Assembly: GCF_900110455.1 (NCBI RefSeq)
Contig: NZ_FOIS01000003.1
Coordinates: 327,491-391,490, forward strand
Length of the DNA stretch: 64,000 nt
Direction: 5' to 3'
DNA from: Natrinema salifodinae
Lineage (GTDB): Archaea > Halobacteriota > Halobacteria > Halobacteriales > Natrialbaceae
Part shown: positions 1 through 64,000 of the stretch, in pieces
How positions within the stretch are numbered: the stretch's first letter is position 1
Layout: each line of letters opens with the position of its first letter
The notes under the pieces: model-generated
What the model was told of the DNA's origin: nothing
Database searches by the model: none
The model's input: the letters and a program-made list of their open reading frames with translations, nothing else
Made by a program: the position numbers and the translations under genes

Positions 1-235
1 GCAGTAGTGAGCGGGTCGTACTGGACGGGAGGTCGTGGGTGTGGAGACCGTGACGACTGCCGTGGTGTCGCCGAGCGCGAGCAGATGACGGCGACTCGCC
101 GTCGGCAACGGTCTCACTGCTCCGGACCATTCGGAGGGAACTCCGGTCTTCGACGATCGACCGCACTCCGGTAGTCGCGGCTCAGGCGGACGCGCCTCGG
201 AATCGGGCAGTCAGAAAAAGTGGAGGGGAGCGGAG

Positions 236-1771
236 TTACTGCTGGGCGCTACCCGGCGCGATGTCGATTTCGTCGAACGACGCGAAGTCGCCCGCTTCGG
301 CTCGTTCGACGGCCGCATGGGCGTCGACGTATCCCGCTCCGACCGATTCGGCGGTGTACGACGCGTCGCGCCCGTCGTCGGCAGTCGCCTCGAGCGTTAC
401 GAGGACGTCCATCGGATCGGGCGCATCCCCGTGGCGCTCGATGGCGGCGTCGTAGACTAGCGCGGCGCAGCCGGCGGTGACGGGACAGGACATGCTGGTT
501 CCGGACGCCAGGCCGTAGTACTCTTCCCCGTCTGATTCCATGAGGTTCAACGGATCGAGCGGGTTGAGCGTGCTCATCACGTCCGCGCCCTTGGCTGCGA
601 CGCCGTTCCGGTAGACGCCTAGCGGGCCGTCGATCTCCGGTTCGGTACCCTCGTGGAACGCGGTGAGGTTCTCGTAGGCCGCTTCTCGATCGTAGTTGGC
701 CGCGTCGAACGAACCATCTTGCGGGCGCCCGCGCGAGGAGAAGTCGGCGACGGTTCCCTCGTCGTCGGTCGCCGCGACGCCAAGGACGTGCGGGGCCGTC
801 GCGTACTGGTTCAGGGTCCCCTGCTCGGGGCCGTTGTTGCCGGCCGAGAAGACCGGGAGGATGCCCTCCTCGTGGGCGTGCCAGGTCGCGACGTTGACCG
901 GGTCGTCCGGAACGAACGCCTGGTCGTCGCTCGATCCGTACGAGTTCGAGACGATCTGAATATCGTGCTCGCCCTCGCGCTGCCGGCGAAGGAGATCGTC
1001 GTACGCGGCGACGACGTACACGATCAACAGTCCGCCCGCACCCGCCGAGTACACCGTCAGGTCGGCGTCGGGAGCCATGCCGGTGTACTCGCCGTCGCTC
1101 CGCTCGCCGGTCCCGGCGATGCTCCCCGAACAGTGGGTCCCGTGGCCGCTCGCGTCGGTGTCGACGGAGCCGAGGTCCTGCCACCAGAGGGGTTCGTCCT
1201 GAATACCGGGGATGCCGACGTACTGGTAGTTCGCGTTGAGGTTCGACTCGAGATCAGGGTGATCCCCGTCGACCCCCGAGTCGATGACGGCGACGTGGAC
1301 GTTCTCGCCGGTGTAGGACGTCTCGAGCCCATCCCCAGCCTGGATCGCATCGGCGTTCGTCGCCTGACGGGCGTCGGCGTTGAAGTACTCGAGTTCGTAG
1401 TTCGTGGAGACGTATCGGACCGCGTCCCAACTCGCGACGGTCTCGATGAGCGAACCCGGAAGTATGGCGTAGCCGATCGGAAGCTCGTCGAACCCGAACG
1501 AAATCTCGACGTCGAGGGTTTCGAGTTGCACGAGATCCGCGGGCGATTCGAAGACGATCACCACCTCCTGAAGGGCATCGCTCTCGATTTCGAGGCCGTC
1601 GTCGACGAGCGTGTCGCCGACGGTGAACAGTCCGTCGAGCGCGTCATCGACGAGTTCGCGATCGAGCGCTGCGCCCGTTCCGGAGAAGGCGACGGTACCG
1701 GCGATGCCGGTGCCGACCGCTTCGAGGACCCGTCGGCGCGTCGATCGGGAAGCGGGATTGTCGTTACTCAT
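236..1771 (-). CDS. Tat-exported subtilisin-like serine protease (S8 family)
   Basis: Secreted endopeptidase of the subtilase family, related to haloarchaeal halolysins, expected to fold in the cytoplasm and leave through the Tat pathway. The 511-residue protein starts with a Tat signal (three Arg at residues 12-14, then a hydrophobic stretch to about residue 35). A pro-region runs to about residue 150. The catalytic domain has Asp164 (VAVIDSGVDG), His210 (SGHGTHCSG), the oxyanion Asn312 (SAGNNGPE) and the nucleophile Ser426 (SGTSMSCP). No C-terminal extension such as the halolysin tail is visible. I chose the ATG at 1771 rather than the in-frame TTG at 1786 because it directly precedes the signal peptide. 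No TATA element is seen 25-30 nt upstream, so a longer leader is likely. The family call is firm; the substrate is unknown. Confidence 0.93.
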   Translation of the reverse strand: MSNDNPASRSTRRRVLEAVGTGIAGTVAFSGTGAALDRELVDDALDGLFTVGDTLVDDGLEIESDALQEVVIVFESPADLVQLETLDVEISFGFDELPIGYAILPGSLIETVASWDAVRYVSTNYELEYFNADARQATNADAIQAGDGLETSYTGENVHVAVIDSGVDGDHPDLESNLNANYQYVGIPGIQDEPLWWQDLGSVDTDASGHGTHCSGSIAGTGERSDGEYTGMAPDADLTVYSAGAGGLLIVYVVAAYDDLLRRQREGEHDIQIVSNSYGSSDDQAFVPDDPVNVATWHAHEEGILPVFSAGNNGPEQGTLNQYATAPHVLGVAATDDEGTVADFSSRGRPQDGSFDAANYDREAAYENLTAFHEGTEPEIDGPLGVYRNGVAAKGADVMSTLNPLDPLNLMESDGEEYYGLASGTSMSCPVTAGCAALVYDAAIERHGDAPDPMDVLVTLEATADDGRDASYTAESVGAGYVDAHAAVERAEAGDFASFDEIDIAPGSAQQ

Positions 1772-2088
1772 CGATCTTCGAAGCAACCGCCGGTGCGTCC
1801 GGTACCGTCCTGTGCGCTGTCCCGTCCGATCGACTATTGACCGTCGGTTGCCGCCTATTAGTGTTCGATAACTCCAATGGTTGCATCATATGCGTATCCG
1901 GAATATTCCTCAATGAACGAATTTAAAAATATTGTGGTTGTCGGGTTCGAATCTGTTGAAAACGGCGTCGATAACCGATCTCGAACGGGTCAGCCAGGCG
2001 GCGCGATCGTCGGGACGCGCTCGCGCGGCGAGAACACCCATCGAACTCGGACGCAAGCACCGCGTTACCGTCGGCGTCGTTCGAAGCC

Positions 2089-2097
2089 CTTATACTC
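2089..2097 (+). promoter_or_regulatory. TATA element of the L15e gene
   Basis: CTTATACTC is a good haloarchaeal TATA match. It lies about 150 nt before the L15e ATG, which predicts a transcription start near 2118-2122 and a leader of roughly 120 nt, unlike the leaderless pattern of most neighbours. Confidence 0.55.
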
Positions 2098-2147
2098 GAG
2101 AGTTGGGTAGGTCCGGTAGACTCGCTGGTTCGCGGGCATCAGCGGGC

Positions 2148-2201
2148 ACCTGTACGACGCCGCGTCACAGGTCGGGATGTGATCCGCGGGGCGCCGGCCC
2201 C
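2148..2201 (+). promoter_or_regulatory. Structured 5' leader of the L15e mRNA (two hairpins)
   Basis: Two stems can be drawn directly. The first pairs ACCTGT (2148-2153) with ACAGGT (2167-2172), with an inner GACG/CGTC stem at 2156-2166. The second is GGGGC-GCCG-GCCCC at 2188-2201. Both lie between the predicted transcription start and the L15e ATG. A role in autoregulation by the ribosomal protein is inference only. Confidence 0.4.
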
Positions 2202-2241
2202 GGTCAGGATTGAACCAGGAAACGCCCGCGAGTGATAATAC

Positions 2242-2832
2242 ATGGCAGAAAGCTTCTACTCCCACATCAAGGAAGCGTGGAAGGACCCCGACGACGGCAA
2301 GCTCGGGGAACTGCAGTGGCAGCGAAAGCAGGAATGGCGCGATCAGGGCGCGATCGAGCGGATCGAGCGCCCGACGCGACTGGACAAGGCGCGCGAACTC
2401 GGCTACAAGGCCAAACAGGGCATCGTCGTCGCTCGCGTGTCCGTCCGCAAAGGGACGGCCCGGAAGCGCCGCTTCAAGGCCGGTCGGCGCTCGAAGCGCC
2501 AGGGTGTCAACCGCATCGGGCGGCGCAAGAACATCCAGCGCATCGGCGAGGAGCGCGTCTCCCGGAAGTACCCCAACCTGCGCGTGCTCAACAGCTACTG
2601 GGTCGGTGAAGATGGCAGCCAGAAGTGGTTCGAAGTGATCCTCGTGGATCCGAACCACCCCGCCATCCAGAACGACGACGACCTCAACTGGATCTGCGAC
2701 GACGCGCACACGAACCGCGCGTTCCGCGGGCTCACCAACGCCGGGAAGAACAACCGCGGTCTCAACAACCGCGGCAAGGGCGCCGAGAAGGTCCGTCCGT
2801 CCAACACCGGCGGTCGCGGTCGCGCCAAGTAA
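2242..2832 (+). CDS. rpl15e: 50S ribosomal protein L15e
   Basis: Component of the large ribosomal subunit, of the archaeal/eukaryotic L15e family with no bacterial homologue. The 196-residue length is normal for the family. The N-terminus (MAESFYSHIKEAWK), the basic central segment (RRSKRQGVNRIGRRKNIQRI), the VNSYWV-like LNSYWVGEDG region and the Gly/Asn/Arg-rich tail are all characteristic. The ATG is preceded by GAGTGAT, a weak match to the anti-Shine-Dalgarno sequence. The gene is monocistronic here, with its own promoter and a T-rich stretch downstream. Identification is secure. Confidence 0.97.
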   Translation: MAESFYSHIKEAWKDPDDGKLGELQWQRKQEWRDQGAIERIERPTRLDKARELGYKAKQGIVVARVSVRKGTARKRRFKAGRRSKRQGVNRIGRRKNIQRIGEERVSRKYPNLRVLNSYWVGEDGSQKWFEVILVDPNHPAIQNDDDLNWICDDAHTNRAFRGLTNAGKNNRGLNNRGKGAEKVRPSNTGGRGRAK

Positions 2833-2863
2833 CGCTCCGCAGTCGTCGCAGTCGTCGCAGACG

Positions 2864-2885
2864 GTTTTACGTCGATTTTTATTGG
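2864..2885 (+). terminator. Oligo-T terminator after L15e
   Basis: Two T-runs (four and five T) occur about 33-48 nt after the L15e stop codon in otherwise GC-rich sequence. This is the usual look of an archaeal intrinsic terminator. No stable hairpin is required. Confidence 0.5.
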
Positions 2886-3122
2886 ACCGAGTTCGTGAGC
2901 GCAAGCGGCCGCTCCGTGGGCTATTCACCGGTTCGTCCCTCTGCTACGTCCCCAGAACATCACCCCCCGATCGGTCAGACCGTGCGCTCGGTCGGGTCGA
3001 TCGACCGGATTCAACCGTCAACCTGATTCGAGCGCCAGCCGGCCGAGTCCTCGCCGAATCGGCACTCTGTTTCGTTCGAGACGGCAGGGAGACTTATTCC
3101 GCCGGACGGTGTACCGTCACGC

Positions 3123-3557
3123 ATGGCACAGCACGTCCTCGTGGCGGTCGACGACTCGGACCGATCGACTGAGGCCATCGAGTTCGCCTGCACGGAGTAC
3201 CCGGAGGCGACGATCACCGCGATCCACGTCCTCGATCCGGGCGATTTCTACGCGGTCAGCGGCGTCGAAGGCACCGCGATGGCCAACTACGACGAGATCC
3301 AGGATCACCACGAGGAGCGGGCCGACGAAATCCTCGAGACCACGCGCGACCAGGCCGCCGAGCACGGCGTCGAGATCGAAACGGACCACGTCGTCGGCGG
3401 CGTCTCGCGTTCGATCGTCGACTACGCGGCCGAACACGACATCGATCACATCGTCGTCGGCAGCCACGGCCGGACGGGCGCGAGCCGCATTCTACTCGGC
3501 AGCGTCGCCGAGACGGTCGCCCGCCGGTCACCGGTACCGGTGACGATCGTCCGCTGA
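3123..3557 (+). CDS. Universal stress protein (UspA family)
   Basis: Small cytoplasmic nucleotide-binding stress protein of 144 residues, a single Usp domain of normal length. It begins with the typical beta strand and Asp pair (HVLVAVDDSDRS) and ends with the ATP-binding glycine motif (VVGSHGRTGASRILLGSVAETVARRSPVPVTIVR), which matches G-2x-G-9x-G-(S/T). A TATA-like ACTTATTC lies about 28 nt upstream, so the mRNA is probably leaderless. Haloarchaea carry dozens of Usp paralogues and the specific trigger cannot be read from sequence. Confidence 0.95.
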   Translation: MAQHVLVAVDDSDRSTEAIEFACTEYPEATITAIHVLDPGDFYAVSGVEGTAMANYDEIQDHHEERADEILETTRDQAAEHGVEIETDHVVGGVSRSIVDYAAEHDIDHIVVGSHGRTGASRILLGSVAETVARRSPVPVTIVR

Positions 3558-3675
3558 TCGATCACTATTCGAGACGCTACACTGGAAGCGACGGCGACGC
3601 CGATGGCGATAGCGATGGCGATGACCGGCACTTGGCGGTAGGGCGATACGGACCGCGAAAACCGGGCAGCGACGC

Positions 3676-4122
3676 TTACGCGGAGACGGACCGGCTCTCC
3701 CGCTCGGTCTCGGTCGAGTGCAGGTCCAGATCGGCTTTCAGGGCCTCGATGGCCTCCGCAGGGTCGGTCTCGGAGTCGAAGACGCGGTCGAATCCCAGCT
3801 CGCGGAAGAACTGACGGGTTTCCCCGAAGTCGTCCTGGCCGACGGCGAGGTTGCCGCCGATGTAGGTCGTGACGTCGAGGTCGGCCTCGGCGAGCCGCCG
3901 GTGGAATCCTTCGCAGTCCTGTTTGGCGTGGCCGTAGAGCGACGAAACGAGTACGGCCTCGGCGTCGGTGGCGGACGCGGCGTCGACGAACTCGTCTTGG
4001 GAGGTCTGGACACCCAGGTTGACGACGTCGAAGCCGGCTGCCTCAAGCGCCTGTTCGAGGATGGTGATCCCGACGACGTGGGCGTCGGAACCGATCACGC
4101 CGAGGATGACTGTCTCCGTCAT
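3676..4122 (-). CDS. glmS: Methylaspartate mutase sigma (B12-binding) subunit
   Basis: Small cobalamin-binding subunit of glutamate (methylaspartate) mutase, which interconverts L-glutamate and threo-3-methylaspartate. In haloarchaea this reaction belongs to the methylaspartate cycle for acetyl-CoA assimilation. The 148-residue protein has the base-off cobalamin motif DxHxxG at Asp13-His15-Gly18 and the downstream SSLYG and GGNLAVG loops. The ATG at 4122 is supported by a TTTATG element about 30 nt upstream; the longer open frame above it is not coding. The catalytic epsilon subunit and methylaspartase are not in the window, so the gene stands alone. The family call is strong; partner identity is inferred. 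Confidence 0.9.
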   Translation of the reverse strand: MTETVILGVIGSDAHVVGITILEQALEAAGFDVVNLGVQTSQDEFVDAASATDAEAVLVSSLYGHAKQDCEGFHRRLAEADLDVTTYIGGNLAVGQDDFGETRQFFRELGFDRVFDSETDPAEAIEALKADLDLHSTETERESRSVSA

Positions 4123-4315
4123 GGGCGTACCACCACAAACCGTCGGGACCGCCATAAACCTAATGATTAATAATGTGGTAAAGGGTGGCACGATCTGCGC
4201 AGTACGATCATCGCCGATCGAGCGGCGGCCGACTCGCTTCGGGTCGGACCGCGACTGGATACGAGCGTTTCCCTCCGGTTTCGGCCCGTAGTCGGTTCGC
4301 GATCGGCCTGGTCGG

Positions 4316-5026
4316 TCAGACGCTCGTGAGCGCGCCGATCGGTGCGTCGGTGCGTTCGCGCGCGCGTTCGATTCCGTCCTCGCCGGCCGCGATGAGTGCG
4401 AAGACGCCGGCCACGTCGGCCTCGGCGGTGTGGGCGATGTCCAACAGGAGTTCCTGAGTCTCGCCCGAGCGGATGAGATCGTCGACGACCAGAACCGACT
4501 CGCCCGGATCGATGGCCGAGGCGGGCAGGTAGTAGGTGAGTTCGATCCCCGACTGGAGCCGCTGGCGCGCCTCGATGAACTCCTCGACGGCGGTCTCCTT
4601 GCGCTTTTTCGCGTAGGCACAGCGGACGCCGTAGTAGCTCGCGAGCGACGCCGCGAGCGTGATCCCGTCGGTTGCGGCGGTGAGCACGACGTCCGGGCGA
4701 TCGAAGTCGAATCCGTTGGCAACGACCGGGGCGACCAGGTCGAGGAACGGCTGGTCGAAGACGGTCGCGGAGTTGTCGACGTACCCCTCGTCGTCGACTC
4801 GGATGCGCGCGTCGAGTTCCTTGGCTAAGGCTTCCCGACCGAGTTCCTCGACGACCTCGCGGGCGCGGTCGGTACCGGGGAGAACGTGGCCGTTGACGTA
4901 CCGGTTGAGGTCGCCCGCCGGGAGTCCCGTCGTCTCGGCGAGTTCGTCGTAGGTCCGCGTCTCCTTGAGCATTCGCAACACGTCGACGGCCCGCAGTTGG
5001 AGGGCCGCTTTCTCGGCGCGGTTCAT
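4316..5026 (-). CDS. gfcR: GfcR-type transcriptional regulator (HTH plus phosphoribosyltransferase fold)
   Basis: Protein of 236 residues with an N-terminal helix-turn-helix (about residues 20-50, ETTGLPAGDLNRYVNGHVLPG) fused to a PyrE-like phosphoribosyltransferase domain. The PRPP loop is visible as VLVVDDLIRSGETQELL. In Haloferax volcanii the homologue GfcR (earlier called pyrE2) activates glucose, fructose and galactose catabolism genes. The ATG at 5026 gives the standard N-terminus (MNRAEKAALQL), and CATAG/AATACC lies about 28 nt upstream. A true orotate phosphoribosyltransferase gene occurs at 11.2 kb, which supports a regulatory rather than biosynthetic role for this copy. Confidence 0.88.
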   Translation of the reverse strand: MNRAEKAALQLRAVDVLRMLKETRTYDELAETTGLPAGDLNRYVNGHVLPGTDRAREVVEELGREALAKELDARIRVDDEGYVDNSATVFDQPFLDLVAPVVANGFDFDRPDVVLTAATDGITLAASLASYYGVRCAYAKKRKETAVEEFIEARQRLQSGIELTYYLPASAIDPGESVLVVDDLIRSGETQELLLDIAHTAEADVAGVFALIAAGEDGIERARERTDAPIGALTSV

Positions 5027-5151
5027 ACCGATATGCACGATTCCACAACTATGGGTATTACGATCGGAATTCTCCGCATGATAACCACGAACGTGGTCGC
5101 ACCGCGCGGACGTGCGCGTTCGCTCACCGCGGACCACGCCCGCTCTGTTCG

Positions 5152-5868
5152 TTACTCGTCCGAGAACGGCTCGTTTCCGGACTGGGCGCGAGCGCTGCTA
5201 CGTCCGCGTCGGCGGACCAGGCGACGCATGACTCGGGCCTGTGCCTTCTGGAGGAGCGTCGCGGCGGTGCTCGGTGCGCAGTCCAATTCGTCGGCGACGG
5301 CGCTGACGCCGCCCTCACGCGGGATCTCGTAGTAACCGACGTCGACCGCGGCCGCGACGGCCTCGAGCTGGCGCTCGGTGAGCTCGCCGCTTACCGGCGC
5401 GTGGCGGCGATCGTACTCGCCGATCGCCCGGACGGTGACGTCGATGGCGTCGGGAAGGCCGTCGAGCATCGCCCGCAGGTCCTCGCCGGCGCCGACGACG
5501 GTCATCTCGAACGCGGCCTCGGCGTCGTAGACCACCGGCGGCACGACGACGAGGTTCAGAGCGGCGAACGCCCGGCGCCAGCGGACGTCTTCCGGACGGG
5601 TCTCCTGACAGATGTAGACGTAAAACGAGCCGTCGTCGATCGGCGTGAGATCGTACCACCGAACGGAGTCGACGGCCTCGATGGCGTCGACGTACGCGTC
5701 GCGGTCGGCCTCGGCGTAGAACAGTTCGTACTCGAGGCCGTCCGCGGGCGCGGCGATGTTCCAGGCCCGGAGCTCCTCGTACCGGACCGCGTCCCCCTCG
5801 CGGATGAACCGCTGCATGGGATGGAGCATGCGGTCGGGCTGGGAGAGGCGCACGTCGAGGTACTTCAT
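5152..5868 (-). CDS. HTH-10 family (Bat-like) transcriptional regulator
   Basis: Putative DNA-binding regulator. The N-terminal two thirds (to about residue 165) is the variable sensor-like domain found in haloarchaeal bacterio-opsin-activator-type proteins. The C-terminus carries HTH-10: LTERQLEAVAAAVDVGYYEIPREG, then SAVADELDCAPSTAATLLQKAQARV. It ends in a basic stretch. The frame is open to an ATG at 5904, but a strong TATA (TTTATAA) lies only 5 nt before that codon. I therefore set the start at the next ATG, 5868, which gives 238 residues and a leader of about 20 nt. No ligand can be assigned. Confidence 0.87.
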   Translation of the reverse strand: MKYLDVRLSQPDRMLHPMQRFIREGDAVRYEELRAWNIAAPADGLEYELFYAEADRDAYVDAIEAVDSVRWYDLTPIDDGSFYVYICQETRPEDVRWRRAFAALNLVVVPPVVYDAEAAFEMTVVGAGEDLRAMLDGLPDAIDVTVRAIGEYDRRHAPVSGELTERQLEAVAAAVDVGYYEIPREGGVSAVADELDCAPSTAATLLQKAQARVMRRLVRRRGRSSARAQSGNEPFSDE

Positions 5869-5908
5869 CGGCGATCGGTCGGTGCCGAACGTGACGACGG
5901 CCATACCC

Positions 5909-5916
5909 TTATAAAT
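5909..5916 (-). promoter_or_regulatory. TATA element that decides the start of the HTH-10 gene
   Basis: ATTTATAA on the minus strand, about 25 nt before the predicted transcription start near 5887. It is too close to the ATG at 5904 for that codon to be transcribed and favours the ATG at 5868. Confidence 0.65.
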
Positions 5917-6079
5917 TGACTAGTCCGTCCGCGACAATTCACACGGCGATCCACCCCCGACAGATACGTATGGTTCACCGATCGCGCCGACTCGCGACCG
6001 CCCGTCTCGACGCAGTATTGTTCGAACCAGTCGGTACAGAAGCGCCGACAGCGATCTCCGGCCGGCCGGTGGTGAGACG

Positions 6080-6688
6080 ATGAGCGACGCCGCGACGCTC
6101 GCGGCGTTCGCCGCCGGCGTCGGCCTCGGCCTGACTAATCTGGCCGGAATCGTTGCCAGTGCGCTCGGCCTGGTCGACTACTGGCCGCCAGGCGAGCGGG
6201 ACTGGCAATACTATACCCACTGGAGCATTTCGCACGGGCTCAACGTCGTGGTGCTCGCTCTCACCTCCCTGGACTGGAACGGGCTCGGCCTGCCGCGGGG
6301 TCCCTCGCTCGTCGCCGGCGCGGCGCTGTTCGTCGCCGGCTACGCCGTCGCGATCGCCGCCGGACTCGATCTGGGCGTCGAGGAGACGAAAGGGCTCGCC
6401 GGCGAGCTGCGGACCGGCGGCTGGTACCGCTACTCCCGAAACCCCCAATACGTCGGCTACGTCGCCGCGACGATCGGCTTCGCGCTGGTGGCGAACTCCG
6501 CGCTGGTGGCCGTCGTCTGTGCGATCTACCTGGCCTGGTGGCTCGCACTGCCGTTCGCCGAGGAACCCTGGCTTCGCGAGCGGTACGGCGACGACTACGA
6601 GCGGTACGCCGATCGGGTGCCGCGCTTTCTCGGCCGACGGACGGTCCGCGCGCTCGTCGACCGCGACGCACCGACTGCGTCGAAGTGA
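6080..6688 (+). CDS. Membrane methyltransferase of the ICMT/PEMT type
   Basis: Integral membrane protein of 202 residues with about five hydrophobic segments. The C-terminal half carries the isoprenylcysteine carboxyl methyltransferase/phospholipid methyltransferase signature: GWYRYSRNPQYVGYVAATIGF, then PFAEEPWLRERYGDDYERYADRVPRFL, where the RNP-YxG and EE-L-YG--Y--Y-R-PRF residues form the SAM-binding site in family members. The substrate is unknown; lipid, quinone-like or thiol methylation are all possible. It stands convergent to the lipoprotein gene that follows. The ATG at 6080 follows a GAGACG stretch, a poor ribosome-binding site. Confidence 0.8.
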   Translation: MSDAATLAAFAAGVGLGLTNLAGIVASALGLVDYWPPGERDWQYYTHWSISHGLNVVVLALTSLDWNGLGLPRGPSLVAGAALFVAGYAVAIAAGLDLGVEETKGLAGELRTGGWYRYSRNPQYVGYVAATIGFALVANSALVAVVCAIYLAWWLALPFAEEPWLRERYGDDYERYADRVPRFLGRRTVRALVDRDAPTASK

Positions 6689-6714
6689 CTACGCTTCGAG
6701 TCCTGCACGAACCG

Positions 6715-7323
6715 TCATTCGCCACCCGCAACGGTTCCGTTACCGTCGGTTTCGAGGCTCGTTCCGCACGATGAGCGCACGCCGACGCTCCGGCGAGTCG
6801 GTTCGGAGTCGTCGGCGAACGGCGCTCTGACGAACGTCGCTTGCACCTGTTTGCGGTCGCGCTCGCATGTGACCACCGCGTCTCGTTCGACGCGACAGAA
6901 CTGGAGTTCGACCGTCGCGGTACCGCTCTCAACGTATTCGAGCCGCCGTTCGTAACACCCGTCGACGTGGTCCTGGTAGACGATCACCGACTCGTCGTCG
7001 AACTCCGTCTCCGCGAGCAGGTCGTCGACGTCGTCGGCGCCGTCGGAATCGCGGTCGTACGCGAGCGCGTCGGCGTCCGCCGCTTCTCTCAGGACGAAGA
7101 TACCGTCGGCGTCCCGGTCGGTGTCGGGACCCGTCTTCCGAACGATAGGTGCGTCGGTGCTTCCGCGGATCGAGACGGTCTCGGGATCGGTTACCCGTTC
7201 CGTCGGGTCCGCGCGGTCCGAACCGTCGGCGTTCGAACCGCCGGCACAGCCGGCAATGAGGACGCCGGTCGACGCGGTCCCTGCCCTGAGCAGTGCGCGT
7301 CTCGTCGTGTGGAGGGCGGACAT
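6715..7323 (-). CDS. Tat lipoprotein of unknown function
   Basis: A 202-residue acidic protein with a twin-Arg signal (TTRRALLRAG) and lipobox AGC at about residues 24-26, so probably a membrane-anchored extracellular lipoprotein. The rest is not recognised. It contains an Asp-rich stretch around residues 67-100 and several Cys residues in the C-terminal half (positions near 125, 145, 154 and 187) that could form disulfides. A TATA-like AGATATTC about 29 nt upstream supports the ATG at 7323 and a leaderless mRNA. Confidence 0.75.
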   Translation of the reverse strand: MSALHTTRRALLRAGTASTGVLIAGCAGGSNADGSDRADPTERVTDPETVSIRGSTDAPIVRKTGPDTDRDADGIFVLREAADADALAYDRDSDGADDVDDLLAETEFDDESVIVYQDHVDGCYERRLEYVESGTATVELQFCRVERDAVVTCERDRKQVQATFVRAPFADDSEPTRRSVGVRSSCGTSLETDGNGTVAGGE

Positions 7324-7447
7324 ACGATCAGTTTCGAGATGTTAGATGAATATCTTGTCGTCGCGACGGCGAGCCCTCGTGCTCGCGGGAACGGGGGCGG
7401 AGACGGGATGAGGGCGGGAACGGACAGCGGTCGAAACCCGACCGCGC

Positions 7448-9397
7448 TCAGTCCTGCAGGAAGTCGGGGTCCGTCCGCTGCTCGTCGCGTTCGGCCGCGA
7501 GGTGATCTTTGAACGCGTCGATCTCGACGTCGTACTCCTGGTCTTCGAAGCGGTCGCGGACCGAGATGTTGCCGGCCTCCTCCTCGTTGTCGCCGACGAT
7601 GATCTGGTAGGGGACCCGATCGTCGTGGGCCGCGCGGATCTTCCGTTCGAGCGTGGAGTCGCGGTCGTCGACCTCCACGCGGAAGTCGTCGAACTCCGCG
7701 GCGATCTCGTAAGCGTAGTCGAGGTTGTCGTCGGAGATCGGCAGCACGCGGACCTGTTCGGGCGCGAGCCAGAGCGGGAACCGGCCCTCGTAGTGCTCGA
7801 TGAGCATCATGAAGAACCGCTCGTAGCTGCCGTACAGCGCGCGGTGGATCATGACGGGGCGGTGTTCCTCGTTGTCCTCGCCCACGTAGGAGAGGTCGAA
7901 CCGCTCGGGCATGTTGAAGTCCAGCTGGACCGTCGGGCCGTCCCAGTCGCGCCCGATCGCGTCCTCGAACGCGAAGTCGATCTTCGGCCCGTAGAACGCG
8001 CCGTCGCCCTCCTCGACCTCGTAGTCGAGGTCGCGGGCTTCGAGGACGCTCTCGAGTTGGGACTCGGCCTTCTCCCAGATCTCGTCGGAGCCGACCGACT
8101 TCTCGGGGCGGGTCGCGAGGGCCATCTCGTACTCGAGATCGAACGTCTCTAAGACGTCCGTGATCATGTCCATGATCTGCTCGACCTCCGACTCGATCTG
8201 GTCGGGCCGGACGAACAGGTGGCCGTCGTCGATGGTGAACGCCCAGACCCGCGAGAGGCCGGAGAGCTCGCCGCGCTGTTCCTTCCGATAGACCTTGCCG
8301 TTCTCCGCGTAGCGGATCGGCATGTCGCGGTAGCTCCAGGACTGATCCTGGAAGATGGCGGCGTGGCCGGGACAGTTCATCGGCTTCAGGCCGAACTCGT
8401 CGTCGCCGACGTCGAAGATGAACATGTCGTCGGCGTAGTTCTCGTAGTGACCCGAGCGGTGCCAGAGGTCCGTCTTGAAGACGTGGGGCGTCTCGACGTA
8501 GTCGTAGCCCGCGTCCTCGTTTAAGTCCTCGACGAAGCCCTCGAGTTCCTTGAGGACCGTCTTCCCCGGCGGGTGATACAGCGGCAGTCCGGGGCCGGTG
8601 ACGTCCTGGATCGAGAAGAGGTTCATCTCGTTGCCGATCCGGCGGTGGTCGCGCTTCTCGGCCTCGCGCTTGCGCTCTAAGAAGTCCTCGAGGTCGCTCT
8701 CGTCGTCGAAGGCCGTCCCGTAGATCCGGGTCTGCATCGGGTTCTCCTCGTTGCCGCGCCAGTAGGCGCCGGCGATCTCCAGCAGTTCGACGGCGCCGAT
8801 CTCGCCCGTCGAGTCGACGTGGGGGCCGGCACAGAGGTCCTCCCACTCGCCCTGCGTGTAGAAGGAGACGGTGTCGTTCTCGTCGGCGAACTCCTCTAAG
8901 AGTTCGAGCTTGTAGGGCTCGTCGGCCAGGCGTTCCTCGGCCTCCTCGATCGAGACGTCCTCGCGTTCGATGTCGTAGTCGGCCGCGATGATCTCCTCGA
9001 TCTCGTCTTCGAGGGCCGCGAGGTCCTCCTCGTCGACGTCTAAGTTGTCGAAGTCGTAGTAGAACCCTTCGTCCGTCGGCGGGCCGATCGCGAGGTCGAC
9101 GTCGTCGTAGTGGCGCTCGACGGCCTGGGCGAGGCAATGGGCCGCGGAGTGGCGCATGACCTCGAGGTACTCCTCGGAGCCGTCGGTGATGATCTCGAGT
9201 TCGACGCCGTCGTAGACCGGCTCCTCTTTCGCGACGAGCTCGCCGTCGAGCTTGCCGGCGACCGTGTCGCTGCCGAGGCCCGGCCCGATCTCGTAGGCGC
9301 AGTCCTCGACGGTCGCGTCCGCGTCGACCTCGAGTTCCGAGCCGTCCGGTAGTACGACCGCGATCCGTTCGTCCGCTCGTGAATCTGATTCTGACAT
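7448..9397 (-). CDS. thrS: Threonyl-tRNA synthetase
   Basis: Charges tRNA-Thr. The 649-residue protein has an N-terminal TGS domain, then a second additional domain with the [11 protein letters not shown] (HxxxH) editing motif around residue 85, then the class II core with MNCPGH (zinc-binding Cys), the [15 protein letters not shown] motif 2 region and motif 3 ([15 protein letters not shown] near the anticodon domain boundary). This TGS plus SAD layout is the bacterial-type ThrRS, not the archaeal type with a D-Tyr-deacylase-like editing domain. TTACAA lies about 25 nt before the ATG. The gene is monocistronic, divergent from the HAD gene. Confidence 0.97.
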
Positions 9398-9759
9398 GGC
9401 TGTGGCTAGTGTGGGTGTTGTAACTGCGTGGAAAACGCCGGTGGCGCGTCCGTCGTCGCGCGGGCCGGTCTCACCGTTTGCCGGTCGATCAGCGCCGACG
9501 CAACAAACGGTAGGTGTGAGTTAGAAGCGGGCACGAGCCCGGCGTGTAAAACGGACACCTACCATCGTGGCTACGCGTAGTCTCGATTGGGATAAAAGCG
9601 TTGTGATGGTCCGCGAACGGTCGAAACCGGTCGTCCGGCGGCGTGGCCGCGATCCAGATATCGATCAAGGGCGGGGCGGATCGACCGCAACCGGCGTCAA
9701 CGACTCGAGCAGCCGGGATGACCGATACTGGTTTTTCGCTGCCCGTGAACGGGTACGCT
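9398..9759. other. Divergent intergenic region thrS / HAD phosphatase
   Basis: This 362-base region carries no convincing protein gene. It contains promoter-like elements on both strands (TTACAA near 9418-9425 for thrS; GGATAAAAG near 9589-9597 and GGTTTTTC near 9730 on the plus strand) and the paired element listed next. Confidence 0.55.
9509..9563. repeat. Perfect 9-bp inverted repeat enclosing an inner hairpin
   Basis: GGTAGGTGT (9509-9517) pairs exactly with ACACCTACC (9555-9563). Between them GGGC-ACGA-GCCC (9529-9540) forms a second stem. The 55-nt unit could fold as an RNA on either strand or serve as a DNA operator. I do not recognise it as a known RNA family. Confidence 0.45.
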
Positions 9760-10503
9760 ATGGCGATGGCAGTCGACGCCGTCCTCTTCGACCTCGACGA
9801 TACGTGCTACCCGTACCCGCCCTGCAACGAGGCGGGCAAGGAGGCCGCCTGGCGGACCGCCCGCGAATTGGGGTACGACTTCGACCGCGAGGCGTTCGAC
9901 GCGTTCTACCGGGAGGGGCGCCGGGACGTGAAACGCGACGCGGCGGAGACGGCAGCCAGTCACGACCGGTTCCTCTACTTCAAGCGGGCCCTCGAGCGCC
10001 ACGCGGGCACGCATCGATCCGGCGACGCGCTGGCGATGGGCGAGGCCTACTGGGCCGCCTTTGTCGACGAACTCGAACCGTTTCCGGGCGTCACGGAGAC
10101 GTTCGCGACGCTCGCCGATCGGGACGTCGACGTCGCGATCGTGACCAACCTCACGACGCGGATCCAACTCGAGAAACTCGACGCGATGGGTCTCGACGAG
10201 TACGTCGATCTGCTCGTGACCTCCGAGGAGTTGGGCCGCGAGAAACCCGCCTCGCTGATGTTCACGCACCCGCTGGCGCGACTCGATCGACGCCCCTCGG
10301 AAACGGTGATGGTGGGCAACTCGATCCGCTCGGATATCGAGGGAGCGAACGCCGTCGGCATCGAGACGGTCCTGTTCAACGGCGACGGCGACGCCGATAG
10401 CGGCGGTGACGATCCTGCTAGCGCGGATCCGACTCTCGAAAGCCACCGCAAACCGGATCACCGAATCGATTCCTTCCGCGACGTGCTGGAGGTGATCCGA
10501 TGA
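9760..10503 (+). CDS. HAD-superfamily hydrolase
   Basis: Cytoplasmic phosphatase-like protein of 247 residues. HAD motif I is FDLDDT (Asp11, Asp13), motif II is VTNLTTR, the motif III Lys is in [10 protein letters not shown], and motif IV is [16 protein letters not shown]1-type cap lies between motifs I and II. Start: GGTTTTTC sits about 28 nt before the ATG at 9760, which suits a leaderless mRNA; the in-frame ATG at 9766 is a close alternative. Its stop overlaps the next ATG (ATGA), so it is translationally coupled to the class II aldolase. The pairing suggests dephosphorylation and aldol cleavage of a sugar phosphate, but the substrate is not readable. Confidence 0.9.
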
Positions 10504-11141
10504 TCCTCGAGGACCAACGCCAGGCGGTGGTCGAGCGCGCGCCGGACCTGGCGGCGCTGACGCCGGGCCGAACGGGGAACCTGAGCGTCCGCGACGGGCG
10601 CGACGGCGACGCCTTCGCGGTCACGCCGACCGGGGTTCCGTACGACGGGTTCGACGCCGAGGACGTCCCGATCGTCGGGACCGACGGCGAGCAGTTGGAC
10701 GGCGAGATGGCCCCCAGCAGCGAGGTGCCGATGCACAGCGCCATCTACCGCCGGGAGGACGTCGGCGCGATCGTCCACACCCACTCGCCGTGGGCGACGA
10801 CGCTGGCGGTCGCCCGCGAAACGCTCCCGCCGATCCACTACATGATCGTCGCGGTCGGCAAGCGCGTGCCTGTCGCCGAGTACGCCCCCTACGGGACCGA
10901 CGCGCTCGCCGAGAACATCGTAACAGCGATGGACGACGCCGACGCGACGGCGTCGCTCGTCGAGAACCACGGCCTGGTCGTCACCGCGCCCGACCTCGCG
11001 ACCGCCCTCGAGAACACCCACCACGTCGAGAGCCTCGCCAGGCTGTACCTCCAGTCGCGGGCGGCCGGCCTCGAGCCGGCGACGCTCTCGGAGGAGCAAC
11101 TCGAGACGGTCGTCGAGAAGTTCGAGTCCTACGGGCAGTAG
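10500..11141 (+). CDS. Class II aldolase/adducin family protein (fuculose-phosphate-aldolase-like)
   Basis: Zinc-dependent aldolase or epimerase-like protein of 213 residues. The metal ligands are visible as HTHSP (near residue 93) and the C-terminal ENHG (near residue 158). The N-terminus carries the GRTGNLSVR phosphate-binding loop typical of L-fuculose-1-phosphate aldolases. It overlaps the HAD phosphatase by 4 nt, so the two form one operon. The exact sugar phosphate (fuculose, rhamnulose or methylthioribulose type) cannot be fixed. Confidence 0.88.
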
Positions 11142-11191
11142 CGCTTAGCGGTCAGCAGTCAGCGGCCCGAAGACCGGCCGGCGCAGTTCCC

Positions 11192-11719
11192 TCAGTTCCG
11201 ATCCGCCAACAGCTCGCTCGCCGTCACCAGCGACTCCATCTCGATGCCTGCCTCTTCGACGTTCTCGCGGCCGCCCTCCTCGCGGTCGACGACGACCAGG
11301 GCGCGCTCGACGGTCGCGCCCGCGTCCCGGAGCGCCTCGACGGCCTCGACCAGGCTGGTCCCCGTCGTCACGATGTCCTCGACGACGACGACCTCCTCGC
11401 CCTCCTCGAGGCGGCCCTCGATCAGATTGGCGGTGCCGTAGTCCTTGCGCTGCTTGCGCGCGATGACGTAGGGGACGCCGGCCGCGACGCTGGCGGCCGC
11501 GGCGAGGGGCACGCCGCCTAAGGCGACGCCGCCGAGCTTGTCGTCCGCGTCGACTCGCTCGGCGAAGGCCTCGGCGATCAACTCGAGACACTCGGGATCG
11601 GTCTCGAAGAGGTACTTGTCGACGTAGTACTCGCTGGTCCCGCCGTGGGAGAGCTCGAACTCGCCGAACTCGACCGCGTCGGCGTCGCGCAGGGCGTCGA
11701 TGAGTGCCTGGTTCGTCAT
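11192..11719 (-). CDS. pyrE: Orotate phosphoribosyltransferase
   Basis: Converts orotate and PRPP to OMP in pyrimidine synthesis. The 175-residue length is typical of archaeal PyrE. The PRPP-binding motif is [18 protein letters not shown], and the [23 protein letters not shown] segment carries the catalytic loop Lys residues. GCTTATTTC about 29 nt upstream supports the ATG and a leaderless mRNA. It is convergent with the class II aldolase gene. Confidence 0.95.
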
Positions 11720-11897
11720 TGCCCGAACGAGCGCACCGAACCGAAATAAGCGGTGTGGAACCGACCGGCGTCGCCCGCGGCATCGGCGTCCTCGTTCGGC
11801 CCGGACGGCGCGCGACGGATCGGTGGCCCGGAGACGACGGCGAACGGGTTTCCGGCGCAGGTAGGTTTTTTGTCACGGAACCGAAGCCTATCGAACG

Positions 11898-12857
11898 ATG
11901 ACACCGACCAGCGCGGACGAACCCCATCCGGAGGTACAGGAGTTCCTCGAACTGTACGACTCGCTCGACGCGCCGTCGTTCGACGAGGTCTCGGCCGCCG
12001 AGGCCCGCCGGATGTTCGAGGAGTTGCGCGCCTCCGGCGAGCCCGAGATCGAACTTGCGAGCGTCGAGGACCGGACCATCGACGGTCCCCGCGGCGACCT
12101 TCCGCTTCGGATCTACGAGCCGGGCACCGAGGGCGACGAGCGACCCCTGATCCTTTACTTCCACGGCGGCGGCTGGGTCATCGGCAGCGTCGACACCCAC
12201 GACGGCACCTGTCGGAAACTGGCCGCCGAGTCGGGGTATCCCGTCGTCAGCGTCGACTACGGCCTGGCGCCCGAACACCCCTTCCCCGAGGGGCTGCGGG
12301 ACTGCTACGCCGCGCTCGAGTGGGCCGCCGAGGCCGCGCCCGATCTGGGTGCCGATCCCGACCGGATCGCCGTCGCCGGCGACAGCGCCGGCGGCAGCTT
12401 AGCGGCCGGCCTCTCGCTGCTCGTCCGGGACCGAGGCGGTCCGGAGATCACCTACCAGCTTCTGGTCTATCCCGGAACCGGCGACGTGACGAAGACGGAC
12501 GCCTACGAGGAGAACGGCGAGGACTACTTCCTGACGAAAGCCGACATGGCCTGGTTCCGCGACCACTACTTCGAACGCGAGATCGACGAGGGGAACGTCT
12601 ACGCGATGCCCAGACTCGCACACGACCTTTCGGAGCTGCCGCCGGCGACGGTCATCACGGCCGGGTTCGATCCGCTGCGAGACGACGGGGCGGCCTACGC
12701 CGAGCGATTGGAGGCGGCCGGCGTGCCCGTCGAGTACCACCATTACGACGATGTGATCCACGGCTTCTTCGGAATGATCACCGAGCCGGTGGACGTAGAG
12801 CGCGCGCACGAAGCCTACGAGGACGCCGTCGCGGATCTGCAAGACGCGCTGGAGTAG
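11898..12857 (+). CDS. Alpha/beta hydrolase, HSL-type carboxylesterase
   Basis: Esterase/lipase of the hormone-sensitive-lipase (GDSAG) family, 319 residues. The oxyanion motif HGGGW is near residue 91, and the nucleophile Ser is in AGDSAGGSLA near residue 160. The acid Asp is in GFDPLRDDG, and the catalytic His is in DVIHGFFGM. There is no signal peptide, so it is cytoplasmic. GGTTTTTTGTC about 28 nt before the ATG indicates a leaderless mRNA. The substrate is probably a short-chain ester; physiological role unknown. Confidence 0.92.
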   Translation: MTPTSADEPHPEVQEFLELYDSLDAPSFDEVSAAEARRMFEELRASGEPEIELASVEDRTIDGPRGDLPLRIYEPGTEGDERPLILYFHGGGWVIGSVDTHDGTCRKLAAESGYPVVSVDYGLAPEHPFPEGLRDCYAALEWAAEAAPDLGADPDRIAVAGDSAGGSLAAGLSLLVRDRGGPEITYQLLVYPGTGDVTKTDAYEENGEDYFLTKADMAWFRDHYFEREIDEGNVYAMPRLAHDLSELPPATVITAGFDPLRDDGAAYAERLEAAGVPVEYHHYDDVIHGFFGMITEPVDVERAHEAYEDAVADLQDALE

Positions 12858-12896
12858 TAGTGTATTCGCTGCGAGGAAGACGGAGCGGAGAGAGCG

Positions 12897-13442
12897 CTAC
12901 CAGGGCTCGTTCTTCAGCCCGAGCTTGTACGCGATCATGTTCGTCGTCACGTGCAGTATCGGCGTGAGCACGACGACGACGAGGATGACGTCGAGGGTAA
13001 ACCAGGTCCGGAACCAGTCGGTCGCCAGCAACGCGGTCAGCGGCAGGGAGACGACGACGAAGTCGAGTTGGTCGAGTCCGGGGAACATCGCGCCGCGCTG
13101 GCGGCCGGTCCGGCGCTTGAGGAACGAGGCCAGGATGTCGCCCAGCATGGCGCCGGCGGCCAGGCCGATCGCCGCGAGCGGCGTGAACGCCGGCACGTCG
13201 AACCCGAGCGCGGCGCCGACGCCGTCCGCGACGAGCGTCAGGACCGTCGCGAGCGCGACGCCCGCGAGGATTCCCATCGCCGTGCCGCGCCAGGTCTTCC
13301 CGTCGCCGAGCACCCGTCTGTCCCCCCACGTCCGGCCGCCGTCGATCGGTCGGCCACCGCCGGCCAACACCGCGGCGTTGTTGGGGACGTAGGCGGGCAA
13401 CATCGCCCAGAACGCGATCGCGACTGTCTCGAGTACTGCCAT
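12897..13442 (-). CDS. carS: CDP-archaeol synthase
   Basis: Membrane enzyme that activates unsaturated archaetidic acid with CTP to CDP-archaeol for archaeal polar lipids. The 181-residue protein has about five transmembrane segments and the family pattern PAYVPNNAAVLAGGGRPID, LGDGKTWRGTAMGI, and the CDP-alcohol-like motif GDILASFLKRRTGRQRGAMFPGLDQLDF. The ATG is supported by a GATTAAG element about 28 nt upstream. It lies convergent to the esterase and divergent from the doeA gene. Confidence 0.95.
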   Translation of the reverse strand: MAVLETVAIAFWAMLPAYVPNNAAVLAGGGRPIDGGRTWGDRRVLGDGKTWRGTAMGILAGVALATVLTLVADGVGAALGFDVPAFTPLAAIGLAAGAMLGDILASFLKRRTGRQRGAMFPGLDQLDFVVVSLPLTALLATDWFRTWFTLDVILVVVVLTPILHVTTNMIAYKLGLKNEPW

Positions 13443-13543
13443 GTCCGCGGGGACGAACCGGCGTCTCTTAATCGGCGGTGGTTCGACGCGGGCCAGTGAC
13501 CGCGACTCACACCCCCCTCGAAATCGCTCCGTCGGCCGGATAT

Positions 13544-13609
13544 ATACACACTATCCGTTTTCGCCATACACGAAAAGTTTTTAGCATTCCTGATCGATGT
13601 GAGGTGTAT
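13544..13609 (+). promoter_or_regulatory. doeA promoter region with repeated ATACAC/GTGTAT motif
   Basis: Two direct copies of ATACAC (13544-13551 and 13566-13571) and one inverted GTGTAT (13604-13609) surround a TATA-like AAGTTTTTAG (13575-13584). Related words occur at other promoters of the island. This may be the operator of the local Lrp-type regulator; the assignment is inference. Confidence 0.4.
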
Positions 13610-13622
13610 AGGTCTTGGTATC

Positions 13623-14801
13623 ATGTCACGTGCCATCTTCGACGAGAGCGAGTACGAACGCCGGGTCTCGCGGACGAAAGAGCGATTACGCGAGGCGGAC
13701 CTCGACGCCATCGTCGTCGCCGACCCCGCGAACATGAACTACTTGACGGGCTACGACGGCTGGTCGTTCTACGTCCACCAGGCCGTCGTGGTCACGCCCG
13801 ACCGCGACGAACCGATCTGGATTGGCCGCGGAATGGACGCGGGTGGCGCGCAGGCGACGACCCACCTCGCCGAGGAGAGCATCCGCGCGTACAGCGACGA
13901 CCACGTCCACTCGCCGTCCGATCTCCACCCAATGGACTACGTCGCGGGCGTGCTCGAGGAACTGGACGTCGCCGACGGCCGGATCGGCCTCGAGATGGAC
14001 GCCGCCACCTTCTCCGCGAAATCGTACACGCGCCTGCGGAAGAACCTCCCCGAGGCTGCGTTCGAGGACGCGACGCTGCTGGTCGGCTGGCTCCGGATCA
14101 CGAAGTCCGAACGGGAACTCGAGTACATGCGCCAGGCGGCCCGGATCTCCGAGAACGCGATGCGGGCGGGCCTGGAGACGATCGAGGACGGCGTGCCGGA
14201 GTACGAGGCCGCGGCCGCGATCTACGAGCAGTTGATCACCGGCGCCGAGGAGTACGGCGGCGACTACCCCTCGATCGTCCCGCTGATGCCCTCCGGCGAG
14301 CACACGGGCACGCCGCACCTGACCTGGACTGACCGGCGGTTCGAGGAGGGCGACCCGGTCATCATCGAGCTTTCGGGCTGTCGCCACCGATACCATTCGC
14401 CGCTGGCCCGCACGACGTTCGTCGGCGACCCGCCCGCGGAACTCGAGCACACCGCCGAGGTCGTCGTCGAGGGGATCGAGGCCGCGCTCGATGCCGTCGA
14501 ACCCGGCGTCACCTGCGAGGCCGTCGAGAAAGCCTGGCGGGAGACGATCGCGCGGTACGACATCGAAAAGGAGGACCGCATCGGCTACTCGATGGGTCTG
14601 GGTTACCCACCGGACTGGGGCGAACACACCGCGAGCATCCGGCCGGGCGACGAGACCGTCCTCGAGGAGGACATGACCTTCCACATGATCCCCGGCATCT
14701 GGACCGAGGAGGTCGGCATGGAGATCAGCGAGACGTTCCGCGTCACCGGCAGCGGCGCGGAGACGCTAGCCGACTTCCCGCGGCGGCTGTTTACCGCGTG
14801 A
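13623..14801 (+). CDS. doeA: Ectoine hydrolase (M24 pita-bread fold)
   Basis: Opens the pyrimidine ring of ectoine to N-acetyl-2,4-diaminobutyrate, the first step of ectoine use as carbon and nitrogen source. From memory of Halomonas DoeA / Sinorhizobium EutD, the 392-residue protein matches along its whole length: ADPANMNYLTGYDGWSFYV near residue 34, GGDYPSIVPLMPSGEH, GYPPDWGEHTASI and FPRRLF at the end. The M24 metal ligands are mostly missing, as in DoeA and unlike prolidases: EL..HSPLART replaces the DxG..SDxTRT pattern. The ATG at 13623 has a TATA-like element about 45 nt upstream, giving a leader of about 20 nt. It may be confused with Xaa-Pro peptidases in automatic annotation. Confidence 0.88.
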   Translation: MSRAIFDESEYERRVSRTKERLREADLDAIVVADPANMNYLTGYDGWSFYVHQAVVVTPDRDEPIWIGRGMDAGGAQATTHLAEESIRAYSDDHVHSPSDLHPMDYVAGVLEELDVADGRIGLEMDAATFSAKSYTRLRKNLPEAAFEDATLLVGWLRITKSERELEYMRQAARISENAMRAGLETIEDGVPEYEAAAAIYEQLITGAEEYGGDYPSIVPLMPSGEHTGTPHLTWTDRRFEEGDPVIIELSGCRHRYHSPLARTTFVGDPPAELEHTAEVVVEGIEAALDAVEPGVTCEAVEKAWRETIARYDIEKEDRIGYSMGLGYPPDWGEHTASIRPGDETVLEEDMTFHMIPGIWTEEVGMEISETFRVTGSGAETLADFPRRLFTA

Positions 14802-14920
14802 TCCGGGCCACTCGAGCGGGTTCCGCCGCGCTACTTCGGGTCCGTTCCGCTTCCTTCCCCCGCTCGATCGCGGCCGAGAGAAAGCGAGGTATCATAGTCC
14901 CGCGGTCACACGGTTCGATC

Positions 14921-15637
14921 ATGGGGTCGTGGAAGCGGGAATTCGCGAGCGGGCTCATCCTGCTCGGGCCGATACTCATCACGCTGTACGTCGTGTATCG
15001 AATCACGGCACTGGTCACCGGCGTCACGCCGCTGGTCCTGTTCGACGACGGCACACTGGGCGGCCTGGTCGCCCACGAGCCGACCCGCTCGCTGCTCGTC
15101 GCCGGTCTCCGCGTCGTCCTTCCGCTCTGCGTTGTCGCGCTGGTGACGCTCGGCGCCGGCGTGCTCACGCGGACGACGATCGGCGACGTCTTCGCGCGGA
15201 GCGTCGACGGCCTGGCGAACCGGGTTCCCGGGTTGCGAATCGTCTACAACGCGTCGAAAGTTACCGCCGAGACTACGCTCGGCGAGGGTGAGACGCTCCA
15301 GTCGGCCGTCAGGGTCGAGAGCTGGGACGGCCTCCAGATGACGGCGTTCAAGACCGGCCGCGTCACCGACGACGGCCGCGAGGTGGTCTTTATTCCCACG
15401 TCGCCGAACATCAGTTCGGGCTTCGTCGCCGAGGTCGAGCCCGAGCGGGTCACCGAAACCGACGAGGGGCTCGAGGAAGCGTTAACGCGGGTCTTGAGCG
15501 GCGGGTTCGCCGAAGCCGACGCCCCCAGTACCACCGGAACCGCCGGCGACGCGAACCGGTCCGACGACTCGTCCGGGGAAAACGGAACGGCGGTTTCCTT
15601 CGACGCGGACGAGAACGAGCCGGGACCGGAGGAGTGA
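14921..15637 (+). CDS. DUF502 family membrane protein
   Basis: Protein of 238 residues with two long transmembrane segments (about residues 8-30 and 60-85), followed by the DUF502 core (PGLRIVYNASKVTAETTLGEGETLQSAVRVES, then VFIPTSPNISSGFVAEVEPERV). The C-terminal 60 residues are acidic, low-complexity and probably disordered. The ATG at 14921 begins the conserved N-terminus (SWKREFASGLILLGPI); upstream in-frame starts lack homology features. Function is unknown. It sits between doeA and the 2-hydroxyacid dehydrogenase without an obvious link to ectoine use. Confidence 0.82.
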   Translation: MGSWKREFASGLILLGPILITLYVVYRITALVTGVTPLVLFDDGTLGGLVAHEPTRSLLVAGLRVVLPLCVVALVTLGAGVLTRTTIGDVFARSVDGLANRVPGLRIVYNASKVTAETTLGEGETLQSAVRVESWDGLQMTAFKTGRVTDDGREVVFIPTSPNISSGFVAEVEPERVTETDEGLEEALTRVLSGGFAEADAPSTTGTAGDANRSDDSSGENGTAVSFDADENEPGPEE

Positions 15638-15687
15638 TCGCTGCGGCCGAGTGCGGAGTCTAGATCTATATTCGAGCGGACCGGCTC

Positions 15688-16668
15688 TCAGTCCGATTCC
15701 GGCCGGCGAACCGCGTTCTCGAGGTCGTCGCCGGTCGCGAGCGCCTCGACGTTGTGCGCGACGATGTCCGCCAGGCGGTCCCAGTGCTTGGGCGTGTGGC
15801 CGCCGGTGTGGGGCGTGATCAGGCAGTTCTCGAGGTCCCAGAGCGGGTGGTCGTTCGGGAGCGGTTCGGGGTCGGTGACGTCGAGGGCGGCCCCGCGAAT
15901 CTTGTTCGATTGCAATGCAGCGACGAGCGCGTCGGTGTCGACGATCCCGCCGCGGGCCGCGTTGACGACGACGGCGGTCGGTGGGAGCGTCGCTAACTCC
16001 GCCTCGCCGACGAGGCCGCAGGTCAGGTCGTTGAGCGGACAGGCGAGGACGACGTAGTCGCTGCGGGCGAAGGCCTCGTGGACGTCCTCCGCCTCGAAGC
16101 CGAGTACCTCGTCGGTCGGGCCACCCTTCTCGGGCGTGTAGCGGATGCCGATCGTCTCGACCTCGAAGCCCTCGAGCCGTTGGACGACCGCCTGGCCGAT
16201 CGAGCCGAGGCCGACGATCGTGACGGTGCTGTCGGTGAACTCGTGGGATTGGAAGTGGCGCCACTCGCCGTTTTGCTTGCGGCGCCAGCCCTCGTGGAGC
16301 CGGCGGGCGAAGACGAGCATGTTGCCGATCGTCTGCTCGGCGATGCCGGGCGCGTGGATCCCGCCCGCGTTGGTCACGGCGACCCCGCGCTCGGCCAGGG
16401 CGTCCGTCGGGAGGTGATCGGTGCCGGCGAAGGTACACGCGAACAGTTCGAGCCGCTCGGCGCGCTCGAGGCGGTCTTCCTCGATCGAGATGCCCGTCGC
16501 GACCCGCGCCCGTTCGACGAGTTCGCGTTCCTCCGCCGGCGTCCGCGCGAGCGCGACCGTTCGGTCGGGCAGCCGCTCGCGCAGCGTCTCGGCGTACGAC
16601 TCCATCGACAGTCCCTCCGTCCCCTCTCGCAGGACGACGATATCCGGGTTCGCTGGATTCGTGCTCAT
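15688..16668 (-). CDS. D-2-hydroxyacid dehydrogenase (NAD-dependent)
   Basis: Oxidoreductase of the D-isomer-specific 2-hydroxyacid dehydrogenase family, 326 residues. The dinucleotide motif GLGSIGQ is near residue 145. The catalytic trio is Arg in NAARGGIVD, Glu in DVTDPEPLP and His in ITPHTGGHTP. The ATG at 16668 is preferred over a GTG at 16689. It is divergent from the M20 amidohydrolase and shares a 127-bp promoter region with it, which suggests co-regulation. The substrate is unknown; a role in hydroxyectoine-derived hydroxyacid metabolism is possible but unproven. Confidence 0.88.
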   Translation of the reverse strand: MSTNPANPDIVVLREGTEGLSMESYAETLRERLPDRTVALARTPAEERELVERARVATGISIEEDRLERAERLELFACTFAGTDHLPTDALAERGVAVTNAGGIHAPGIAEQTIGNMLVFARRLHEGWRRKQNGEWRHFQSHEFTDSTVTIVGLGSIGQAVVQRLEGFEVETIGIRYTPEKGGPTDEVLGFEAEDVHEAFARSDYVVLACPLNDLTCGLVGEAELATLPPTAVVVNAARGGIVDTDALVAALQSNKIRGAALDVTDPEPLPNDHPLWDLENCLITPHTGGHTPKHWDRLADIVAHNVEALATGDDLENAVRRPESD

Positions 16669-16733
16669 AGTGGGTTCCTCGTGCGTCACGCGACGCGATA
16701 TCCGACGATTGTCATCCTCTCTCTTATCTTTTT

Positions 16734-16770
16734 GTGTACTCGACGTAAACGCTGATTGTGTACAATTAAG
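16734..16770. promoter_or_regulatory. Divergent promoter region with GTGTAC motifs
   Basis: GTGTAC at 16734-16739 and GTGTACA at 16758-16764 lie between the divergent dehydrogenase and amidohydrolase genes. CAATTAAG at 16763-16770 is about 28 nt before the amidohydrolase ATG and can act as its TATA element. The GTGTA(T/C) word is shared with other promoters of this island. Confidence 0.4.
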
Positions 16771-16795
16771 TCAGTGGGGCGCGTCACCACCTCGC

Positions 16796-18136
16796 ATGAG
16801 CGAACCGGTACGGGACCGCCTGGTCACCCTTCGACGGAGTCTCCACCGCCACCCCGAGCCGGCGTGGCGCGAGTTCTACACCACTGCCCGACTCGTCGAG
16901 GAGATCCGGGCTATCGGCGTCGACGAACTGGCCGTCGGCCCGGACGCTTACGACCCCGCCGATCGGATGGCCGTCCCCGACAAGGACCTCGAGCCGTGGG
17001 TCGAGCGTGCCCGCGAGCGCGGCGCCGACGCGGCCCTGCTCGAGCGGATGGCCGGCGGTAACACCGGCGCCGTCGCCGTCCTCGAGCGCGGCGAGGGCCC
17101 GACGATCGGCCTTCGGGTCGACATCGACGCGCTGTTCATCGAGGAATCGACCGACGCAGCCCACGACCCCGCGTCCGAGGGCTTTCGCTCCGAAATAGAG
17201 GAGACGATGCACGCCTGCGGCCACGACGTCCACATGACCTGGGGCCTGGCCGCCCTCGAGCGAATCGCCGACAGCGACTTCGCGGGTCGCCTGGTCGTCT
17301 TCTTCCAGCCCGCCGAGGAGGTAAGCGGCGGCGGGTGTCCGATGGCGAAAAGCGAGTTCGCCGAGGGCCTGGACTACCTGCTCGCGGTCCACGTCGGCCT
17401 CGATCACCCGACCGGCGAGGTCGTCGCCGGGATCGAGAAGCCCCTGGCGATGTGTCACGTCGACGCGACGATCGAGGGCAGCGCCGCGCACGCGGGCAAG
17501 GCCCCCAACGAGGGGGCCAACGCCATGCACGCCATGGGGACCGCGATCGAGAACGCCTACGGCATCCCCCGGCACGCGGACGGGATGACCCGGGTGAACA
17601 TCGGCAGGGCTGAGGCCGGGACCGCGAGCAATATCATCGCCGAGCGCGCCCATATGGAGTGCGAGGCCCGCGGCGAGACCACCGCGCTGATGGAGTACGT
17701 AAAGCGCCGCCTCGAGCGCACCGTCAAATCGGCGGCGACGATGCACGACTGCCGGGCCGACGTCGAGGTCGTCAGCGAGTCGCCCCGCGCCGACAGCGAC
17801 CTCGAACTCCAGACCGTCGTCAGCGAGGTCGCGACCGACGTCGACGGGATCGACAGCGTGCTTCCGGCCGCCGAGTTCGGCGCGAGCGAGGACGCGACCT
17901 TCCTGATGGACCGCGTCCAGCGCGCGGGCGGCCTGGCGAGCTACCTGATCGTCGGCACCGACCACCCGACGAGCCACCACACGCCGACGTTCGACGTCGA
18001 CGAGACGAGCCTCGAACACGGCGTCGCCGTCCTCGTCGGTGCGATCCGGGCGCTCGAGCGCAGACATCCGGTGGCGCACGCGGAGCCGGAGGACGGATCG
18101 CGCACGGACGTCGCGAACGCGGAGGTCGACGGATGA
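16796..18136 (+). CDS. AbgA-like M20 amidohydrolase
   Basis: Zinc amidohydrolase of peptidase family M20, 446 residues. It resembles AbgA (aminobenzoyl-glutamate hydrolase subunit A) more than generic IAA-amino-acid hydrolases. The shared features are the RMAVPD insertion near residue 58, the metal motif MHACGHDVHM near residue 138, FQPAEEVSGGG, SAAHAGKAPNEGANA, and the C-terminal SEDATFLMDRVQ...GTDHPTSHHTPTFDVDE. It overlaps the next gene by 4 nt (ATGA), so it is in one operon with the threonine-dehydratase-like gene. In this context it could deacylate an acyl-diaminobutyrate, but that is inference. A paralogue lies at 23.9 kb. Confidence 0.9.
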   Translation: MSEPVRDRLVTLRRSLHRHPEPAWREFYTTARLVEEIRAIGVDELAVGPDAYDPADRMAVPDKDLEPWVERARERGADAALLERMAGGNTGAVAVLERGEGPTIGLRVDIDALFIEESTDAAHDPASEGFRSEIEETMHACGHDVHMTWGLAALERIADSDFAGRLVVFFQPAEEVSGGGCPMAKSEFAEGLDYLLAVHVGLDHPTGEVVAGIEKPLAMCHVDATIEGSAAHAGKAPNEGANAMHAMGTAIENAYGIPRHADGMTRVNIGRAEAGTASNIIAERAHMECEARGETTALMEYVKRRLERTVKSAATMHDCRADVEVVSESPRADSDLELQTVVSEVATDVDGIDSVLPAAEFGASEDATFLMDRVQRAGGLASYLIVGTDHPTSHHTPTFDVDETSLEHGVAVLVGAIRALERRHPVAHAEPEDGSRTDVANAEVDG

Positions 18137-19419
18137 GCGGGGGCGGCGAACGGAGCGAGCCGCCCGAGCGGGATGCGTCGAACGGACCGGACCGGGCCCC
18201 CGTCACCATCGAGGATGTCGAGGCGGCCCGGGAGCGCATCGCCGACGTCGTCCACTGCACGCCGCTGGACACCTCGCGGACGTTCGCCGGCCTGAGCGGC
18301 GCAGCCTCGATCGGGCTCAAACTCGAGAACGTCCAGCGCACGGGCTCGTTCAAGATCCGTGGCGCGTACAACAAGATGGCCCGGCTCTCGACCGACGAGC
18401 GCGAGGCCGGCGTCATCTCCGCGAGCGCGGGCAACCATGCCCAAGGCGTCGCGCTGGCCGGCGACATGCTCGACATCGACACGACGATCGTCGTCCCCGA
18501 GGTGACGCCGGCGGCGAAGATTGAGGCCACCCGCGGCTACGGCGCCGCGGTCGTCGTCGAGGGCGACATCTACGAGCGCTCCTACGAGCACGCCCTCGAT
18601 CGGGCCGCCGAGACCGGCGAGACGTTCGTCCACCCCTTCGACGACGAGGCCATCGTCGCCGGCCAGGGGACCGTCGGCCTCGAACTGCTCGAGCAGTACC
18701 CCGACGTCGACGCCGTCCTCGTCGCCATCGGCGGCGGCGGGCTCATCTCGGGGATCGGAACGGCGCTGAAGGCTCGCGATCCCGATATTCGCGTGATCGG
18801 CGTCCAACCCGAGGGCGCCGCACACGCGAAGCCGTCCCTCGAGCGCGGCGAGATCCGCGAACTCGCGGCCGTCGACACCGTCGCGGAGGGGATCGCCGAC
18901 ACCCGCATGCTCGAGACCACCTTCGCGATCGCCCGCGAGGTCGTCGACGGCGTCGTCAGCGTCAGCGACCGCGAGATCGCGACCGCCGTGACTCTGCTGG
19001 CCGAGCGCGCCAAGACCGTCGCCGAGGGTGCCGGCGCAGCGCCCCTGGCGGCCGCGCTCTCCGACGACCTCGACCTCGAAGGGGAGCGCGTCGCGGTCGT
19101 CGTCTCCGGCGGCAACGTCGACCTCACCGAACACGCCGAACTGACCCGCACCGGCCTCCACGAACTCGGGCGCTACGCCGAGGCCAGGCTAGCCGTCGAC
19201 GCCTGGCCGACGACGGTCGGCGACGTCGCCGAGACCGTCGAAGCCGAGGGGGCCGAACTGGACGCCTTCGAGCGCGCTCGGCGGACGTCGGTCGATCACC
19301 CGAACCGCACGCCCGTAACGATCGGGATCGAAGGGAGCGGCCCCGATCATCTGAACGGCGTACTCGAAGCGTTGGCGGCTCTCGACGGTGTCTCCGTCGT
19401 CGAGCACTCGTTCGAGTGA
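18133..19419 (+). CDS. Threonine ammonia-lyase-like PLP enzyme (EutB-like)
   Basis: Fold-type II PLP enzyme of 428 residues that deaminates hydroxy amino acids. The PLP Lys lies in the segment GSFKIRGAYNKM near residue 75. Further motifs are SAGNHAQGVA, the phosphate loop GGGGLISG and the PLP-ring contact Ser in VVSGGN. The last 80 residues form a divergent ACT-like tail. In bacterial hydroxyectoine pathways EutB is a protein of this family, and co-transcription with an amidohydrolase beside doeA fits that role. Plain serine/threonine deamination is the alternative. A more standard IlvA is present at 62.4 kb. The 18133 ATG overlaps the upstream stop. Confidence 0.85.
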   Translation: MSGGGERSEPPERDASNGPDRAPVTIEDVEAARERIADVVHCTPLDTSRTFAGLSGAASIGLKLENVQRTGSFKIRGAYNKMARLSTDEREAGVISASAGNHAQGVALAGDMLDIDTTIVVPEVTPAAKIEATRGYGAAVVVEGDIYERSYEHALDRAAETGETFVHPFDDEAIVAGQGTVGLELLEQYPDVDAVLVAIGGGGLISGIGTALKARDPDIRVIGVQPEGAAHAKPSLERGEIRELAAVDTVAEGIADTRMLETTFAIAREVVDGVVSVSDREIATAVTLLAERAKTVAEGAGAAPLAAALSDDLDLEGERVAVVVSGGNVDLTEHAELTRTGLHELGRYAEARLAVDAWPTTVGDVAETVEAEGAELDAFERARRTSVDHPNRTPVTIGIEGSGPDHLNGVLEALAALDGVSVVEHSFE

Positions 19420-19551
19420 CATCCACCGTTCCGGTGGTGGACCGGATCTGAAACAGTATCCGTTTACCTGATCGATTCGGGGCAACCGCTGATCGTACTC
19501 GTGGCAGGGACGAAAACCGACCGGCGGGACGAACCCGAGGCGTGAGACCCG

Positions 19552-20901
19552 TTACGCGACCGTCGCGCTCGGCCCGACCGCCTCGATCGCGTCGAGGAAG
19601 AGTCCGATCCCTAACTCGATCTCGCGCTCGGTCGCGTCCAGCGGCGGGAGCAGCCGGATCGTCTTCTTCCCGCAGCCTAGCGTCAGGAGCCCGCGCTCGA
19701 GGGCCGCCTCGACGACCGCGCTCCGGCGCTCGGGCGTGTCGAACTCGACGGCCAGCATCAGGCCCTTGCCGCGGACGTCCTCGACGCAGTCGGGCGCGTC
19801 GTCGCGCAGGAGTTCCTTCGCTTGCTCGCCGCGTTCGGTCGCGTTGTCGAGCAGGTCGTACTCCCGAATCGCTTCGAGGGTGAACGCGCCCATCATCGAG
19901 CCGAGCAGGTCGCCGCCGCCGAAGGTCGACCCCAGCCGATTCTTCTCGCTGGGGAAGACCTCCGAGCGCGAAATCGTCGCACCGACGCGTAGGGCCTTCG
20001 CGCTGGCGATGACGTCGGGTTCGATCGGGTAGTGATCCGAGGCCCAGATCTCGCCGGTGCGGCCGACGCCGGACTGGATCTCGTCGACGATCAGGGGGAT
20101 GTCGTACTCGTCGCTCACGTCGGCGACCTCCCGCACGAACGCCTCGCTGGGGAACCGGTAGCCGCCGACGCCCTGGATCGGCTCGAGGATGAGGAAGGAG
20201 ATCTCGTCGGGGTCGATGTGGCCGCCTTCGGGCGCGAGCGCGTTGCGGAGCTGCGAGCCGGCGCCGGTGAAGAACCCGCAGTCGCAGTCGCCGGTGCAGT
20301 CGCAGAACGGCATCGTCTCGATGCCGTCGATCTGGGGGTAGTGGCGCGTGTAGACCTCCTTGGACTTCGTGATCGAGAGGGTGCCGAGCGTGCGCCCGTG
20401 GAAGCTTCCGGCGAAGGCGACGCCGTACTTCGACGGTGCCCGGTAGTCGGCGGTGATCTTCATCGCGTTCTCGACGGCCTCGGCCCCCGAGTTCGAGAGG
20501 AAGACGGTGTCCATCCCGTACTGGCTCGAGACCTCGATGAGTTTCTCCATGAGGTGGCTCGACCCCGGGACGGCCGACTCCTCGGGCGTCGGGCCGGCGC
20601 CGAAGTACATGTCTTGGCCGGCGATCTTCATCGGTTCGACCAGGTCGAACTCGCGGACCTTGCCGAGGACCTTCTCGTTGTTGTAGCCGAGCGGCGCGGC
20701 GCCGATGTGGCAGGTGAAGTCCAACAGGACGTTCCCGTCGACGTCGGTGACGAACGGGCCGTCGGCCTCGCCGGTCGCGTCCCAGACGAACTCGTGGGAG
20801 TACTCGCTGGGCGCCGAGTACGACTGGTGGAAGTCGACCCACTGCTGCGCGTTCGGACCCGGGAGCGCGTCCGCGTCGGGTTCCGCCGTGTCCCTATTCA
20901 T
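19552..20901 (-). CDS. Class III aminotransferase with Cys-rich insert
   Basis: PLP-dependent omega-aminotransferase of 449 residues, of the archaeal group near ornithine/GABA aminotransferases and amino-acid racemases. The PLP phosphate motif is NSGAEAVENAMKI, the Asp is in LIVDEIQSG, and the internal aldimine Lys is Lys302 (SAKAL). An unusual CxCxxxCxC cluster at Cys200, 202, 206 and 208 is reminiscent of a metal site. The ATG at 20901 follows a TTTTAATG TATA by about 28 nt, so the mRNA is leaderless, and an ACACA-N5-TGTGT inverted repeat spans the start. Within the island it may act on diaminobutyrate or another amino donor; the second aminotransferase at 25.8 kb looks closer to DoeD. Confidence 0.86.
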   Translation of the reverse strand: MNRDTAEPDADALPGPNAQQWVDFHQSYSAPSEYSHEFVWDATGEADGPFVTDVDGNVLLDFTCHIGAAPLGYNNEKVLGKVREFDLVEPMKIAGQDMYFGAGPTPEESAVPGSSHLMEKLIEVSSQYGMDTVFLSNSGAEAVENAMKITADYRAPSKYGVAFAGSFHGRTLGTLSITKSKEVYTRHYPQIDGIETMPFCDCTGDCDCGFFTGAGSQLRNALAPEGGHIDPDEISFLILEPIQGVGGYRFPSEAFVREVADVSDEYDIPLIVDEIQSGVGRTGEIWASDHYPIEPDVIASAKALRVGATISRSEVFPSEKNRLGSTFGGGDLLGSMMGAFTLEAIREYDLLDNATERGEQAKELLRDDAPDCVEDVRGKGLMLAVEFDTPERRSAVVEAALERGLLTLGCGKKTIRLLPPLDATEREIELGIGLFLDAIEAVGPSATVA

Positions 20902-20933
20902 ACACAGTTTATGTGTACCTCGTACATTAAAAC
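20902..20933 (-). promoter_or_regulatory. Aminotransferase promoter: TATA plus ACACA-N5-TGTGT operator-like repeat
   Basis: The minus-strand TATA (TTTTAATG, about 20926-20933) is 28 nt from the ATG. Between TATA and start, ACACA (20902-20906) and TGTGT (20912-20916) form an inverted repeat. It lies exactly where a repressor would block initiation. Confidence 0.45.
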
Positions 20934-21044
20934 TTGTTATGGGTTGCCTCGGATCGGTCCCGATACCGGCGGGGAAAACACAGCATGACGGCCGCGGCGA
21001 CGGGCTACGACTCGTCGATCGGTGCGGTGGAGGGTGCGGACGAC

Positions 21045-22721
21045 TCAGTCGTCGTCCGATTCGACGGGACCGCCCGGGCCGGCGGGCGACGATTCGGCTT
21101 CCGTTTGCGCGCTCGAGCCGACGAGCACCGTCTCGTCCTGAAGGAGCACGCGGCCGTACTCCGAGCCGAAGTCCTTGATCAGCGAGAGCATCGCGAGGAA
21201 GCAGACGAAGGCGAAGGGCGTGCCGGTGATGATCGCCGCCTGCTGGAGCGTGTTCGCGCTGCCCGTGCCGCCGAGGATCATCAGGATCGCAGCCGTCAAG
21301 CCGAGGACGACACCCCAGAAGATCCGGTTGATGGTCGACGGCCTGGCCTTCCCGCCGGTCGTCATCATCGAGACGGCCAGCGTCGAGGAGTCCGCGGACG
21401 TGACGAAGAAGGTCGTCACGAGGATCATGAAGGCCAGCATGAACACGGATCCCAGGGGGAACGTCTCGAAGAGGATGAAGCCGGAGACCTCCGCGCCGGC
21501 GTCACCGGCTATCACCGCGCTGAAGTCGGCGACGCCGTTGTGCTGGGCCCAGACGGACGTGCCGCCGACGAACGTGAACCAGGGGATGGTGGCCGCGGAG
21601 GTCGCGACGATACCGGTGAAGGCGACCTCGCGGACGGTCCGACCCTTGGAGATGCGGGCGATGAACAGGCCCGCGAACGGAGACCACGAGAGCGCCCACG
21701 CCCAGTAGAAGACCGTCCAGGCGTTCATCCACTCCGTCGCTTCCTGATTTCCCGCACCGAAAGCGCCGGCGCCGGTAAAGAGGCTCATCGAGACGAAGTC
21801 GGAGACCATCCCGCCGAGGGCCTGGGTGCCGAGCAGGATCAGGAACAGCGTCGGGCCGACGATGAACGTCCCGATCATGAGGACGACGAAGAGGATCATG
21901 TTGAAATTCGAGAGGCGGCGGATCCCCTTGTCGACCCCGAGCACCATCGAGGTCGTAAACAGCAGCGTCATCATCGTCACGACGAGGAGGATGCCGACGT
22001 TCCCGATGCTGATGCCCCACTGATAGTCGAGGCCGGTGACGAACTGGCTCCCGATGAAGCCCAGCGACGTCGCCACGCCGCCGATGGTTGCGAAGACCGC
22101 CAGAATGTCGACGACCTTCGCGACCGGGCCGTCTAAGTTCTCGGCCCCGATGATCGGAGTCAGCGCCGAGGACACCCGAAGCGGCACCGACTCGTAGTTG
22201 TACGCGAAGTAGCCGATCGCGATCCCCATGATCGTAAACACCGCGAGTTGGGGCAGGGCCCAGTGGAACAGCGTCTGCTGGACCGCGATGGTCATCGCCT
22301 CGGCGGAGCCGCTCTGCACGTTGAACAGCGGCGAGGGGCTGTCGTAGTAGAACAGCGCCTCGGTCGGGCCCCAGAACACGACGCCGGCCGCGAAGCCGGC
22401 CGAGTACAGCATCGCGAAGAACGACAGGAAGCTGTACTCCGGCGATTCGTCGCCGAGTCTGATCGATCCCCACGGGCCGACGATCAGGAACAACAGGAAG
22501 ACGACGATCAGGAACACGATCAGCAACAGCGCCCAGTTGAACGCACCGAGCATCGAGTCGTTCAGCGACGAGATGCCGTTTTCGACCGTCGTCGGACTGA
22601 TGAAGAACGCCGCGATCACGCCGACCGTCAGCAACGCGCCGAACAGGAAGACGGTCCGGTCAATCTCCTCGAGGAACTGATCGACCATCCCCGTCCCTCG
22701 CTCCTCCTCGCCGTCGCTCAT
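21045..22721 (-). CDS. BCCT family osmolyte transporter
   Basis: Secondary carrier for betaine, choline, carnitine or ectoine-type compatible solutes, 558 residues with about 12 transmembrane helices. Family marks are AGVVFWGPTEALFYY, and the signature stretch WTVFYWAWALSWSPFAGLFIARISKGRTVRE with its Trp box. Ectoine is a plausible substrate given the surrounding catabolic genes, though glycine betaine is equally possible from sequence. Unlike most neighbours it has a perfect ribosome-binding site, GGAGGTGA at 22728-22735, six nt before the ATG, so the mRNA has a leader. TATA-like elements lie near 22829-22837 and 22950-22957. Confidence 0.93.
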   Translation of the reverse strand: MSDGEEERGTGMVDQFLEEIDRTVFLFGALLTVGVIAAFFISPTTVENGISSLNDSMLGAFNWALLLIVFLIVVFLLFLIVGPWGSIRLGDESPEYSFLSFFAMLYSAGFAAGVVFWGPTEALFYYDSPSPLFNVQSGSAEAMTIAVQQTLFHWALPQLAVFTIMGIAIGYFAYNYESVPLRVSSALTPIIGAENLDGPVAKVVDILAVFATIGGVATSLGFIGSQFVTGLDYQWGISIGNVGILLVVTMMTLLFTTSMVLGVDKGIRRLSNFNMILFVVLMIGTFIVGPTLFLILLGTQALGGMVSDFVSMSLFTGAGAFGAGNQEATEWMNAWTVFYWAWALSWSPFAGLFIARISKGRTVREVAFTGIVATSAATIPWFTFVGGTSVWAQHNGVADFSAVIAGDAGAEVSGFILFETFPLGSVFMLAFMILVTTFFVTSADSSTLAVSMMTTGGKARPSTINRIFWGVVLGLTAAILMILGGTGSANTLQQAAIITGTPFAFVCFLAMLSLIKDFGSEYGRVLLQDETVLVGSSAQTEAESSPAGPGGPVESDDD

Positions 22722-23187
22722 CCCGTCTCACCTCCCGGAACCGGCCGGTAGCGTGCTGATCGGTCGTGCCTCCACCTACCGTTTACCATGCTGCGTGATG
22801 GCATACCGATTTGGTCGTCAGTGTATACAATAAACGTTTCCCTCTAGCGGGAAACATATACAGATTATGTTTACATAGCGGTCTCACGACGAATAGGAGC
22901 TCCTGGCTCGGGATCGAACGAACGGCCACGAATCGGGACCGGACCGAACGTATATAACGGCCGATTCAAGCCTAATTACTGCGATCTACGCTATCGAGAA
23001 CGAGGTGATAGCGGCGCGAGTCGCTCCCGAAGTGGGAGGCGACGCCTCGTGGGATTACGGACGGGACGATCCTCGCGTGGTCCGCAGTGCTCGGATCTCA
23101 GGGTCGCTGCAAAGCCAGGTCGAAGACGGCCGGCGACGGCTGCGTGATCGGCTGAATCCGCCGTCCGTTAGCGTTCGCCAGTGTCCA
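22722..23187. promoter_or_regulatory. BCCT upstream region: SD, possible tandem promoters, hairpin and GTGTAT motifs
   Basis: This 466-base gap has no convincing gene. From the BCCT start outward it holds the SD at 22728-22735, a perfect palindrome TGTATACA (22822-22829), a hairpin GTTTCCC-TCTAGC-GGGAAAC (22836-22855), CATATACAG near 22855, and a symmetrical TATATAA near 22951. The BCCT leader may therefore be 80 to 200 nt and include the hairpin. The outer 200 bases show nothing recognisable. Confidence 0.45.
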
Positions 23188-23841
23188 TCAGCGTTCGTTC
23201 GTCAGTTCCTCGAACGTTTGCTCGCGGGACTCGGCGCTCTCAGTGACTCTCTCACTGAACTCGTCGACGCGCGCTTTGATCTCCTCGCGGGTGTCCGCCG
23301 GCGAGAAGGCGTCGGACATCGTCAGCAGGCGCACGAACGCGCGCAGTTCCTCGTCGGTGAGCTGGGCGAACTCCTCGTTCTCGAGTTTCTCGACGACCTC
23401 GTCGACGTCGATCTGACCGACGGGCTCGACGTTGAACTCGACGTTGACCATCCGATAGTTCGAGCCGGCGAGTCGCTGTTCGGCCTTGCCGACGCCCTCG
23501 GAGAGCATGTCCTTGAACGGCGTGTAGTAGCCCATCGTCCCCAGGTGAAGGAAGGCGAGCATGTCGGTGATCCCCTGGGTGTAGGCGTCGCGCTCCTCGT
23601 CGTCGGGATCGAAGACCGTCTCCCGGTCGCGTTCCTCTAAGTACTCGAAGAGAATGCTGAAATCGAGGATTCCGTTCCGAACGCGGCGTCGAATCCGATT
23701 TCGCTTCTGTTTTTTCGAGTGGTCCGTGTAGTCGGTCTTCCGGCCGAGCAAGAAATCACGATCGGAGGGGGTGAGGATTCCGCGCGGGCGATCCGAGTCC
23801 GCCGCCGTTCGCAGCGACTCCGGCACGTCGTCCTGACTCAT
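23188..23841 (-). CDS. Conserved haloarchaeal protein of unknown function
   Basis: A 217-residue, highly charged cytoplasmic protein without signal or membrane segment. The N-terminal half has RGILTPSDRDFLLGRKTDYTDH followed by a very basic KKQKRNRIRRRVRNGILDF segment, which I recall as a recurring haloarchaeal block of unknown function and possibly nucleic-acid binding. The C-terminal half is acidic and helical. The ATG at 23841 is supported by a TTAAT element about 30 nt upstream. An ATACACA word abuts the start, as at the aminotransferase gene. I cannot assign a function. Confidence 0.75.
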   Translation of the reverse strand: MSQDDVPESLRTAADSDRPRGILTPSDRDFLLGRKTDYTDHSKKQKRNRIRRRVRNGILDFSILFEYLEERDRETVFDPDDEERDAYTQGITDMLAFLHLGTMGYYTPFKDMLSEGVGKAEQRLAGSNYRMVNVEFNVEPVGQIDVDEVVEKLENEEFAQLTDEELRAFVRLLTMSDAFSPADTREEIKARVDEFSERVTESAESREQTFEELTNER

Positions 23842-23931
23842 ACACAGGTAGATGGAGAGCGGGCGGATTAACGTTACTGATCCCACGAACCCGACATGTG
23901 AATGTCATATTCGGGTCGACGGCCGCGCTCG

Positions 23932-25212
23932 CTACGGCCGCCGCCTGGCGAGTTCGATCGCCGTCTCGGAGAGCACCGCGACCCCGATATCGAGGCTCTC
24001 CTCGTCGATGTCGAAGGTGGGCGTGTGGTGGCTCGTCGGGTGGTCGGTCCCGATCAGGACGTACGAGGCCAGGCCGTTGTTGTCCTGGACGCGCTGCATC
24101 AGGTACGTCACGTCCTCGCTCGCGCCGAAGTCCGTGGCGGGAACGACGCGGTCGACGCCCGGGACCCCCCAGGCGACGTTCCCGATCAGGTCACGGAGCG
24201 CGGGATGGCTGTCGACGCGGGGCGACTCGCTGACGACACGGGGCGTGACGTCGCAGTCGTGCATCTCGGCGGCGGCGTACAGCACGCGCTCGAGTTCCGT
24301 CCGCATGTACTCCATGAGACCGGTCGTCTCGCCGCGGACCTCCGCCTCGATCGTGATCTCCTCGGCGATGACGTTGCTGGCGGTGCCGCCCTCGATGGAG
24401 CCGACGTTCACCCGGGTCATCCCGTCGCTGTGCCGGGGGATCGCGTACGCGTTCTGGATCGCGGTCGCCGCGGCCTGCATCGCGTTGCCGCCCTCGTTGG
24501 GCGCTTTGCCCGCGTGGGCGCTCGCGCCCTCGAAGGTCGCGGTCACGTGGGCCATCGCCAGCGGTTTCTCGACGCCGGCGACGAACTCGCCGGTCGGGTG
24601 GCCGAGGCCGACGTGGAGCGCGAGCAGGTAGTCGACGTCGTCGAGGTAGCCGCCCTCGGCCATCGCCTTCCCGCCGCCGGAGATCTCCTCGGCGGGCTGG
24701 AAGAAGACCTTCAGCGTCCCCTCGAAGTCGCCGTCCTTGACCGCCTCGATCGTCCCCAGCGCTATCGCCAGGTGGGCGTCGTGGCCGCAGGCGTGCATGT
24801 AGCCGTCGTGTTCCGACCGAAAGCCCGCCGCAGCCGGCCGGTGGTCGTCCTCGGTCGACTCCCGCATCGAAATGGCGTCGAGATCGACGCGCACTCCGAC
24901 GCAGGGACCCTCCCCCTCTTCGACCACCGCGACGACGCCCGTATTGCCGTCGGCGGTCCGCTCGAGCACGTCCGATCGGACGCCCGCCTGGCGGGCGCGC
25001 TCGCGCCAGGGCTCGAGTTCCGACGCGTCGGGGACGGCCATGCGCTCGTCGGTCGCCAGGACCTCGCGACCGACGGCGATCTCGTCGACCCCGATCCGCT
25101 CGAGTTCCTCGACGACGCGGGCCGTCGTCCGGAACTCCCGCCAGCCCGGCTCGGGGTGGCGGTGGAAGTCCCGACGTAACTCGCTCAACCGATTTCGGAC
25201 CTCGTGTGCCAT
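23932..25212 (-). CDS. AbgA-like M20 amidohydrolase (second copy)
   Basis: Zinc amidohydrolase of 426 residues and a clear paralogue of the enzyme at 16.8 kb. It shares HRHPEPGWREFRTTARVVEELERIGVDEIAVG, RMAVPD, MHACGHDAHL, the FQPAEEISGGG block, SAHAGKAPNEGGNAM, SEDVTYLMQRVQ and HHTPTFDIDEESL. All expected metal-ligand motifs are present. GATTAAG about 28 nt before the ATG indicates a leaderless mRNA. It stands upstream of, and opposite in order to, the DoeD-like aminotransferase group on the same strand. The duplicated pair suggests two related acyl-amino-acid substrates; the substrates are unknown. Confidence 0.9.
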   Translation of the reverse strand: MAHEVRNRLSELRRDFHRHPEPGWREFRTTARVVEELERIGVDEIAVGREVLATDERMAVPDASELEPWRERARQAGVRSDVLERTADGNTGVVAVVEEGEGPCVGVRVDLDAISMRESTEDDHRPAAAGFRSEHDGYMHACGHDAHLAIALGTIEAVKDGDFEGTLKVFFQPAEEISGGGKAMAEGGYLDDVDYLLALHVGLGHPTGEFVAGVEKPLAMAHVTATFEGASAHAGKAPNEGGNAMQAAATAIQNAYAIPRHSDGMTRVNVGSIEGGTASNVIAEEITIEAEVRGETTGLMEYMRTELERVLYAAAEMHDCDVTPRVVSESPRVDSHPALRDLIGNVAWGVPGVDRVVPATDFGASEDVTYLMQRVQDNNGLASYVLIGTDHPTSHHTPTFDIDEESLDIGVAVLSETAIELARRRP

Positions 25213-25371
25213 CGTTTCCCAAAACTAGGACGAGGAACTACTTAATCGTGGTCAATAATCGACCGCAGTTTACGCACGTTCGCCGTAGAATGCGGCCGAT
25301 CGATCCGAAATCCGGGCAGCGATTCCGGGTGCGACGTGACAGTAGGGGAACCGGGCGCGACGGGGTGGCGA

Positions 25372-25761
25372 TCACCCCAGGTACGCGACGGCGTCCAGCT
25401 CCACGCGGACGTCCTCGGGGAGCCGCGAGACCTCCACGCAGACGCGAGCGGGCGGGATCTCGTCGAACCGCTCGCCGTAGGCCTCGTTGACCCGTTCGTA
25501 GTCGTCGAGGTCGGTCAGGTAGACCGTGACCTTGACGACGTCCGCCAGGCCGTCGCCCCCGGCTTCGTCGACGACCGCGGCGATGTTGTCGAGCACCCGG
25601 TCGGTCTGCGCCTCGATGTCGCCCTCTACTGCGTCGCCCGTCTCGGGATCGACGGGGCCGTAGCCGGAGACGTAGAGCGTGTCGCCGGCGCGGACGCCCT
25701 GGGAGTAGGGATTGTCGGTGCTCGGTGCGTCGTCGGTCCGAATTCGGTCGGTGTCGGTCAT
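25372..25761 (-). CDS. RidA family enamine/imine deaminase
   Basis: Protein of 129 residues in the YjgF/YER057c/UK114 (Rid) family, which hydrolyses reactive enamine/imine intermediates released by PLP enzymes. The pattern NPYSQGVRAGDTLYVSGYGPVDPETG and the C-terminal RVCVEVSRLPEDVRVELDAVAYLG are typical; the Arg of RVCVEV corresponds to the RidA active-site Arg. It is placed just downstream of a class III aminotransferase on the same strand and near a threonine-dehydratase-like gene, which is a sensible setting. A more canonical RidA is at 59.2 kb. Confidence 0.9.
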   Translation of the reverse strand: MTDTDRIRTDDAPSTDNPYSQGVRAGDTLYVSGYGPVDPETGDAVEGDIEAQTDRVLDNIAAVVDEAGGDGLADVVKVTVYLTDLDDYERVNEAYGERFDEIPPARVCVEVSRLPEDVRVELDAVAYLG

Positions 25762-25796
25762 CGTGATCAGTGGCGTGACTCGTAAAAGCGGTTCGC

Positions 25797-27179
25797 TTAG
25801 GCCGTCTGCGCCGCGTCTGCGGTCGCTCGCTCGATCGCCTCGACGACAACGTCCAGCGCCGTCTCGGCAAGGTCATGCGTGAGCACCAGCGGCGGGAGGA
25901 ATCGGAGCACGTTGCCGTGGCGGCCGGCCGTCCAGACGAGCACGCCGCGTTCGAAGCAGTACCGCTGGATCGCGTCGACGACGTCGCCGTCCGGATTCCC
26001 GTCCGCGTCGACGAACTCCGCGCCGATGAGCAGGCCCCTGCCGCGGACGTCGGCCAGGCGGTCCGTCTCGTCGGCGGCCTCCCGGAGCCGACCCTGAATG
26101 TACTCGCCGAGGTCGCGAGCGTGGGCCAGCAGGTCGTGGTCCTGGATGTACTCGATGGCGCGGGTGCCGGCGCGCATCCCAACGACGTGGCCGCGGTAGG
26201 TGCCGGCGTGGTCGCCCGAGCCCCACGTGTCCAGTTCCTCCCTGTACATCGTCGCCGAGAGCGGGAAGCCGACGCCGCCCAGCGCCTTCGCGGAGGTCAT
26301 CACGTCGGGCGCGACGCCCTCCCAATCGCTGGCCCACCACTGGCCGGTGCGACCGAGGCCGCTCTGGATCTCGTCGAAGACGAGCGTGACGTCGTTGTCG
26401 TCGGCGATGTCGCGCAGACCCTGGAGGAAACCCTCCGGGGGCGTGACGATGCCGCCCTCGCCCTGAATCGGTTCGACGACGATTCCGGCCGGATTCGCCA
26501 GGCCGCCGTAGGGGTCCTCGACGATGGCCTGGACTTCCTCGAGGGCGTGATCGACCGCTTCCTCGGGCGACTTGTCCTGACGGAACGGGTGAGGATACGG
26601 TGCGTGGACGACGTCCGAGAGCAGGGGCGTGTAGTGGCCTTTGAACTTCTTGTTCGAGGTGACGCTCATCGCGCCGGTGGTCGCGCCGTGGTAGGCCCCG
26701 CGGAACGCGATGAGGCCGTCGCCGCCGGTGTTGTACTTAGACAGTTTGATCGAGGCCTCGATGGCGTCGCTGCCCGTCGGGCCGCCGAAGACGACCCGGT
26801 TGTTCCCCTGGAGGCCGTCCGGGGCGATCTCGTCTAATTTCTCGATGAGTTCGAGGCGGGCCTCGGTCGGAAAGTCGACGGTGTGGACGAACTTGTCCGC
26901 CTGGTCGTGGACGGCCTCGAGCACGTAGGGGTTCGCGTGGCCGACGTTGAGCACGCCGATGCCCGCGAACAGGTCGATGTAGGTGTTGCCGTCGGCGTCG
27001 CGGACCGTCGCGCCCTTCCCCTCCTCGAAGGCGATCGGAATGTCGTTCGGATAGGCGACCGCGCTGCTGTCGATCTCGCGCTGCTTCTCGAGCAGTTCCC
27101 GGGTCCTCGGCCCGGGCACGGAATCGACGGTCGGTGCGTCCTCGAAGTGGAGTTCGTCTATCGGCGGTCCTGCCGTCAT
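25797..27179 (-). CDS. Class III aminotransferase, EctB/DoeD-like (diaminobutyrate transaminase)
   Basis: PLP aminotransferase of 460 residues. It carries [16 protein letters not shown] (residues 133-148), the GPTG form of the phosphate-binding segment found in diaminobutyrate aminotransferases (EctB, Dat, DoeD), rather than the NSGAEA form of GABA/ornithine enzymes. Asp269 is in LVFDEIQSG and the PLP Lys is Lys298 (SAKALGG). The expected reaction is 2,4-diaminobutyrate plus 2-oxoglutarate to aspartate semialdehyde plus glutamate, the DoeD step of ectoine degradation. Because no ectoine synthase is nearby, a catabolic direction is favoured. The ATG at 27179 lies about 27 nt from a strong TATA, so the mRNA is leaderless. 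Confidence 0.88.
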
Positions 27180-27198
27180 ACGTAGGGGCAGGATGAAC

Positions 27199-27243
27199 AA
27201 TTATAAATAACTTGTCCACAGTAACCATGCAGCACGTATACAG
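27199..27243 (-). promoter_or_regulatory. Strong TATA promoter of the DoeD-like gene with GTATAC motif
   Basis: TTATTTATAATTG on the minus strand (27199-27211) is the best TATA in the island, about 27 nt before the ATG. GTATACAG at 27236-27243, just upstream of TATA, belongs to the GTGTAT/GTATAC motif set and could bind an activator. Confidence 0.55.
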
Positions 27244-27388
27244 TTACTGACTACAGAGAGGGGATCGCAGTTCGGTCCGCGGATTGCGGTCCAGCGGTCG
27301 AAACGGTGCCATAAACGGCGGTCCCGGGCCGATCTGAATCAGAAACGAAGAGAAAAAGAGATCCGGCCGATCGCTCCGTCACGAGCCA

Positions 27389-28144
27389 CTACACCGATTC
27401 GCCGTCGCCGCGAAACGCCGCGACCGTCCCGTCGTCGATCCCGCCCCGCGAGAAGACCGTGACGATGTCGTCGGCCCGGATCTCGGTGTCGCCGTGGGGG
27501 GTCAGGACGGCGTCGTCCCGCTCGATCGCGACCACGAGCGCGTCATCGTCGAGCACGTCCCGCCGAACGGCCCGTTCCAGGGTCTCGCCGGCGAGCGGCG
27601 CCCCGGGATCGACGGTGACCTCGGCGACCTCCGCGTCGCCCGAGAGGCTGATGAAGTCCGTGACCGTCTCGCGGTGGGCATCCTCGTCGGGTCCGTACGG
27701 CGCGTACGACTGCCAGGTCTCGTTTTGAACGAGCACCTCGTCCTCGATCTCGACGCCGAGGTCCGAGAGCGACCGGGCGATGCGCCGGAGATCGTCCGTG
27801 TCCCTGCCGACCGCCAGCACGTGGAGGTTCCGTCGCCCGGTCATCAGTTCCCGGACGTTGATCACGCCCGGAATCACCTGCGCCTGACGGGCGATCGGTT
27901 CTCGCTCGGAGACCGGCGCGTTGCACATGAACAGGTTCGCCAGGCTGCCGTCCGCGCGTTCGAAGTCGATGTTCGCGTGGTAGCCAGTGATGATCTCTTC
28001 GTCCTCCAGTTGCGAGATCCGGTTTCGGATCGTTCCCGGCGAGACGTTGACGGCCTCCGCGATCGTCGGCGCCGAGATACCGCGAGCGTCGTCCATCAGC
28101 GCGTGGATGATCCGTCGGTCGATCTCGTCGAGGCGGTAGGTCAT
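27389..28144 (-). CDS. Lrp/AsnC regulator fused to an RCK_C (TrkA-C) domain
   Basis: Transcription factor of 251 residues. Residues 1-60 form the AsnC-type winged helix (LDEIDRRIIHALMDDARGISAPTIAEAVNVSPGTIRNRISQLEDEEII). Residues about 65-150 form an AsnC/Lrp ligand-binding ferredoxin-like domain. The last 80 residues are an RCK_C domain (APLAGETLERAV...DDALVVAIERDDAVLTPHGDTEIRADDIVTVFSR), the fold that binds small ligands in potassium uptake systems. Lrp/AsnC regulators (DoeX) accompany bacterial ectoine degradation genes, so this is the best candidate for the local regulator. TGTATGG lies about 26 nt before the ATG. Confidence 0.92.
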   Translation of the reverse strand: MTYRLDEIDRRIIHALMDDARGISAPTIAEAVNVSPGTIRNRISQLEDEEIITGYHANIDFERADGSLANLFMCNAPVSEREPIARQAQVIPGVINVRELMTGRRNLHVLAVGRDTDDLRRIARSLSDLGVEIEDEVLVQNETWQSYAPYGPDEDAHRETVTDFISLSGDAEVAEVTVDPGAPLAGETLERAVRRDVLDDDALVVAIERDDAVLTPHGDTEIRADDIVTVFSRGGIDDGTVAAFRGDGESV

Positions 28145-28419
28145 GGCGGCGTTATCACAACCGCACCCATACAGTGTTCCGGTTTCGCCGCGGCCGGCCG
28201 AGGTGTGCGGTGCGATTTTCCGGAACCCTCAATGTACTCCCACGAAGGTGCGGATTCAGCAATTCGATCACTGCGTTTATCCCCCGCCACTCCCCCTTTC
28301 GAACCAATGTACGCTCGAAACCGAGTCCGCGATCCGCCGATCCGATGGGCATCGGACGTGACCGGGCCGTCGCGGTCACCGAGCCGTCGGACGCGCAGGC
28401 GGGAACGAGGTGACGTCGC

Positions 28420-30717
28420 GTGAGCGCCGACGAAGAGCTCGCGAAGGACCTCGGGCTCCTCTCGGCGATCACGATCGGTATCGGCACGATGATCGGCGCG
28501 GGCATCTTCGTGTTGCCGGGCACCGCCGTCGCGCGGACAGGGCCGCTCGCGGCCGCCACCTTCGTCATCGGCGGAGTCACCGCGCTGTTCACGGCGCTGT
28601 CGGCCTCGGAACTGGGGACGGCGATGCCCAAGTCCGGCGGCGCGTACTTCTACGTGAACCGCGCCCTCGGGCCGCTGTTCGGCTCGATAAGCGGGTGGGC
28701 TAACTGGATGGGGTTGGCGTTCGCGTCCTCGTTTTACATGTACGGGTTCGGCGAGTACGTCAACCAGCTCGTGGGCGCGCCGGCGCTCGCACTCGGCCCG
28801 ATCACCGTGTCGGCCGCCCAGACGATCGGGCTCGTCGGCGCCACGCTGTTCATCGCCGTCAACTACGTCGGCGCCAAGGAGACCGGCGGGCTCCAGATCG
28901 CCATCGTCCTCACGCTGCTGGCCATCCTCGCCGTGTTCACCGTCGTCGGCCTGCTGAACGGCGATCTCGAGTCGCTTCGCCCCCTCGCACCGCCGGGAAC
29001 GACCGATCAAGTGCTCCCGGTGACCGCCATCGTCTTCGTCTCCTACCTCGGCTTCGTCCAGATCACGTCCGTCGCCGAGGAGATCAAAGATCCCGGTCGG
29101 AACCTCCCGCTGGCGGTCATCGGCTCGGTGCTGATCGTCACGACCGTTTACGCGCTGTTCCTCCTCGTGTTGCTGGCGGCGGTTCCGACCGATCTGGTGG
29201 CGGACAACGAGACGGCGGTCGTCGAGGCCGCCCAGTTGCTGTTTGGGCGGTACGATATCGGCGGTATCGGCCTCGGCACGTTCGGCTGGGCCATGTTGCT
29301 GTTCGGCGGCCTCCTGGCGACGGCCTCGAGCGCGAACGCATCGATCCTCTCGTCGTCGCGGATCAACTTCGCCATGGGGCGAGAGAAGATCATCTCGCCG
29401 TCGGTCAACGACATCCATCAGCGGTTCGGAACGCCGTACAAGTCGATTCTGATCACCGGCGTGCTCATCATCGTCTTCCTGCTGATCGGCGACCTCGAAT
29501 TGCTGTCGACCGCCGGGTCGGTCCTCCACCTGATCGTGTACGGGCTCTTGAACGTCGCCCTGATCGTCATGCGGGAAGCCGATCCGGCCGACTACGACCC
29601 GGACTTCGAGGTCCCGCTGTACCCGTTCGTTCCGATCGTCGGGACGGTCTCCTCGTTCGCGCTGATCGCGTACATCGAACCGCGCGTCATCGGTCTCTCC
29701 GCGGTGCTCGTCGTCTTCGCCGCGGTGTGGTACCTGTTGTACGCGCGCCAGCGCGTCGAGAACGCCGGCGTGTTCGCCGACTGGATCCTCGATCGCTCGG
29801 CCGAACTGCCCGACGCCGCGGTGGCCGCGGCCGACTCGGTCAGTCCCGAGGCCACCGAAACCGCCGCCTCGCGAGCGAACGACGACTTCCGCGTGATGGT
29901 TCCCCTGGCGAACCCCCGCACCGAACGGGAACTCATCACGCTCGCCGGCGCCATCGCGACCCAACGCGGCGGCACCGTCCACGCGGTCCACATCGTGCAG
30001 GTCCCCGACCAGACGCCGCTCGAACGGGGCGCCGAGCACGCCGAGCGGATGGACGCCGAGTCCCAGAAGCTGCTCGACCAGGCCCGTGCCGACGCCGAAA
30101 CGTTCGACGTTCCGGTCGAGGCGCACACGGTGCTCTCCCACCGCTCATTCGCGGAGATTTTCGACGCCGCTCGCACCTTCGAGGCCGACCAGGTCGTGAT
30201 GGGGTGGGGTCCCGCCGCTCACGGCCGCGCCGAGCCGCGCCTCGACGAGTTGACCCAGGACCTTCCCTGCGACTTCCTACTGTTGAAAGACCGCGACTTC
30301 GATCCCGAACGAATCCTGTTGCCGACGGCCGGCGGCCCCGACTCGGTGTTCGGTGCGGAGGTCGTCCGGTTGCTCCGCGAGGAGTTCGACGCCCGGGCGA
30401 CGCTCCTCCACGCCGTCGACGGGGACGAGTCCCGCGAGGAGGGCGAACGGTTCCTCGAGGAGTGGGCCGCCGAGAACGGGCTGTCCGACGCCGATCTGAT
30501 CGTCGACGAGCGAGACGTCGAGACCGCCATCGGCGACGCGGCCACGGACGCGACGCTACTGGTGATCGGTGCGACCGAGCGAGGGCTGCTGTCGCGGTTC
30601 GTCCAAGGGTCGCTGGTGCTGGACGTCCTCGACGATGTCGAGTGTTCCGTCTTGCTCGCCGAGACGGCCCGCGAGCGGACGATGCGCGAGCGGCTGCTGG
30701 GTATCGAACGAGAGTAG
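28420..30717 (+). CDS. APC-family amino acid permease with C-terminal universal stress domains
   Basis: Protein of 765 residues. Residues 1-450 hold about 12 transmembrane helices of the amino acid-polyamine-organocation family, starting with GTMIGAGIFVLPG. After a linker, two Usp-like domains follow (from FRVMVPLANPRTERELITLAG near residue 488, and from RILLPTAGGPDSVFGAEVV near residue 628). Such fusions are common in haloarchaea, where the soluble part may sense nucleotides. The start is a GTG chosen because GAGGTGA at 28407-28413 sits six nt before it. The substrate may be an amino acid; a role in exchange or uptake for the surrounding catabolic genes is possible. Confidence 0.92.
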   Translation: MSADEELAKDLGLLSAITIGIGTMIGAGIFVLPGTAVARTGPLAAATFVIGGVTALFTALSASELGTAMPKSGGAYFYVNRALGPLFGSISGWANWMGLAFASSFYMYGFGEYVNQLVGAPALALGPITVSAAQTIGLVGATLFIAVNYVGAKETGGLQIAIVLTLLAILAVFTVVGLLNGDLESLRPLAPPGTTDQVLPVTAIVFVSYLGFVQITSVAEEIKDPGRNLPLAVIGSVLIVTTVYALFLLVLLAAVPTDLVADNETAVVEAAQLLFGRYDIGGIGLGTFGWAMLLFGGLLATASSANASILSSSRINFAMGREKIISPSVNDIHQRFGTPYKSILITGVLIIVFLLIGDLELLSTAGSVLHLIVYGLLNVALIVMREADPADYDPDFEVPLYPFVPIVGTVSSFALIAYIEPRVIGLSAVLVVFAAVWYLLYARQRVENAGVFADWILDRSAELPDAAVAAADSVSPEATETAASRANDDFRVMVPLANPRTERELITLAGAIATQRGGTVHAVHIVQVPDQTPLERGAEHAERMDAESQKLLDQARADAETFDVPVEAHTVLSHRSFAEIFDAARTFEADQVVMGWGPAAHGRAEPRLDELTQDLPCDFLLLKDRDFDPERILLPTAGGPDSVFGAEVVRLLREEFDARATLLHAVDGDESREEGERFLEEWAAENGLSDADLIVDERDVETAIGDAATDATLLVIGATERGLLSRFVQGSLVLDVLDDVECSVLLAETARERTMRERLLGIERE

Positions 30718-30831
30718 TCCCGACTCGCGGCCTGCGGTCCCAGCCGTCGGCTCGGCATCGATTTCTCGTTCCCGTTCGAAAACGCGAGAAACGGAGGAAC
30801 TGCCTTACGGCTGGCGGTCATTCCGACCGCT

Positions 30832-31704
30832 ATGATCCCGCCGATCGCGAACAGGTTCGTCGCGGGGGAGTCGCCCGCGGAGGCGCTCGATCACGTTCGC
30901 CGGTTGAACGAGCGCGGCGTGAAAGCGATCGTCAACCTGCTGGGCGAGCACTACGACGAACGCGAGCCCGTCGCCGCCGACGCCGCCGAGTACCGGGCGC
31001 TCGTCGCGGACATCGCGGGCTCCGGGCTCGACGCCTGCATCTCCGTCAAGCCCTCCCAACTGGGACTGGACCTCGGCGAGGACGTCTTCCGGGCGGAACT
31101 GGCCGAAATCGTCGACGCGGCGGCCGAACACGGAGTCTTCGTCTGGATCGATATGGAGGACCACGCGACGACCGACGCGACCCTGGACGCGTACGAGGAC
31201 CTCACCCGCGAGTACGAGGGCGGTGAGCGATCCTCGTCGGATCCGGAATCCGACAGCGGCGTCGGGGTCTGCGTCCAGGCGAACCTCAAGCGGACCCGCG
31301 CGGACGTCGAGCGCCTGGCCGACGTGCCGGGGAAGGTCAGGTTCGTCAAGGGCGCGTACGACCCGCCGGCGGATGTCGCCTACAAGGACGAGGCGCGGAT
31401 CGACCGGGAGTACCGTGACCTGCTCGAGTACGCGTTCGAGCAGTACGACGGCGGCATCGCGGTCGGGAGCCACGATCCGGCGATGATCGACCACGCGAAA
31501 GCGCTGCACGACAGATACGGCACCGACTTCGAGATCCAGATGCTCATGGGCGTGCGCGAGGACGCGCAGTACGACCTGGCCGACGAGTACGAGGTCTGGC
31601 AGTACGTCCCCTACGGCGACCGGTGGAAGTCCTATTTCTACCGGCGGGTCACGGAGCGGACGGCGAACCTCGAGTTCGCGCTCCGGGCCGTCCTGAGTAG
31701 TTGA
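30832..31704 (+). CDS. Proline dehydrogenase
   Basis: FAD-dependent monofunctional PRODH of 290 residues that oxidises L-proline to pyrroline-5-carboxylate. Family motifs are SVKPSQLGLDLG, FVWIDMEDHATTD, CVQANLKRT, VRFVKGAYDPPADVAYKDE, VGSHDPAMID, EIQMLMGVREDAQ and the C-terminal YFYRRVTERTANLEFALRA with the Arg pair that binds the proline carboxylate. The TATA-like CCTTACGG is 28 nt before the ATG. Delta-1-pyrroline-5-carboxylate dehydrogenase is not in the window. Its place here supports a region devoted to using compatible solutes as nutrients. Confidence 0.93.
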   Translation: MIPPIANRFVAGESPAEALDHVRRLNERGVKAIVNLLGEHYDEREPVAADAAEYRALVADIAGSGLDACISVKPSQLGLDLGEDVFRAELAEIVDAAAEHGVFVWIDMEDHATTDATLDAYEDLTREYEGGERSSSDPESDSGVGVCVQANLKRTRADVERLADVPGKVRFVKGAYDPPADVAYKDEARIDREYRDLLEYAFEQYDGGIAVGSHDPAMIDHAKALHDRYGTDFEIQMLMGVREDAQYDLADEYEVWQYVPYGDRWKSYFYRRVTERTANLEFALRAVLSS

Positions 31705-31879
31705 TCGGCCGACCCGCTCGCATGGACACGGGCCCGCAGCGGTATCAGAACGGGGACCGGTTTTCATTCGAGAAATAAACATGAAGAGACCGAATCCGAG
31801 CGCCGTCCCCGTTCCGGGAAGCGGTCTGTTCGATCTCAAAGGATAGTATAAAGGCGAACGGGTTCATCGTGAGGGACAT

Positions 31880-32839
31880 ATGACGACGACGCTCGGAACG
31901 GCGAGCGCGGGGCCCGGCGAGATCGATACGGGCCGTCTCGAGGTGGGCGAGACGCGGGACGGGAGCACCTTCGGACTGCCTGTTGCCGTGGTCAACGGCG
32001 CGTCCTCGGGGAAGACGCTGTACATGCAGGCGGCCAGTGATGGTGACGAACTCAACGGCATCGGCGTTATCCGGCACGTCGTGCCGCAGCTCGATCCCAC
32101 CGAGCTCTCGGGTACGATCCTGATCGTCGGGATCGTCAACTACCACGCGTTCCAGATCGCCGAGCACCGCAATCCGATCGACGACACGAAGATGAACCGC
32201 GCCTACCCCGGCAACGAGGGCGGGACCTCCAGCGAACGGATCGCGGCCGCGACCTTCGACGTCGCGACCCGGGCGGACATGATCCTCGACCTCCATCAGG
32301 GCTCGACCAGCCGGATGTTAGACGAGGTCCGCGTACGCTGTGGCAAGCGCCACCGGCTCCACGACAAGTGTCTCGAGCTCGCGAAGGCCTTCGGCTGCGG
32401 GTACGTTCTCGACCAGAAGGGACCGGACGGGCAACTGGCCCGTGCAGCCCCCGACAAGGGGATCCCGACCGTCGACCCCGAACTCGGCGGCGCCGTCGGC
32501 TGGGACGAGACCAGCATCCGGAAGGGCGTCGAGGGCGTGTTCAACGTCCTCCGGTACTACGGCTTTCTCGACGGCGACCAACCGGTCGACCCCCAGACCC
32601 GCGCGAAGGGGTTCGAGCAGTACGGCACGCCCGCAGGCGGCCTGGTCGACCTCAAGAAGGACCTCGGCGACCGGGTGCGACCGGGCGAGACCCTGTTCGA
32701 GGTGACGACCCCCTTCGGCGAGCCGAAGGCAGAGATCACGGCCGACAGCGAGGGCATCCTCTGGCGCGCGCGCCGGCTCCCGCAGGTAGCCACCGGCGAG
32801 TACGTCTGCTCGGTCGGCACCGACATCGACGAGTACTAA
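31880..32839 (+). CDS. AstE/AspA-family deacylase (DoeB-like)
   Basis: Zinc-carboxypeptidase-fold amidohydrolase of the succinylglutamate desuccinylase/aspartoacylase family, 319 residues. In ectoine pathways the member DoeB/EutE removes the acetyl group from N-alpha-acetyl-diaminobutyrate. The second metal motif DLHQGS and the MNRAYPG loop are intact. The first motif reads SDGDELNG where most family members have HG(N/D)E, so Asp replaces a zinc His. The C-terminal 90 residues form a biotinyl-lipoyl-like barrel (GGLVDLKKDLGDRVRPGETLFEVTTPFG). GTATAAAGG lies about 30 nt upstream. It is 1 nt from the next gene and surely co-transcribed. The family is common in haloarchaea, so the DoeB role is inferred from context. 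Confidence 0.82.
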   Translation: MTTTLGTASAGPGEIDTGRLEVGETRDGSTFGLPVAVVNGASSGKTLYMQAASDGDELNGIGVIRHVVPQLDPTELSGTILIVGIVNYHAFQIAEHRNPIDDTKMNRAYPGNEGGTSSERIAAATFDVATRADMILDLHQGSTSRMLDEVRVRCGKRHRLHDKCLELAKAFGCGYVLDQKGPDGQLARAAPDKGIPTVDPELGGAVGWDETSIRKGVEGVFNVLRYYGFLDGDQPVDPQTRAKGFEQYGTPAGGLVDLKKDLGDRVRPGETLFEVTTPFGEPKAEITADSEGILWRARRLPQVATGEYVCSVGTDIDEY

Positions 32840-32840
32840 G

Positions 32841-33977
32841 ATGGCGGGCGATCTCACTTGCCCCGACTGCGGCGCCGTCTACGAAGCCGGACCCGACGAG
32901 CCCTGGCGGTGCGCCTGCGGACACGCCTTGGAGTTCACCGAACGGCCGCACCCGCAGGGCGACCCGCTGCCGCTTCGCGAACTCGACACCAGCGAGGGGC
33001 TGTGGACCTTCTTCGAGTTCCTGCCGATCGAACCGCACGTCACCTTCCACGAGGGGTTCACGCCGCTCGTCGACGCCCCCGACTGGGACGCGCAGTTCAA
33101 ACTCGAGTACGTCTTCCCGACGGGCTCGTTCAAGGACCGCGGCGCGACGACGACCCTCTCGCGGGCGGTCGAACTCGGCGTCGACAAGGTCATCGACGAC
33201 TCCTCGGGCAACGCCGGGGCCGCGATCGCGACCTACGCCGCCCGAGCGGGCATCGACGCGGACATCTACGTCCCGGCGGACGTCAAGCAGTCGAAGCTGA
33301 TGACGATCCAGCGGGCCGACGCCAGGCCGGTCCGCATCGAGGGGGACCGGGAGGACGTCACGGCGGCCTGTCTCGACGCGGTCGAGGGCGACGCAGTGGG
33401 AGCGGACCAGGCGCCCTACCAGACGGGCGAGGGCTGGTACGCCAGCCACGCCTGGAACCCGGCGTTCTACGCCGGGACGATGACCTTCGCGTTCGAGATC
33501 GCCGCCCAGCAGGGGTGGACCGTCCCGGACGCCGTCGTCCTGCCGGTCGGCCACGGGACGCTCTTCCTCGGCGCGTACCGCGGCTTTACCCTGCTCAACG
33601 AGGCCGGCATCGTCGACGAGATGCCGCGACTGCTCGGCGCCCAGGCGACCGGCTACGCGCCCGTCGTCGCCGCACTTGGCGGCGAGACGGCGGCGGACGG
33701 CGACGGCGAGACCGTCGCCGACGGCATCCGCATCGCGGACCCGGCCCGCGGCTCCGAGATCCTCGAGGCGATCGAGGAGACCGACGGCGACGTGATCGCG
33801 CTCGACGCGGACCCGATCGAGACCGCGTTAGACCGACTCCACCGCAACGGGTTCTACGTCGAGCCGACCAGCGCGGTCGCGCCGGCGGCCCTCGACTGGT
33901 ACCGCGAGGCCGGCGTCCTCGACGAGGACGCGGACGTTGTCGTGCCACTGACGGGAAGCGGACTGAAAACCCTATGA
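32841..33977 (+). CDS. Threonine-synthase-like PLP enzyme
   Basis: Fold-type II PLP protein of 378 residues with an N-terminal zinc ribbon (CPDC at residues 7-10, CAC near residue 25), then the PLP-Lys segment FPTGSFKDRGATTTLS and the SSGNAGAAIATYAARAG motif. The serine-rich PLP loop ends at PLTGSGLKTL. Threonine synthase is the closest recognised family, but only 1 nt separates it from the DoeB-like gene, so a beta/gamma-replacement or lyase reaction on a diaminobutyrate-type substrate is possible. The shorter size than many threonine synthases (about 400) and its tight coupling argue against a purely biosynthetic role; this remains inference. Confidence 0.83.
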   Translation: MAGDLTCPDCGAVYEAGPDEPWRCACGHALEFTERPHPQGDPLPLRELDTSEGLWTFFEFLPIEPHVTFHEGFTPLVDAPDWDAQFKLEYVFPTGSFKDRGATTTLSRAVELGVDKVIDDSSGNAGAAIATYAARAGIDADIYVPADVKQSKLMTIQRADARPVRIEGDREDVTAACLDAVEGDAVGADQAPYQTGEGWYASHAWNPAFYAGTMTFAFEIAAQQGWTVPDAVVLPVGHGTLFLGAYRGFTLLNEAGIVDEMPRLLGAQATGYAPVVAALGGETAADGDGETVADGIRIADPARGSEILEAIEETDGDVIALDADPIETALDRLHRNGFYVEPTSAVAPAALDWYREAGVLDEDADVVVPLTGSGLKTL

Positions 33978-34002
33978 TGCGTCGGTTCTGACGACCCGAT
34001 AG

Positions 34003-34539
34003 ATGGTAAGTCGACCGCCGACGTTCTGTCCCGACTGTGGGACCCGCCTGGAATCGACTACGTTCGACGAACGCAAGCGCAAGCGCTGTCCGACCTGCGA
34101 ATCGATCGTCTGGCACAACCCCGTCCCCTGTGCCGGCGTCGCGGTAGTCGACCGCTCCCGCCCGAAGCCGGCCGTGCTCTGCGTCGAGCGCGGCGTCCCG
34201 CCAGGCGTCGGCGAGTGGACGATCCCGGGCGGCCACGTCGAGACCGGCGAGGAGCCGGCGACGGCGGCGGCCCGCGAACTCCGAGAGGAGACCGGCGTCG
34301 CCGTCGATCCCGCCGACCTCAATATTCTGAGCGCGTCGACGATGCCGCCGCGGGACGGCAAACACGTGATCACGGTCCACTACGTGGCGGACAGAGCCGA
34401 CGCCGCGGGCGAGCCGGACGCGGGCAGCGACGCCACGGCCGCTCGTTTCTGGACGCCGGCCGAATTCGAGTCCGCCGCCGAGACGTTCCGACCGGTCCAC
34501 GAGCGGCGGTTCCGCGAGGCCGCCGCGCTGTTCGAGTGA
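34003..34539 (+). CDS. NUDIX hydrolase with zinc ribbon
   Basis: Pyrophosphohydrolase of 178 residues. The N-terminus has a zinc ribbon of two CPxC knuckles (CPDC at 9-12, CPTC near 29). The Nudix box GGHVETGEEPATAAARELREETGV fits GX5EX7REUXEEXGU exactly. ADP-ribose or NADH-type substrates are typical of this NudC-like arrangement, but the substrate is not fixed. It follows the threonine-synthase-like gene by 25 nt on the same strand. Confidence 0.92.
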   Translation: MVSRPPTFCPDCGTRLESTTFDERKRKRCPTCESIVWHNPVPCAGVAVVDRSRPKPAVLCVERGVPPGVGEWTIPGGHVETGEEPATAAARELREETGVAVDPADLNILSASTMPPRDGKHVITVHYVADRADAAGEPDAGSDATAARFWTPAEFESAAETFRPVHERRFREAAALFE

Positions 34540-34623
34540 GCCGCGGAGACGCGGTTCGGTAACCTACCAAAAGAGGCGCGCGGGATCAAGGGATTCATTA
34601 GCGGCCCGATCCAGGTTCGGACG

Positions 34624-35301
34624 ATGAGTATACCGTCGTTCGCCATCGGGATCGCCGGCGGCACGGGGGCCGGGAAAACGACGGTCTCGCGTACGGTCGC
34701 GGACACCGTCGGCGAGGCCGTTACGCGGATCCCGCTCGACAACTACTACGAGGACCTCTCGCACCTCGCGTTCGAGGAGCGCGAACAGGTCAACTACGAC
34801 CACCCCTCCGCGTTCGAGTGGGAACTGCTGCGGGAGCAACTCGACGCGTTGCTCTCCGGCCAGGCGATCGAGATGCCGCAGTACGACTTCGAGGTGCACA
34901 ACCGCAAGGACGAGCGGATCACCGTCGAGCCCACGGACGTGATCGTCCTCGAGGGGATTCTCTCCCTGCACGACGATGCGATTCGGGAGATGCTCGACCT
35001 GCGGGTGTACGTAATGACCGACGCGGACGTCCGCATCCTGCGGCGGATCGAGCGCGACGTGATCGAGCGCGGCCGCGACCTCGAAGGCGTCATCGATCAG
35101 TACTTGGAGACGGTCAAACCGATGCACGAGAAGTTCGTCGCGCCGACGAAGAAGCACGCGGACGTGATCATCCCCGAGGGCGCGAACCGAATGGCGATCG
35201 ATCTCCTGATCGAGAAGGTCCAGGCCGAACTGCCGGCCGACTCGATCCGGGACGAGGAGTTCGACCGCGAGCTGTCGTTCAACGAGCCGGCGATGGACTG
35301 A
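34624..35301 (+). CDS. udk: Uridine kinase
   Basis: Phosphorylates uridine/cytidine in pyrimidine salvage. The 225-residue protein has the Walker A loop GGTGAGKTT at residues 11-19, the family motifs LDNYYEDL, NYDHPSAFEW and VIVLEGILSLHD, and the lid RDLEGVIDQYLETVKPMHEKFV. TTCATTAGC about 28 nt before the ATG implies a leaderless mRNA. A GC-rich hairpin follows the stop codon. Confidence 0.94.
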   Translation: MSIPSFAIGIAGGTGAGKTTVSRTVADTVGEAVTRIPLDNYYEDLSHLAFEEREQVNYDHPSAFEWELLREQLDALLSGQAIEMPQYDFEVHNRKDERITVEPTDVIVLEGILSLHDDAIREMLDLRVYVMTDADVRILRRIERDVIERGRDLEGVIDQYLETVKPMHEKFVAPTKKHADVIIPEGANRMAIDLLIEKVQAELPADSIRDEEFDRELSFNEPAMD

Positions 35302-35321
35302 CGGCTGCCGGTGACGACGAC

Positions 35322-35348
35322 GGAGCCGCGCCGTGACGGCGCGGCTCC
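35322..35348. repeat. Perfect 11-bp hairpin after udk
   Basis: GGAGCCGCGCC (35322-35332) and GGCGCGGCTCC (35338-35348) flank a 5-nt loop. It lies 21 nt after the udk stop and upstream of the argS promoter. No T-run follows, so it is not a classic terminator; it may act in transcript 3'-end formation. Confidence 0.5.
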
Positions 35349-35382
35349 GACCCGCCGAAACGAAACCCGACATTCCTTTACT

Positions 35383-35403
35383 CCCGCCCTGAATACGGGC
35401 GGG
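35383..35403. repeat. 7-bp inverted repeat immediately before argS
   Basis: CCCGCCC (35383-35389) and GGGCGGG (35397-35403) flank TGAATAC and end one base before the argS ATG. A TATA-like CCTTTACTCC lies just upstream, so the repeat occupies the initiation region and may be an operator or a hairpin in a very short leader. Confidence 0.5.
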
Positions 35404-35404
35404 T

Positions 35405-37198
35405 ATGTTCCTCTCCCTACGCGACGAGGTCGAGGACGCCCTCGAACGGGCGCTCTCGGCGCTCGACTTTCCCACTGACGACCTGGGGCTGGAAGAACCG
35501 CCGGACGACGTCGAGAGCGTACTCGCCTCGAGCGTCGCGTTCCGACTCGCCGGCGAAGCCGGCGCGCCGCCGCCGCAGGTCGCCGGGCAGATCGCCGACG
35601 AGATCGACGCCGACGACCTGACCTACGTCGCCGAGATCCAGACGCAGGGGCCGTACCTCAACTTCCTGCCGAGCGACGCCTACCTCGCCGAGACACTCGA
35701 GGAAGCGACCGACGACGGCTACGGCCACCTCCCGGACCGCGAGGAGTCCGTCGTCGTCGAGCACACCAGCGCGAACCCGACGGGGCCGGTCCACGTCGGC
35801 CGCGCGCGGAATCCGATCATCGGCGACGCCGTCGCGAACGTCCTCGACTACGCCGGCTACGACGTCGAGCGCCACTACTACGTCAACGACGCCGGCCGGC
35901 AGATGGCGGTCTTCACCTGGGCCTACGAGACGTTCGACGAGGAGGACTTAGCGGAAGAGCCCGAGCGCGACCGCATCGAGTACGACCTGGTGCGCTACTA
36001 CCGGAAGGGCAACGCCTTCCTCGAGAACGCGCCCGAGGACGAGGTCGAGGAGGCGGAGGCCGAGATCGAGTCGATCATGCAGGGCCTCGAAGCGGGCGAC
36101 GACGAGGCCTACGAGCGGGTCAGCGAGGTCGTCGACCAGGTGCTCGGCGGCATGACCGAGTGTCTCGCGCGCCTGCCCGCGGAGTTCGACGAGTTCGTCA
36201 AGGAGACGCGGTTCATGCGCGACGGGTCGGCCGACGACCTGATCGACCGCCTCAAGGAACTCGACGAGGCCGTCTACGAGGAGGACGCCTGGCAGCTCGA
36301 TCTCGAGGACCACGGCATCGACAAGAACCTCGTGTTCCTGCGGTCGGACGGCACCTCGCTGTACGCCACGCGGGACCTGGCCCACCACGAGTGGAAGTTC
36401 GATAACTACGACCGCGCGGTGACGGTGCTGGGCGAGGACCACAAGCTCCAGGCCGAACAGCTGCGGACGACCCTCGAGTTGCTCGATAACGACACCGATC
36501 AGCTCCGGCAGGTGCTGTACTCCTACGTCAACCTCCCGGAGGGGAAGATGAGCACGCGGCGGGGCACCGGCGTCGATCTCGACGACCTGCTCGACGAGGC
36601 GATCGACCGCGCCCGCCAGGAGGTCGAGGACCGGCTTGACGACCGCATCCGCGACGACGACCTGGACGAGGACGATATCGAGCGCATCGCCCACCAGGTC
36701 GGAATCGGCGCGGTCCGGTACGACATCGTCGCCAAGCAGCCGACGAAGGCGATCACGTTCGAGTGGGATCGGGCACTGGACTTCGAGGCTCAATCGGCAC
36801 CCTACGTCCAGTACGTCCACGCGCGCTGCTGTGGTATCCTAGAGGAGGCGGGGATCGACCCCGAGGCCGACATCGAGACGCAGGAGGAGGCCCTCGATCT
36901 CGCGGCCGTCGACGCCGACCTGCTCGGGACGCCCGAGGAGCGAGACCTGCTCGAGACGATCGCGCGGCTCCCGGCGGTCGTCGACGAGGCCGCGGCGGAC
37001 TTAGAGCCCCACCAGATCGCGACCTACACCCGCGAGTTCGCCGACCGGTTCAACGCCTTCTACCGGGAGTGTCCGGTGCTCGCCGACGACGTCGACCCCG
37101 ACGTCCGCGAGGCCCGCCTGGCGCTGGTCGCCGCCTCGAAACACGCGGTCGCGAACGCGCTGGCGATTCTGGGCGTGGACGCACCGCGTTCGATGTAA
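35405..37198 (+). CDS. argS: Arginyl-tRNA synthetase
   Basis: Charges tRNA-Arg. The 597-residue class I synthetase has the N-terminal Add-1 domain, the HIGH-equivalent motif ([20 protein letters not shown] near residue 125), the KMSKS-equivalent KMSTRRGTG near residue 380, and the DALR anticodon-binding domain at the C-terminus ([15 protein letters not shown]). The TATA-like CCTTTACTCC is 25-30 nt upstream. The inverted repeat before the ATG is described separately. Confidence 0.97.
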
Positions 37199-37299
37199 GC
37201 GACCGCGACCGCGAGACCGCGGAGACACCGCCACCCGCGGCTCTCGGGTTCGCTTCGGACCGAAAGAACACGGGTGTCGCTGGGCCGACGGGCGTATCG

Positions 37300-37818
37300 C
37301 TACTGGACCTCGCCTCTGGTCGCGAGGACGCGGTCGGCGAACTCCGATTCGCTGAGCTCGTCGTTGATGTACTGGATCGCCCACTGGACGTCGATGTAGA
37401 ACGACATCACCTTGGCGCCGTCGTTCTCGAGCACCCAGGTGACGCTGTTGACCGCGCCCGCGAACGCCTCGGGATCCGTGATCGCGCCGGCGATGTCGTT
37501 CGCGAGGGTCTCGAGTTCCGCCATCAGTTCGTCGGGATCGGTCGTCGTCGTCGTCGCGACGATGTCGACCTTGTCGTCGTCCTTGCTGACGTCTTCGATC
37601 GAGATCTTATCGCTGGTGATCTTCAGCTTGTCGTGATCGAGCCCCGGGATGTCCGGTTCGTCGTCACCGTCGTCACCGTCGGAACTGCCGTCATCGTCGT
37701 TGAGCGGTTCGTCGTCGTCGTTCGGGTTCGATTCGTCGCCGGTCTCGTCACTGGAACAACCGGCGAGGACGGTTGCGAGCGCGGCACCACTGCCAAGGAG
37801 GATCTTTCGTCGCTCCAT
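37300..37818 (-). CDS. Lipoprotein of unknown function
   Basis: Protein of 172 residues with an N-terminal twin-Arg-type signal (MERRKILLGSG) and lipobox AGC around residue 20, an Asp/Gly/Ser-rich linker of about 40 residues, and a folded C-terminal domain of about 110 residues that I do not recognise. I chose the ATG at 37818 over 37842 because a TATA-like ATTACTAA lies only about 10 nt before the latter. It faces the 3' end of argS convergently. Confidence 0.75.
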   Translation of the reverse strand: MERRKILLGSGAALATVLAGCSSDETGDESNPNDDDEPLNDDDGSSDGDDGDDEPDIPGLDHDKLKITSDKISIEDVSKDDDKVDIVATTTTTDPDELMAELETLANDIAGAITDPEAFAGAVNSVTWVLENDGAKVMSFYIDVQWAIQYINDELSESEFADRVLATRGEVQ

Positions 37819-38166
37819 GGGAGACCCATCGAGAACAGTCATGATTAGTAATCAGTTCGTTATCGAGTCCGTCATCGGATCCGACGGATTCGGATCGTTC
37901 CGGTCGCAAGAATCGTCTCGGAAACGACTGCCAAACGGGTCGAGTCCGAGTGAACCGGCGAACCGGCCGAACGAAACCCCGGACGTGACTGTCAGTCAAC
38001 GGCGACAGTCACGTCTTCGAAGTAATCACCGCATTCGATAGTAATCGTCGGAGCAACACCGTATTGGCAGTGTAAGGCACCGCTTACCGGCGTTTATCGA
38101 GGGTTCGTCGACCGTGTTCGACCGCGGCGACGGCGCCCGGCCGAGAGGGAACCGGGAATCGAACGG
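37819..38166. other. Intergenic region between minD and the lipoprotein gene
   Basis: This 348-base gap has no supported gene. It contains the lipoprotein promoter (near 37847-37860) and a long perfect inverted repeat, listed separately. Confidence 0.6.
37982..38015. repeat. Perfect 12-bp inverted repeat
   Basis: GACGTGACTGTC (37982-37993) and GACAGTCACGTC (38004-38015) flank a 10-nt loop. It lies about 150 nt beyond the minD stop and 165 nt before the lipoprotein start. It could be a transcript-end hairpin, a small RNA element or an operator; nothing nearby decides between these. Confidence 0.6.
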
Positions 38167-39075
38167 TTAGCGGTCGGACTCGGCCTCCGTGATCGCGCTC
38201 GAAACGTCGTCGTGTGCGGCCTCGCGACCGTCGTCGTCCGCGTCGGTCGGACCGGTCGCGCTCGACTCCGAGTCGGAGTCGTCCGATCGCGTCCGGTCGG
38301 CGTCGGGCACGGTCACCTCGGGCGCGTCGTCATCGGCGCCGTCGTCTGCGGTCGGTTCGTCGATATCGACACCGGTTAGGTCCGCGGCGAGGCGTCGGTA
38401 GGCGACGGCTGCGGGTCCCTCGGGTTCGAAGACGACCAGAGGCGTGCCGGCGTAGACGCTATCGCGGGCCGCGGGGTCTTCGGGAACCGAACCGAGTACG
38501 GATGCGTCGAGGCGATCGGCGATTTCGTCGTGGGAGAGGTCGCTGCCCTCGCGAGTGCGGGTGAGGACCAGGCCGGCGACCTCGCCGCCGGCGCGGTCGG
38601 TGAGTTCGACCGTCTTCTTCGTGTCGTGGACGGCGGCGGGTTCGGGCGTCGAGACGAGGACGACGGCGTCGGCCAGGCCAAGCGGCAGGACGGTCTCGTG
38701 GCTGATGCCGGCGCCGACGTCGATGAAGACGTAGTCGAACCGCGAGCGGAGGTCGTCGACGACCTCGCGCAGTCCCTCGGGGGAGGTCTCGGCGTAGTCG
38801 TCGAGGCTGGTGCCGCTGGGGACGGCGACGATGTCGTCCGCCAGGCGGTAGGTCGCGTCGTCGAGCGATGCGTCGCCGGCTAACACGTCGTGGAGGGTGG
38901 TGGAGTCGGGAGTCAGGCTGACGAACCCGGCGAGGTTCGCCATGCCGAGGTCGGCGTCGAGGACGGCGACGCGCTCGCCGGCCTCCGCGAGGGCCGTGCC
39001 GAGGTTGACCGTCGTCGTCGTCTTCCCAACGCCGCCTTTCCCGCTCGCGATAGCATAGACCGTCTCGTGAGACAT
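38167..39075 (-). CDS. minD: MinD/ParA-family P-loop ATPase
   Basis: ATPase of the MinD superfamily, 302 residues, which in haloarchaea positions polar machinery such as chemotaxis arrays and archaella rather than a MinCDE division system. The deviant Walker A motif is GKGGVGKTT at residues 11-19, the switch is VLDADLGMANLAGF, and Walker B is YVFIDVGAGIS. Residues 240-302 form an acidic disordered tail that lacks an obvious amphipathic membrane-targeting helix. The exact paralogue among the several haloarchaeal MinD proteins cannot be assigned from sequence alone. Confidence 0.9.
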   Translation of the reverse strand: MSHETVYAIASGKGGVGKTTTTVNLGTALAEAGERVAVLDADLGMANLAGFVSLTPDSTTLHDVLAGDASLDDATYRLADDIVAVPSGTSLDDYAETSPEGLREVVDDLRSRFDYVFIDVGAGISHETVLPLGLADAVVLVSTPEPAAVHDTKKTVELTDRAGGEVAGLVLTRTREGSDLSHDEIADRLDASVLGSVPEDPAARDSVYAGTPLVVFEPEGPAAVAYRRLAADLTGVDIDEPTADDGADDDAPEVTVPDADRTRSDDSDSESSATGPTDADDDGREAAHDDVSSAITEAESDR

Positions 39076-39305
39076 ACTCGGATACTGTCCGGACTGTGGA
39101 ACGGCAACACCTTAAATCGTGACCTCACCTCACTCGTCGTTACGCGTCGCCGACACGTCGGGGACGCGGGCAGTCGCAGCCGCCCTCGATCGTCCCGTGG
39201 GTGGGCTGAGTCGGCGGGCAACGGCGCTGGTCGGACGCGACAGCAGGTCACACGTCGACGGGTGTGTCAAAGGATTCTTACCCACAGCACCGTTTTGTAC
39301 GGACA

Positions 39306-40565
39306 ATGAGCCAGGAGGGCGAGCAGGAGCAATCCGACCGGAAGAAATACGAGTTCCGGAAGGTTCTCGAAGATCTCAAGGAGTACGACGGCTCCGGAAC
39401 GCAGCTCGTGACGATCTACGTTCCAGATGATAGACAGATAAGCGACGTGGTCCAGCACGTCACCCAGGAGCACAGCGAAGCGGCCAACATCAAGTCAAAG
39501 CAGACTCGAACGGCCGTCCAGGACGCGCTGACGAGCATCAAAGACCGGCTGCGCTACTACGACACCTACCCGCCGGAGAACGGGATAGTGCTGTTCTCCG
39601 GCGCCGTCGACTCCGGCGGCGGCCGCACCGAGATGGTGACGAACGTCTTAGAGAGCCCGCCCCAGCCCGTCGAGTCGTTCCGCTACCACTGCGACTCGGA
39701 GTTCCTCACCGAGCCGCTCGAAGAGATGATGGCGGACAAGGGCCTCTACGGCCTGGTCGTCCTCGACCGCCGCGAAGCTAACGTCGGCTGGCTGAAGGGC
39801 AAACGCGTCGAACCCGTCAAGTCGGCCTCCTCGCTGGTCCCCGGCAAGCAGCGCAAAGGGGGCCAGTCCGCACAGCGGTTCGCCCGCCTGCGCCTCGAGG
39901 CGATCGACAACTTCTACCAGGAGGTCGCAGGGATGGCGAACGACCTGTTCGTCCCCAAGCGCCACGAACTCGACGGCATCCTCGTCGGCGGTCCCTCGCC
40001 GACCAAAGACGAGTTCTTAGACGGCGACTACCTCCACCACGAGCTTCAGGACCAGGTCCTTGGCAAGTTCGACGTCGCCTACACCGACGAGTCGGGCCTG
40101 AAAGACCTGGTCGACAACGCCGAGGACGCCCTGGCCGACGCCGAGGTGATGAAGGACAAGCAGGAGATGGAAGAGTTCTTCAAGGAACTCAACGCGGGCG
40201 ACCTGGCGACCTACGGGTTCGAGCAGACCCGTCGAAACCTCGTGATGGGCGCCGTCGACCGGCTCCTGATCAGCGAGGACCTCCGGAAGGACGTCGTCAC
40301 CTACGACTGTCCGGAGTGCGGCGCCACCGAGCGCGAGGTCATCGACCGCCGCAAGGCGACGCCGACCCACACCTGCACCGAGTGCGATACCGAGATCGAG
40401 GCCGACGAGGAGGACCGCGAGGACGCCATCGACCACCTCATCGGGATCGCCGAACAGCGCGGTACCGAGACCAAGTTCATCTCGACGGACTTCGAGAAGG
40501 GCGAACAGCTCTACAACGCCTTCGGCGGCTTCGCCGGGATCCTCCGCTACTCCACCGGCGTCTAA
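39306..40565 (+). CDS. prf1: Peptide chain release factor aRF1
   Basis: Decodes all three stop codons and triggers peptide release, with GTPase partner aEF1A. The 419-residue eRF1-family protein shows NIKS near residue 64 (stop codon recognition), GGQ near residue 184 (peptidyl-tRNA hydrolysis), and a C-terminal domain with a CPEC...CTEC zinc-ribbon insertion near residues 337-360. The ATG at 39306 gives the standard N-terminus; a GATTCTTACC element sits about 28 nt upstream. Confidence 0.97.
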   Translation: MSQEGEQEQSDRKKYEFRKVLEDLKEYDGSGTQLVTIYVPDDRQISDVVQHVTQEHSEAANIKSKQTRTAVQDALTSIKDRLRYYDTYPPENGIVLFSGAVDSGGGRTEMVTNVLESPPQPVESFRYHCDSEFLTEPLEEMMADKGLYGLVVLDRREANVGWLKGKRVEPVKSASSLVPGKQRKGGQSAQRFARLRLEAIDNFYQEVAGMANDLFVPKRHELDGILVGGPSPTKDEFLDGDYLHHELQDQVLGKFDVAYTDESGLKDLVDNAEDALADAEVMKDKQEMEEFFKELNAGDLATYGFEQTRRNLVMGAVDRLLISEDLRKDVVTYDCPECGATEREVIDRRKATPTHTCTECDTEIEADEEDREDAIDHLIGIAEQRGTETKFISTDFEKGEQLYNAFGGFAGILRYSTGV

Positions 40566-40721
40566 GCCTCCGCGCTCCGCGCCGTCCACCTGGCTCGCGA
40601 TCGCAGTTTCGATTCCGTCTCGCCGGTTTCGCTTTTCTCGTCTGCCGGTTCGACGCCTGCAGCAACGGCGAAACCCGACGAAACCCAACAGGGTTAACAC
40701 CGCGTCGGTGAACCATCGACT

Positions 40722-41663
40722 ATGTCCGACTCCCGCGCTCTCTCGGACCGGCACGTCCTCGTGACGGGCGGCGCCGGTTTCATCGGCTCGCACCTGACCG
40801 AGCGCCTGGTCGCCGACGGCGTCGAGGTTACCGTCGTCGACGACCTGTCGAACGGGACCGCCGATCGCGTCCCCGACGGCGCCGAGTTCGTCGAGGCCGA
40901 TCTGACCGATCCCGACGCGCTCGCGGGCCGCCTCGACGACGTCGACCTGATCGTTCACCTGGCGGCGTCGAAGCACGTCGACACGGACCGCCCTCACGGG
41001 CAGTTCGACGATAACACGCGGATGACCCGGAACGTCCTCGAGGCGATGGCCGCGGCCGACGTGACCGAGATCGCCTACACCTCGTCCTCGACGGTCTACG
41101 GCGAGGCGCCGCGGCCGACGCCCGAGGACTACGCGCCGCTCGAGCCGATCAGCGCCTACGGAGCCAGCAAGTTGGCCGACGAGGGGCTGCTGTCGGCGCG
41201 GGCCCACAGCCACGACCTGACCGTCTGGAACTTCCGGTTCGCGAACGTCGTCGGTCCGCGCCTGCGCGGGGCGGTGATCCCCGATTTCGTCGAGAAGCTC
41301 CGGGACGATCCCGAGACGCTGACGATCCTCGGAGACGGCCGCCAGGCGAAGTCCTATCTCCACGTCGAGGACTGCTTAGACGCCATGCTCCACGTCATCG
41401 CGCACGCGGACGACGCGATGAATACCTACAACCTCGGCACGCGGACGACGACCTCGGTCGACCGGATCGCGGCCATCGTCGCCGACGAGATGGGCCTCGA
41501 CCCCGAGTTCGAGCACACCGGCGGCGACCGCGGGTGGACCGGCGACGTGCCGAAGATGCGCCTCTCGATCGAGAAGCTTGCGGCGTTGGGCTGGGAACCG
41601 CGGCTCTCGAGCGATCGGGCGGTCCGCCGCGCGACCCGCGAGATCATCGACGAACTCCGCTGA
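40722..41663 (+). CDS. NAD-dependent nucleotide-sugar epimerase/dehydratase
   Basis: Extended short-chain dehydrogenase of 313 residues, UDP-glucose 4-epimerase-like. The NAD motif GGAGFIGSHL is at residues 16-25, TSSSTVYG carries the catalytic Ser/Thr, and the YGASK motif has the Tyr/Lys pair. GGGTTAACACC about 28 nt upstream indicates a leaderless mRNA. It borders the glycosylation-related genes that follow and probably makes an activated sugar for surface glycans; the sugar is unknown. Confidence 0.92.
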   Translation: MSDSRALSDRHVLVTGGAGFIGSHLTERLVADGVEVTVVDDLSNGTADRVPDGAEFVEADLTDPDALAGRLDDVDLIVHLAASKHVDTDRPHGQFDDNTRMTRNVLEAMAAADVTEIAYTSSSTVYGEAPRPTPEDYAPLEPISAYGASKLADEGLLSARAHSHDLTVWNFRFANVVGPRLRGAVIPDFVEKLRDDPETLTILGDGRQAKSYLHVEDCLDAMLHVIAHADDAMNTYNLGTRTTTSVDRIAAIVADEMGLDPEFEHTGGDRGWTGDVPKMRLSIEKLAALGWEPRLSSDRAVRRATREIIDELR

Positions 41664-41748
41664 GGCGGCGGCCGACGGCGGCGGTCCCCGCCGACATTTG
41701 ATTTTCCTGAAACGTCTCGAGAGCGTTCATCGAGCCCGCCCTGCCGGG

Positions 41749-41766
41749 TTTTAGGTGGGCTTAAAT
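41749..41766 (+). promoter_or_regulatory. DtxR/SirR-like iron box 1 (imperfect)
   Basis: TTTTAGG-TGGG-CTTAAAT differs from the palindrome seen at the other four sites in the right arm. It overlaps the TATA (TTAAATAT, 41761-41768) of the flippase gene, 25-42 nt before its ATG. Confidence 0.5.
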
Positions 41767-41790
41767 ATCTGGGTTAGAGAGGACTCGCAC

Positions 41791-42978
41791 ATGACCGACG
41801 GGGGCGAGAGACCGGGCTCGCACGCCGCGCCTGGCGACGCCGAATCGGCGCGGTCCGACGACGCCGGCTCCGAGAGCCGCGGGCTCGCCGCGTCCCTGAC
41901 TCGCCGCCGACTGACGATCGCCGGGACGGCGCTCGTACTGGTCGGCCTGGTCGTCGCGCTCCGCGATATCGACGTCCGAACGGTCGTCGGCGACGTCGCC
42001 AGCGCCGACCCGCGGCTGCTGGGGGCCGCGGTCGCCGTCTACGCCGCCTCCTGGCCGCTTCGGGGCCGTCGGTACGGGGACGTCCTGGCCACGATCGGCC
42101 ACCGCGGCGGGACGGCCTTCTGCACGCTGGCGGTCTTCGTCAGCCAGACGGTCAACCTCGCAATCCCGGCGCGGGCCGGCGACGCGGCCCGCGCGTACGT
42201 CGTCAACGCCCGCCGAGACGTGCCCTATACCGCCGGCTTCGCGTCGCTGGCCGTCGAGCGCGTGTTCGACCTCGCGACCATCGCCGTTCTGGCGAGCCTG
42301 GCGACGGCGTGGCTCGCGCTCGGGGGTGCGGCTGGGCCGCTCGAAATCGCCGCGCAGGCCGGCGCCGCCCGGACCGCGCTCCTGGCGGCGGGGGTCGTGA
42401 GCACGGCGACAATCGGTGTCGGCTTCGTCGTGGTCACGTCCGCACGGATCGATTGCGGTCCGGGCGCCTGGCTCCGTGCCCGGGTCCGCGGTCGCCCGCG
42501 GCTGGAGGGGGCCGTCGCGGCCGCGCTCCGGTTCGCGGGCGACGTGCAGGTCGTCGCGCGGCGGCCGCAGGCGGCGGCGACGATCGGAGCCGCGAGCCTG
42601 GCGATCTGGGCGCTCGACGTGCTCACCGCGGTGCTCGTCTTCGCGGCGCTGGACGGCGGCCTTCCGATCGCCGCGTTGCTCTCGGTCGGGACGCTGGCGG
42701 TCAGCGTGGGCAACCTGGCGAAGGTGCTCCCTCTTTCACAGGGCGGCGTCGGCTTCTACGAGGCCGCGTTCACGGCGCTCGTGGTCGGGCTCACTCCCGT
42801 CGGGGCGAGCACGGCCCTGGCCGCCGCGATCGTCGACCACGCGCTGAAAAACGGCGTGACGCTGGTCGGCGGGACGGGTGCAGTCGCCGCATTGGGCCTC
42901 TCGCTGTCGGACGCGGCGGATGCAGAGACCGAGCCGACGGGCGGAACCGGCAGTTTTTTAGGCAAGCCTAAAAGATAG
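41791..42978 (+). CDS. Flippase-like membrane protein (UPF0104/LPG synthase TM family)
   Basis: Integral membrane protein of 395 residues with about eight transmembrane helices. It resembles the lysylphosphatidylglycerol synthase membrane domain family (AglD/UPF0104), with VNLAIPARAGDAARAYVV near residue 120 and LPLSQGGVGFYEAAF near residue 315 as family marks. In haloarchaea such proteins accompany glycosyltransferases and may translocate lipid-linked sugars. The ATG at 41791 has TATA 27 nt upstream. The last codons contain the iron box of the next gene, so the two genes almost abut. Confidence 0.87.
   Translation: MTDGGERPGSHAAPGDAESARSDDAGSESRGLAASLTRRRLTIAGTALVLVGLVVALRDIDVRTVVGDVASADPRLLGAAVAVYAASWPLRGRRYGDVLATIGHRGGTAFCTLAVFVSQTVNLAIPARAGDAARAYVVNARRDVPYTAGFASLAVERVFDLATIAVLASLATAWLALGGAAGPLEIAAQAGAARTALLAAGVVSTATIGVGFVVVTSARIDCGPGAWLRARVRGRPRLEGAVAAALRFAGDVQVVARRPQAAATIGAASLAIWALDVLTAVLVFAALDGGLPIAALLSVGTLAVSVGNLAKVLPLSQGGVGFYEAAFTALVVGLTPVGASTALAAAIVDHALKNGVTLVGGTGAVAALGLSLSDAADAETEPTGGTGSFLGKPKR
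42956..42973 (+). promoter_or_regulatory. DtxR/SirR-like iron box 2
   Basis: TTTTAGGCAAGCCTAAAA is a perfect palindrome with 8-bp arms around AA. It lies in the last codons of the flippase gene and 12-29 nt before the ATG of the RGP-like gene, overlapping a TTTTTTAG TATA. Confidence 0.75.
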
Positions 42979-42984
42979 CGGGCA

Positions 42985-44211
42985 ATGAGTCAGGACATCT
43001 GCGTCATCGTCCCGACGATCCGGGAGTACGAGTGCATGCGCTCGTACTTCGACAACGCTCGGGATCACGGGTTCGACCTCTCTCGACTTCACGTCGTGCT
43101 CGTTACCGAGGACTTCTGCGAAACGGACGCGATGGAAGCGATGCTCGAGGACGAGGGCGTCTCGGGCGAGGTCTTCGACGGCAGCCGCCGCGAGGAGTGG
43201 TACGCCGAACGCGGCATCGAGGAGTACGAGCACGTCGTTCCGGCGGCGAGCCACGCCGAGACGAGCTTCGGGCTGCTCTACATGTGGGCCCGCGACGAGT
43301 TCGACTACGGCTTCTTCATCGACGACGACACCCTGCCCCACCCCGAGGAGGACTTCTTCGGGACGCACATGGAGAACCTCGCCTTCGAGGGCGAGATCGA
43401 GGAAGTGTCCTCCGACGAGCAGTGGGTCAACGTCCTCTACCAGAACGCCGACGAGCACGGCCTCTACCCGCGGGGGTACCCCTACTCCGCGATGGGCGAG
43501 ACCGTCGAGACCGACGCGACCGAGGTCGAGGGCGGCCAGGTCGTCGCCTCGCAGGGCCTGTGGACCAACGTCCCTGACCTGGACGCCGTCCGGATCCTCA
43601 TGGACGGCGACCTCGAGGGCCAGGCCCAGACGCGGACGAGCCACGAGGACTTCGACGACGACTTCGTCGCCGCGCGGGGCAACTACCTCACCGTCTGCTC
43701 GATGAACCTGGCCTTCCGACGCGAGGTGATCCCCGCGTTCTACCAGCTCCCGATGGACGACAACGAGTGGGACGTCGGCCGCTTCGACGACATCTGGTCG
43801 GGCGTCTTCCTCAAGCGCGCCTGCGACGTGCTCGGCAAGCGGATCTACAACGGCGCGCCCCTCTGTGAACACAATAAGGCCCCGCGGAGCACCTTCGACG
43901 ACCTCAACAACGAGGTCCCGGGGCTCGAACTCAACGAGCACCTCTGGCGGATTGTCGACAGCGTGGAACCGGAGTTTCCACGGGCCGCTCAGACGGCGGG
44001 GCCGTCTGAGGACGACGTCGAGGGCGACGCCAACTCCTACGACGAGGTCTTCGAGGCGATGGCCCGAGAACTCGCCGACGGCGACTGGTCGGACTACAAC
44101 AACGGTGCCTTCTTCAACTACGTCGGGGAACACATGCTCGACTGGCTCGAGTGTCTGTCGGAACTGTCAACGGCCGCGGACGAGCGCGTGAAGGTCGCTG
44201 CGGGCCGTTGA
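42985..44211 (+). CDS. RGP-like glycosyltransferase (reversibly glycosylated polypeptide / alpha-1,4-glucan-protein synthase family)
   Basis: Cytoplasmic protein of 408 residues resembling the plant reversibly glycosylated polypeptide/UDP-arabinopyranose mutase family. It has the N-terminal CVIVPTIREYECMRSYF, then the metal/nucleotide-sugar motif FFIDDDTLPHPEEDFFG near residue 112, and the KRACDVLGKRIYNGAPLCEHNKAPRS block. Likely role: transfer or mutase chemistry on a nucleotide sugar for surface glycans. Its promoter is overlapped by iron box 2, so it is probably repressed when iron is plentiful. The exact activity is not known. Confidence 0.8.
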   Translation: MSQDICVIVPTIREYECMRSYFDNARDHGFDLSRLHVVLVTEDFCETDAMEAMLEDEGVSGEVFDGSRREEWYAERGIEEYEHVVPAASHAETSFGLLYMWARDEFDYGFFIDDDTLPHPEEDFFGTHMENLAFEGEIEEVSSDEQWVNVLYQNADEHGLYPRGYPYSAMGETVETDATEVEGGQVVASQGLWTNVPDLDAVRILMDGDLEGQAQTRTSHEDFDDDFVAARGNYLTVCSMNLAFRREVIPAFYQLPMDDNEWDVGRFDDIWSGVFLKRACDVLGKRIYNGAPLCEHNKAPRSTFDDLNNEVPGLELNEHLWRIVDSVEPEFPRAAQTAGPSEDDVEGDANSYDEVFEAMARELADGDWSDYNNGAFFNYVGEHMLDWLECLSELSTAADERVKVAAGR

Positions 44212-44226
44212 ATCGTCACCTATAAG

Positions 44227-44246
44227 TTTTTAGGTTGGCCTAAAAA
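44227..44246 (+). promoter_or_regulatory. DtxR/SirR-like iron box 3, between TATA and start of the iron ABC operon
   Basis: TTTTTAGG-TTGG-CCTAAAAA has 8-bp perfect arms. A TATA (TATAAG, 44221-44226) lies just before it and the ATG of the binding protein 4 nt after it, the classical position for repression of initiation. Confidence 0.8.
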
Positions 44247-44250
44247 GAGT

Positions 44251-45411
44251 ATGGCTAACGACAGTGGTAACCGCACGGTTTCGCGGCGCACGGCGTTACG
44301 GGTGGGATCCGCGTTCGGCGTCGCCTCGCTTTCCGGCTGTCTCGGGCTCTTCGACAGCGGGCAAAACGCCGAGGTGCCGGCGCTCTCGGAGTTCCGCGGC
44401 TCCGGTGCACTGGCGGAGGGGCGCCCCGCACCGGACGGCACGTCCATCGAGGATCTCCCCGATCTCTCCGGGGACCTCGCGCTTTACATCGGCGGCGGGG
44501 AGGGCGGCATCTACTACGAGTTCGTGGAGATGCTACAGGAGATCTACCCCGACTTCGAGGTCCATCCCAACGACAACGACTCGGCGTCGCTGGCCCAGAC
44601 GATCGTCGAGGAGGTCGACGCCGGTGCGACCCAGGCCGACGTATTCTGGTCGATCGATGCGAGCTCGCTCGGCTTCGTCGCGGAGAACGACGCCTACGAG
44701 TCGCTGTCGGACGCGGCCGTCGACGAGGTGGCCAACGACCAGTTTGTCGGCGCTGATAGCGCGTGGGCCGGCGTCGCCGGCCGCGCGCGCGCCGTGCCGT
44801 ACAACACCGACGAATTGAGCGCCTCCGACATCCCGAACTCCGTTCAGGAGTTCCCTGGGACCGAAGCCCTCCAGGGAACGATGGGGTGGGCGCCGACCTA
44901 CGGCGCGTTCAAGTCGTTCGTGACGGCCATGCGACTGACCCGGGGCGAAGACGAGACTCGACAGTGGCTCGTCGACATGCAGGAGGCGGGGACCGAGCGC
45001 CACAGCAACGAGTTCGCCGTCTCACAGACGGTCGCCAACGGCGCCCTGTCGGCCGGGTTCGCCAATCACTACTACGCGATGCGCGTGAAGAACGATAACC
45101 CGGACGCGCCGATCGACCTCGCGTTCACCGAGGGCGACGCCGGCGCGCTGATCAACGTCGCCGGCGCGCTGAAGGTCCAGGGCACCCAGCGCGGCGAACT
45201 GGCCGACGCCTTCATCCGTCACCTGCTGTCCGCGGAGGCACAGGAGTACTTCGCGACGCGGAGCTTCGCATACCCGATGATCGCCGGCGTCGAGCCGGTC
45301 GGCGGCCTCCCGTCGATCGACGAACTGAGCCCGCCGGACATCGACCTCGCGGCGCTCGCGGATCTGGAACCGACCCTGGATCTAATGGACGAGGCCGGCG
45401 TTTCGGGCTAA
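44251..45411 (+). CDS. Iron(III) ABC transporter substrate-binding lipoprotein
   Basis: Extracellular solute-binding protein of 386 residues, class FbpA/FutA (ferric iron). The N-terminus has a Tat signal (SRRTALRVGS) and lipobox SGC near residue 30, so it is lipid-anchored outside the cell. The body shows the type II periplasmic-binding fold with LALYIGGGEGGIYYEFVEMLQEIYPDFEV, QADVFWSIDASSLGFV, and RAVPYNTDEL. It is 1 nt from the permease gene. The iron assignment rests on family resemblance and on the perfect iron box between TATA and ATG. Confidence 0.9.
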   Translation: MANDSGNRTVSRRTALRVGSAFGVASLSGCLGLFDSGQNAEVPALSEFRGSGALAEGRPAPDGTSIEDLPDLSGDLALYIGGGEGGIYYEFVEMLQEIYPDFEVHPNDNDSASLAQTIVEEVDAGATQADVFWSIDASSLGFVAENDAYESLSDAAVDEVANDQFVGADSAWAGVAGRARAVPYNTDELSASDIPNSVQEFPGTEALQGTMGWAPTYGAFKSFVTAMRLTRGEDETRQWLVDMQEAGTERHSNEFAVSQTVANGALSAGFANHYYAMRVKNDNPDAPIDLAFTEGDAGALINVAGALKVQGTQRGELADAFIRHLLSAEAQEYFATRSFAYPMIAGVEPVGGLPSIDELSPPDIDLAALADLEPTLDLMDEAGVSG

Positions 45412-45412
45412 C

Positions 45413-47026
45413 ATGTCCGGCCGGAAGCGGGTCGTAGAGACGATCGAGCGGGCCGCCGACGACGGGAGCGACGCGATCGGGGTCGGGCTCACCCTGCTCG
45501 CCGCGGCCATCGCGGCCGCTGTCGTGCTCCCGCTGGCCTGGCTGATCGGCGACGCCGTCGCGCTCGGCGGGCGGGCGCTCGAACTCGCCGTCGCTCCGCA
45601 GACCGTCGAGGTGCTGGTCCGGAGCGTCGCGCTCGTCGCGGTCGTCACCGGTGCGAGCGTGCTCCTCGGGGTTCCGCTTGCGGTGTTGACGGTTCAGGGA
45701 GACATCCCGTTTCCGCGGTTCTGGACCGTGCTCACCGCGTTGCCGCTTGCGGTCCCGAGTTACCTCGGGGCGTTCGCGTTCGTCTCGGCGTTCGGCCCGC
45801 AGGGCGAACTCGCCGACCTTCTGGCGCCGCTGGGAATCGAGTCGCTCCCGTCGGTCTACGGGTTCGCCGGCGCTGCGTTCGTGCTGACGCTGTACACCTA
45901 TCCGTACGTCTTCCTGACGACGCGAGCGTCGCTGCTCTCGCTCGACGGCTCGCTCGTGGAGGCGGCGCGGACGCTCAACGCCGGCCGCTGGGAGGCGTTC
46001 CGCCGGATCACGCTGCCGCGGATCCTCCCGGGGATCACCGCCGGCGCATTGCTCGTGGCGCTGTACGCTCTCGCCGACTTCGGCACGCCCAACATCATGC
46101 GAGTCGAGGTGTTCACGCAGTTCATCTACGCCCGGTACAACGCCTTCGCCCGCGACTACGCCGCGTTGCTGTCGGTGCAGCTGCTGACCGTGACGGCGAT
46201 CATCCTCGCGATCGAGTCCCGCATCGGCGTCGACGAATCGGGCGCCTACGAGAGCGGCGGCCACCGCGGGACCGCCGACCTCGACCTCGGCGCCTGGCGG
46301 TACGTGGCCATACTACTGCCGACCGTCATCGGCCTGCTGTCGATCGCGCTGCCGATCGCCGTCTTCGGAATGTGGCTGTTCTCGGGCGGTCCCGGCTATC
46401 AGGTCGGCCGGCTGAGCTTCGACTGGGAGTACGGCTTCAACTCGGCGTACGTCGCGCTGTTGGCCGCCGCCGCGTCGGTCCTCGTGGCGCTGCCGATCGC
46501 GATTGGGGCGGCGACGTCCGACTCGCGCCTGGCGGCGCTGGCCGACCGCGTTCCCTACGTCGGGTACGCGACGCCCGGGATCGTACTGGCGATCGCGCTG
46601 CTCAGTTTCAGTCTCGACGTGCTGCCGTCGGTCTACAAGACGGTGCCGCTGCTGGTGTTCGCTTACGTCGTCCGGTTCATGCCGCAGGCGATCGGGTCGA
46701 TCCGGACCTCGACGCTTCAGGTCGATCAGCAGCTGGTCGAAGCGGCCCGTACGCTGGGCCGGTCGCGACTGAGCGCCTTCCGGTCGGTGACGCTGCCGCT
46801 GATTCTGCCGGGAATCGCCGCCGGCGCCGCGCTGGTCTTCCTCACGACGATGAAGGAACTGCCCGCGACGCTAATGCTCCGCCCGCTGGGGTTCGAAACG
46901 CTGGTGACCTACATCTGGCGGGTCGAGGAGGCCGGCCTCTACGGCCAGGCGGCCGTGCCGGCGCTCGTTCTCGTCGTCATTTCCGGCCTGTCGATGGCCG
47001 TGATGTTGGCGCAGGAGGGACGGTGA
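45413..47026 (+). CDS. Iron(III) ABC transporter permease (FbpB-like, duplicated domain)
   Basis: Permease of 537 residues containing two BPD-transporter inner-membrane domains in tandem, each with an EAA loop (LVEAARTLNAGRWEAFRRITLPRILPGITAGAL near residue 180, and LVEAARTLGRSRLSAFRSVTLPLILPGIAAGAAL near residue 443), about 12 transmembrane helices in all. This is the FbpB/SfuB architecture. It follows the binding-protein stop codon by 1 nt. No ATPase gene follows; the next gene is a glycosyltransferase, so the ATP-binding subunit must come from elsewhere. Confidence 0.93.
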   Translation: MSGRKRVVETIERAADDGSDAIGVGLTLLAAAIAAAVVLPLAWLIGDAVALGGRALELAVAPQTVEVLVRSVALVAVVTGASVLLGVPLAVLTVQGDIPFPRFWTVLTALPLAVPSYLGAFAFVSAFGPQGELADLLAPLGIESLPSVYGFAGAAFVLTLYTYPYVFLTTRASLLSLDGSLVEAARTLNAGRWEAFRRITLPRILPGITAGALLVALYALADFGTPNIMRVEVFTQFIYARYNAFARDYAALLSVQLLTVTAIILAIESRIGVDESGAYESGGHRGTADLDLGAWRYVAILLPTVIGLLSIALPIAVFGMWLFSGGPGYQVGRLSFDWEYGFNSAYVALLAAAASVLVALPIAIGAATSDSRLAALADRVPYVGYATPGIVLAIALLSFSLDVLPSVYKTVPLLVFAYVVRFMPQAIGSIRTSTLQVDQQLVEAARTLGRSRLSAFRSVTLPLILPGIAAGAALVFLTTMKELPATLMLRPLGFETLVTYIWRVEEAGLYGQAAVPALVLVVISGLSMAVMLAQEGR

Positions 47027-47047
47027 GTCGATCGTGAACCGCTCTGT

Positions 47048-49114
47048 ATGTACGAGCGCGACCGAACCGAGATGCCCGAGATGAGACGCCGAACGTGGCG
47101 GGCGGCGGTCGCCGCCGTCTCCCTCGCCGGCGCCGTCGCCGTCTGGCTGTTCGCAACGAACCTGTTTCCGTACCACTCGCTCAACCACGACGAGGGCGTC
47201 TACCTCCAGCAGGCGGCGATGCTGCTGGACGGGCGGCTCTTCCTTCGCCCGCCCGTCGAGGAGGTCTTCCGCCCGTGGTTCTTCGCCGAGGACGGCGGAC
47301 GCCTCTACCCGAAGTACGCGCCCGTGCCCGCGACGATCTTCGCGCTCGGCGAACTGGTCGGCGCGCCCCGTCTCGCGCTCGCGGGGATCGCCGCCGCCGT
47401 GCTCGCGCTCGTCGCGCTGGTCGTCCGCGAGGTCTTCGACCGTCGGACGGGGATCGCAGCGGCCGTGATCGTCCTCTGTTCGCCGCAGTTCCTGATCGAG
47501 ACGGCGGTCTTCCTACCGTACGCGCCGACGGCGATGCTCAACCTGGCCTTCGCTTACTGCTACCTTCGGGCCGACCGGACGGGCGATCGGCGCTGGGCCG
47601 GTGCGGCCGGCGCGGTCGTCGGCCTGGCCTTCTTCGCGCGCCCCTACACCGCGGTGCTGTTCGCCGCGCCGTTCGTCGTCCACGCGTGCTGGACGCTCCG
47701 ACGCGACTTCCGCGCGGCGCTCCCGCGCCAGGCCGCGACGGCGGCCCTCGGCCTGGCGGGCGTCGGCCTCGCGCTGGCGTACAACGCCGTCGTGACCGGG
47801 TCGCCGCTGCTGTTTCCCTACGAGGCCTTTGCCCCGCTGGACGGGCTCGGCTTCGGGCATCGGCAGATCCTCAATCACGAAACTGACTACAGCGCCGGCC
47901 TGGCGCTACGGTCGAACGGCCTGGTGCTGTCCGCGTTCGTCACCGAGTGGATCGCGGGCGGGGTCCTCGGTGCGGCGGTCGCCGCGGTCGGGTTCGGCGT
48001 CGCCGTTCGGCGCGGGCTCTCGCCCCGCCAGAGCGTCCTCGCCGGACAACTGCTCACGATCCCCGTCGGGAACGTCTACTTCTGGGGGAACTACAACCTC
48101 CTCGGGAACCTCGACCGGGCCGGCGACGGGCTGATCGCCACGCACGGCCCGTACTACCACTTCGATCTCCTGTTGCCGTTCGCGGCCTTCGCCGCCGTGG
48201 GCGCGCTGGCGCTGGTCGCCGCCCTCCGGCGGACGGCCGACCGACACCTATCGCCGGGAGCCGCACGCGCAGCGCTCGTCGCGGCGCTGCTCGTCAGCGG
48301 ACTCGCGGTAGGTGGCGTCACGGCGGCGACCCTCGACGGGAAGATCGACCGGAACGCGGCGGCGACCGACACCTACGAGCGCGTCTACGGGCCCCTCGAA
48401 GGGGATTCGATAGACCGGTCCGAACGGGCGGTGGTCTTCCTCCCGACACCGTACGGCGACTGGCTCACCCACCCGTTCCAGGCGCTTCGCAACGATCCGG
48501 ACTTCGACGGACAGCGGGTGTACGCGATCGACGAGCGGCCGTTCGCCGTCGTCGACGAATACCCCGATCGGTCGCTGTATCGGCTCGCGTATCGAGGCAC
48601 CTGGTCGCCCACCGCCGGCTCGCCCAGTGACGCCCGGCTCCAGCCGGTCGAGCACGCGTCCGGGTCCGCGGTCGAACTGAACGCCACTGTCGCCGTCCCC
48701 GCCAGGTCCGAGAGCCTCACCGCGACCGTCGCGACGAACGATACGAGCGCCACCTACGTCGCCGAGAACGTCTCCGACGAGACGACCGTTCGGTTGACCG
48801 CTACCGACGGCGCGGTACGGGTACGGGGAGCGGACTGGAACGCCGACGGCGAACCGATTCCACTCTCGGAGCGGGATGACGTCCGCATAACGGTGTTCGT
48901 CGATCGCGGGCCAGGCGGCAGCTTCAGCTACCGGTTCGAACTGCCGGTCCGCGCGGATGACGGGACTGTTCGCGCGCTGACGCCGAGAGTCGAACGGTGT
49001 ACCGCGATCCGCGACTGCGGCGGCGAAGCGGCGTACGTCCCCGACGGCGCGCCGAACGGCGTCTCCGTTCGGACCGAACTGACCGTCCCGGACGAACGGG
49101 GGACCGACGGCTAA
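47048..49114 (+). CDS. GT39/ArnT-like membrane glycosyltransferase
   Basis: Protein of 688 residues with about ten transmembrane helices in the first 420 residues and a soluble beta-rich C-terminal domain outside the membrane. The first loop has NHDEGVYLQQA near residue 40, the catalytic Asp-Glu motif of PMT/ArnT enzymes that use lipid-linked sugars. It begins 21 nt after the iron permease and could be in the same transcript. Substrate and acceptor are unknown; surface protein or lipid glycosylation is likely. Confidence 0.83.
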   Translation: MYERDRTEMPEMRRRTWRAAVAAVSLAGAVAVWLFATNLFPYHSLNHDEGVYLQQAAMLLDGRLFLRPPVEEVFRPWFFAEDGGRLYPKYAPVPATIFALGELVGAPRLALAGIAAAVLALVALVVREVFDRRTGIAAAVIVLCSPQFLIETAVFLPYAPTAMLNLAFAYCYLRADRTGDRRWAGAAGAVVGLAFFARPYTAVLFAAPFVVHACWTLRRDFRAALPRQAATAALGLAGVGLALAYNAVVTGSPLLFPYEAFAPLDGLGFGHRQILNHETDYSAGLALRSNGLVLSAFVTEWIAGGVLGAAVAAVGFGVAVRRGLSPRQSVLAGQLLTIPVGNVYFWGNYNLLGNLDRAGDGLIATHGPYYHFDLLLPFAAFAAVGALALVAALRRTADRHLSPGAARAALVAALLVSGLAVGGVTAATLDGKIDRNAAATDTYERVYGPLEGDSIDRSERAVVFLPTPYGDWLTHPFQALRNDPDFDGQRVYAIDERPFAVVDEYPDRSLYRLAYRGTWSPTAGSPSDARLQPVEHASGSAVELNATVAVPARSESLTATVATNDTSATYVAENVSDETTVRLTATDGAVRVRGADWNADGEPIPLSERDDVRITVFVDRGPGGSFSYRFELPVRADDGTVRALTPRVERCTAIRDCGGEAAYVPDGAPNGVSVRTELTVPDERGTDG

Positions 49115-49278
49115 CGTCTCGACCGGCCGATCATCGGCTACGGATCCCGTGCGGCGGTCCGTCGCGTCGCTGGCGCGGACAGACCGCGACGAGCTATCGA
49201 CGGGGATCGTCCAAGAGAGACCGGAGCTGCGTATTTCAGGCACCAGCGTTAGGACTCGGCTTGCCCCCACGAACGCCT

Positions 49279-50328
49279 ATGACTACGGCTACAGATCGAT
49301 GCGGGTACGTCACGAGCAGCAGCGGCGTCGACGACGCCGGCGCGGTTTGCTGTTGGCGGCCGACGTGGCGAGAGACCGACCGCTGTATCTGGCACACCGA
49401 AACCGTCGTTCCCGAGCCGGCCTACGAACGGAACGCGCCGGCGTCGGACGAGCGGCTCGACGGTGCGAACTTCCAGGATGCGGCGCTGAGCGGGTCGTCG
49501 TTTCTCGCGGACCACTCGCTCGTCGAGGCGGACTTCACGAACGCGGTCCTCGACGACGCCGACCTCTCGAGGACGGATCTCCGTCGAGCCACGTTCCGCG
49601 ACGTCGACGCCCACGGGACGTCGTTTCGGAGCGCGAACCTCCACGACGCGGTGTTCGTCTTCGCCGACCTCCGCGGTGCCGACTTCCGAAACGCGCGGCT
49701 CTATCGCGCGGGGCTGACCGACGTCCGGCTCAACCTCGAGACGGAATTCGGTACCCGAACGGTGTACGAAGACGAGATCGCGACGTCGTCGTCGGACGGC
49801 GACTTCACGGCACGGGCCGACTCAGTGCAGTGGGTCTACCGGGAGCTCCAGCGACTCTACGACGAGAACGCGTTTCCGGAGCGGGTCCACACCTACTACC
49901 TGCGCGAGATGCACTTCCGACGTCGCCACGCCTGGCTGACCCGCGACTACCTCCAGGCGATCAAGCTCGCGGGCTCGCGGTGGATCATGCACTACGGGAC
50001 GAGTCCGTGGCGCGTCGTCGCGACCTCGCTGCTCCTGATTTTCGTGTGTGCGGGGCTGTACCCGCTGACCGGCGGGATCCGCGAGGTCGGTACCGACACC
50101 GCGATCACGTACGAGATCGACAATCCGACCGCTACGCCCATTCCTGTCCTCGCCCAAACGTTCCTCAAGAGCCTCTATTTCAGCGTCATCACGTTCGCCA
50201 CGCTCGGGTACGGCGACATTCAGCCGGTCGAGGGGTGGGCCCGCGCTATCGCCGGCGCCGAGACCCTGCTCGGGTCGCTGTTGATGGCGCTTCTGGTCTT
50301 CGTGCTCACGCAGAGCGTCCGGCACTGA
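49279..50328 (+). CDS. Pentapeptide-repeat protein fused to a two-helix potassium channel
   Basis: Protein of 349 residues. The first 45 residues include Cys-rich CGYV...CCWRPTWRETDRCIWH, possibly metal binding. Residues about 60-155 are pentapeptide repeats of the A(D/N)Lxx type (LDGANFQDAALSGSSF..., ADFRNARLYRAGL). After a charged linker come two transmembrane helices with a pore loop whose filter reads ATLGYGDIQP, i.e. an Ion_trans_2 potassium channel. The ATG at 49279 opens the Cys-rich region; the longer upstream frame is not coding. The repeat domain may be a protein-interaction regulator of the channel. Confidence 0.87.
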   Translation: MTTATDRCGYVTSSSGVDDAGAVCCWRPTWRETDRCIWHTETVVPEPAYERNAPASDERLDGANFQDAALSGSSFLADHSLVEADFTNAVLDDADLSRTDLRRATFRDVDAHGTSFRSANLHDAVFVFADLRGADFRNARLYRAGLTDVRLNLETEFGTRTVYEDEIATSSSDGDFTARADSVQWVYRELQRLYDENAFPERVHTYYLREMHFRRRHAWLTRDYLQAIKLAGSRWIMHYGTSPWRVVATSLLLIFVCAGLYPLTGGIREVGTDTAITYEIDNPTATPIPVLAQTFLKSLYFSVITFATLGYGDIQPVEGWARAIAGAETLLGSLLMALLVFVLTQSVRH

Positions 50329-50359
50329 TGTGTCGGTGTCAGCGGCCCACTCGAAATAG

Positions 50360-51109
50360 CTACTGCCCGAACCGCTCTTCGAGACAGACTTTGACGACCG
50401 ATTTCGCGATTTCGGCGCCGCCCTTAAGCGGATCGAGCTTCGTCTCGCCGGCGCGCTCGCGGTACTCGATCGGCTGCTCGCGGACGTCGTACCCCCGCAT
50501 CAGCGGGCGGATCAAGAGTTCGGCCGAGAGCCCGGTGTTCTCGGTCCACTCGATCGATTCGACGACGTCGCGGCGGTAGGCGCGCATCCCCGTCGTCGTG
50601 TCGTGGACGCGAGTGCCCATCAGGACGCTCGCGATCGCGGCGAAGGCGTGGTTGCCAAAGCGGTTGAACGCCGGCATCGCGTCGGCGCCGTGGTAGAGCC
50701 GATCGCCGCTGACGACGTCGTACCCCTCGTTGATCAGTTCGAGGAACTCCGGGAGCTGCTCCATGGGGTAGGTGTCGTCGCAGTCGGTCGTCACGACGAT
50801 CGGCCGGTCCGGTTCCAGGATCGCCGCGCGGACGGCGACGCCGTACCCCTGCGGTCGCTGTTCGATTACGGTCGCGCCGTGTTCGCGGGCGATCTCGGGC
50901 GTGCGATCCGAGGAGCCGTCGACGCAGACGACCTCCGCCTGGCCGTCGGTGACCTCCTCGATGTCCGAGAGCACTCTGCCGATGGCCGCTTCCTCGTTGT
51001 AGGTTCCCATGACGACGCTGACGTCCTCGAAGGTGTACTCGTCCTCGTCGGCATCGGTGTCGGATCCGTTCACGTTCGTTTCGTCCGTGGTACAGTCCCC
51101 ATCGCTCAT
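50360..51109 (-). CDS. GT2 family glycosyltransferase (dolichyl-phosphate sugar synthase-like)
   Basis: GT-A enzyme of 249 residues. After an acidic N-terminal 28 residues comes VSVVMGTYNEEAAIGRVL, then VCVDGSSDRTPEIA, the DxD-like TTDCDDTYPMEQLP, and TGMRAYRRDVVESI. No transmembrane segment is seen, which suits a dolichol-phosphate glucose/mannose synthase-type enzyme such as AglJ relatives. CATATAAG is 28 nt before the ATG, so the mRNA is leaderless, and an iron box lies just upstream of that TATA. A decayed partial copy occurs at 52.1 kb. Confidence 0.9.
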   Translation of the reverse strand: MSDGDCTTDETNVNGSDTDADEDEYTFEDVSVVMGTYNEEAAIGRVLSDIEEVTDGQAEVVCVDGSSDRTPEIAREHGATVIEQRPQGYGVAVRAAILEPDRPIVVTTDCDDTYPMEQLPEFLELINEGYDVVSGDRLYHGADAMPAFNRFGNHAFAAIASVLMGTRVHDTTTGMRAYRRDVVESIEWTENTGLSAELLIRPLMRGYDVREQPIEYRERAGETKLDPLKGGAEIAKSVVKVCLEERFGQ

Positions 51110-51141
51110 TAGTGGCCGTTTCGGCCGTCCCGCCTTATATG

Positions 51142-51157
51142 TTTAGGCTCGCCTAAA
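51142..51157 (-). promoter_or_regulatory. DtxR/SirR-like iron box 4
   Basis: TTTAGG-CTCG-CCTAAA, perfect 7-bp symmetry with the inner C/G pair, sits directly upstream of the TATA of the GT2 gene (about 33-48 nt before its ATG). That position could serve activation or TFB exclusion. Confidence 0.7.
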
Positions 51158-51301
51158 TTGAGAACGATCAAAAGACATCCTCTAACTGCAATCGTTGAAG
51201 AGAACAATCGGTACTTGCCTAATTCCGTATTTTGTTATCTTTTCTCTCTAATTCTGAAGTGATAATAGAAGATTTTTACCACGGAAATAAAACCCATATT
51301 T

Positions 51302-51610
51302 ATGTCACTCGTACGACTTGCAATCGTACTTTCGAGCGGGATTTTCACCGTCGCGCTCGGATACCAGATCCGGTATCGAGGGATGGTTCGACTCGTTGCT
51401 GGCTACGATCCAGAGGAAGTAGTCGACGGAACCGGTCTGGCGAGGTTTGTTGGCGGATTACTGATCGCCGTCGGGGCCGTTACCGCGGCTATCGGCGTTC
51501 TGGATTATCTGGACCGGGGTGGGGAGGTCCTCTGGTACGCGTTCAGCGCGTTTGTTATCGTCGCCACGGCTGTGGTGATCGTCGGATCGAACCGCTATAC
51601 GCGGTCGTAG
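51302..51610 (+). CDS. Small membrane protein, DUF3784-like
   Basis: Protein of 102 residues with three hydrophobic segments (about 5-23, 45-65 and 72-95). Between the first two it has RLVAGYDPEEVVDGTGLARFVG, resembling the LIAGYNT motif of DUF3784 membrane proteins. TTTTTACC about 25 nt upstream supports the ATG and a leaderless mRNA. It lies at the edge of the AT-rich patch. Function unknown. Confidence 0.72.
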   Translation: MSLVRLAIVLSSGIFTVALGYQIRYRGMVRLVAGYDPEEVVDGTGLARFVGGLLIAVGAVTAAIGVLDYLDRGGEVLWYAFSAFVIVATAVVIVGSNRYTRS

Positions 51611-51911
51611 CACTCACGCGCTGATAGCCATCTGTGCGACGAGAACGCCCTTATCGTCGCTCGGACTCTCGCAGCAACGAGTTTCCGACGTTCCTGCCTC
51701 GCGCACCGTGTCTGTCTGGACGCGTCGGACTGAGCACGACGCGCGTCCTGCGCGAGGAGGATACATGCCGCTGCTCCTTCGCGAGTGCCGTATAGTCGCA
51801 CGTGACATCAGCGATCAGTTGATTCTGCTATAGTTATGTGAAATGTTCTATGTACTGAAGGCCATACATGATCATCCTCGAAAGGGTGAAGTATCACAGA
51901 ATCCGACCGTC

Positions 51912-52427
51912 GTGAAGCGGAGATCGTTTCTGACGGCGGGCGTCGCTGGTATCGGCCTCGTCGGTTGCCTCGGTCGCCGTGATCGTTCCCTCCCATCGCT
52001 CCCGTCAGGTTCGTGGTGTCAGTATATGCGTGACGGAAGGGAACAGAGCGGCGACGGGGGCAACCGTCCCGCCGTGCGGGAATCTCGTCTGGCCGTCGGT
52101 GACGGCTTCGATGTCGGACAGCACTGTCCCGATCGCTTCCTCCTTGTTGTAGGTTCCATGACGCTAGAAGACTTAACTGATGAAACTACTTGGGAGGAAT
52201 CCTTAGTTAGTGAGGACGTTGTGGGTTGGTTCGTTAGTGGCAAGGACATTATTGGAACTGCTACTGATGGTACCTCAGTAAATTTAACTGCTGGCCATCA
52301 ATACGAAGCGCGAGTGCGACTTGAGGCGTCTACATCCACGGGGGCTTCAACTGGTGGTGCAACTTCAGACTTCGGAGAACACCTAGATAGTACTCAATTA
52401 AATAATAAGTATATTGATCAGAAATGA
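51912..52427 (+). pseudogene. Mosaic lipoprotein-like ORF containing an antisense glycosyltransferase remnant
   Basis: The open frame of 172 codons from a GTG at 51912 (it also extends up to an ATG at 51843) has three unlike parts. Residues 1-20 are a convincing Tat lipoprotein signal (KRRSFLTAGVAGIGLVGC). The middle part is encoded by the antisense strand of a decayed GT2 fragment. The last 90 codons, from 52158, are AT-rich and read as a coherent acidic protein (TLEDLTDETTWEESLVSEDVV...). It may be a chimera of gene debris or a young gene that became open by chance. I cannot say whether it is expressed. Confidence 0.5.
52089..52163 (-). pseudogene. Remnant of a GT2 glycosyltransferase N-terminus
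   Basis: This segment matches 50939-51014 inside the intact GT2 gene at about 63 of 76 positions by eye, with a single deleted C near 52157 that breaks the frame. In the intact gene the stretch encodes MGTYNEEAAIGRVLSDIEEVTDGQAE. No further similarity is seen on either side, so only the 5' part survives. Confidence 0.7.
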
Positions 52428-52487
52428 GTTAAGTTCAAGTTTTAAATTAATGTTTAAAATATTAATATAATGGGCTAGGTGACACTC

Positions 52488-52694
52488 CTAAACATAATAT
52501 TCTCTGTATAATAATGAGAAGAGGAGAAAAATAGTAATTGATCCAACTATTGCGCCGATCCATGGTGCATATGGAAATTTCAAGAAGGAGAAAAATACAA
52601 TCATAATATGAGCTCCTATCGACATACCGATCACAACTACTAATCCGAGAATAATTCTCGTGATCGGGTTTTTCTCAATTGGGTTCTGATCCAT
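52488..52694 (-). CDS. Small two-helix membrane protein
   Basis: Protein of 68 residues with two predicted transmembrane helices (about 14-34 and 42-63) and a Tyr-rich end. Codon use is AT-rich, unlike the surrounding genome. CTTTTAATAC about 27 nt before the ATG gives a good leaderless promoter, which supports a real gene. Function and family are unknown; it lies in a patch that looks acquired. Confidence 0.6.
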   Translation of the reverse strand: MDQNPIEKNPITRIILGLVVVIGMSIGAHIMIVFFSFLKFPYAPWIGAIVGSITIFLLFSLLYREYYV

Positions 52695-52818
52695 AACACA
52701 ATATCTCCGAGAGCGGTATTAAAAGCTCCCATGGTAACATTAGAAACTATATCCTTTCCCAGCAAGATATTCACAATACATAAAACTACTTATATTTTTC
52801 TATAAAGATGGGAATAAT

Positions 52819-54477
52819 TCATGATTGTTCTATGGAATCCACCACCTTCAGCGCCAGCGCCGTGATCGTCAGCGTCGGGTTCATCGCGCCGCCGGTCGGG
52901 AAGACGCTGCTCGAGGCGATCCAGCAGTTCTCGAGGTCGTGGGTCCGCAGATCCGGTCCGACGACGCTCGCCGCCGGATCGTCGCCCATCCGGGTCGTCC
53001 CCATGTGGTGGTAGGCCGGCCCGGTGTCGTCGGGGCCGACCTGCCAGGTGATTTCCGCGCCGAGTTCCTCGAGGATCCGCTCCTGAATGTCGTTGACGCG
53101 CTCGATGGTCCGCAGCGCCCGGTCGTCGACCGACCAGCGGATGTCCGGGACAGGATTGCCTCGATCGTCGGTCCGATCGAAATCGAGCGCGACGCGGCTG
53201 TCCTCGCGGGGCAGTTGCTCGACCAGCGCGCCTATCCCGATGTGGTTGCCGTACTCGCTCCGCAGGCGCTCTAGGAGATCGTCGCCCCAGTCGTCCCCGG
53301 TCAGGGCCAGCTCGACCGGCGAGGGGCCGTCGTAGTTGAAGAACTCGAGTTTGAACGGCGCGAACTCGTCGTCGGCCTCGTCGTAGAACTGGTGGGACTC
53401 GCTCGTGAGGAAGCCGACGTGATTCTGCCTGGTCGGCTCGTCGAGGACCCCGCCCGTGCCGGCGAACAGGTGGTCCATGAAGAACTTCCCGACCAGGCCG
53501 CTCGAGTTGGCCAGGCCGTCGGGGTAGTGACTCGACTCGGAGAGCAACAGGAGCCGCGGGGTCTCGACGCCGCCGCAGGCGATGACGAAGGCGTCGGCCG
53601 CCTGGCGGTGCCGTTCGTCGTCGGGCGTGGCGTAGACGGCGGCCTCGATCGCATCGGGCCCGTGTTCGAGGCGCTGGACGGGTGCGCGGTCGATCACCGT
53701 CGCGCCCTTACGCTCGGCGCGTTCGACGTGGACGGTTGCATCGTACTTCGCGCCGGAGGGACAGACGGGCTGGCAGGTGCCGTAGCCGACGCAGGCGCTC
53801 CGATCGTCGTAGGCTTCGGAGTTGCGCGCGTTCGGAACGGAGTGCATCGCGATCCCGAGTTCGTCGCAGGCCTCGGCGAACAGCGAGTCGCTGTAGGAGG
53901 GCGGGAACGCCGGCATCGGATGGAGCTGCTCGCGGGGCGGCGCGAAGGGGTTGTCGTCGGCGCCCGCCACGCCGAGTTCGCGCTCGGCCGCGGCGTAGTA
54001 AGGCCGGAGGTCCTCGTAGTCGATGGGCCAATCTGCGCCGACGCCGCGGGCGCTCTTCGAGTCGAAATCATCCTCGTGGAGCCGCATCACCATCCCCTGC
54101 CAGTGGAGCGTCGAGCCGCCGACGCCCTTGACGCGGGCGTGATTCAACGGGTAGAACCGCTCGCCCGACGCCGCGTAGGCGTCGCGGTCGGGGTCGCCGT
54201 CCCAGACGTCCGGGCGGTCGTAGGCGGGTCGGATCGCCCGCTCCTGGCGGGCGAGCCTGTCGTTCGGATCGAACCACGGCCCGGCCTCGAGTATCACGAC
54301 CTCGTGGCCGGCCGCGGCGAGCCGATCGGCGACGATTCCGCCCGCGGGTCCCGCGCCGATCACGCAGACGTCGGCGCCGTCAACGGGGGTGCGATCGATG
54401 TCTGCGGCCGCGTCCGCGTCTCCGTCGGCATCGGTCGCGAACCCCGCCGACTCGGCGGGCGGCCGGCTCCCGCTCAC
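52819..54477 (-). CDS. GMC-type flavoprotein, gluconate 2-dehydrogenase large-subunit-like
   Basis: FAD-dependent oxidoreductase of 552 residues of the glucose-methanol-choline family. The ADP-binding motif VCVIGAGPAGGIVADRLAAAG starts near residue 37, GVGGSTLHWQGMVMRL is the second FAD signature, and the C-terminal GPAYHHMGTTRMGDD...GAMNPTLTITALALK contains the active-site His/Asn region. A CVGYGTCQPVCPSGAKYD stretch near residue 230 has Cys residues seen in gluconate dehydrogenase-type enzymes. It overlaps the small-subunit gene by 4 nt. Substrate unknown; a sugar acid or polyol oxidised at the cell surface is likely. Confidence 0.9.
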   Translation of the reverse strand: MSGSRPPAESAGFATDADGDADAAADIDRTPVDGADVCVIGAGPAGGIVADRLAAAGHEVVILEAGPWFDPNDRLARQERAIRPAYDRPDVWDGDPDRDAYAASGERFYPLNHARVKGVGGSTLHWQGMVMRLHEDDFDSKSARGVGADWPIDYEDLRPYYAAAERELGVAGADDNPFAPPREQLHPMPAFPPSYSDSLFAEACDELGIAMHSVPNARNSEAYDDRSACVGYGTCQPVCPSGAKYDATVHVERAERKGATVIDRAPVQRLEHGPDAIEAAVYATPDDERHRQAADAFVIACGGVETPRLLLLSESSHYPDGLANSSGLVGKFFMDHLFAGTGGVLDEPTRQNHVGFLTSESHQFYDEADDEFAPFKLEFFNYDGPSPVELALTGDDWGDDLLERLRSEYGNHIGIGALVEQLPREDSRVALDFDRTDDRGNPVPDIRWSVDDRALRTIERVNDIQERILEELGAEITWQVGPDDTGPAYHHMGTTRMGDDPAASVVGPDLRTHDLENCWIASSSVFPTGGAMNPTLTITALALKVVDSIEQS

Positions 54478-54995
54478 GCGCCCGGCCCCCGTTGATAGGT
54501 GTCGATTCCGCCCGCGTGGCCCTGTGGATTCTCGATGCCGACCAGTTTACCGCCCGTCGGCGAGGCGTACAATGCCAGCAGGAGTTCGTTGATCACGTAG
54601 TACCGCACCCGTTCGGCGGTCGTCCCCTCGGGGTCCTCGTCGGCGTCGTCCGCACCGACGTTCCTGAGGACCCGGTCGCGGTCCGCGGTCGACAGTGCCG
54701 CGAACCGATCGTCGTACCACTCCCTGGCGTTGTCGTCGAGCGCCGCGACCGCCTCGACGACGCCCGCGGTGTGGTCCGGGTCCGCGAGCCGCCCCTCGAG
54801 AAACGCCTCGACGAACGCCGCCGTGCCGGAGACCTCGCTCGGGTAGACGACCTCGGCGGCCGCGACCAGCGTTTCGCGGAGCCGCTCGACGTCGACCGGG
54901 TCGGACCCGGGCGGGGCTACGCAGCCCGACAGCGTCCCCCCACCGACCCCGAGCGTGGCCAACGCGGCGACCGCGTCTCGCCTGGTCAGTTCCAT
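54474..54995 (-). CDS. Gluconate 2-dehydrogenase subunit 3-like Tat protein
   Basis: Protein of 173 residues with a twin-Arg signal (ELTRRDAVAALATLG) and lipobox-like SGC at about residues 23-25. The mature part (RLRETLVAAAEVVYPSEVSGTAAFVEAFLEGRL, ending TGGKLVGIENPQGHAGGIDTYQRGPGA) fits the small subunit of membrane-bound gluconate dehydrogenases, which carries its flavin partner across the membrane by piggy-back Tat export. This agrees with the partner gene lacking its own signal. A perfect iron box lies between TATA and ATG. No cytochrome c subunit is encoded nearby. Confidence 0.88.
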   Translation of the reverse strand: MELTRRDAVAALATLGVGGGTLSGCVAPPGSDPVDVERLRETLVAAAEVVYPSEVSGTAAFVEAFLEGRLADPDHTAGVVEAVAALDDNAREWYDDRFAALSTADRDRVLRNVGADDADEDPEGTTAERVRYYVINELLLALYASPTGGKLVGIENPQGHAGGIDTYQRGPGA

Positions 54996-55001
54996 GCCAG
55001 C

Positions 55002-55028
55002 GGATTAGGTCAACCTAATCCTTATACT
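55002..55028 (-). promoter_or_regulatory. DtxR/SirR-like iron box 5 with TATA
   Basis: GGATTAGGTCAACCTAATCC (55002-55021) has perfect 9-bp arms around CA. The minus-strand TATA (AGTATAAGG, 55020-55028) is 28 nt before the ATG of the subunit 3 gene, so a bound repressor would cover the initiation site. Confidence 0.75.
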
Positions 55029-55378
55029 CGTTGGAACGAGACGCTCTATTATCGGGAAATCCGCGGGGAGGTGTGCGGCCGCCTCGGTCGGCCGCCAGGA
55101 GACGGTCGCGCCCTGTCGGTGGGGGACCGCAGCCGAGTTCGGGACGGTCTCCGGAACCGGGCTGCTGACGGCCTCCATCACGTACGAATTGTACGAGGAG
55201 TCGCCGATCGAGCCTGTCCGACCGTGACGGTCGATCTGAGAGTTTATCCGACTCGTATAGATTTATTCATCTTACATGAAATCCAATCTTTAACGAGATA
55301 TGATAAATAATTGTGGGGAATGATGTATTCAAAATAGGCGAGTGACCGCTGTCGCGGCCTGTCGACGCCCGCGCGCCG
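55029..55378. other. Intergenic region without recognised gene
   Basis: This 350-base gap becomes AT-rich near 55255-55340. I see no conserved protein, RNA gene or repeat in it. Confidence 0.5.
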
Positions 55379-56629
55379 CTACAGTTCGAACGCGTACGCG
55401 GCGCCCGGACCGCGGGCGTCGTCGCCGACGAGCGCGGTCGTCCCGTCGAGCGCGACGGCCGTCCCGAACCCGTCGGCGCTGTCGGCGTCCTCGGGGGCGA
55501 GGTTCGCCCGCCGGCGCCAGGCGCCGTCGCGGCGCTCGTACGCGTTCGCCGTCCCCGTCCCGTCCGGGTCGGCGTTGCTGTTGGGAGCACCCACGATTGC
55601 AGTGCCGTCGCCGACTGCGACTGCCGCGCCGAACCCGCGCTCGTCGCCGTCGGGTTCGAGGATCACCCGTCCGCGCCAGTCCTCGCCCGAGCGCTCGAAG
55701 ACGTACGCCGCCCCCGCCCCGCCGGCGGCGAAATCGCGGCGGGGCGCCCCGACGAGGACGACGTCGCCCGCCACCGCGACCGCGGCGCCGAACCGGTCGG
55801 CGCTGTCGGCGTCCTCGGGTTCGAAGGCTGCCCGTCGGCGCCAGGTTCCGTCTGTCCGCTCGAACGCGTACGCGACGCCCGGCCCGTCACCCGGGGCGCC
55901 CACGATCGCGGTCGCCCCGTCGAGCGCGACCGCCGTCCCGAACCGGTCGTCGCTCTCGCTGCCCTGGGGTTCGAGGGTCGCCTGCCGGCGCCAGTCCCCG
56001 TCCGCCCGCTCGAACGCATACGCGACGCCCGGCCCGTCGCCTGGCGCGCCCGCGAGCGCGGTCGTCCCGTCGAGCGCGACGGCCGTTCCGAACCAGCCCC
56101 CTGGGCCCCCGTCGTCGGGCGTCAGGGTCGCCTGCCGGCGCCAGTCCCCGTCTGCCCACTCGAACGCGTACGCCGATCCGGACTCGAACCCGCCGGAGCC
56201 GTCGTCGACGGGCGCCCCGACCAGCGCGGTGTCGCCGTCGAGCGCGACGGCCGCACCGAACTCGACGTCCGCGCCGTCGCGATCCGGTGCCGGCGCCCGG
56301 CGCCGCGACCAATCGTCGCCGGACCGCTCGAAGCCGTACGTCGCGCCCACCCGGTATCCGGCGGCGTCGGCGTCGCCGGGGGCGCCCACGAGCGCTGCGC
56401 CGCCGTCGAGCGTAATCGCCGTCCCGAACCGGTCGCCGCTCTCGCCGCTCTCCGGCGTCAGCTCGGCGGCGACCGCCGGTTCGTCGACTCCGCTCTCTTC
56501 GGTCTCGTCGCCGTCGCCGGCGTCGGTCTCTCGGTCACTTTCGTCGCCGACGCACCCTGCCGCTCCGATCGCCGCGAGGACGCTCCCGGATCGAAGGACG
56601 CGCCGCCGACTCGCACTCCACCGTTCCAT
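55379..56629 (-). CDS. Beta-propeller lipoprotein with FG-GAP-type repeats
   Basis: Extracellular lipoprotein of 416 residues. The Tat signal (SRRRVLRSGSVLAAIGAAGC) ends in a lipobox Cys near residue 25, followed by an acidic linker. The rest is about seven repeats of roughly 50 residues, each built as DRFGTAVALDG-T-ALVGAPGD...G-AYAFER-DG-WRRQA-LEP, a pattern of FG-GAP/integrin-like propeller blades, probably one closed seven-blade propeller. The ATG at 56629 has GTTTTTACTAC about 26 nt upstream. Likely a surface binding or adhesion protein; no enzyme motif is seen. Confidence 0.87.
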   Translation of the reverse strand: MERWSASRRRVLRSGSVLAAIGAAGCVGDESDRETDAGDGDETEESGVDEPAVAAELTPESGESGDRFGTAITLDGGAALVGAPGDADAAGYRVGATYGFERSGDDWSRRRAPAPDRDGADVEFGAAVALDGDTALVGAPVDDGSGGFESGSAYAFEWADGDWRRQATLTPDDGGPGGWFGTAVALDGTTALAGAPGDGPGVAYAFERADGDWRRQATLEPQGSESDDRFGTAVALDGATAIVGAPGDGPGVAYAFERTDGTWRRRAAFEPEDADSADRFGAAVAVAGDVVLVGAPRRDFAAGGAGAAYVFERSGEDWRGRVILEPDGDERGFGAAVAVGDGTAIVGAPNSNADPDGTGTANAYERRDGAWRRRANLAPEDADSADGFGTAVALDGTTALVGDDARGPGAAYAFEL

Positions 56630-56966
56630 CGTTGTTACCGATCCGATAGTGTAGTAAAAACCACCTGTTCTCGACGTCGCCGCTGCGAGATTCCCGCCCG
56701 CGACGATCGAACCGTCAGGCCACCGGCGACGCCACGCTCGACGAATCTCGGGGGACGGACGTACCGACGAGCGGAAGCGGCCCCCGATCAGGACCGGTCG
56801 GTTCACGACGCTCGGGCAACGGCGGTACCGAACCGGGGAGTCCTCGTCGGATTATATCAGTTTTAGAGAGCAGCTCCGTCCAGACTGACAGTCTGATTCA
56901 CCGTCTCTCAGTACGATCTCGTTTCATCGAACCGCGTGTGTCACTCGCTCGGGTTTTCTCGCGCCG
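56630..56966. other. Intergenic region between the propeller lipoprotein and SRAP genes
   Basis: This 337-base gap carries the propeller-gene promoter at its left end and an unassigned AT-rich word (TTATATCAGTTTTAG, near 56852-56866). No gene is supported. Confidence 0.55.
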
Positions 56967-57770
56967 TTACGCGGGCTCGATGGACTCGATCAACGACGGA
57001 TCGTCCGTCGACGGATCATTGACCGCCGTCGAGACGGGGTACGCGCGCATTTCGTCGGCTGGATAGGGTTCGAGCACGTCCGACGGATCGTCGCCTGACA
57101 GCCACCGCTGCTCGTCGTCGGGATCGAGAATCACAGCCATGCGGTGATGCAGGTCCGAAACGACCTCGTTCGGCTCGGTCGTGACGATCGTGAACGTCTC
57201 GATTGGTCCGGATTCGGTTTCGGCCCCATCGATGCCGCCGCCGAAGGCGGCCAGGCCCGTTTGGGTCGCGTCCGGTTCCCGGCGCTCCCAGAGGCCGGCC
57301 ATCGCGAAGATCCGGTCGTCCTCGAAGGTGACGCGATACGGCTGCTTCCCGCCCTCGGTCTCGACCCACTCGTAGAACCCGTCAGCGGGGACGAGACACC
57401 GACCCGCCGAAGGCGTGTCGCGCTCTCCCTCGGTCGGCTCGGGAGAATACCGTCGTTGTTCGTAGGCCTCGCGGAAACTCGGCTTTTCGGCGACGGACTC
57501 GGCCCGCGCGTTGATCAGCCCGCCGCTGTCGCCGTCGGCCCACGACGGTACCAGGCCCCACTCGAAGCGGCGGAACGCGTCCGGTTCCTCGTTGGTGAGC
57601 ACCGGCAGGGCCTGCGCGGGCGCCGCGTTGTAGCGGGGTGTAAACGCGGGTTCGGCCGCGTCGTCTCCCCCGTCCGCGTCGGACCCCGATGCCTTCGCCT
57701 CCGGAAATCGGGCGCCGAACCGCTCTTCGAGATCGTCCTGCTCGACGACGAGCGTGTACCGACCACACAT
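56967..57770 (-). CDS. SRAP domain protein (YedK/HMCES family)
   Basis: Protects abasic sites in single-stranded DNA by forming a thiazolidine crosslink through Cys2. The 267-residue protein starts MCGRYTL, so Met removal exposes the catalytic Cys. The conserved Asn is in INARAES, a conserved Glu in DGFYEW, and the His in DLHHRMAVIL. The ATG at 57770 is fixed by the need for Cys2; the frame is open much further upstream but non-coding there. Length is slightly above bacterial YedK because of an acidic insertion around residue 30. Confidence 0.95.
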   Translation of the reverse strand: MCGRYTLVVEQDDLEERFGARFPEAKASGSDADGGDDAAEPAFTPRYNAAPAQALPVLTNEEPDAFRRFEWGLVPSWADGDSGGLINARAESVAEKPSFREAYEQRRYSPEPTEGERDTPSAGRCLVPADGFYEWVETEGGKQPYRVTFEDDRIFAMAGLWERREPDATQTGLAAFGGGIDGAETESGPIETFTIVTTEPNEVVSDLHHRMAVILDPDDEQRWLSGDDPSDVLEPYPADEMRAYPVSTAVNDPSTDDPSLIESIEPA

Positions 57771-57995
57771 ACCCGATCGATCGGGACGCAAGAGCAAAGG
57801 CTGTCCGTTCGCGGCTCGCACCGACGTCGACTCGGCCGATGCGGACTCGAGCCGGTGGCGCCGCCGCTCGCCGGCGACCGCCGTCGTCCGTGGTCGGCCG
57901 GAAACGGATAGTATGAGGTGCTTACTCGCAGTAGAACCGCCGGTACGGGCCCCGTTACGATATCCGATCCCGTCGGAGTCGGCGGTGGGGTCAGC

Positions 57996-58109
57996 ATGGA
58001 CGACCGATACGAAATGGTGGTGTGTCAGAGCGGCAGTCTGGAACTTAGAGATCCGGATGACCCCGATTGCTGGATCGCGACGGACGTTCCGGTCGAAATC
58101 GAGCGGTAG
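57996..58109 (+). CDS. Very small haloarchaeal protein
   Basis: A 37-residue acidic protein (MDDRYEMVVCQSG, then SLELRDPDDPDCWIATD) with two Cys. I recall near-identical small proteins in other haloarchaea, though no function is known. The first Met of that conserved block is chosen as start; longer frames upstream lack similarity. Upstream promoter elements are not clear. Confidence 0.6.
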   Translation: MDDRYEMVVCQSGSLELRDPDDPDCWIATDVPVEIER

Positions 58110-58358
58110 TCCGCGCTCCATCCCCCGTACCCCCTACTTCCTCGTTCGTCGTGCTCCCGCCGACAGTCGACCGGCGATCGACTGTGCTCTATTACGACCG
58201 AGCGATAGCGACGCGACCCATCGCTCGCGGCCGTACTCGGTCCGACTCGAACCGCCTGGCCGATCGCCGAATCGCGATCGACCGGTAGTAGCGGCTACCG
58301 CCGTATCGCCGCGACGGACCATCCACGAAAGCGGCCGTAGCGCGCCTATACCTCGCTA

Positions 58359-58496
58359 TCAGCTTCCGGTCGATTGTCCGTAGCGGGTATTAGAACGAAG
58401 CGTCCCGCCGCACTCCGGACAGCTCGCGCGGTAGGAGGCGGGATGAACCGTAGTTGAACAATCACGACATTCGTAGTAGTTCTCGTAACGCTTCAT
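58359..58496 (-). CDS. Small rubrerythrin-like zinc-ribbon protein
   Basis: A 45-residue protein with two knuckles, CRDC at residues 10-13 and CPEC at 28-31, a rubredoxin-like zinc ribbon seen in many tiny haloarchaeal proteins. The ATG at 58496 is chosen because GGAGG (58505-58509) lies 8 nt upstream and a TATA-like TTATATAG lies near 58529-58537, so the mRNA has a short leader. Role unknown; nucleic-acid or protein binding is usual for such ribbons. Confidence 0.72.
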   Translation of the reverse strand: MKRYENYYECRDCSTTVHPASYRASCPECGGTLRSNTRYGQSTGS

Positions 58497-58778
58497 TCTC
58501 TTTTCCTCCGAAAACGAGGACGATGACCTATATAATAAAACTTTCCTTGGTTGGATGTCCATCTAATATGGCGATAGTTCGACAGACCAGGACAATTGCT
58601 AACAGTAAACGCGGATATCGGCACCGAAGCGTCCTGATCGATCGCAAACGCTGGAAAGGAGACGCCTGGTCGGAATCGAGAAAGATGCGACGGACGGTCC
58701 GAGAGGGCGGCTGCACTCGTGTATTGGAGGAAACTCCCGCGGAGTACTCGCTATTCGTAACTTATTCGTCCCGAGAAA

Positions 58779-58859
58779 CGCCAGGACTGGGATTTGAACC
58801 CAGAATCCCAAAGGGAACACGCTTTCCAGGCGTGCGCCTTACCGTTCGGCCATCCTGGC
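58779..58859 (-). tRNA. tRNA-Ser (anticodon GGA)
   Basis: Class II tRNA of 81 nt without encoded CCA. The acceptor stem is GCCAGGA/TCCTGGC with discriminator G. The anticodon stem-loop CACGCCTGGAAAGCGTG shows anticodon GGA. The variable arm TCCC-TTT-GGGA is extended as in serine tRNAs, and the T arm is CTGGG-TTCAAAT-CCCAG. No intron is present. Confidence 0.95.
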
Positions 58860-58906
58860 CCAGGTCATCCTAACCGCGTCCGTCGTTTAACTGTTACGAG
58901 ATCCGG

Positions 58907-59152
58907 TCACCGCTCGGGCCGATCCGCCGCCCGTGCGGCGATCCGCGGTTCGAGCACGTACGCGCCGATCGTCGCTCCGACCCCGACCGCCAGGCCGACG
59001 GCTAGGCCGCGAGCGATCGAGAGCGGCGGCTCGACGAACAGGGTGTAGCCCTGAACGAGCACGAGAAACGACAGGCAGCCAACGACGCCCCACAGGAGTG
59101 CGGACTTGGTGCGGGGGTCGAGACCCATCGCATCAGCGGGGTAGCCGCTCAT
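58907..59152 (-). CDS. Small two-helix membrane protein
   Basis: An 81-residue protein with two hydrophobic segments (about residues 18-38 and 46-67) and a basic C-terminus. It starts 13 nt after the RidA stop codon on the same strand and is probably co-transcribed with it. I do not recognise a family beyond haloarchaeal hypothetical proteins. Confidence 0.68.
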   Translation of the reverse strand: MSGYPADAMGLDPRTKSALLWGVVGCLSFLVLVQGYTLFVEPPLSIARGLAVGLAVGVGATIGAYVLEPRIAARAADRPER

Positions 59153-59165
59153 GCCGACACCTCGC

Positions 59166-59546
59166 TCACTCGAGGGTCGCGACGGCCTCGATCTCGACGC
59201 CGACGCCCTTCGGGAGGGCGGCGACCTCGACGGCGCTGCGGGCCGGCGGCTCGTCGTCGAAGTAGGCGGCGTAGGCCTCGTTCATCGCATCGAAGTCGTC
59301 GATGTCGTCGAGGAAGACGGTCACCTTGAGGATATCCTCGGCGGTCGCATCCGCCTCGTCGAGGATGGAATCGAGGTTGTAGAGGGCTTGCTCGGTCTGG
59401 TTCTCGATGGGCTCGTCGTCGAGGAGGTCGCCGTCGGCCGTCATGGGGATCTGGCCGGCGGTGAACAACAGCGAGCCGTTACTGGTCGCCTGGCTGTAGG
59501 CGCCGACCGCCGCGGGCGCGTCGTCGGTCTCGATGATTCGTTTCAT
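59166..59546 (-). CDS. ridA: RidA enamine/imine deaminase
   Basis: Canonical RidA of 126 residues, hydrolysing 2-aminoacrylate/2-aminocrotonate released by PLP dehydratases. It has the family motif PAAVGAYSQATSNGSLLFTAGQIPM, the active-site Arg in PPARSAVEVAALPKG and the terminal Glu in VEIEAVATLE. It is first in a pair with the small membrane protein. A threonine dehydratase with ACT domain lies 2.8 kb away on the same strand and would supply its substrate. Confidence 0.94.
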   Translation of the reverse strand: MKRIIETDDAPAAVGAYSQATSNGSLLFTAGQIPMTADGDLLDDEPIENQTEQALYNLDSILDEADATAEDILKVTVFLDDIDDFDAMNEAYAAYFDDEPPARSAVEVAALPKGVGVEIEAVATLE

Positions 59547-59629
59547 GCCCGAAACGTGTATCCGGTCGCGCTTAAAGTTACGAGGTCCGCGACGGACTGC
59601 AGAAGGGCTCGCGGACTTTCGAAGGGGCG

Positions 59630-60652
59630 TCAGTACCCCTCGGCCTCGACCGGCCCCGAGAACGTCGAGTAGAGGATTGCGAAGTAGGCGCAGACCAGCG
59701 GCACGAGGAGGGCCGCGGACAGCGTCAGCAGGCGGAGCGCAAGCGGCGAGATCGCGGCCTCAGCGGCGGTCAGCCCCGTCGCGGGATCGAGGGTCGGGTA
59801 CAGCAGCGCCGCGACCAGCGCGACCAGCGCGTAGGTCAACCCGCCGGCCGCGAGGAAGGCGATCAGGTCCCGCCCGCGTCGGATTGCAAGGGCGTAACCG
59901 CCGCCTACCGCGACCGTAGCGGCGACGAGCGCCAGCGGGAACGGCGCGAACAGGGCGTCGCGAACGGTCGGGCGAGCGGCCAGCGCGAGGAGGACCGCGA
60001 CGGTCAGCGGGAGGAAGGCGGCGAGTGCGCGCAGGCCCCACGTCCGGGCGGCGGCCGCGAGCGCCCCGTCGGTCTTCAGAGCCAGGAACGCGCCGCCGGT
60101 GACGACGGTGAGCGCGACGAGAGCGAGACCGACGAGTACGGTCTCGGGGGCCGCGGTGACGGTCGTCCCGAGCAGCCAGTTCCCGACGAAGATGCCCAGC
60201 AGGAACGGGGTCGCCACACTGCCGACGACGAACGCCCGGCCCCACCAGCGCCGCCAGGCGTCGTCCTCGCGCTGCTCGTAGAACTCGGGCGCCAGGCCGC
60301 GGCAGATGAGCGCCCCGAGGACGGCGAACAGCAGCAGGTAGTGGCGGCTGAAGAGGGCGGCGTACAGCGGTGGGAAGGCAGCGAAGAGGCCGCCGCCGAA
60401 GACGACCAACCACACCTCGTTGCCGTCCCAGAAGGGGCCGATCGCCGCGAGGATGCGTTCGCGCTCGGCCTCGTCGCGCCGGAGCGCGAACAGTGCGCCG
60501 GCCCCGAAGTCGAACCCGTCGAGGAAGAGGAAGGTGCCGAGGAACGCGAAGACGACGACGACCCACAGCGTCGGCAGGTCGACGGGCAGCGACCCGGCGA
60601 GCGGGCCGAGGGCGGCGACGGCGGCGAGCGCTTGGCCGGCGGGCTCAGTCAT
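59630..60652 (-). CDS. cydB: Cytochrome bd-type quinol oxidase subunit II
   Basis: Membrane subunit of the cytochrome bd oxidase, 340 residues with about nine transmembrane helices. It carries LDGFDFGAGALFALRRDEAERERILAAIGPFWDGNEVWLVVFGGGLFAAFP near residues 43-95, the most conserved part of CydB. The start overlaps the end of cydA by 8 nt, so the two are translationally coupled. No CydX-like or assembly CydCD genes are seen nearby, as is usual in archaea. Confidence 0.95.
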   Translation of the reverse strand: MTEPAGQALAAVAALGPLAGSLPVDLPTLWVVVVFAFLGTFLFLDGFDFGAGALFALRRDEAERERILAAIGPFWDGNEVWLVVFGGGLFAAFPPLYAALFSRHYLLLFAVLGALICRGLAPEFYEQREDDAWRRWWGRAFVVGSVATPFLLGIFVGNWLLGTTVTAAPETVLVGLALVALTVVTGGAFLALKTDGALAAAARTWGLRALAAFLPLTVAVLLALAARPTVRDALFAPFPLALVAATVAVGGGYALAIRRGRDLIAFLAAGGLTYALVALVAALLYPTLDPATGLTAAEAAISPLALRLLTLSAALLVPLVCAYFAILYSTFSGPVEAEGY

Positions 60653-62171
60653 CGCCGGTCACCTTCGGTGCCGCTGACTCCGCGTTCGGGTCCGTCGGCG
60701 ACGCCGACGATGTGCTACCGGCCGACTCGACGTCGGGCGGCCCCGCCAGGATGAGCCGCCGGACGACGTAGCCGTAGCCGCCGAGCAAGGCGGCGTAGAC
60801 GAGCGCGAAGCCGGCCAGCGTCAGCGTCGCCTCGGCGCCGGTGAGTCCCGGCGAGACGCCGTCCTCGGTCCGGAGCAGCCCCTGGACGACCCACGGTTGG
60901 CGGCCGACCTCGGTGACGATCCATCCCGTCTCGACCGCGACGAAGCCAAGCGGCGCGGAGGCCATCAGCGCGCGGTGGAGGTGCCGGTCCGCGAACAGGT
61001 CGCCGCGGCGCCAGCGGTAGGCGGCCCAGGCCGCCAGGCCGACGAACCAGAAGCCGAGCAACACCATCGCGCGGAACGCCCAGAAGACGATTGCGACCGG
61101 CGGCGAGCCCTCGAACTCGTCGAGGCCCTGGACGGTGTGAGACGGATCGCCGCCGCTGGCCAGGACCGACGCCATCGCCGGAATATCGACCGTCCAGAGG
61201 TTCTCGGCGCGGGGATCGGTGAACGCGCTCGGATCGGTCGGGATCGCGATCAGGTGGAGCGCGGCGGGCCCTTCGGTCTCGTACAGGGCCTCCATGGCAG
61301 CGAACTTCTGGGGCTGGGTCTCGGCGACGTGGCGCCCGTAGGAGTCGCCGTGGACGACCTGGAAGGGCGCGGTCAGCAGGAGGACGACCAGCGCGATCTT
61401 GAGGGTGGTGCGCCAGAAGCGGGCGTCATCGTCGGCGGCGGTGTCGGCCGCCGCGTTCGCGTCGGCGGGCGCGGTCACGGACGCGTCCGCGCCGGTATCG
61501 TCGCCGTCGGTTCCGTTCTCGCGCTCGCCACCGCTCGATCGGTAGACGAAGTACGCCGCCACGCCGGCCATAAACAGCGCGACCGAGAGGACGGCGGCCG
61601 ACTGCATGTGGACGAACATCCACGGGAACCGCGGGTTCAGGTACGCGGCGACGGGATCGACGAGCGTCACGACCGGTTGCCCGCTCTCCCGGGCGAGTTC
61701 GTACCCCCGCGGGGTCTGCATCCAGGAGTTGGCGACGAGGACCCAAACCGCCGAGAGCCAGGTCCCCAGGCCGACGGCGACCGCCGACACCATATAGAGC
61801 GCGTCGCCGACCTTCTCGCGGCCGAAGACGAAGACCCCGAGGAAGGTGGCCTCGAGGAAGAAGGCCATCATCCCCTCGACGGCCAGCGGGCCGCCGAACA
61901 GCTCCCCAGCGAACGTCGAAAACGCTGCGAAGTTCGTCCCGAACTCGAACTCGAGGACCAAGCCCGTCACGGTGCCGACGACGAAGCTGATCGCAAAGAT
62001 GTGGGTCCAAAACCGCCGCTGCCGTTCCCAGAGCGGGTCCGACGAGCGGATCGACTTCCACGTGAAGTAGATCAGGAAGGGCGCCAGGCCCATGCTCATC
62101 ACGGGGAAGATGATGTGAACGATAGTCGTAAGCGCAAACTGCAACCGGCTGGCGATGACTGGGTCGACCAT
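60645..62171 (-). CDS. cydA: Cytochrome bd-type quinol oxidase subunit I
   Basis: Haem- and quinol-binding subunit, which with CydB reduces oxygen to water and contributes to proton motive force and survival at low oxygen. The 508-residue protein has axial haem ligand His19 (TTIVHIIFP), Glu99 and Glu107 of the proton path (VEGMMAFFLEATF), His188 (FVHMQSA) and the GRQPW motif. These positions nearly match E. coli numbering, which supports the ATG at 62171 instead of the frame start at 62231. A long Asp/Ala-rich insertion occurs near residue 215. The quinol loop is of the short type. Confidence 0.95.
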   Translation of the reverse strand: MVDPVIASRLQFALTTIVHIIFPVMSMGLAPFLIYFTWKSIRSSDPLWERQRRFWTHIFAISFVVGTVTGLVLEFEFGTNFAAFSTFAGELFGGPLAVEGMMAFFLEATFLGVFVFGREKVGDALYMVSAVAVGLGTWLSAVWVLVANSWMQTPRGYELARESGQPVVTLVDPVAAYLNPRFPWMFVHMQSAAVLSVALFMAGVAAYFVYRSSGGERENGTDGDDTGADASVTAPADANAAADTAADDDARFWRTTLKIALVVLLLTAPFQVVHGDSYGRHVAETQPQKFAAMEALYETEGPAALHLIAIPTDPSAFTDPRAENLWTVDIPAMASVLASGGDPSHTVQGLDEFEGSPPVAIVFWAFRAMVLLGFWFVGLAAWAAYRWRRGDLFADRHLHRALMASAPLGFVAVETGWIVTEVGRQPWVVQGLLRTEDGVSPGLTGAEATLTLAGFALVYAALLGGYGYVVRRLILAGPPDVESAGSTSSASPTDPNAESAAPKVTGDD

Positions 62172-62383
62172 GTGAATCAGTAGATACGGGACACGAGATG
62201 GGTGCCCAGTCGGAGGATAGTCACTCGCCATTTGACGGGTGTTCGCCGATTCCCGAGCGCTGGGAACCGGTAACGGCGTCGACGACGACGCGGTCCGATC
62301 GGGAACCCGAGAGCCCGATCGACGGGAACGAACAGGACCGAGCAGGACCGAGCGGAGCCGATCGAACCCGCGGGCCGCGGTGC

Positions 62384-63595
62384 TCAGGCGAGCACGTCGA
62401 CCTCGTAGCCCGCGTCGCGCAGCGCTGCGAGGAAGGCGTCGACGTGGTCGGGACCGCGCATCTCGAGTTCGATCTCGACCTCGGTGTCGCTCATCTCGAC
62501 CTCGCGTGAGGTCCGGTCGTGGTGGATGGCGTAGATGTTCGCCTGGTGCTCGGTGAAGATATCCAGCAGGTCCTCGAGCGCGCCTGGTCGATCCTTCAGG
62601 ACGGTCCGGATCTTCAGGTAGCGGCCGGTCTCGACCAGGCCACGAACGATGACGTTGGTCAGCGTGTTGAGATCGATGTTACCGCCGCAGAGCGCGGGGA
62701 CGATGACCTCGTCCTCGTCGTATTCGAACGTCTCGAAGAGGACGGCCGCGAGCGGTACCGCGCCGGCGCCCTCGACGACCGTCTTCGAGCGCTCGAGTAA
62801 GTAGACCAGAGCGACCGCGATCTCGGGGTCGGAGACGGTGACGACCTCGTCGACGTACTCCTGAATGTAGGGGAAGGTCCGCTCGCCGACGCTGCGAGTC
62901 GCGATGCCGTCCGCGATGGTGTCGACGCCGTCGATCGAGACGCGTTCGCCCTTCCGCAGGGACTCGGCGGCGCTCGAAGCGCCGTCGGCCTGAACGCCGA
63001 TCACGCGGACGTCGGGTTTCTGCTCCTTGATGGCGGTCGCGATGCCGCTGATGAGTCCGCCGCCGCCGATGGGGACGACGACGGTCTCGACCTCGGGGCA
63101 GTCTTCGAGGATCTCGAGGCCAATCGTGCCCTGGCCGGCCATCACGTATTCGTCGTCGAACGCGTGGACGTAGGTCCGGCCCTCCTCGCGTTCGATCTCG
63201 TGGGCGCGCTCGGCGGCCGCGTCGTAGTCCCGACCCGAGAGGACGACCTCGGCCCCGTAGCTCTTGGTCGCCTTGACCTTCGAGATCGGCGCGTGCTCGG
63301 GCATGACGATCTTCGAGTCGACGCCCGACCGCGTGGCCGCCAGCGCGACGCCCTGCGCGTGGTTGCCCGCGCTCGCGGTGACGACGCCGGCCGCCTTTTG
63401 CTCCTCGGAGAGCGTCTTGATCCGGTTGGTCGCCCCGCGGATCTTGAACGCGCCCGTCCGCTGGAAGTTCTCCAGTTTCAGGTGGATCTCGGCTCCGGTC
63501 ATCGCCGAATACGTGTGCGAGTGATCGAGCGGCGTGTGCCGAGACGTCTCTCGCACCCGCTCTTCGGCCTCGAGAATATCCGAGAGTTCGAGCAT
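62384..63595 (-). CDS. ilvA: Threonine ammonia-lyase with ACT domain
   Basis: Deaminates threonine to 2-oxobutyrate, the first step of isoleucine synthesis or threonine catabolism. The 403-residue protein has the PLP-Lys segment GAFKIRGATNRI, SAGNHAQGVALAA, the phosphate loop PIGGGGLISG and a C-terminal ACT domain (LKIRTVLKDRPGALEDLLDIFTEHQANIYAI) for allosteric control. The ATG at 63595 starts the conserved region (MLELSDILEAEERV). Compared with the EutB-like enzyme at 18.1 kb it has the clearer ACT domain and is the better candidate for the housekeeping enzyme. Confidence 0.94.
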   Translation of the reverse strand: MLELSDILEAEERVRETSRHTPLDHSHTYSAMTGAEIHLKLENFQRTGAFKIRGATNRIKTLSEEQKAAGVVTASAGNHAQGVALAATRSGVDSKIVMPEHAPISKVKATKSYGAEVVLSGRDYDAAAERAHEIEREEGRTYVHAFDDEYVMAGQGTIGLEILEDCPEVETVVVPIGGGGLISGIATAIKEQKPDVRVIGVQADGASSAAESLRKGERVSIDGVDTIADGIATRSVGERTFPYIQEYVDEVVTVSDPEIAVALVYLLERSKTVVEGAGAVPLAAVLFETFEYDEDEVIVPALCGGNIDLNTLTNVIVRGLVETGRYLKIRTVLKDRPGALEDLLDIFTEHQANIYAIHHDRTSREVEMSDTEVEIELEMRGPDHVDAFLAALRDAGYEVDVLA

Positions 63596-63855
63596 ACGCT
63601 CGTCTACTCGGCGTAGCGTGTAAGGATTACTGTCGGGGACCGGATGAGCCTGTGGCCGGCCCGCACCGTCGTCCCCCCAACAGCGGATGTGCTGCAACGT
63701 TGGCAGCACGACAGGGAATACAGGGAATGCACGGCGTGTGACGTGCGAGTGTAGAAGGGGACGCGGAGTATATAAATCTCATGCACCCGTGGTGGAAGTG
63801 AAACCGCAAGACGGCGTCGGGGAAACGACGCCGTCAGACGCTAGACAGACGGACG
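63596..63855. other. Intergenic region upstream of ilvA
   Basis: A 260-base gap. CCTTACACG on the minus strand near 63618-63626 may be the ilvA TATA element. No gene is seen. Confidence 0.45.
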
Positions 63856-64000
63856 TCATTCGAGGATCCGGACCGAGACTCCGGGTCGCGAAACGAAGTT
63901 TCGAACCCGATCGGAGAACGAGCCGGACCCGGGCCAGGCCGCGTCGACGCCGAGACGATCCGGGTCGCCGACGTAGACCCAGCACCGTCGATCGGCGGCG
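63856..64000 (-). CDS. C-terminal end of a gene cut by the right edge
   Basis: A minus-strand frame without stop enters from the right edge and ends at TGA 63856-63858. The last 47 residues read as a normal acidic haloarchaeal protein (RRCWVYVGDPDRLGVDAAWP ... VSVRILE). The family is not recognisable from this fragment, and the start lies outside the window. Confidence 0.6.
   Translation of the reverse strand, partial: AADRRCWVYVGDPDRLGVDAAWPGSGSFSDRVRNFVSRPGVSVRILE

Follow-up and report, generated by a model that had tools for sequence, protein, structure and literature searches.

Two AbgA-type M20 amidohydrolases linked to DoeA in a probable haloarchaeal ectoine catabolic island

The window analysed here, a stretch of 64,000 nucleotides from Natrinema salifodinae, carries a gene island that includes a putative ectoine hydrolase of the M24 fold, DoeA/EutD (13629..14801, forward strand), proposed from PDB matches and from a TIGR02993 score below the equivalog cut-off. 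A D-2-hydroxyacid dehydrogenase gene (15688..16659, reverse strand; Pfam 2-Hacid_dh and 2-Hacid_dh_C) is divergent from M20a and is a conserved neighbour, found in the fetched regions of 63 of 65 relatives. M20a itself (16796..18136, forward strand; 446 amino acids) is the DoeA-proximal member of two AbgA-type M20D amidohydrolases and a candidate N-acetyl-diaminobutyrate deacetylase; its stop codon is shared, in a 4-bp overlap (ATGA), with the gene of an EutB/threonine-dehydratase-like PLP enzyme (18133..19419, forward strand) that scores 403 bits against TIGR01127 (cut-off 379) and 271 bits against the EutB model PRK07476 (cut-off 413). The reverse strand then carries an acetylornithine/DABA-type class III aminotransferase, AT1 (19552..20901), and a BCCT family transporter for compatible-solute uptake (21045..22721), both assigned by profile searches and both kept in the islands of relatives, followed by an orphan protein of 218 amino acids (23188..23841, start codon inferred) and by M20b (23932..25212; 426 amino acids). 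A RidA family enamine/imine deaminase gene (25372..25761; TIGR00004 139 bits, cut-off 106) lies just upstream of M20b in the same orientation, and beyond it, also on the reverse strand, lie a second class III aminotransferase, AT2 (25797..27176, start codon uncertain), and an Lrp/AsnC-type regulator with a TrkA_C domain (27389..28144). AT2 is DABA transaminase-like and a DoeD candidate (PRK05769 417, PRK06938 408 and EctB 302 bits); the regulator is DoeX-like by type only and is close to M20b in some Natrinema loci only. No clear DoeC aldehyde dehydrogenase was recognised in the island of the window, and some relatives' islands contain a YdiJ/GlcD-like dehydrogenase of 1055 amino acids and GdhB. 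A common TGTACA operator upstream of M20a was considered and dropped (four matches in the window against 1.75 expected), and no relative was found on viral contigs.

Both M20 reading frames predicted originally are present and intact, and their AbgA-like nature is upheld. Each exceeds the cut-off of the M20D amidohydrolase model TIGR01891 (246 bits for M20a and 278 for M20b; cut-off 153.75) and contains the Pfam domains Peptidase_M20 and M20_dimer, and for each the top PDB match by far is AbgA, 3IO1 (E-values of 5e-74 and 2e-89, the runners-up reaching 3e-28 and 5e-34). The AlphaFold model of M20a (pLDDT 90.9) likewise has 3IO1 as its top structural match (Z 44.7), the Klebsiella enzyme superposing with an rmsd of 1.8 over 383 residues at 34% identity. 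Of the two features held to be AbgA-specific, the RMAVPD insertion is found in both proteins (RMGLPD in AbgA), and the second had been slightly overstated, since the C-terminal motif reads SEDAT..HHTPTFD in M20a, SEDVT..HHTPTFD in M20b and SEDAT..HHNEKFD in AbgA. Both proteins belong to the AbgA-type subfamily, with an RM.[VL]PD insertion, a SED[AV]T..HH..xFD end and AbgA as the closest relative in sequence and fold. The likeness to AbgA (Klebsiella 3IO1; E. coli PGH) extends to all catalytic residues, C141, H143, E174, E175, H199, H232, N279 and R292 in M20a numbering, which are invariant in clades a, b and c and in AbgA; the metal ligands of M20a and M20b are likewise intact. A third AbgA-type M20 of the same genome (L001, C4:151870) has both motifs as well (RMALPG/SEDAT/HHTATFD), and its clade, clade c, occurs in nearly all haloarchaea, DoeA-positive or not; what the motifs indicate is therefore membership of the AbgA-type subfamily and not an ectoine function. 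M20 amidohydrolases are promiscuous, and their substrate is not given by the fold.

Co-occurrence with DoeA was assessed in 194 haloarchaeal genomes, 66 with and 128 without DoeA. M20a and M20b are sister clades within a common clade, which is present in 66/66 DoeA-positive and 0/128 DoeA-negative genomes, the genomes not being independent samples; every AbgA-type M20 match above 548 bits sits in a DoeA-positive genome. Ten DoeA-negative genomes carry at least two M20 copies, the extra copies falling outside clades a and b in the tree, and all 11 genera with both DoeA-positive and DoeA-negative species are concordant for M20a/b. The original prediction named, as a finding that would count against it, an occurrence of these genes mostly outside doeA neighbourhoods; this does not hold, since in 61 of the 66 genomes M20a and DoeA are no more than 8.5 kb apart, with a median gap of 3.4 kb, and of the five exceptions two are at contig ends and three come from one genus in which DoeA is elsewhere in the genome. 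M20b is found in 42 of the 66 DoeA-positive genomes and in none of the 128 others.

DoeB/EutE of proteobacteria (TIGR02994), an AstE/AspA-type enzyme, would share its pathway step with M20a but belongs to an unrelated family. Among the 194 haloarchaeal genomes none has a match over the cut-off of 402.7 bits (top about 114 bits), and neither M20a nor M20b matches the model. That an M20 can fill the DoeB slot elsewhere is indicated by DoeB2 and by the DoeA neighbourhoods of Bacillota. DoeB2 (NCBIfam NF038260, N2-acetyl-L-2,4-diaminobutanoate deacetylase) has in common with M20a and M20b the M20D superfamily and the reaction proposed for them; their scores of 94 and 118 bits against a cut-off of 550 show that they are not DoeB2 members. 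In Bacillota, 19 of 20 DoeA neighbourhoods (L231-L250) hold an M20D of another lineage, often with BCCT and class III aminotransferase genes (in L242 the order is DoeA, M20, aldehyde dehydrogenase, BCCT, aminotransferase). The Bacillota DoeA proteins are 50-58% identical to that of the window; the linked M20s are 25-30% identical to M20a/b, have no AbgA insertion and form a separate branch, and the AbgA-type M20s found in Bacillota are located away from DoeA. Transfer of the M20 with DoeA from Bacillota is thus not supported, the linked Bacillota genes being of another lineage. The ectoine clusters of Bacillaceae without eutE have been described as containing abgB (PMC13188858, 2026), and this, together with DoeB2, puts out of date the original remark that no AbgA relatives assigned to ectoine pathways were known. 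In its text on Fig. S10 and S11 the same article describes putative Halobacteria ectoine clusters whose EutD, aminopeptidase, aminotransferase and BCCT genes are retained across genera; these clusters are probably the same islands as those examined here. Archaeal ectoine catabolism is a sequence-based proposal of that article, the main text of which leaves the second-step gene without assignment, does not place the M20s at the deacetylase step and describes neither two paralogues nor a co-occurrence test.

Taken together, it is likely that the island serves ectoine catabolism in haloarchaea, with M20a standing in for the missing DoeB/EutE and M20b acting as a second deacylase; hydroxyectoine is probably a further substrate of the cluster. 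DoeA would open the ring to give N-acetyl-L-2,4-diaminobutyrate, from which M20a, as a metal-dependent enzyme, would remove the acetyl group, and the resulting diaminobutyrate would then be transaminated by AT2 or AT1. Judged from its sequence and genomic setting, M20a most likely replaces DoeB as the N-acetyl-diaminobutyrate deacetylase. M20b, with its active site intact, is probably a duplicate that originated in Halobacteria; about two-thirds of DoeA-positive species keep it, and there it would have a shifted preference, for the gamma-acetyl isomer or a hydroxylated form, or would simply contribute dosage. The original interpretation is supported in part: that these enzymes deacylate the DoeA product is well backed by genomic patterns, since they co-occur with DoeA, are linked to it, and no DoeB/EutE equivalog was found in the genomes examined. 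The substrates and any division of labour are inferred. If M20a does have this function, at least three M20D groups and, once, an AstE/AspA enzyme have come to carry out this step, which would be a clear example of non-orthologous replacement happening repeatedly, and many haloarchaeal genes now named just 'amidohydrolase' would gain a function.

A stricter split, in which N-alpha-acetyl-DABA falls to one paralogue while its partner handles N-gamma-acetyl-DABA or 3-hydroxylated forms derived from hydroxyectoine, was part of the original prediction and is possible but doubtful. It is consistent with the fixed differences between the two clades in the alignment (Y52/L, F114/S just after the metal-binding DxD, F369/Y and I385/L), with the overlap of M20a and the EutB-like dehydratase gene, and with the production of both isomers by H. 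elongata DoeA, of which the gamma form is not accepted by DoeB (PMC5924519; PMC3187862). However, none of these residues could be tied to a substrate, M20b is absent from 24 of the 66 DoeA-positive genomes, and M20a is retained where no EutB-like gene was found in the fetched region, so such a split is not obligatory. Whether the gamma isomer is wasted or used has been raised as a question in the field (PMC5924519, PMC8739950), and a species with two deacylases would be a good place to examine its fate. A more elaborate scheme is speculative and, as a whole, rather unlikely: haloarchaea would have recruited their own AbgA-type M20 lineage in place of DoeB, in an event separate from those behind DoeB2 and the Bacillota M20, and then duplicated it into two isomer or hydroxyl specificities so that both DoeA products are used, with the orphan protein as a further dedicated part.

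A role of the island in breaking down some other N-acylated or cyclic amino compound, with DoeA as a relative acting on another substrate, is improbable. The window DoeA scores 450 bits against TIGR02993 (E 1e-134), below the equivalog cut-off of 613, so that ectoine itself as the substrate is inferred; Bacillota homologues score 469 and 540 bits. The D-2-hydroxyacid dehydrogenase and, in some islands, the YdiJ/GlcD-like dehydrogenase and GdhB are also odd partners for an ectoine cluster. Against this, the top PDB match of DoeA is the ectoine hydrolase of H. elongata (6TWJ/6TWK, E 5e-109), aligned over its full length and far ahead of other M24 members, and ectoine is in keeping with the presence of a BCCT transporter, a DABA-type aminotransferase and an EutB-like gene. 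The archaeal clusters are called provisional in the text of PMC13188858, and our literature search found no published experiment on ectoine catabolism in archaea, nor on activity, growth or expression for the haloarchaeal M20s.

An AspA/AstE-type, EutE-like gene at 31880-32839 is the sole TIGR02994-like gene near the island of the window (109 bits), and could in principle be the haloarchaeal DoeB, leaving the M20s another role in the island. This is very unlikely and was rejected: the score is far under the DoeB cut-off, a search of the DoeA/M20 regions from 65 relatives gave no copy reaching 50% identity, and the gene is a core gene present in 194/194 haloarchaeal genomes, DoeA-positive or not, hence not a DoeA-specific partner. 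Least probable is an AbgA-AbgB-like heteromer acting on p-aminobenzoyl-glutamate or folate catabolites, which we rejected despite AbgA being the top solved relative, as M20a and M20b are two AbgA-like copies 62% identical to each other while AbgA and AbgB share just 18.9% identity (PMC5082436), neither has an adjacent AbgB-like partner, M20a occurs in DoeA-positive genomes that have no M20b, no AbgT transporter over cut-off was found in 21 genomes, the source genome included, and the context is DoeA and not folate.

The orphan protein between the BCCT transporter and M20b has no match in Pfam or NCBIfam and no usable PHROG match, and its predicted structure (pLDDT 46) is too low in confidence for use. 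Its distribution is strictly tied to DoeA, the gene being present in 19 of 21 DoeA-positive and 0 of 38 DoeA-negative genomes.

The window carries two AbgA-type M20D amidohydrolase genes, M20a (16796–18136, forward strand) and M20b (23932–25212, reverse strand), where the original prediction had placed them, in the genome (4.27 Mb on 8 contigs) of a Natrinema-like haloarchaeon, Natrinema species being its closest named relatives. Both proteins pass the M20D subfamily model TIGR01891, contain catalytic and dimerisation domains, and have AbgA (PDB 3IO1) as by far their best match among solved proteins. The predicted structure of M20a (mean pLDDT 90.9) superposes on 3IO1 over 383 residues (Z 44.7, rmsd 1.8), with YxeP as the second structural match of the model (Z 39.9), and the putative metal- and substrate-binding residues, predicted from the M20 family, are invariant in M20a and M20b. 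The RMAVPD insertion and SEDAT...HHTPTFD end, which had been taken as features shared by both enzymes, are real, except that M20b reads SEDVT; since they also occur in the genome's third AbgA-type M20 and, nearly, in AbgA, they identify the subfamily rather than the role. The sequence differences between a and b at positions 52, 114, 369 and 385 leave room for separate specificities of M20a and M20b, possibly along the alpha, gamma or hydroxylated split of the original prediction.

Among 194 haloarchaeal genomes drawn evenly across the class, DoeA (ectoine hydrolase) is present in 66 and AbgA-type M20s in 188, mostly as a single copy. At least two such M20s are found in all 66 DoeA-positive genomes versus 10 of the 128 DoeA-negative ones. 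In a tree rooted on AbgA (IQ-TREE quick mode, SH-aLRT support only), copies unlinked to DoeA, from genomes with and without it alike, form clade c, the sister of which (support 99) unites clade a, which holds window M20a, clade b, which holds window M20b, and a small group d. When the additional copies of the ten multi-copy DoeA-negative genomes were placed in the tree, clades a and b gained no member and d gained one (G157), so that a clade a or b M20 is present in 66/66 DoeA-positive and 0/128 DoeA-negative genomes. Because related genomes are non-independent, genera with both states were also counted, and all 11 are concordant (sign test 0.0005). M20a lies at most 8.5 kb from DoeA in 61 of the 66 genomes, counting as M20a the DoeA-linked M20 of G039, which in the tree branches deeply and groups with b at modest support (84); the five exceptions are two contig ends and one genus (G017, G061, G098) with DoeA elsewhere in the genome. 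M20b proper is found in 42 of the 66. Clade d M20s adjoin a different EutB-like gene (34–38% identical) and are unlinked to DoeA in G146, G024 and G082 (loci L182, 3021; L184, 3289; L195, 3437).

The usual second enzyme is the deacetylase DoeB/EutE of the AstE/AspA family (PMC3187862, PMC5924519). No haloarchaeal genome (0/194) has a homologue above the family cut-off, and weak relatives occur in all 194. One of these, at 31880–32839, was rejected as the dedicated partner of DoeA, because its orthologue, nearly always single-copy, is present in 194/194 genomes regardless of DoeA. No amidohydrolase family seen in this survey other than the M20a/b clade tracks DoeA perfectly.

DoeA (13629–14801) lies near the M20 genes and can be aligned over the full length with the ectoine hydrolase solved from Halomonas elongata (E 5e-109); as it scores 450 bits, under the equivalog cut-off of 613, its substrate is inferred. 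Between and around M20a and M20b are also a D-2-hydroxyacid dehydrogenase, a EutB/threonine-dehydratase-like gene, two class III aminotransferases (AT1, AT2), a BCCT transporter, RidA and an orphan protein gene. The order AT2-RidA-M20b-orphan-BCCT-AT1-EutB-M20a-dehydrogenase-DoeA is seen repeatedly in Natrialbaceae and Haloferacaceae, and the start of the EutB-like gene overlaps the M20a stop codon (ATGA, 18133–18136), which suggests translational coupling. In the most probable pathway, DoeA would open the ring of ectoine or hydroxyectoine to an N-acetyl-diaminobutyrate form, M20a, the candidate deacetylase, would remove acetate, and AT2 or AT1 would then move the amino group; for the oxidation downstream, no aldehyde dehydrogenase of the DoeC type could be recognised among the island genes of the window. 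A possible place for the EutB-like enzyme and RidA is a hydroxylated branch, through dehydration and imine hydrolysis. M20b is a second intact copy.

Many other DoeA islands (loci L103, 1978–3285 and 4148–7315; L109, L126, L138, L140) hold a YdiJ/GlcD-like FAD/Fe-S dehydrogenase of ∼1055 aa next to the D-2-hydroxyacid dehydrogenase, and some have GdhB glutamate dehydrogenase after DoeA; the window has neither YdiJ/GlcD-like dehydrogenase nor GdhB between DoeA and M20a. Such dehydrogenase neighbours suggest that the archaeal pathway includes a D-2-hydroxyacid step.

An M20-type deacetylase, DoeB2, is already named by NCBIfam (NF038260), but M20a (94) and M20b (118) are non-members at its cut-off of 550. 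A DoeA homologue occurs in 41 of 200 genomes of one Bacillota order (best 58% identical to window DoeA), with an M20D in 19 of the 20 neighbourhoods read; this M20D is of a different lineage from M20a/M20b and is without the AbgA insertion. At L242, one of these neighbourhoods, the order is DoeA, M20, aldehyde dehydrogenase, BCCT and aminotransferase, with M20 exactly in the DoeB slot. PMC13188858 (2026) describes Bacillaceae clusters of this kind with abgB present and eutE absent, and more than 100 archaeal EutD hits alongside aminopeptidase, aminotransferase and BCCT genes, in clusters that it terms provisional. Given DoeB2 and these clusters, the statement in the original prediction that no AbgA relative is known to be tied to ectoine is outdated, and the haloarchaeal islands are themselves not new.

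The orphan protein (218 aa; 23188–23841, reverse strand) matches nothing in Pfam, NCBIfam or the PDB and gives no usable hit in PHROG, and its structure prediction is unreliable (pLDDT 46). Its gene is single-copy in the source genome and present in 19/21 DoeA-positive versus 0/38 DoeA-negative genomes, with 72–91% protein identity across the haloarchaea aligned. One part of it, GRKTDYT.HS.KQKRNRIRRR, is strongly basic and hardly varies, and could interact with nucleic acid; by one guess the protein is a regulator, and it may serve the ectoine island as such or as an accessory factor. An Lrp/AsnC-type regulator that carries a fused TrkA_C domain (27389–28144) adjoins an amino acid permease with a C-terminal Usp domain (28420–30717), a pair found near the island only in part of Natrinema. 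In G019, two equal-scoring DoeA copies lie near the two ends of one contig (C3:2670 and C3:298725), which may reflect a duplication, or one contig end may be redundant.
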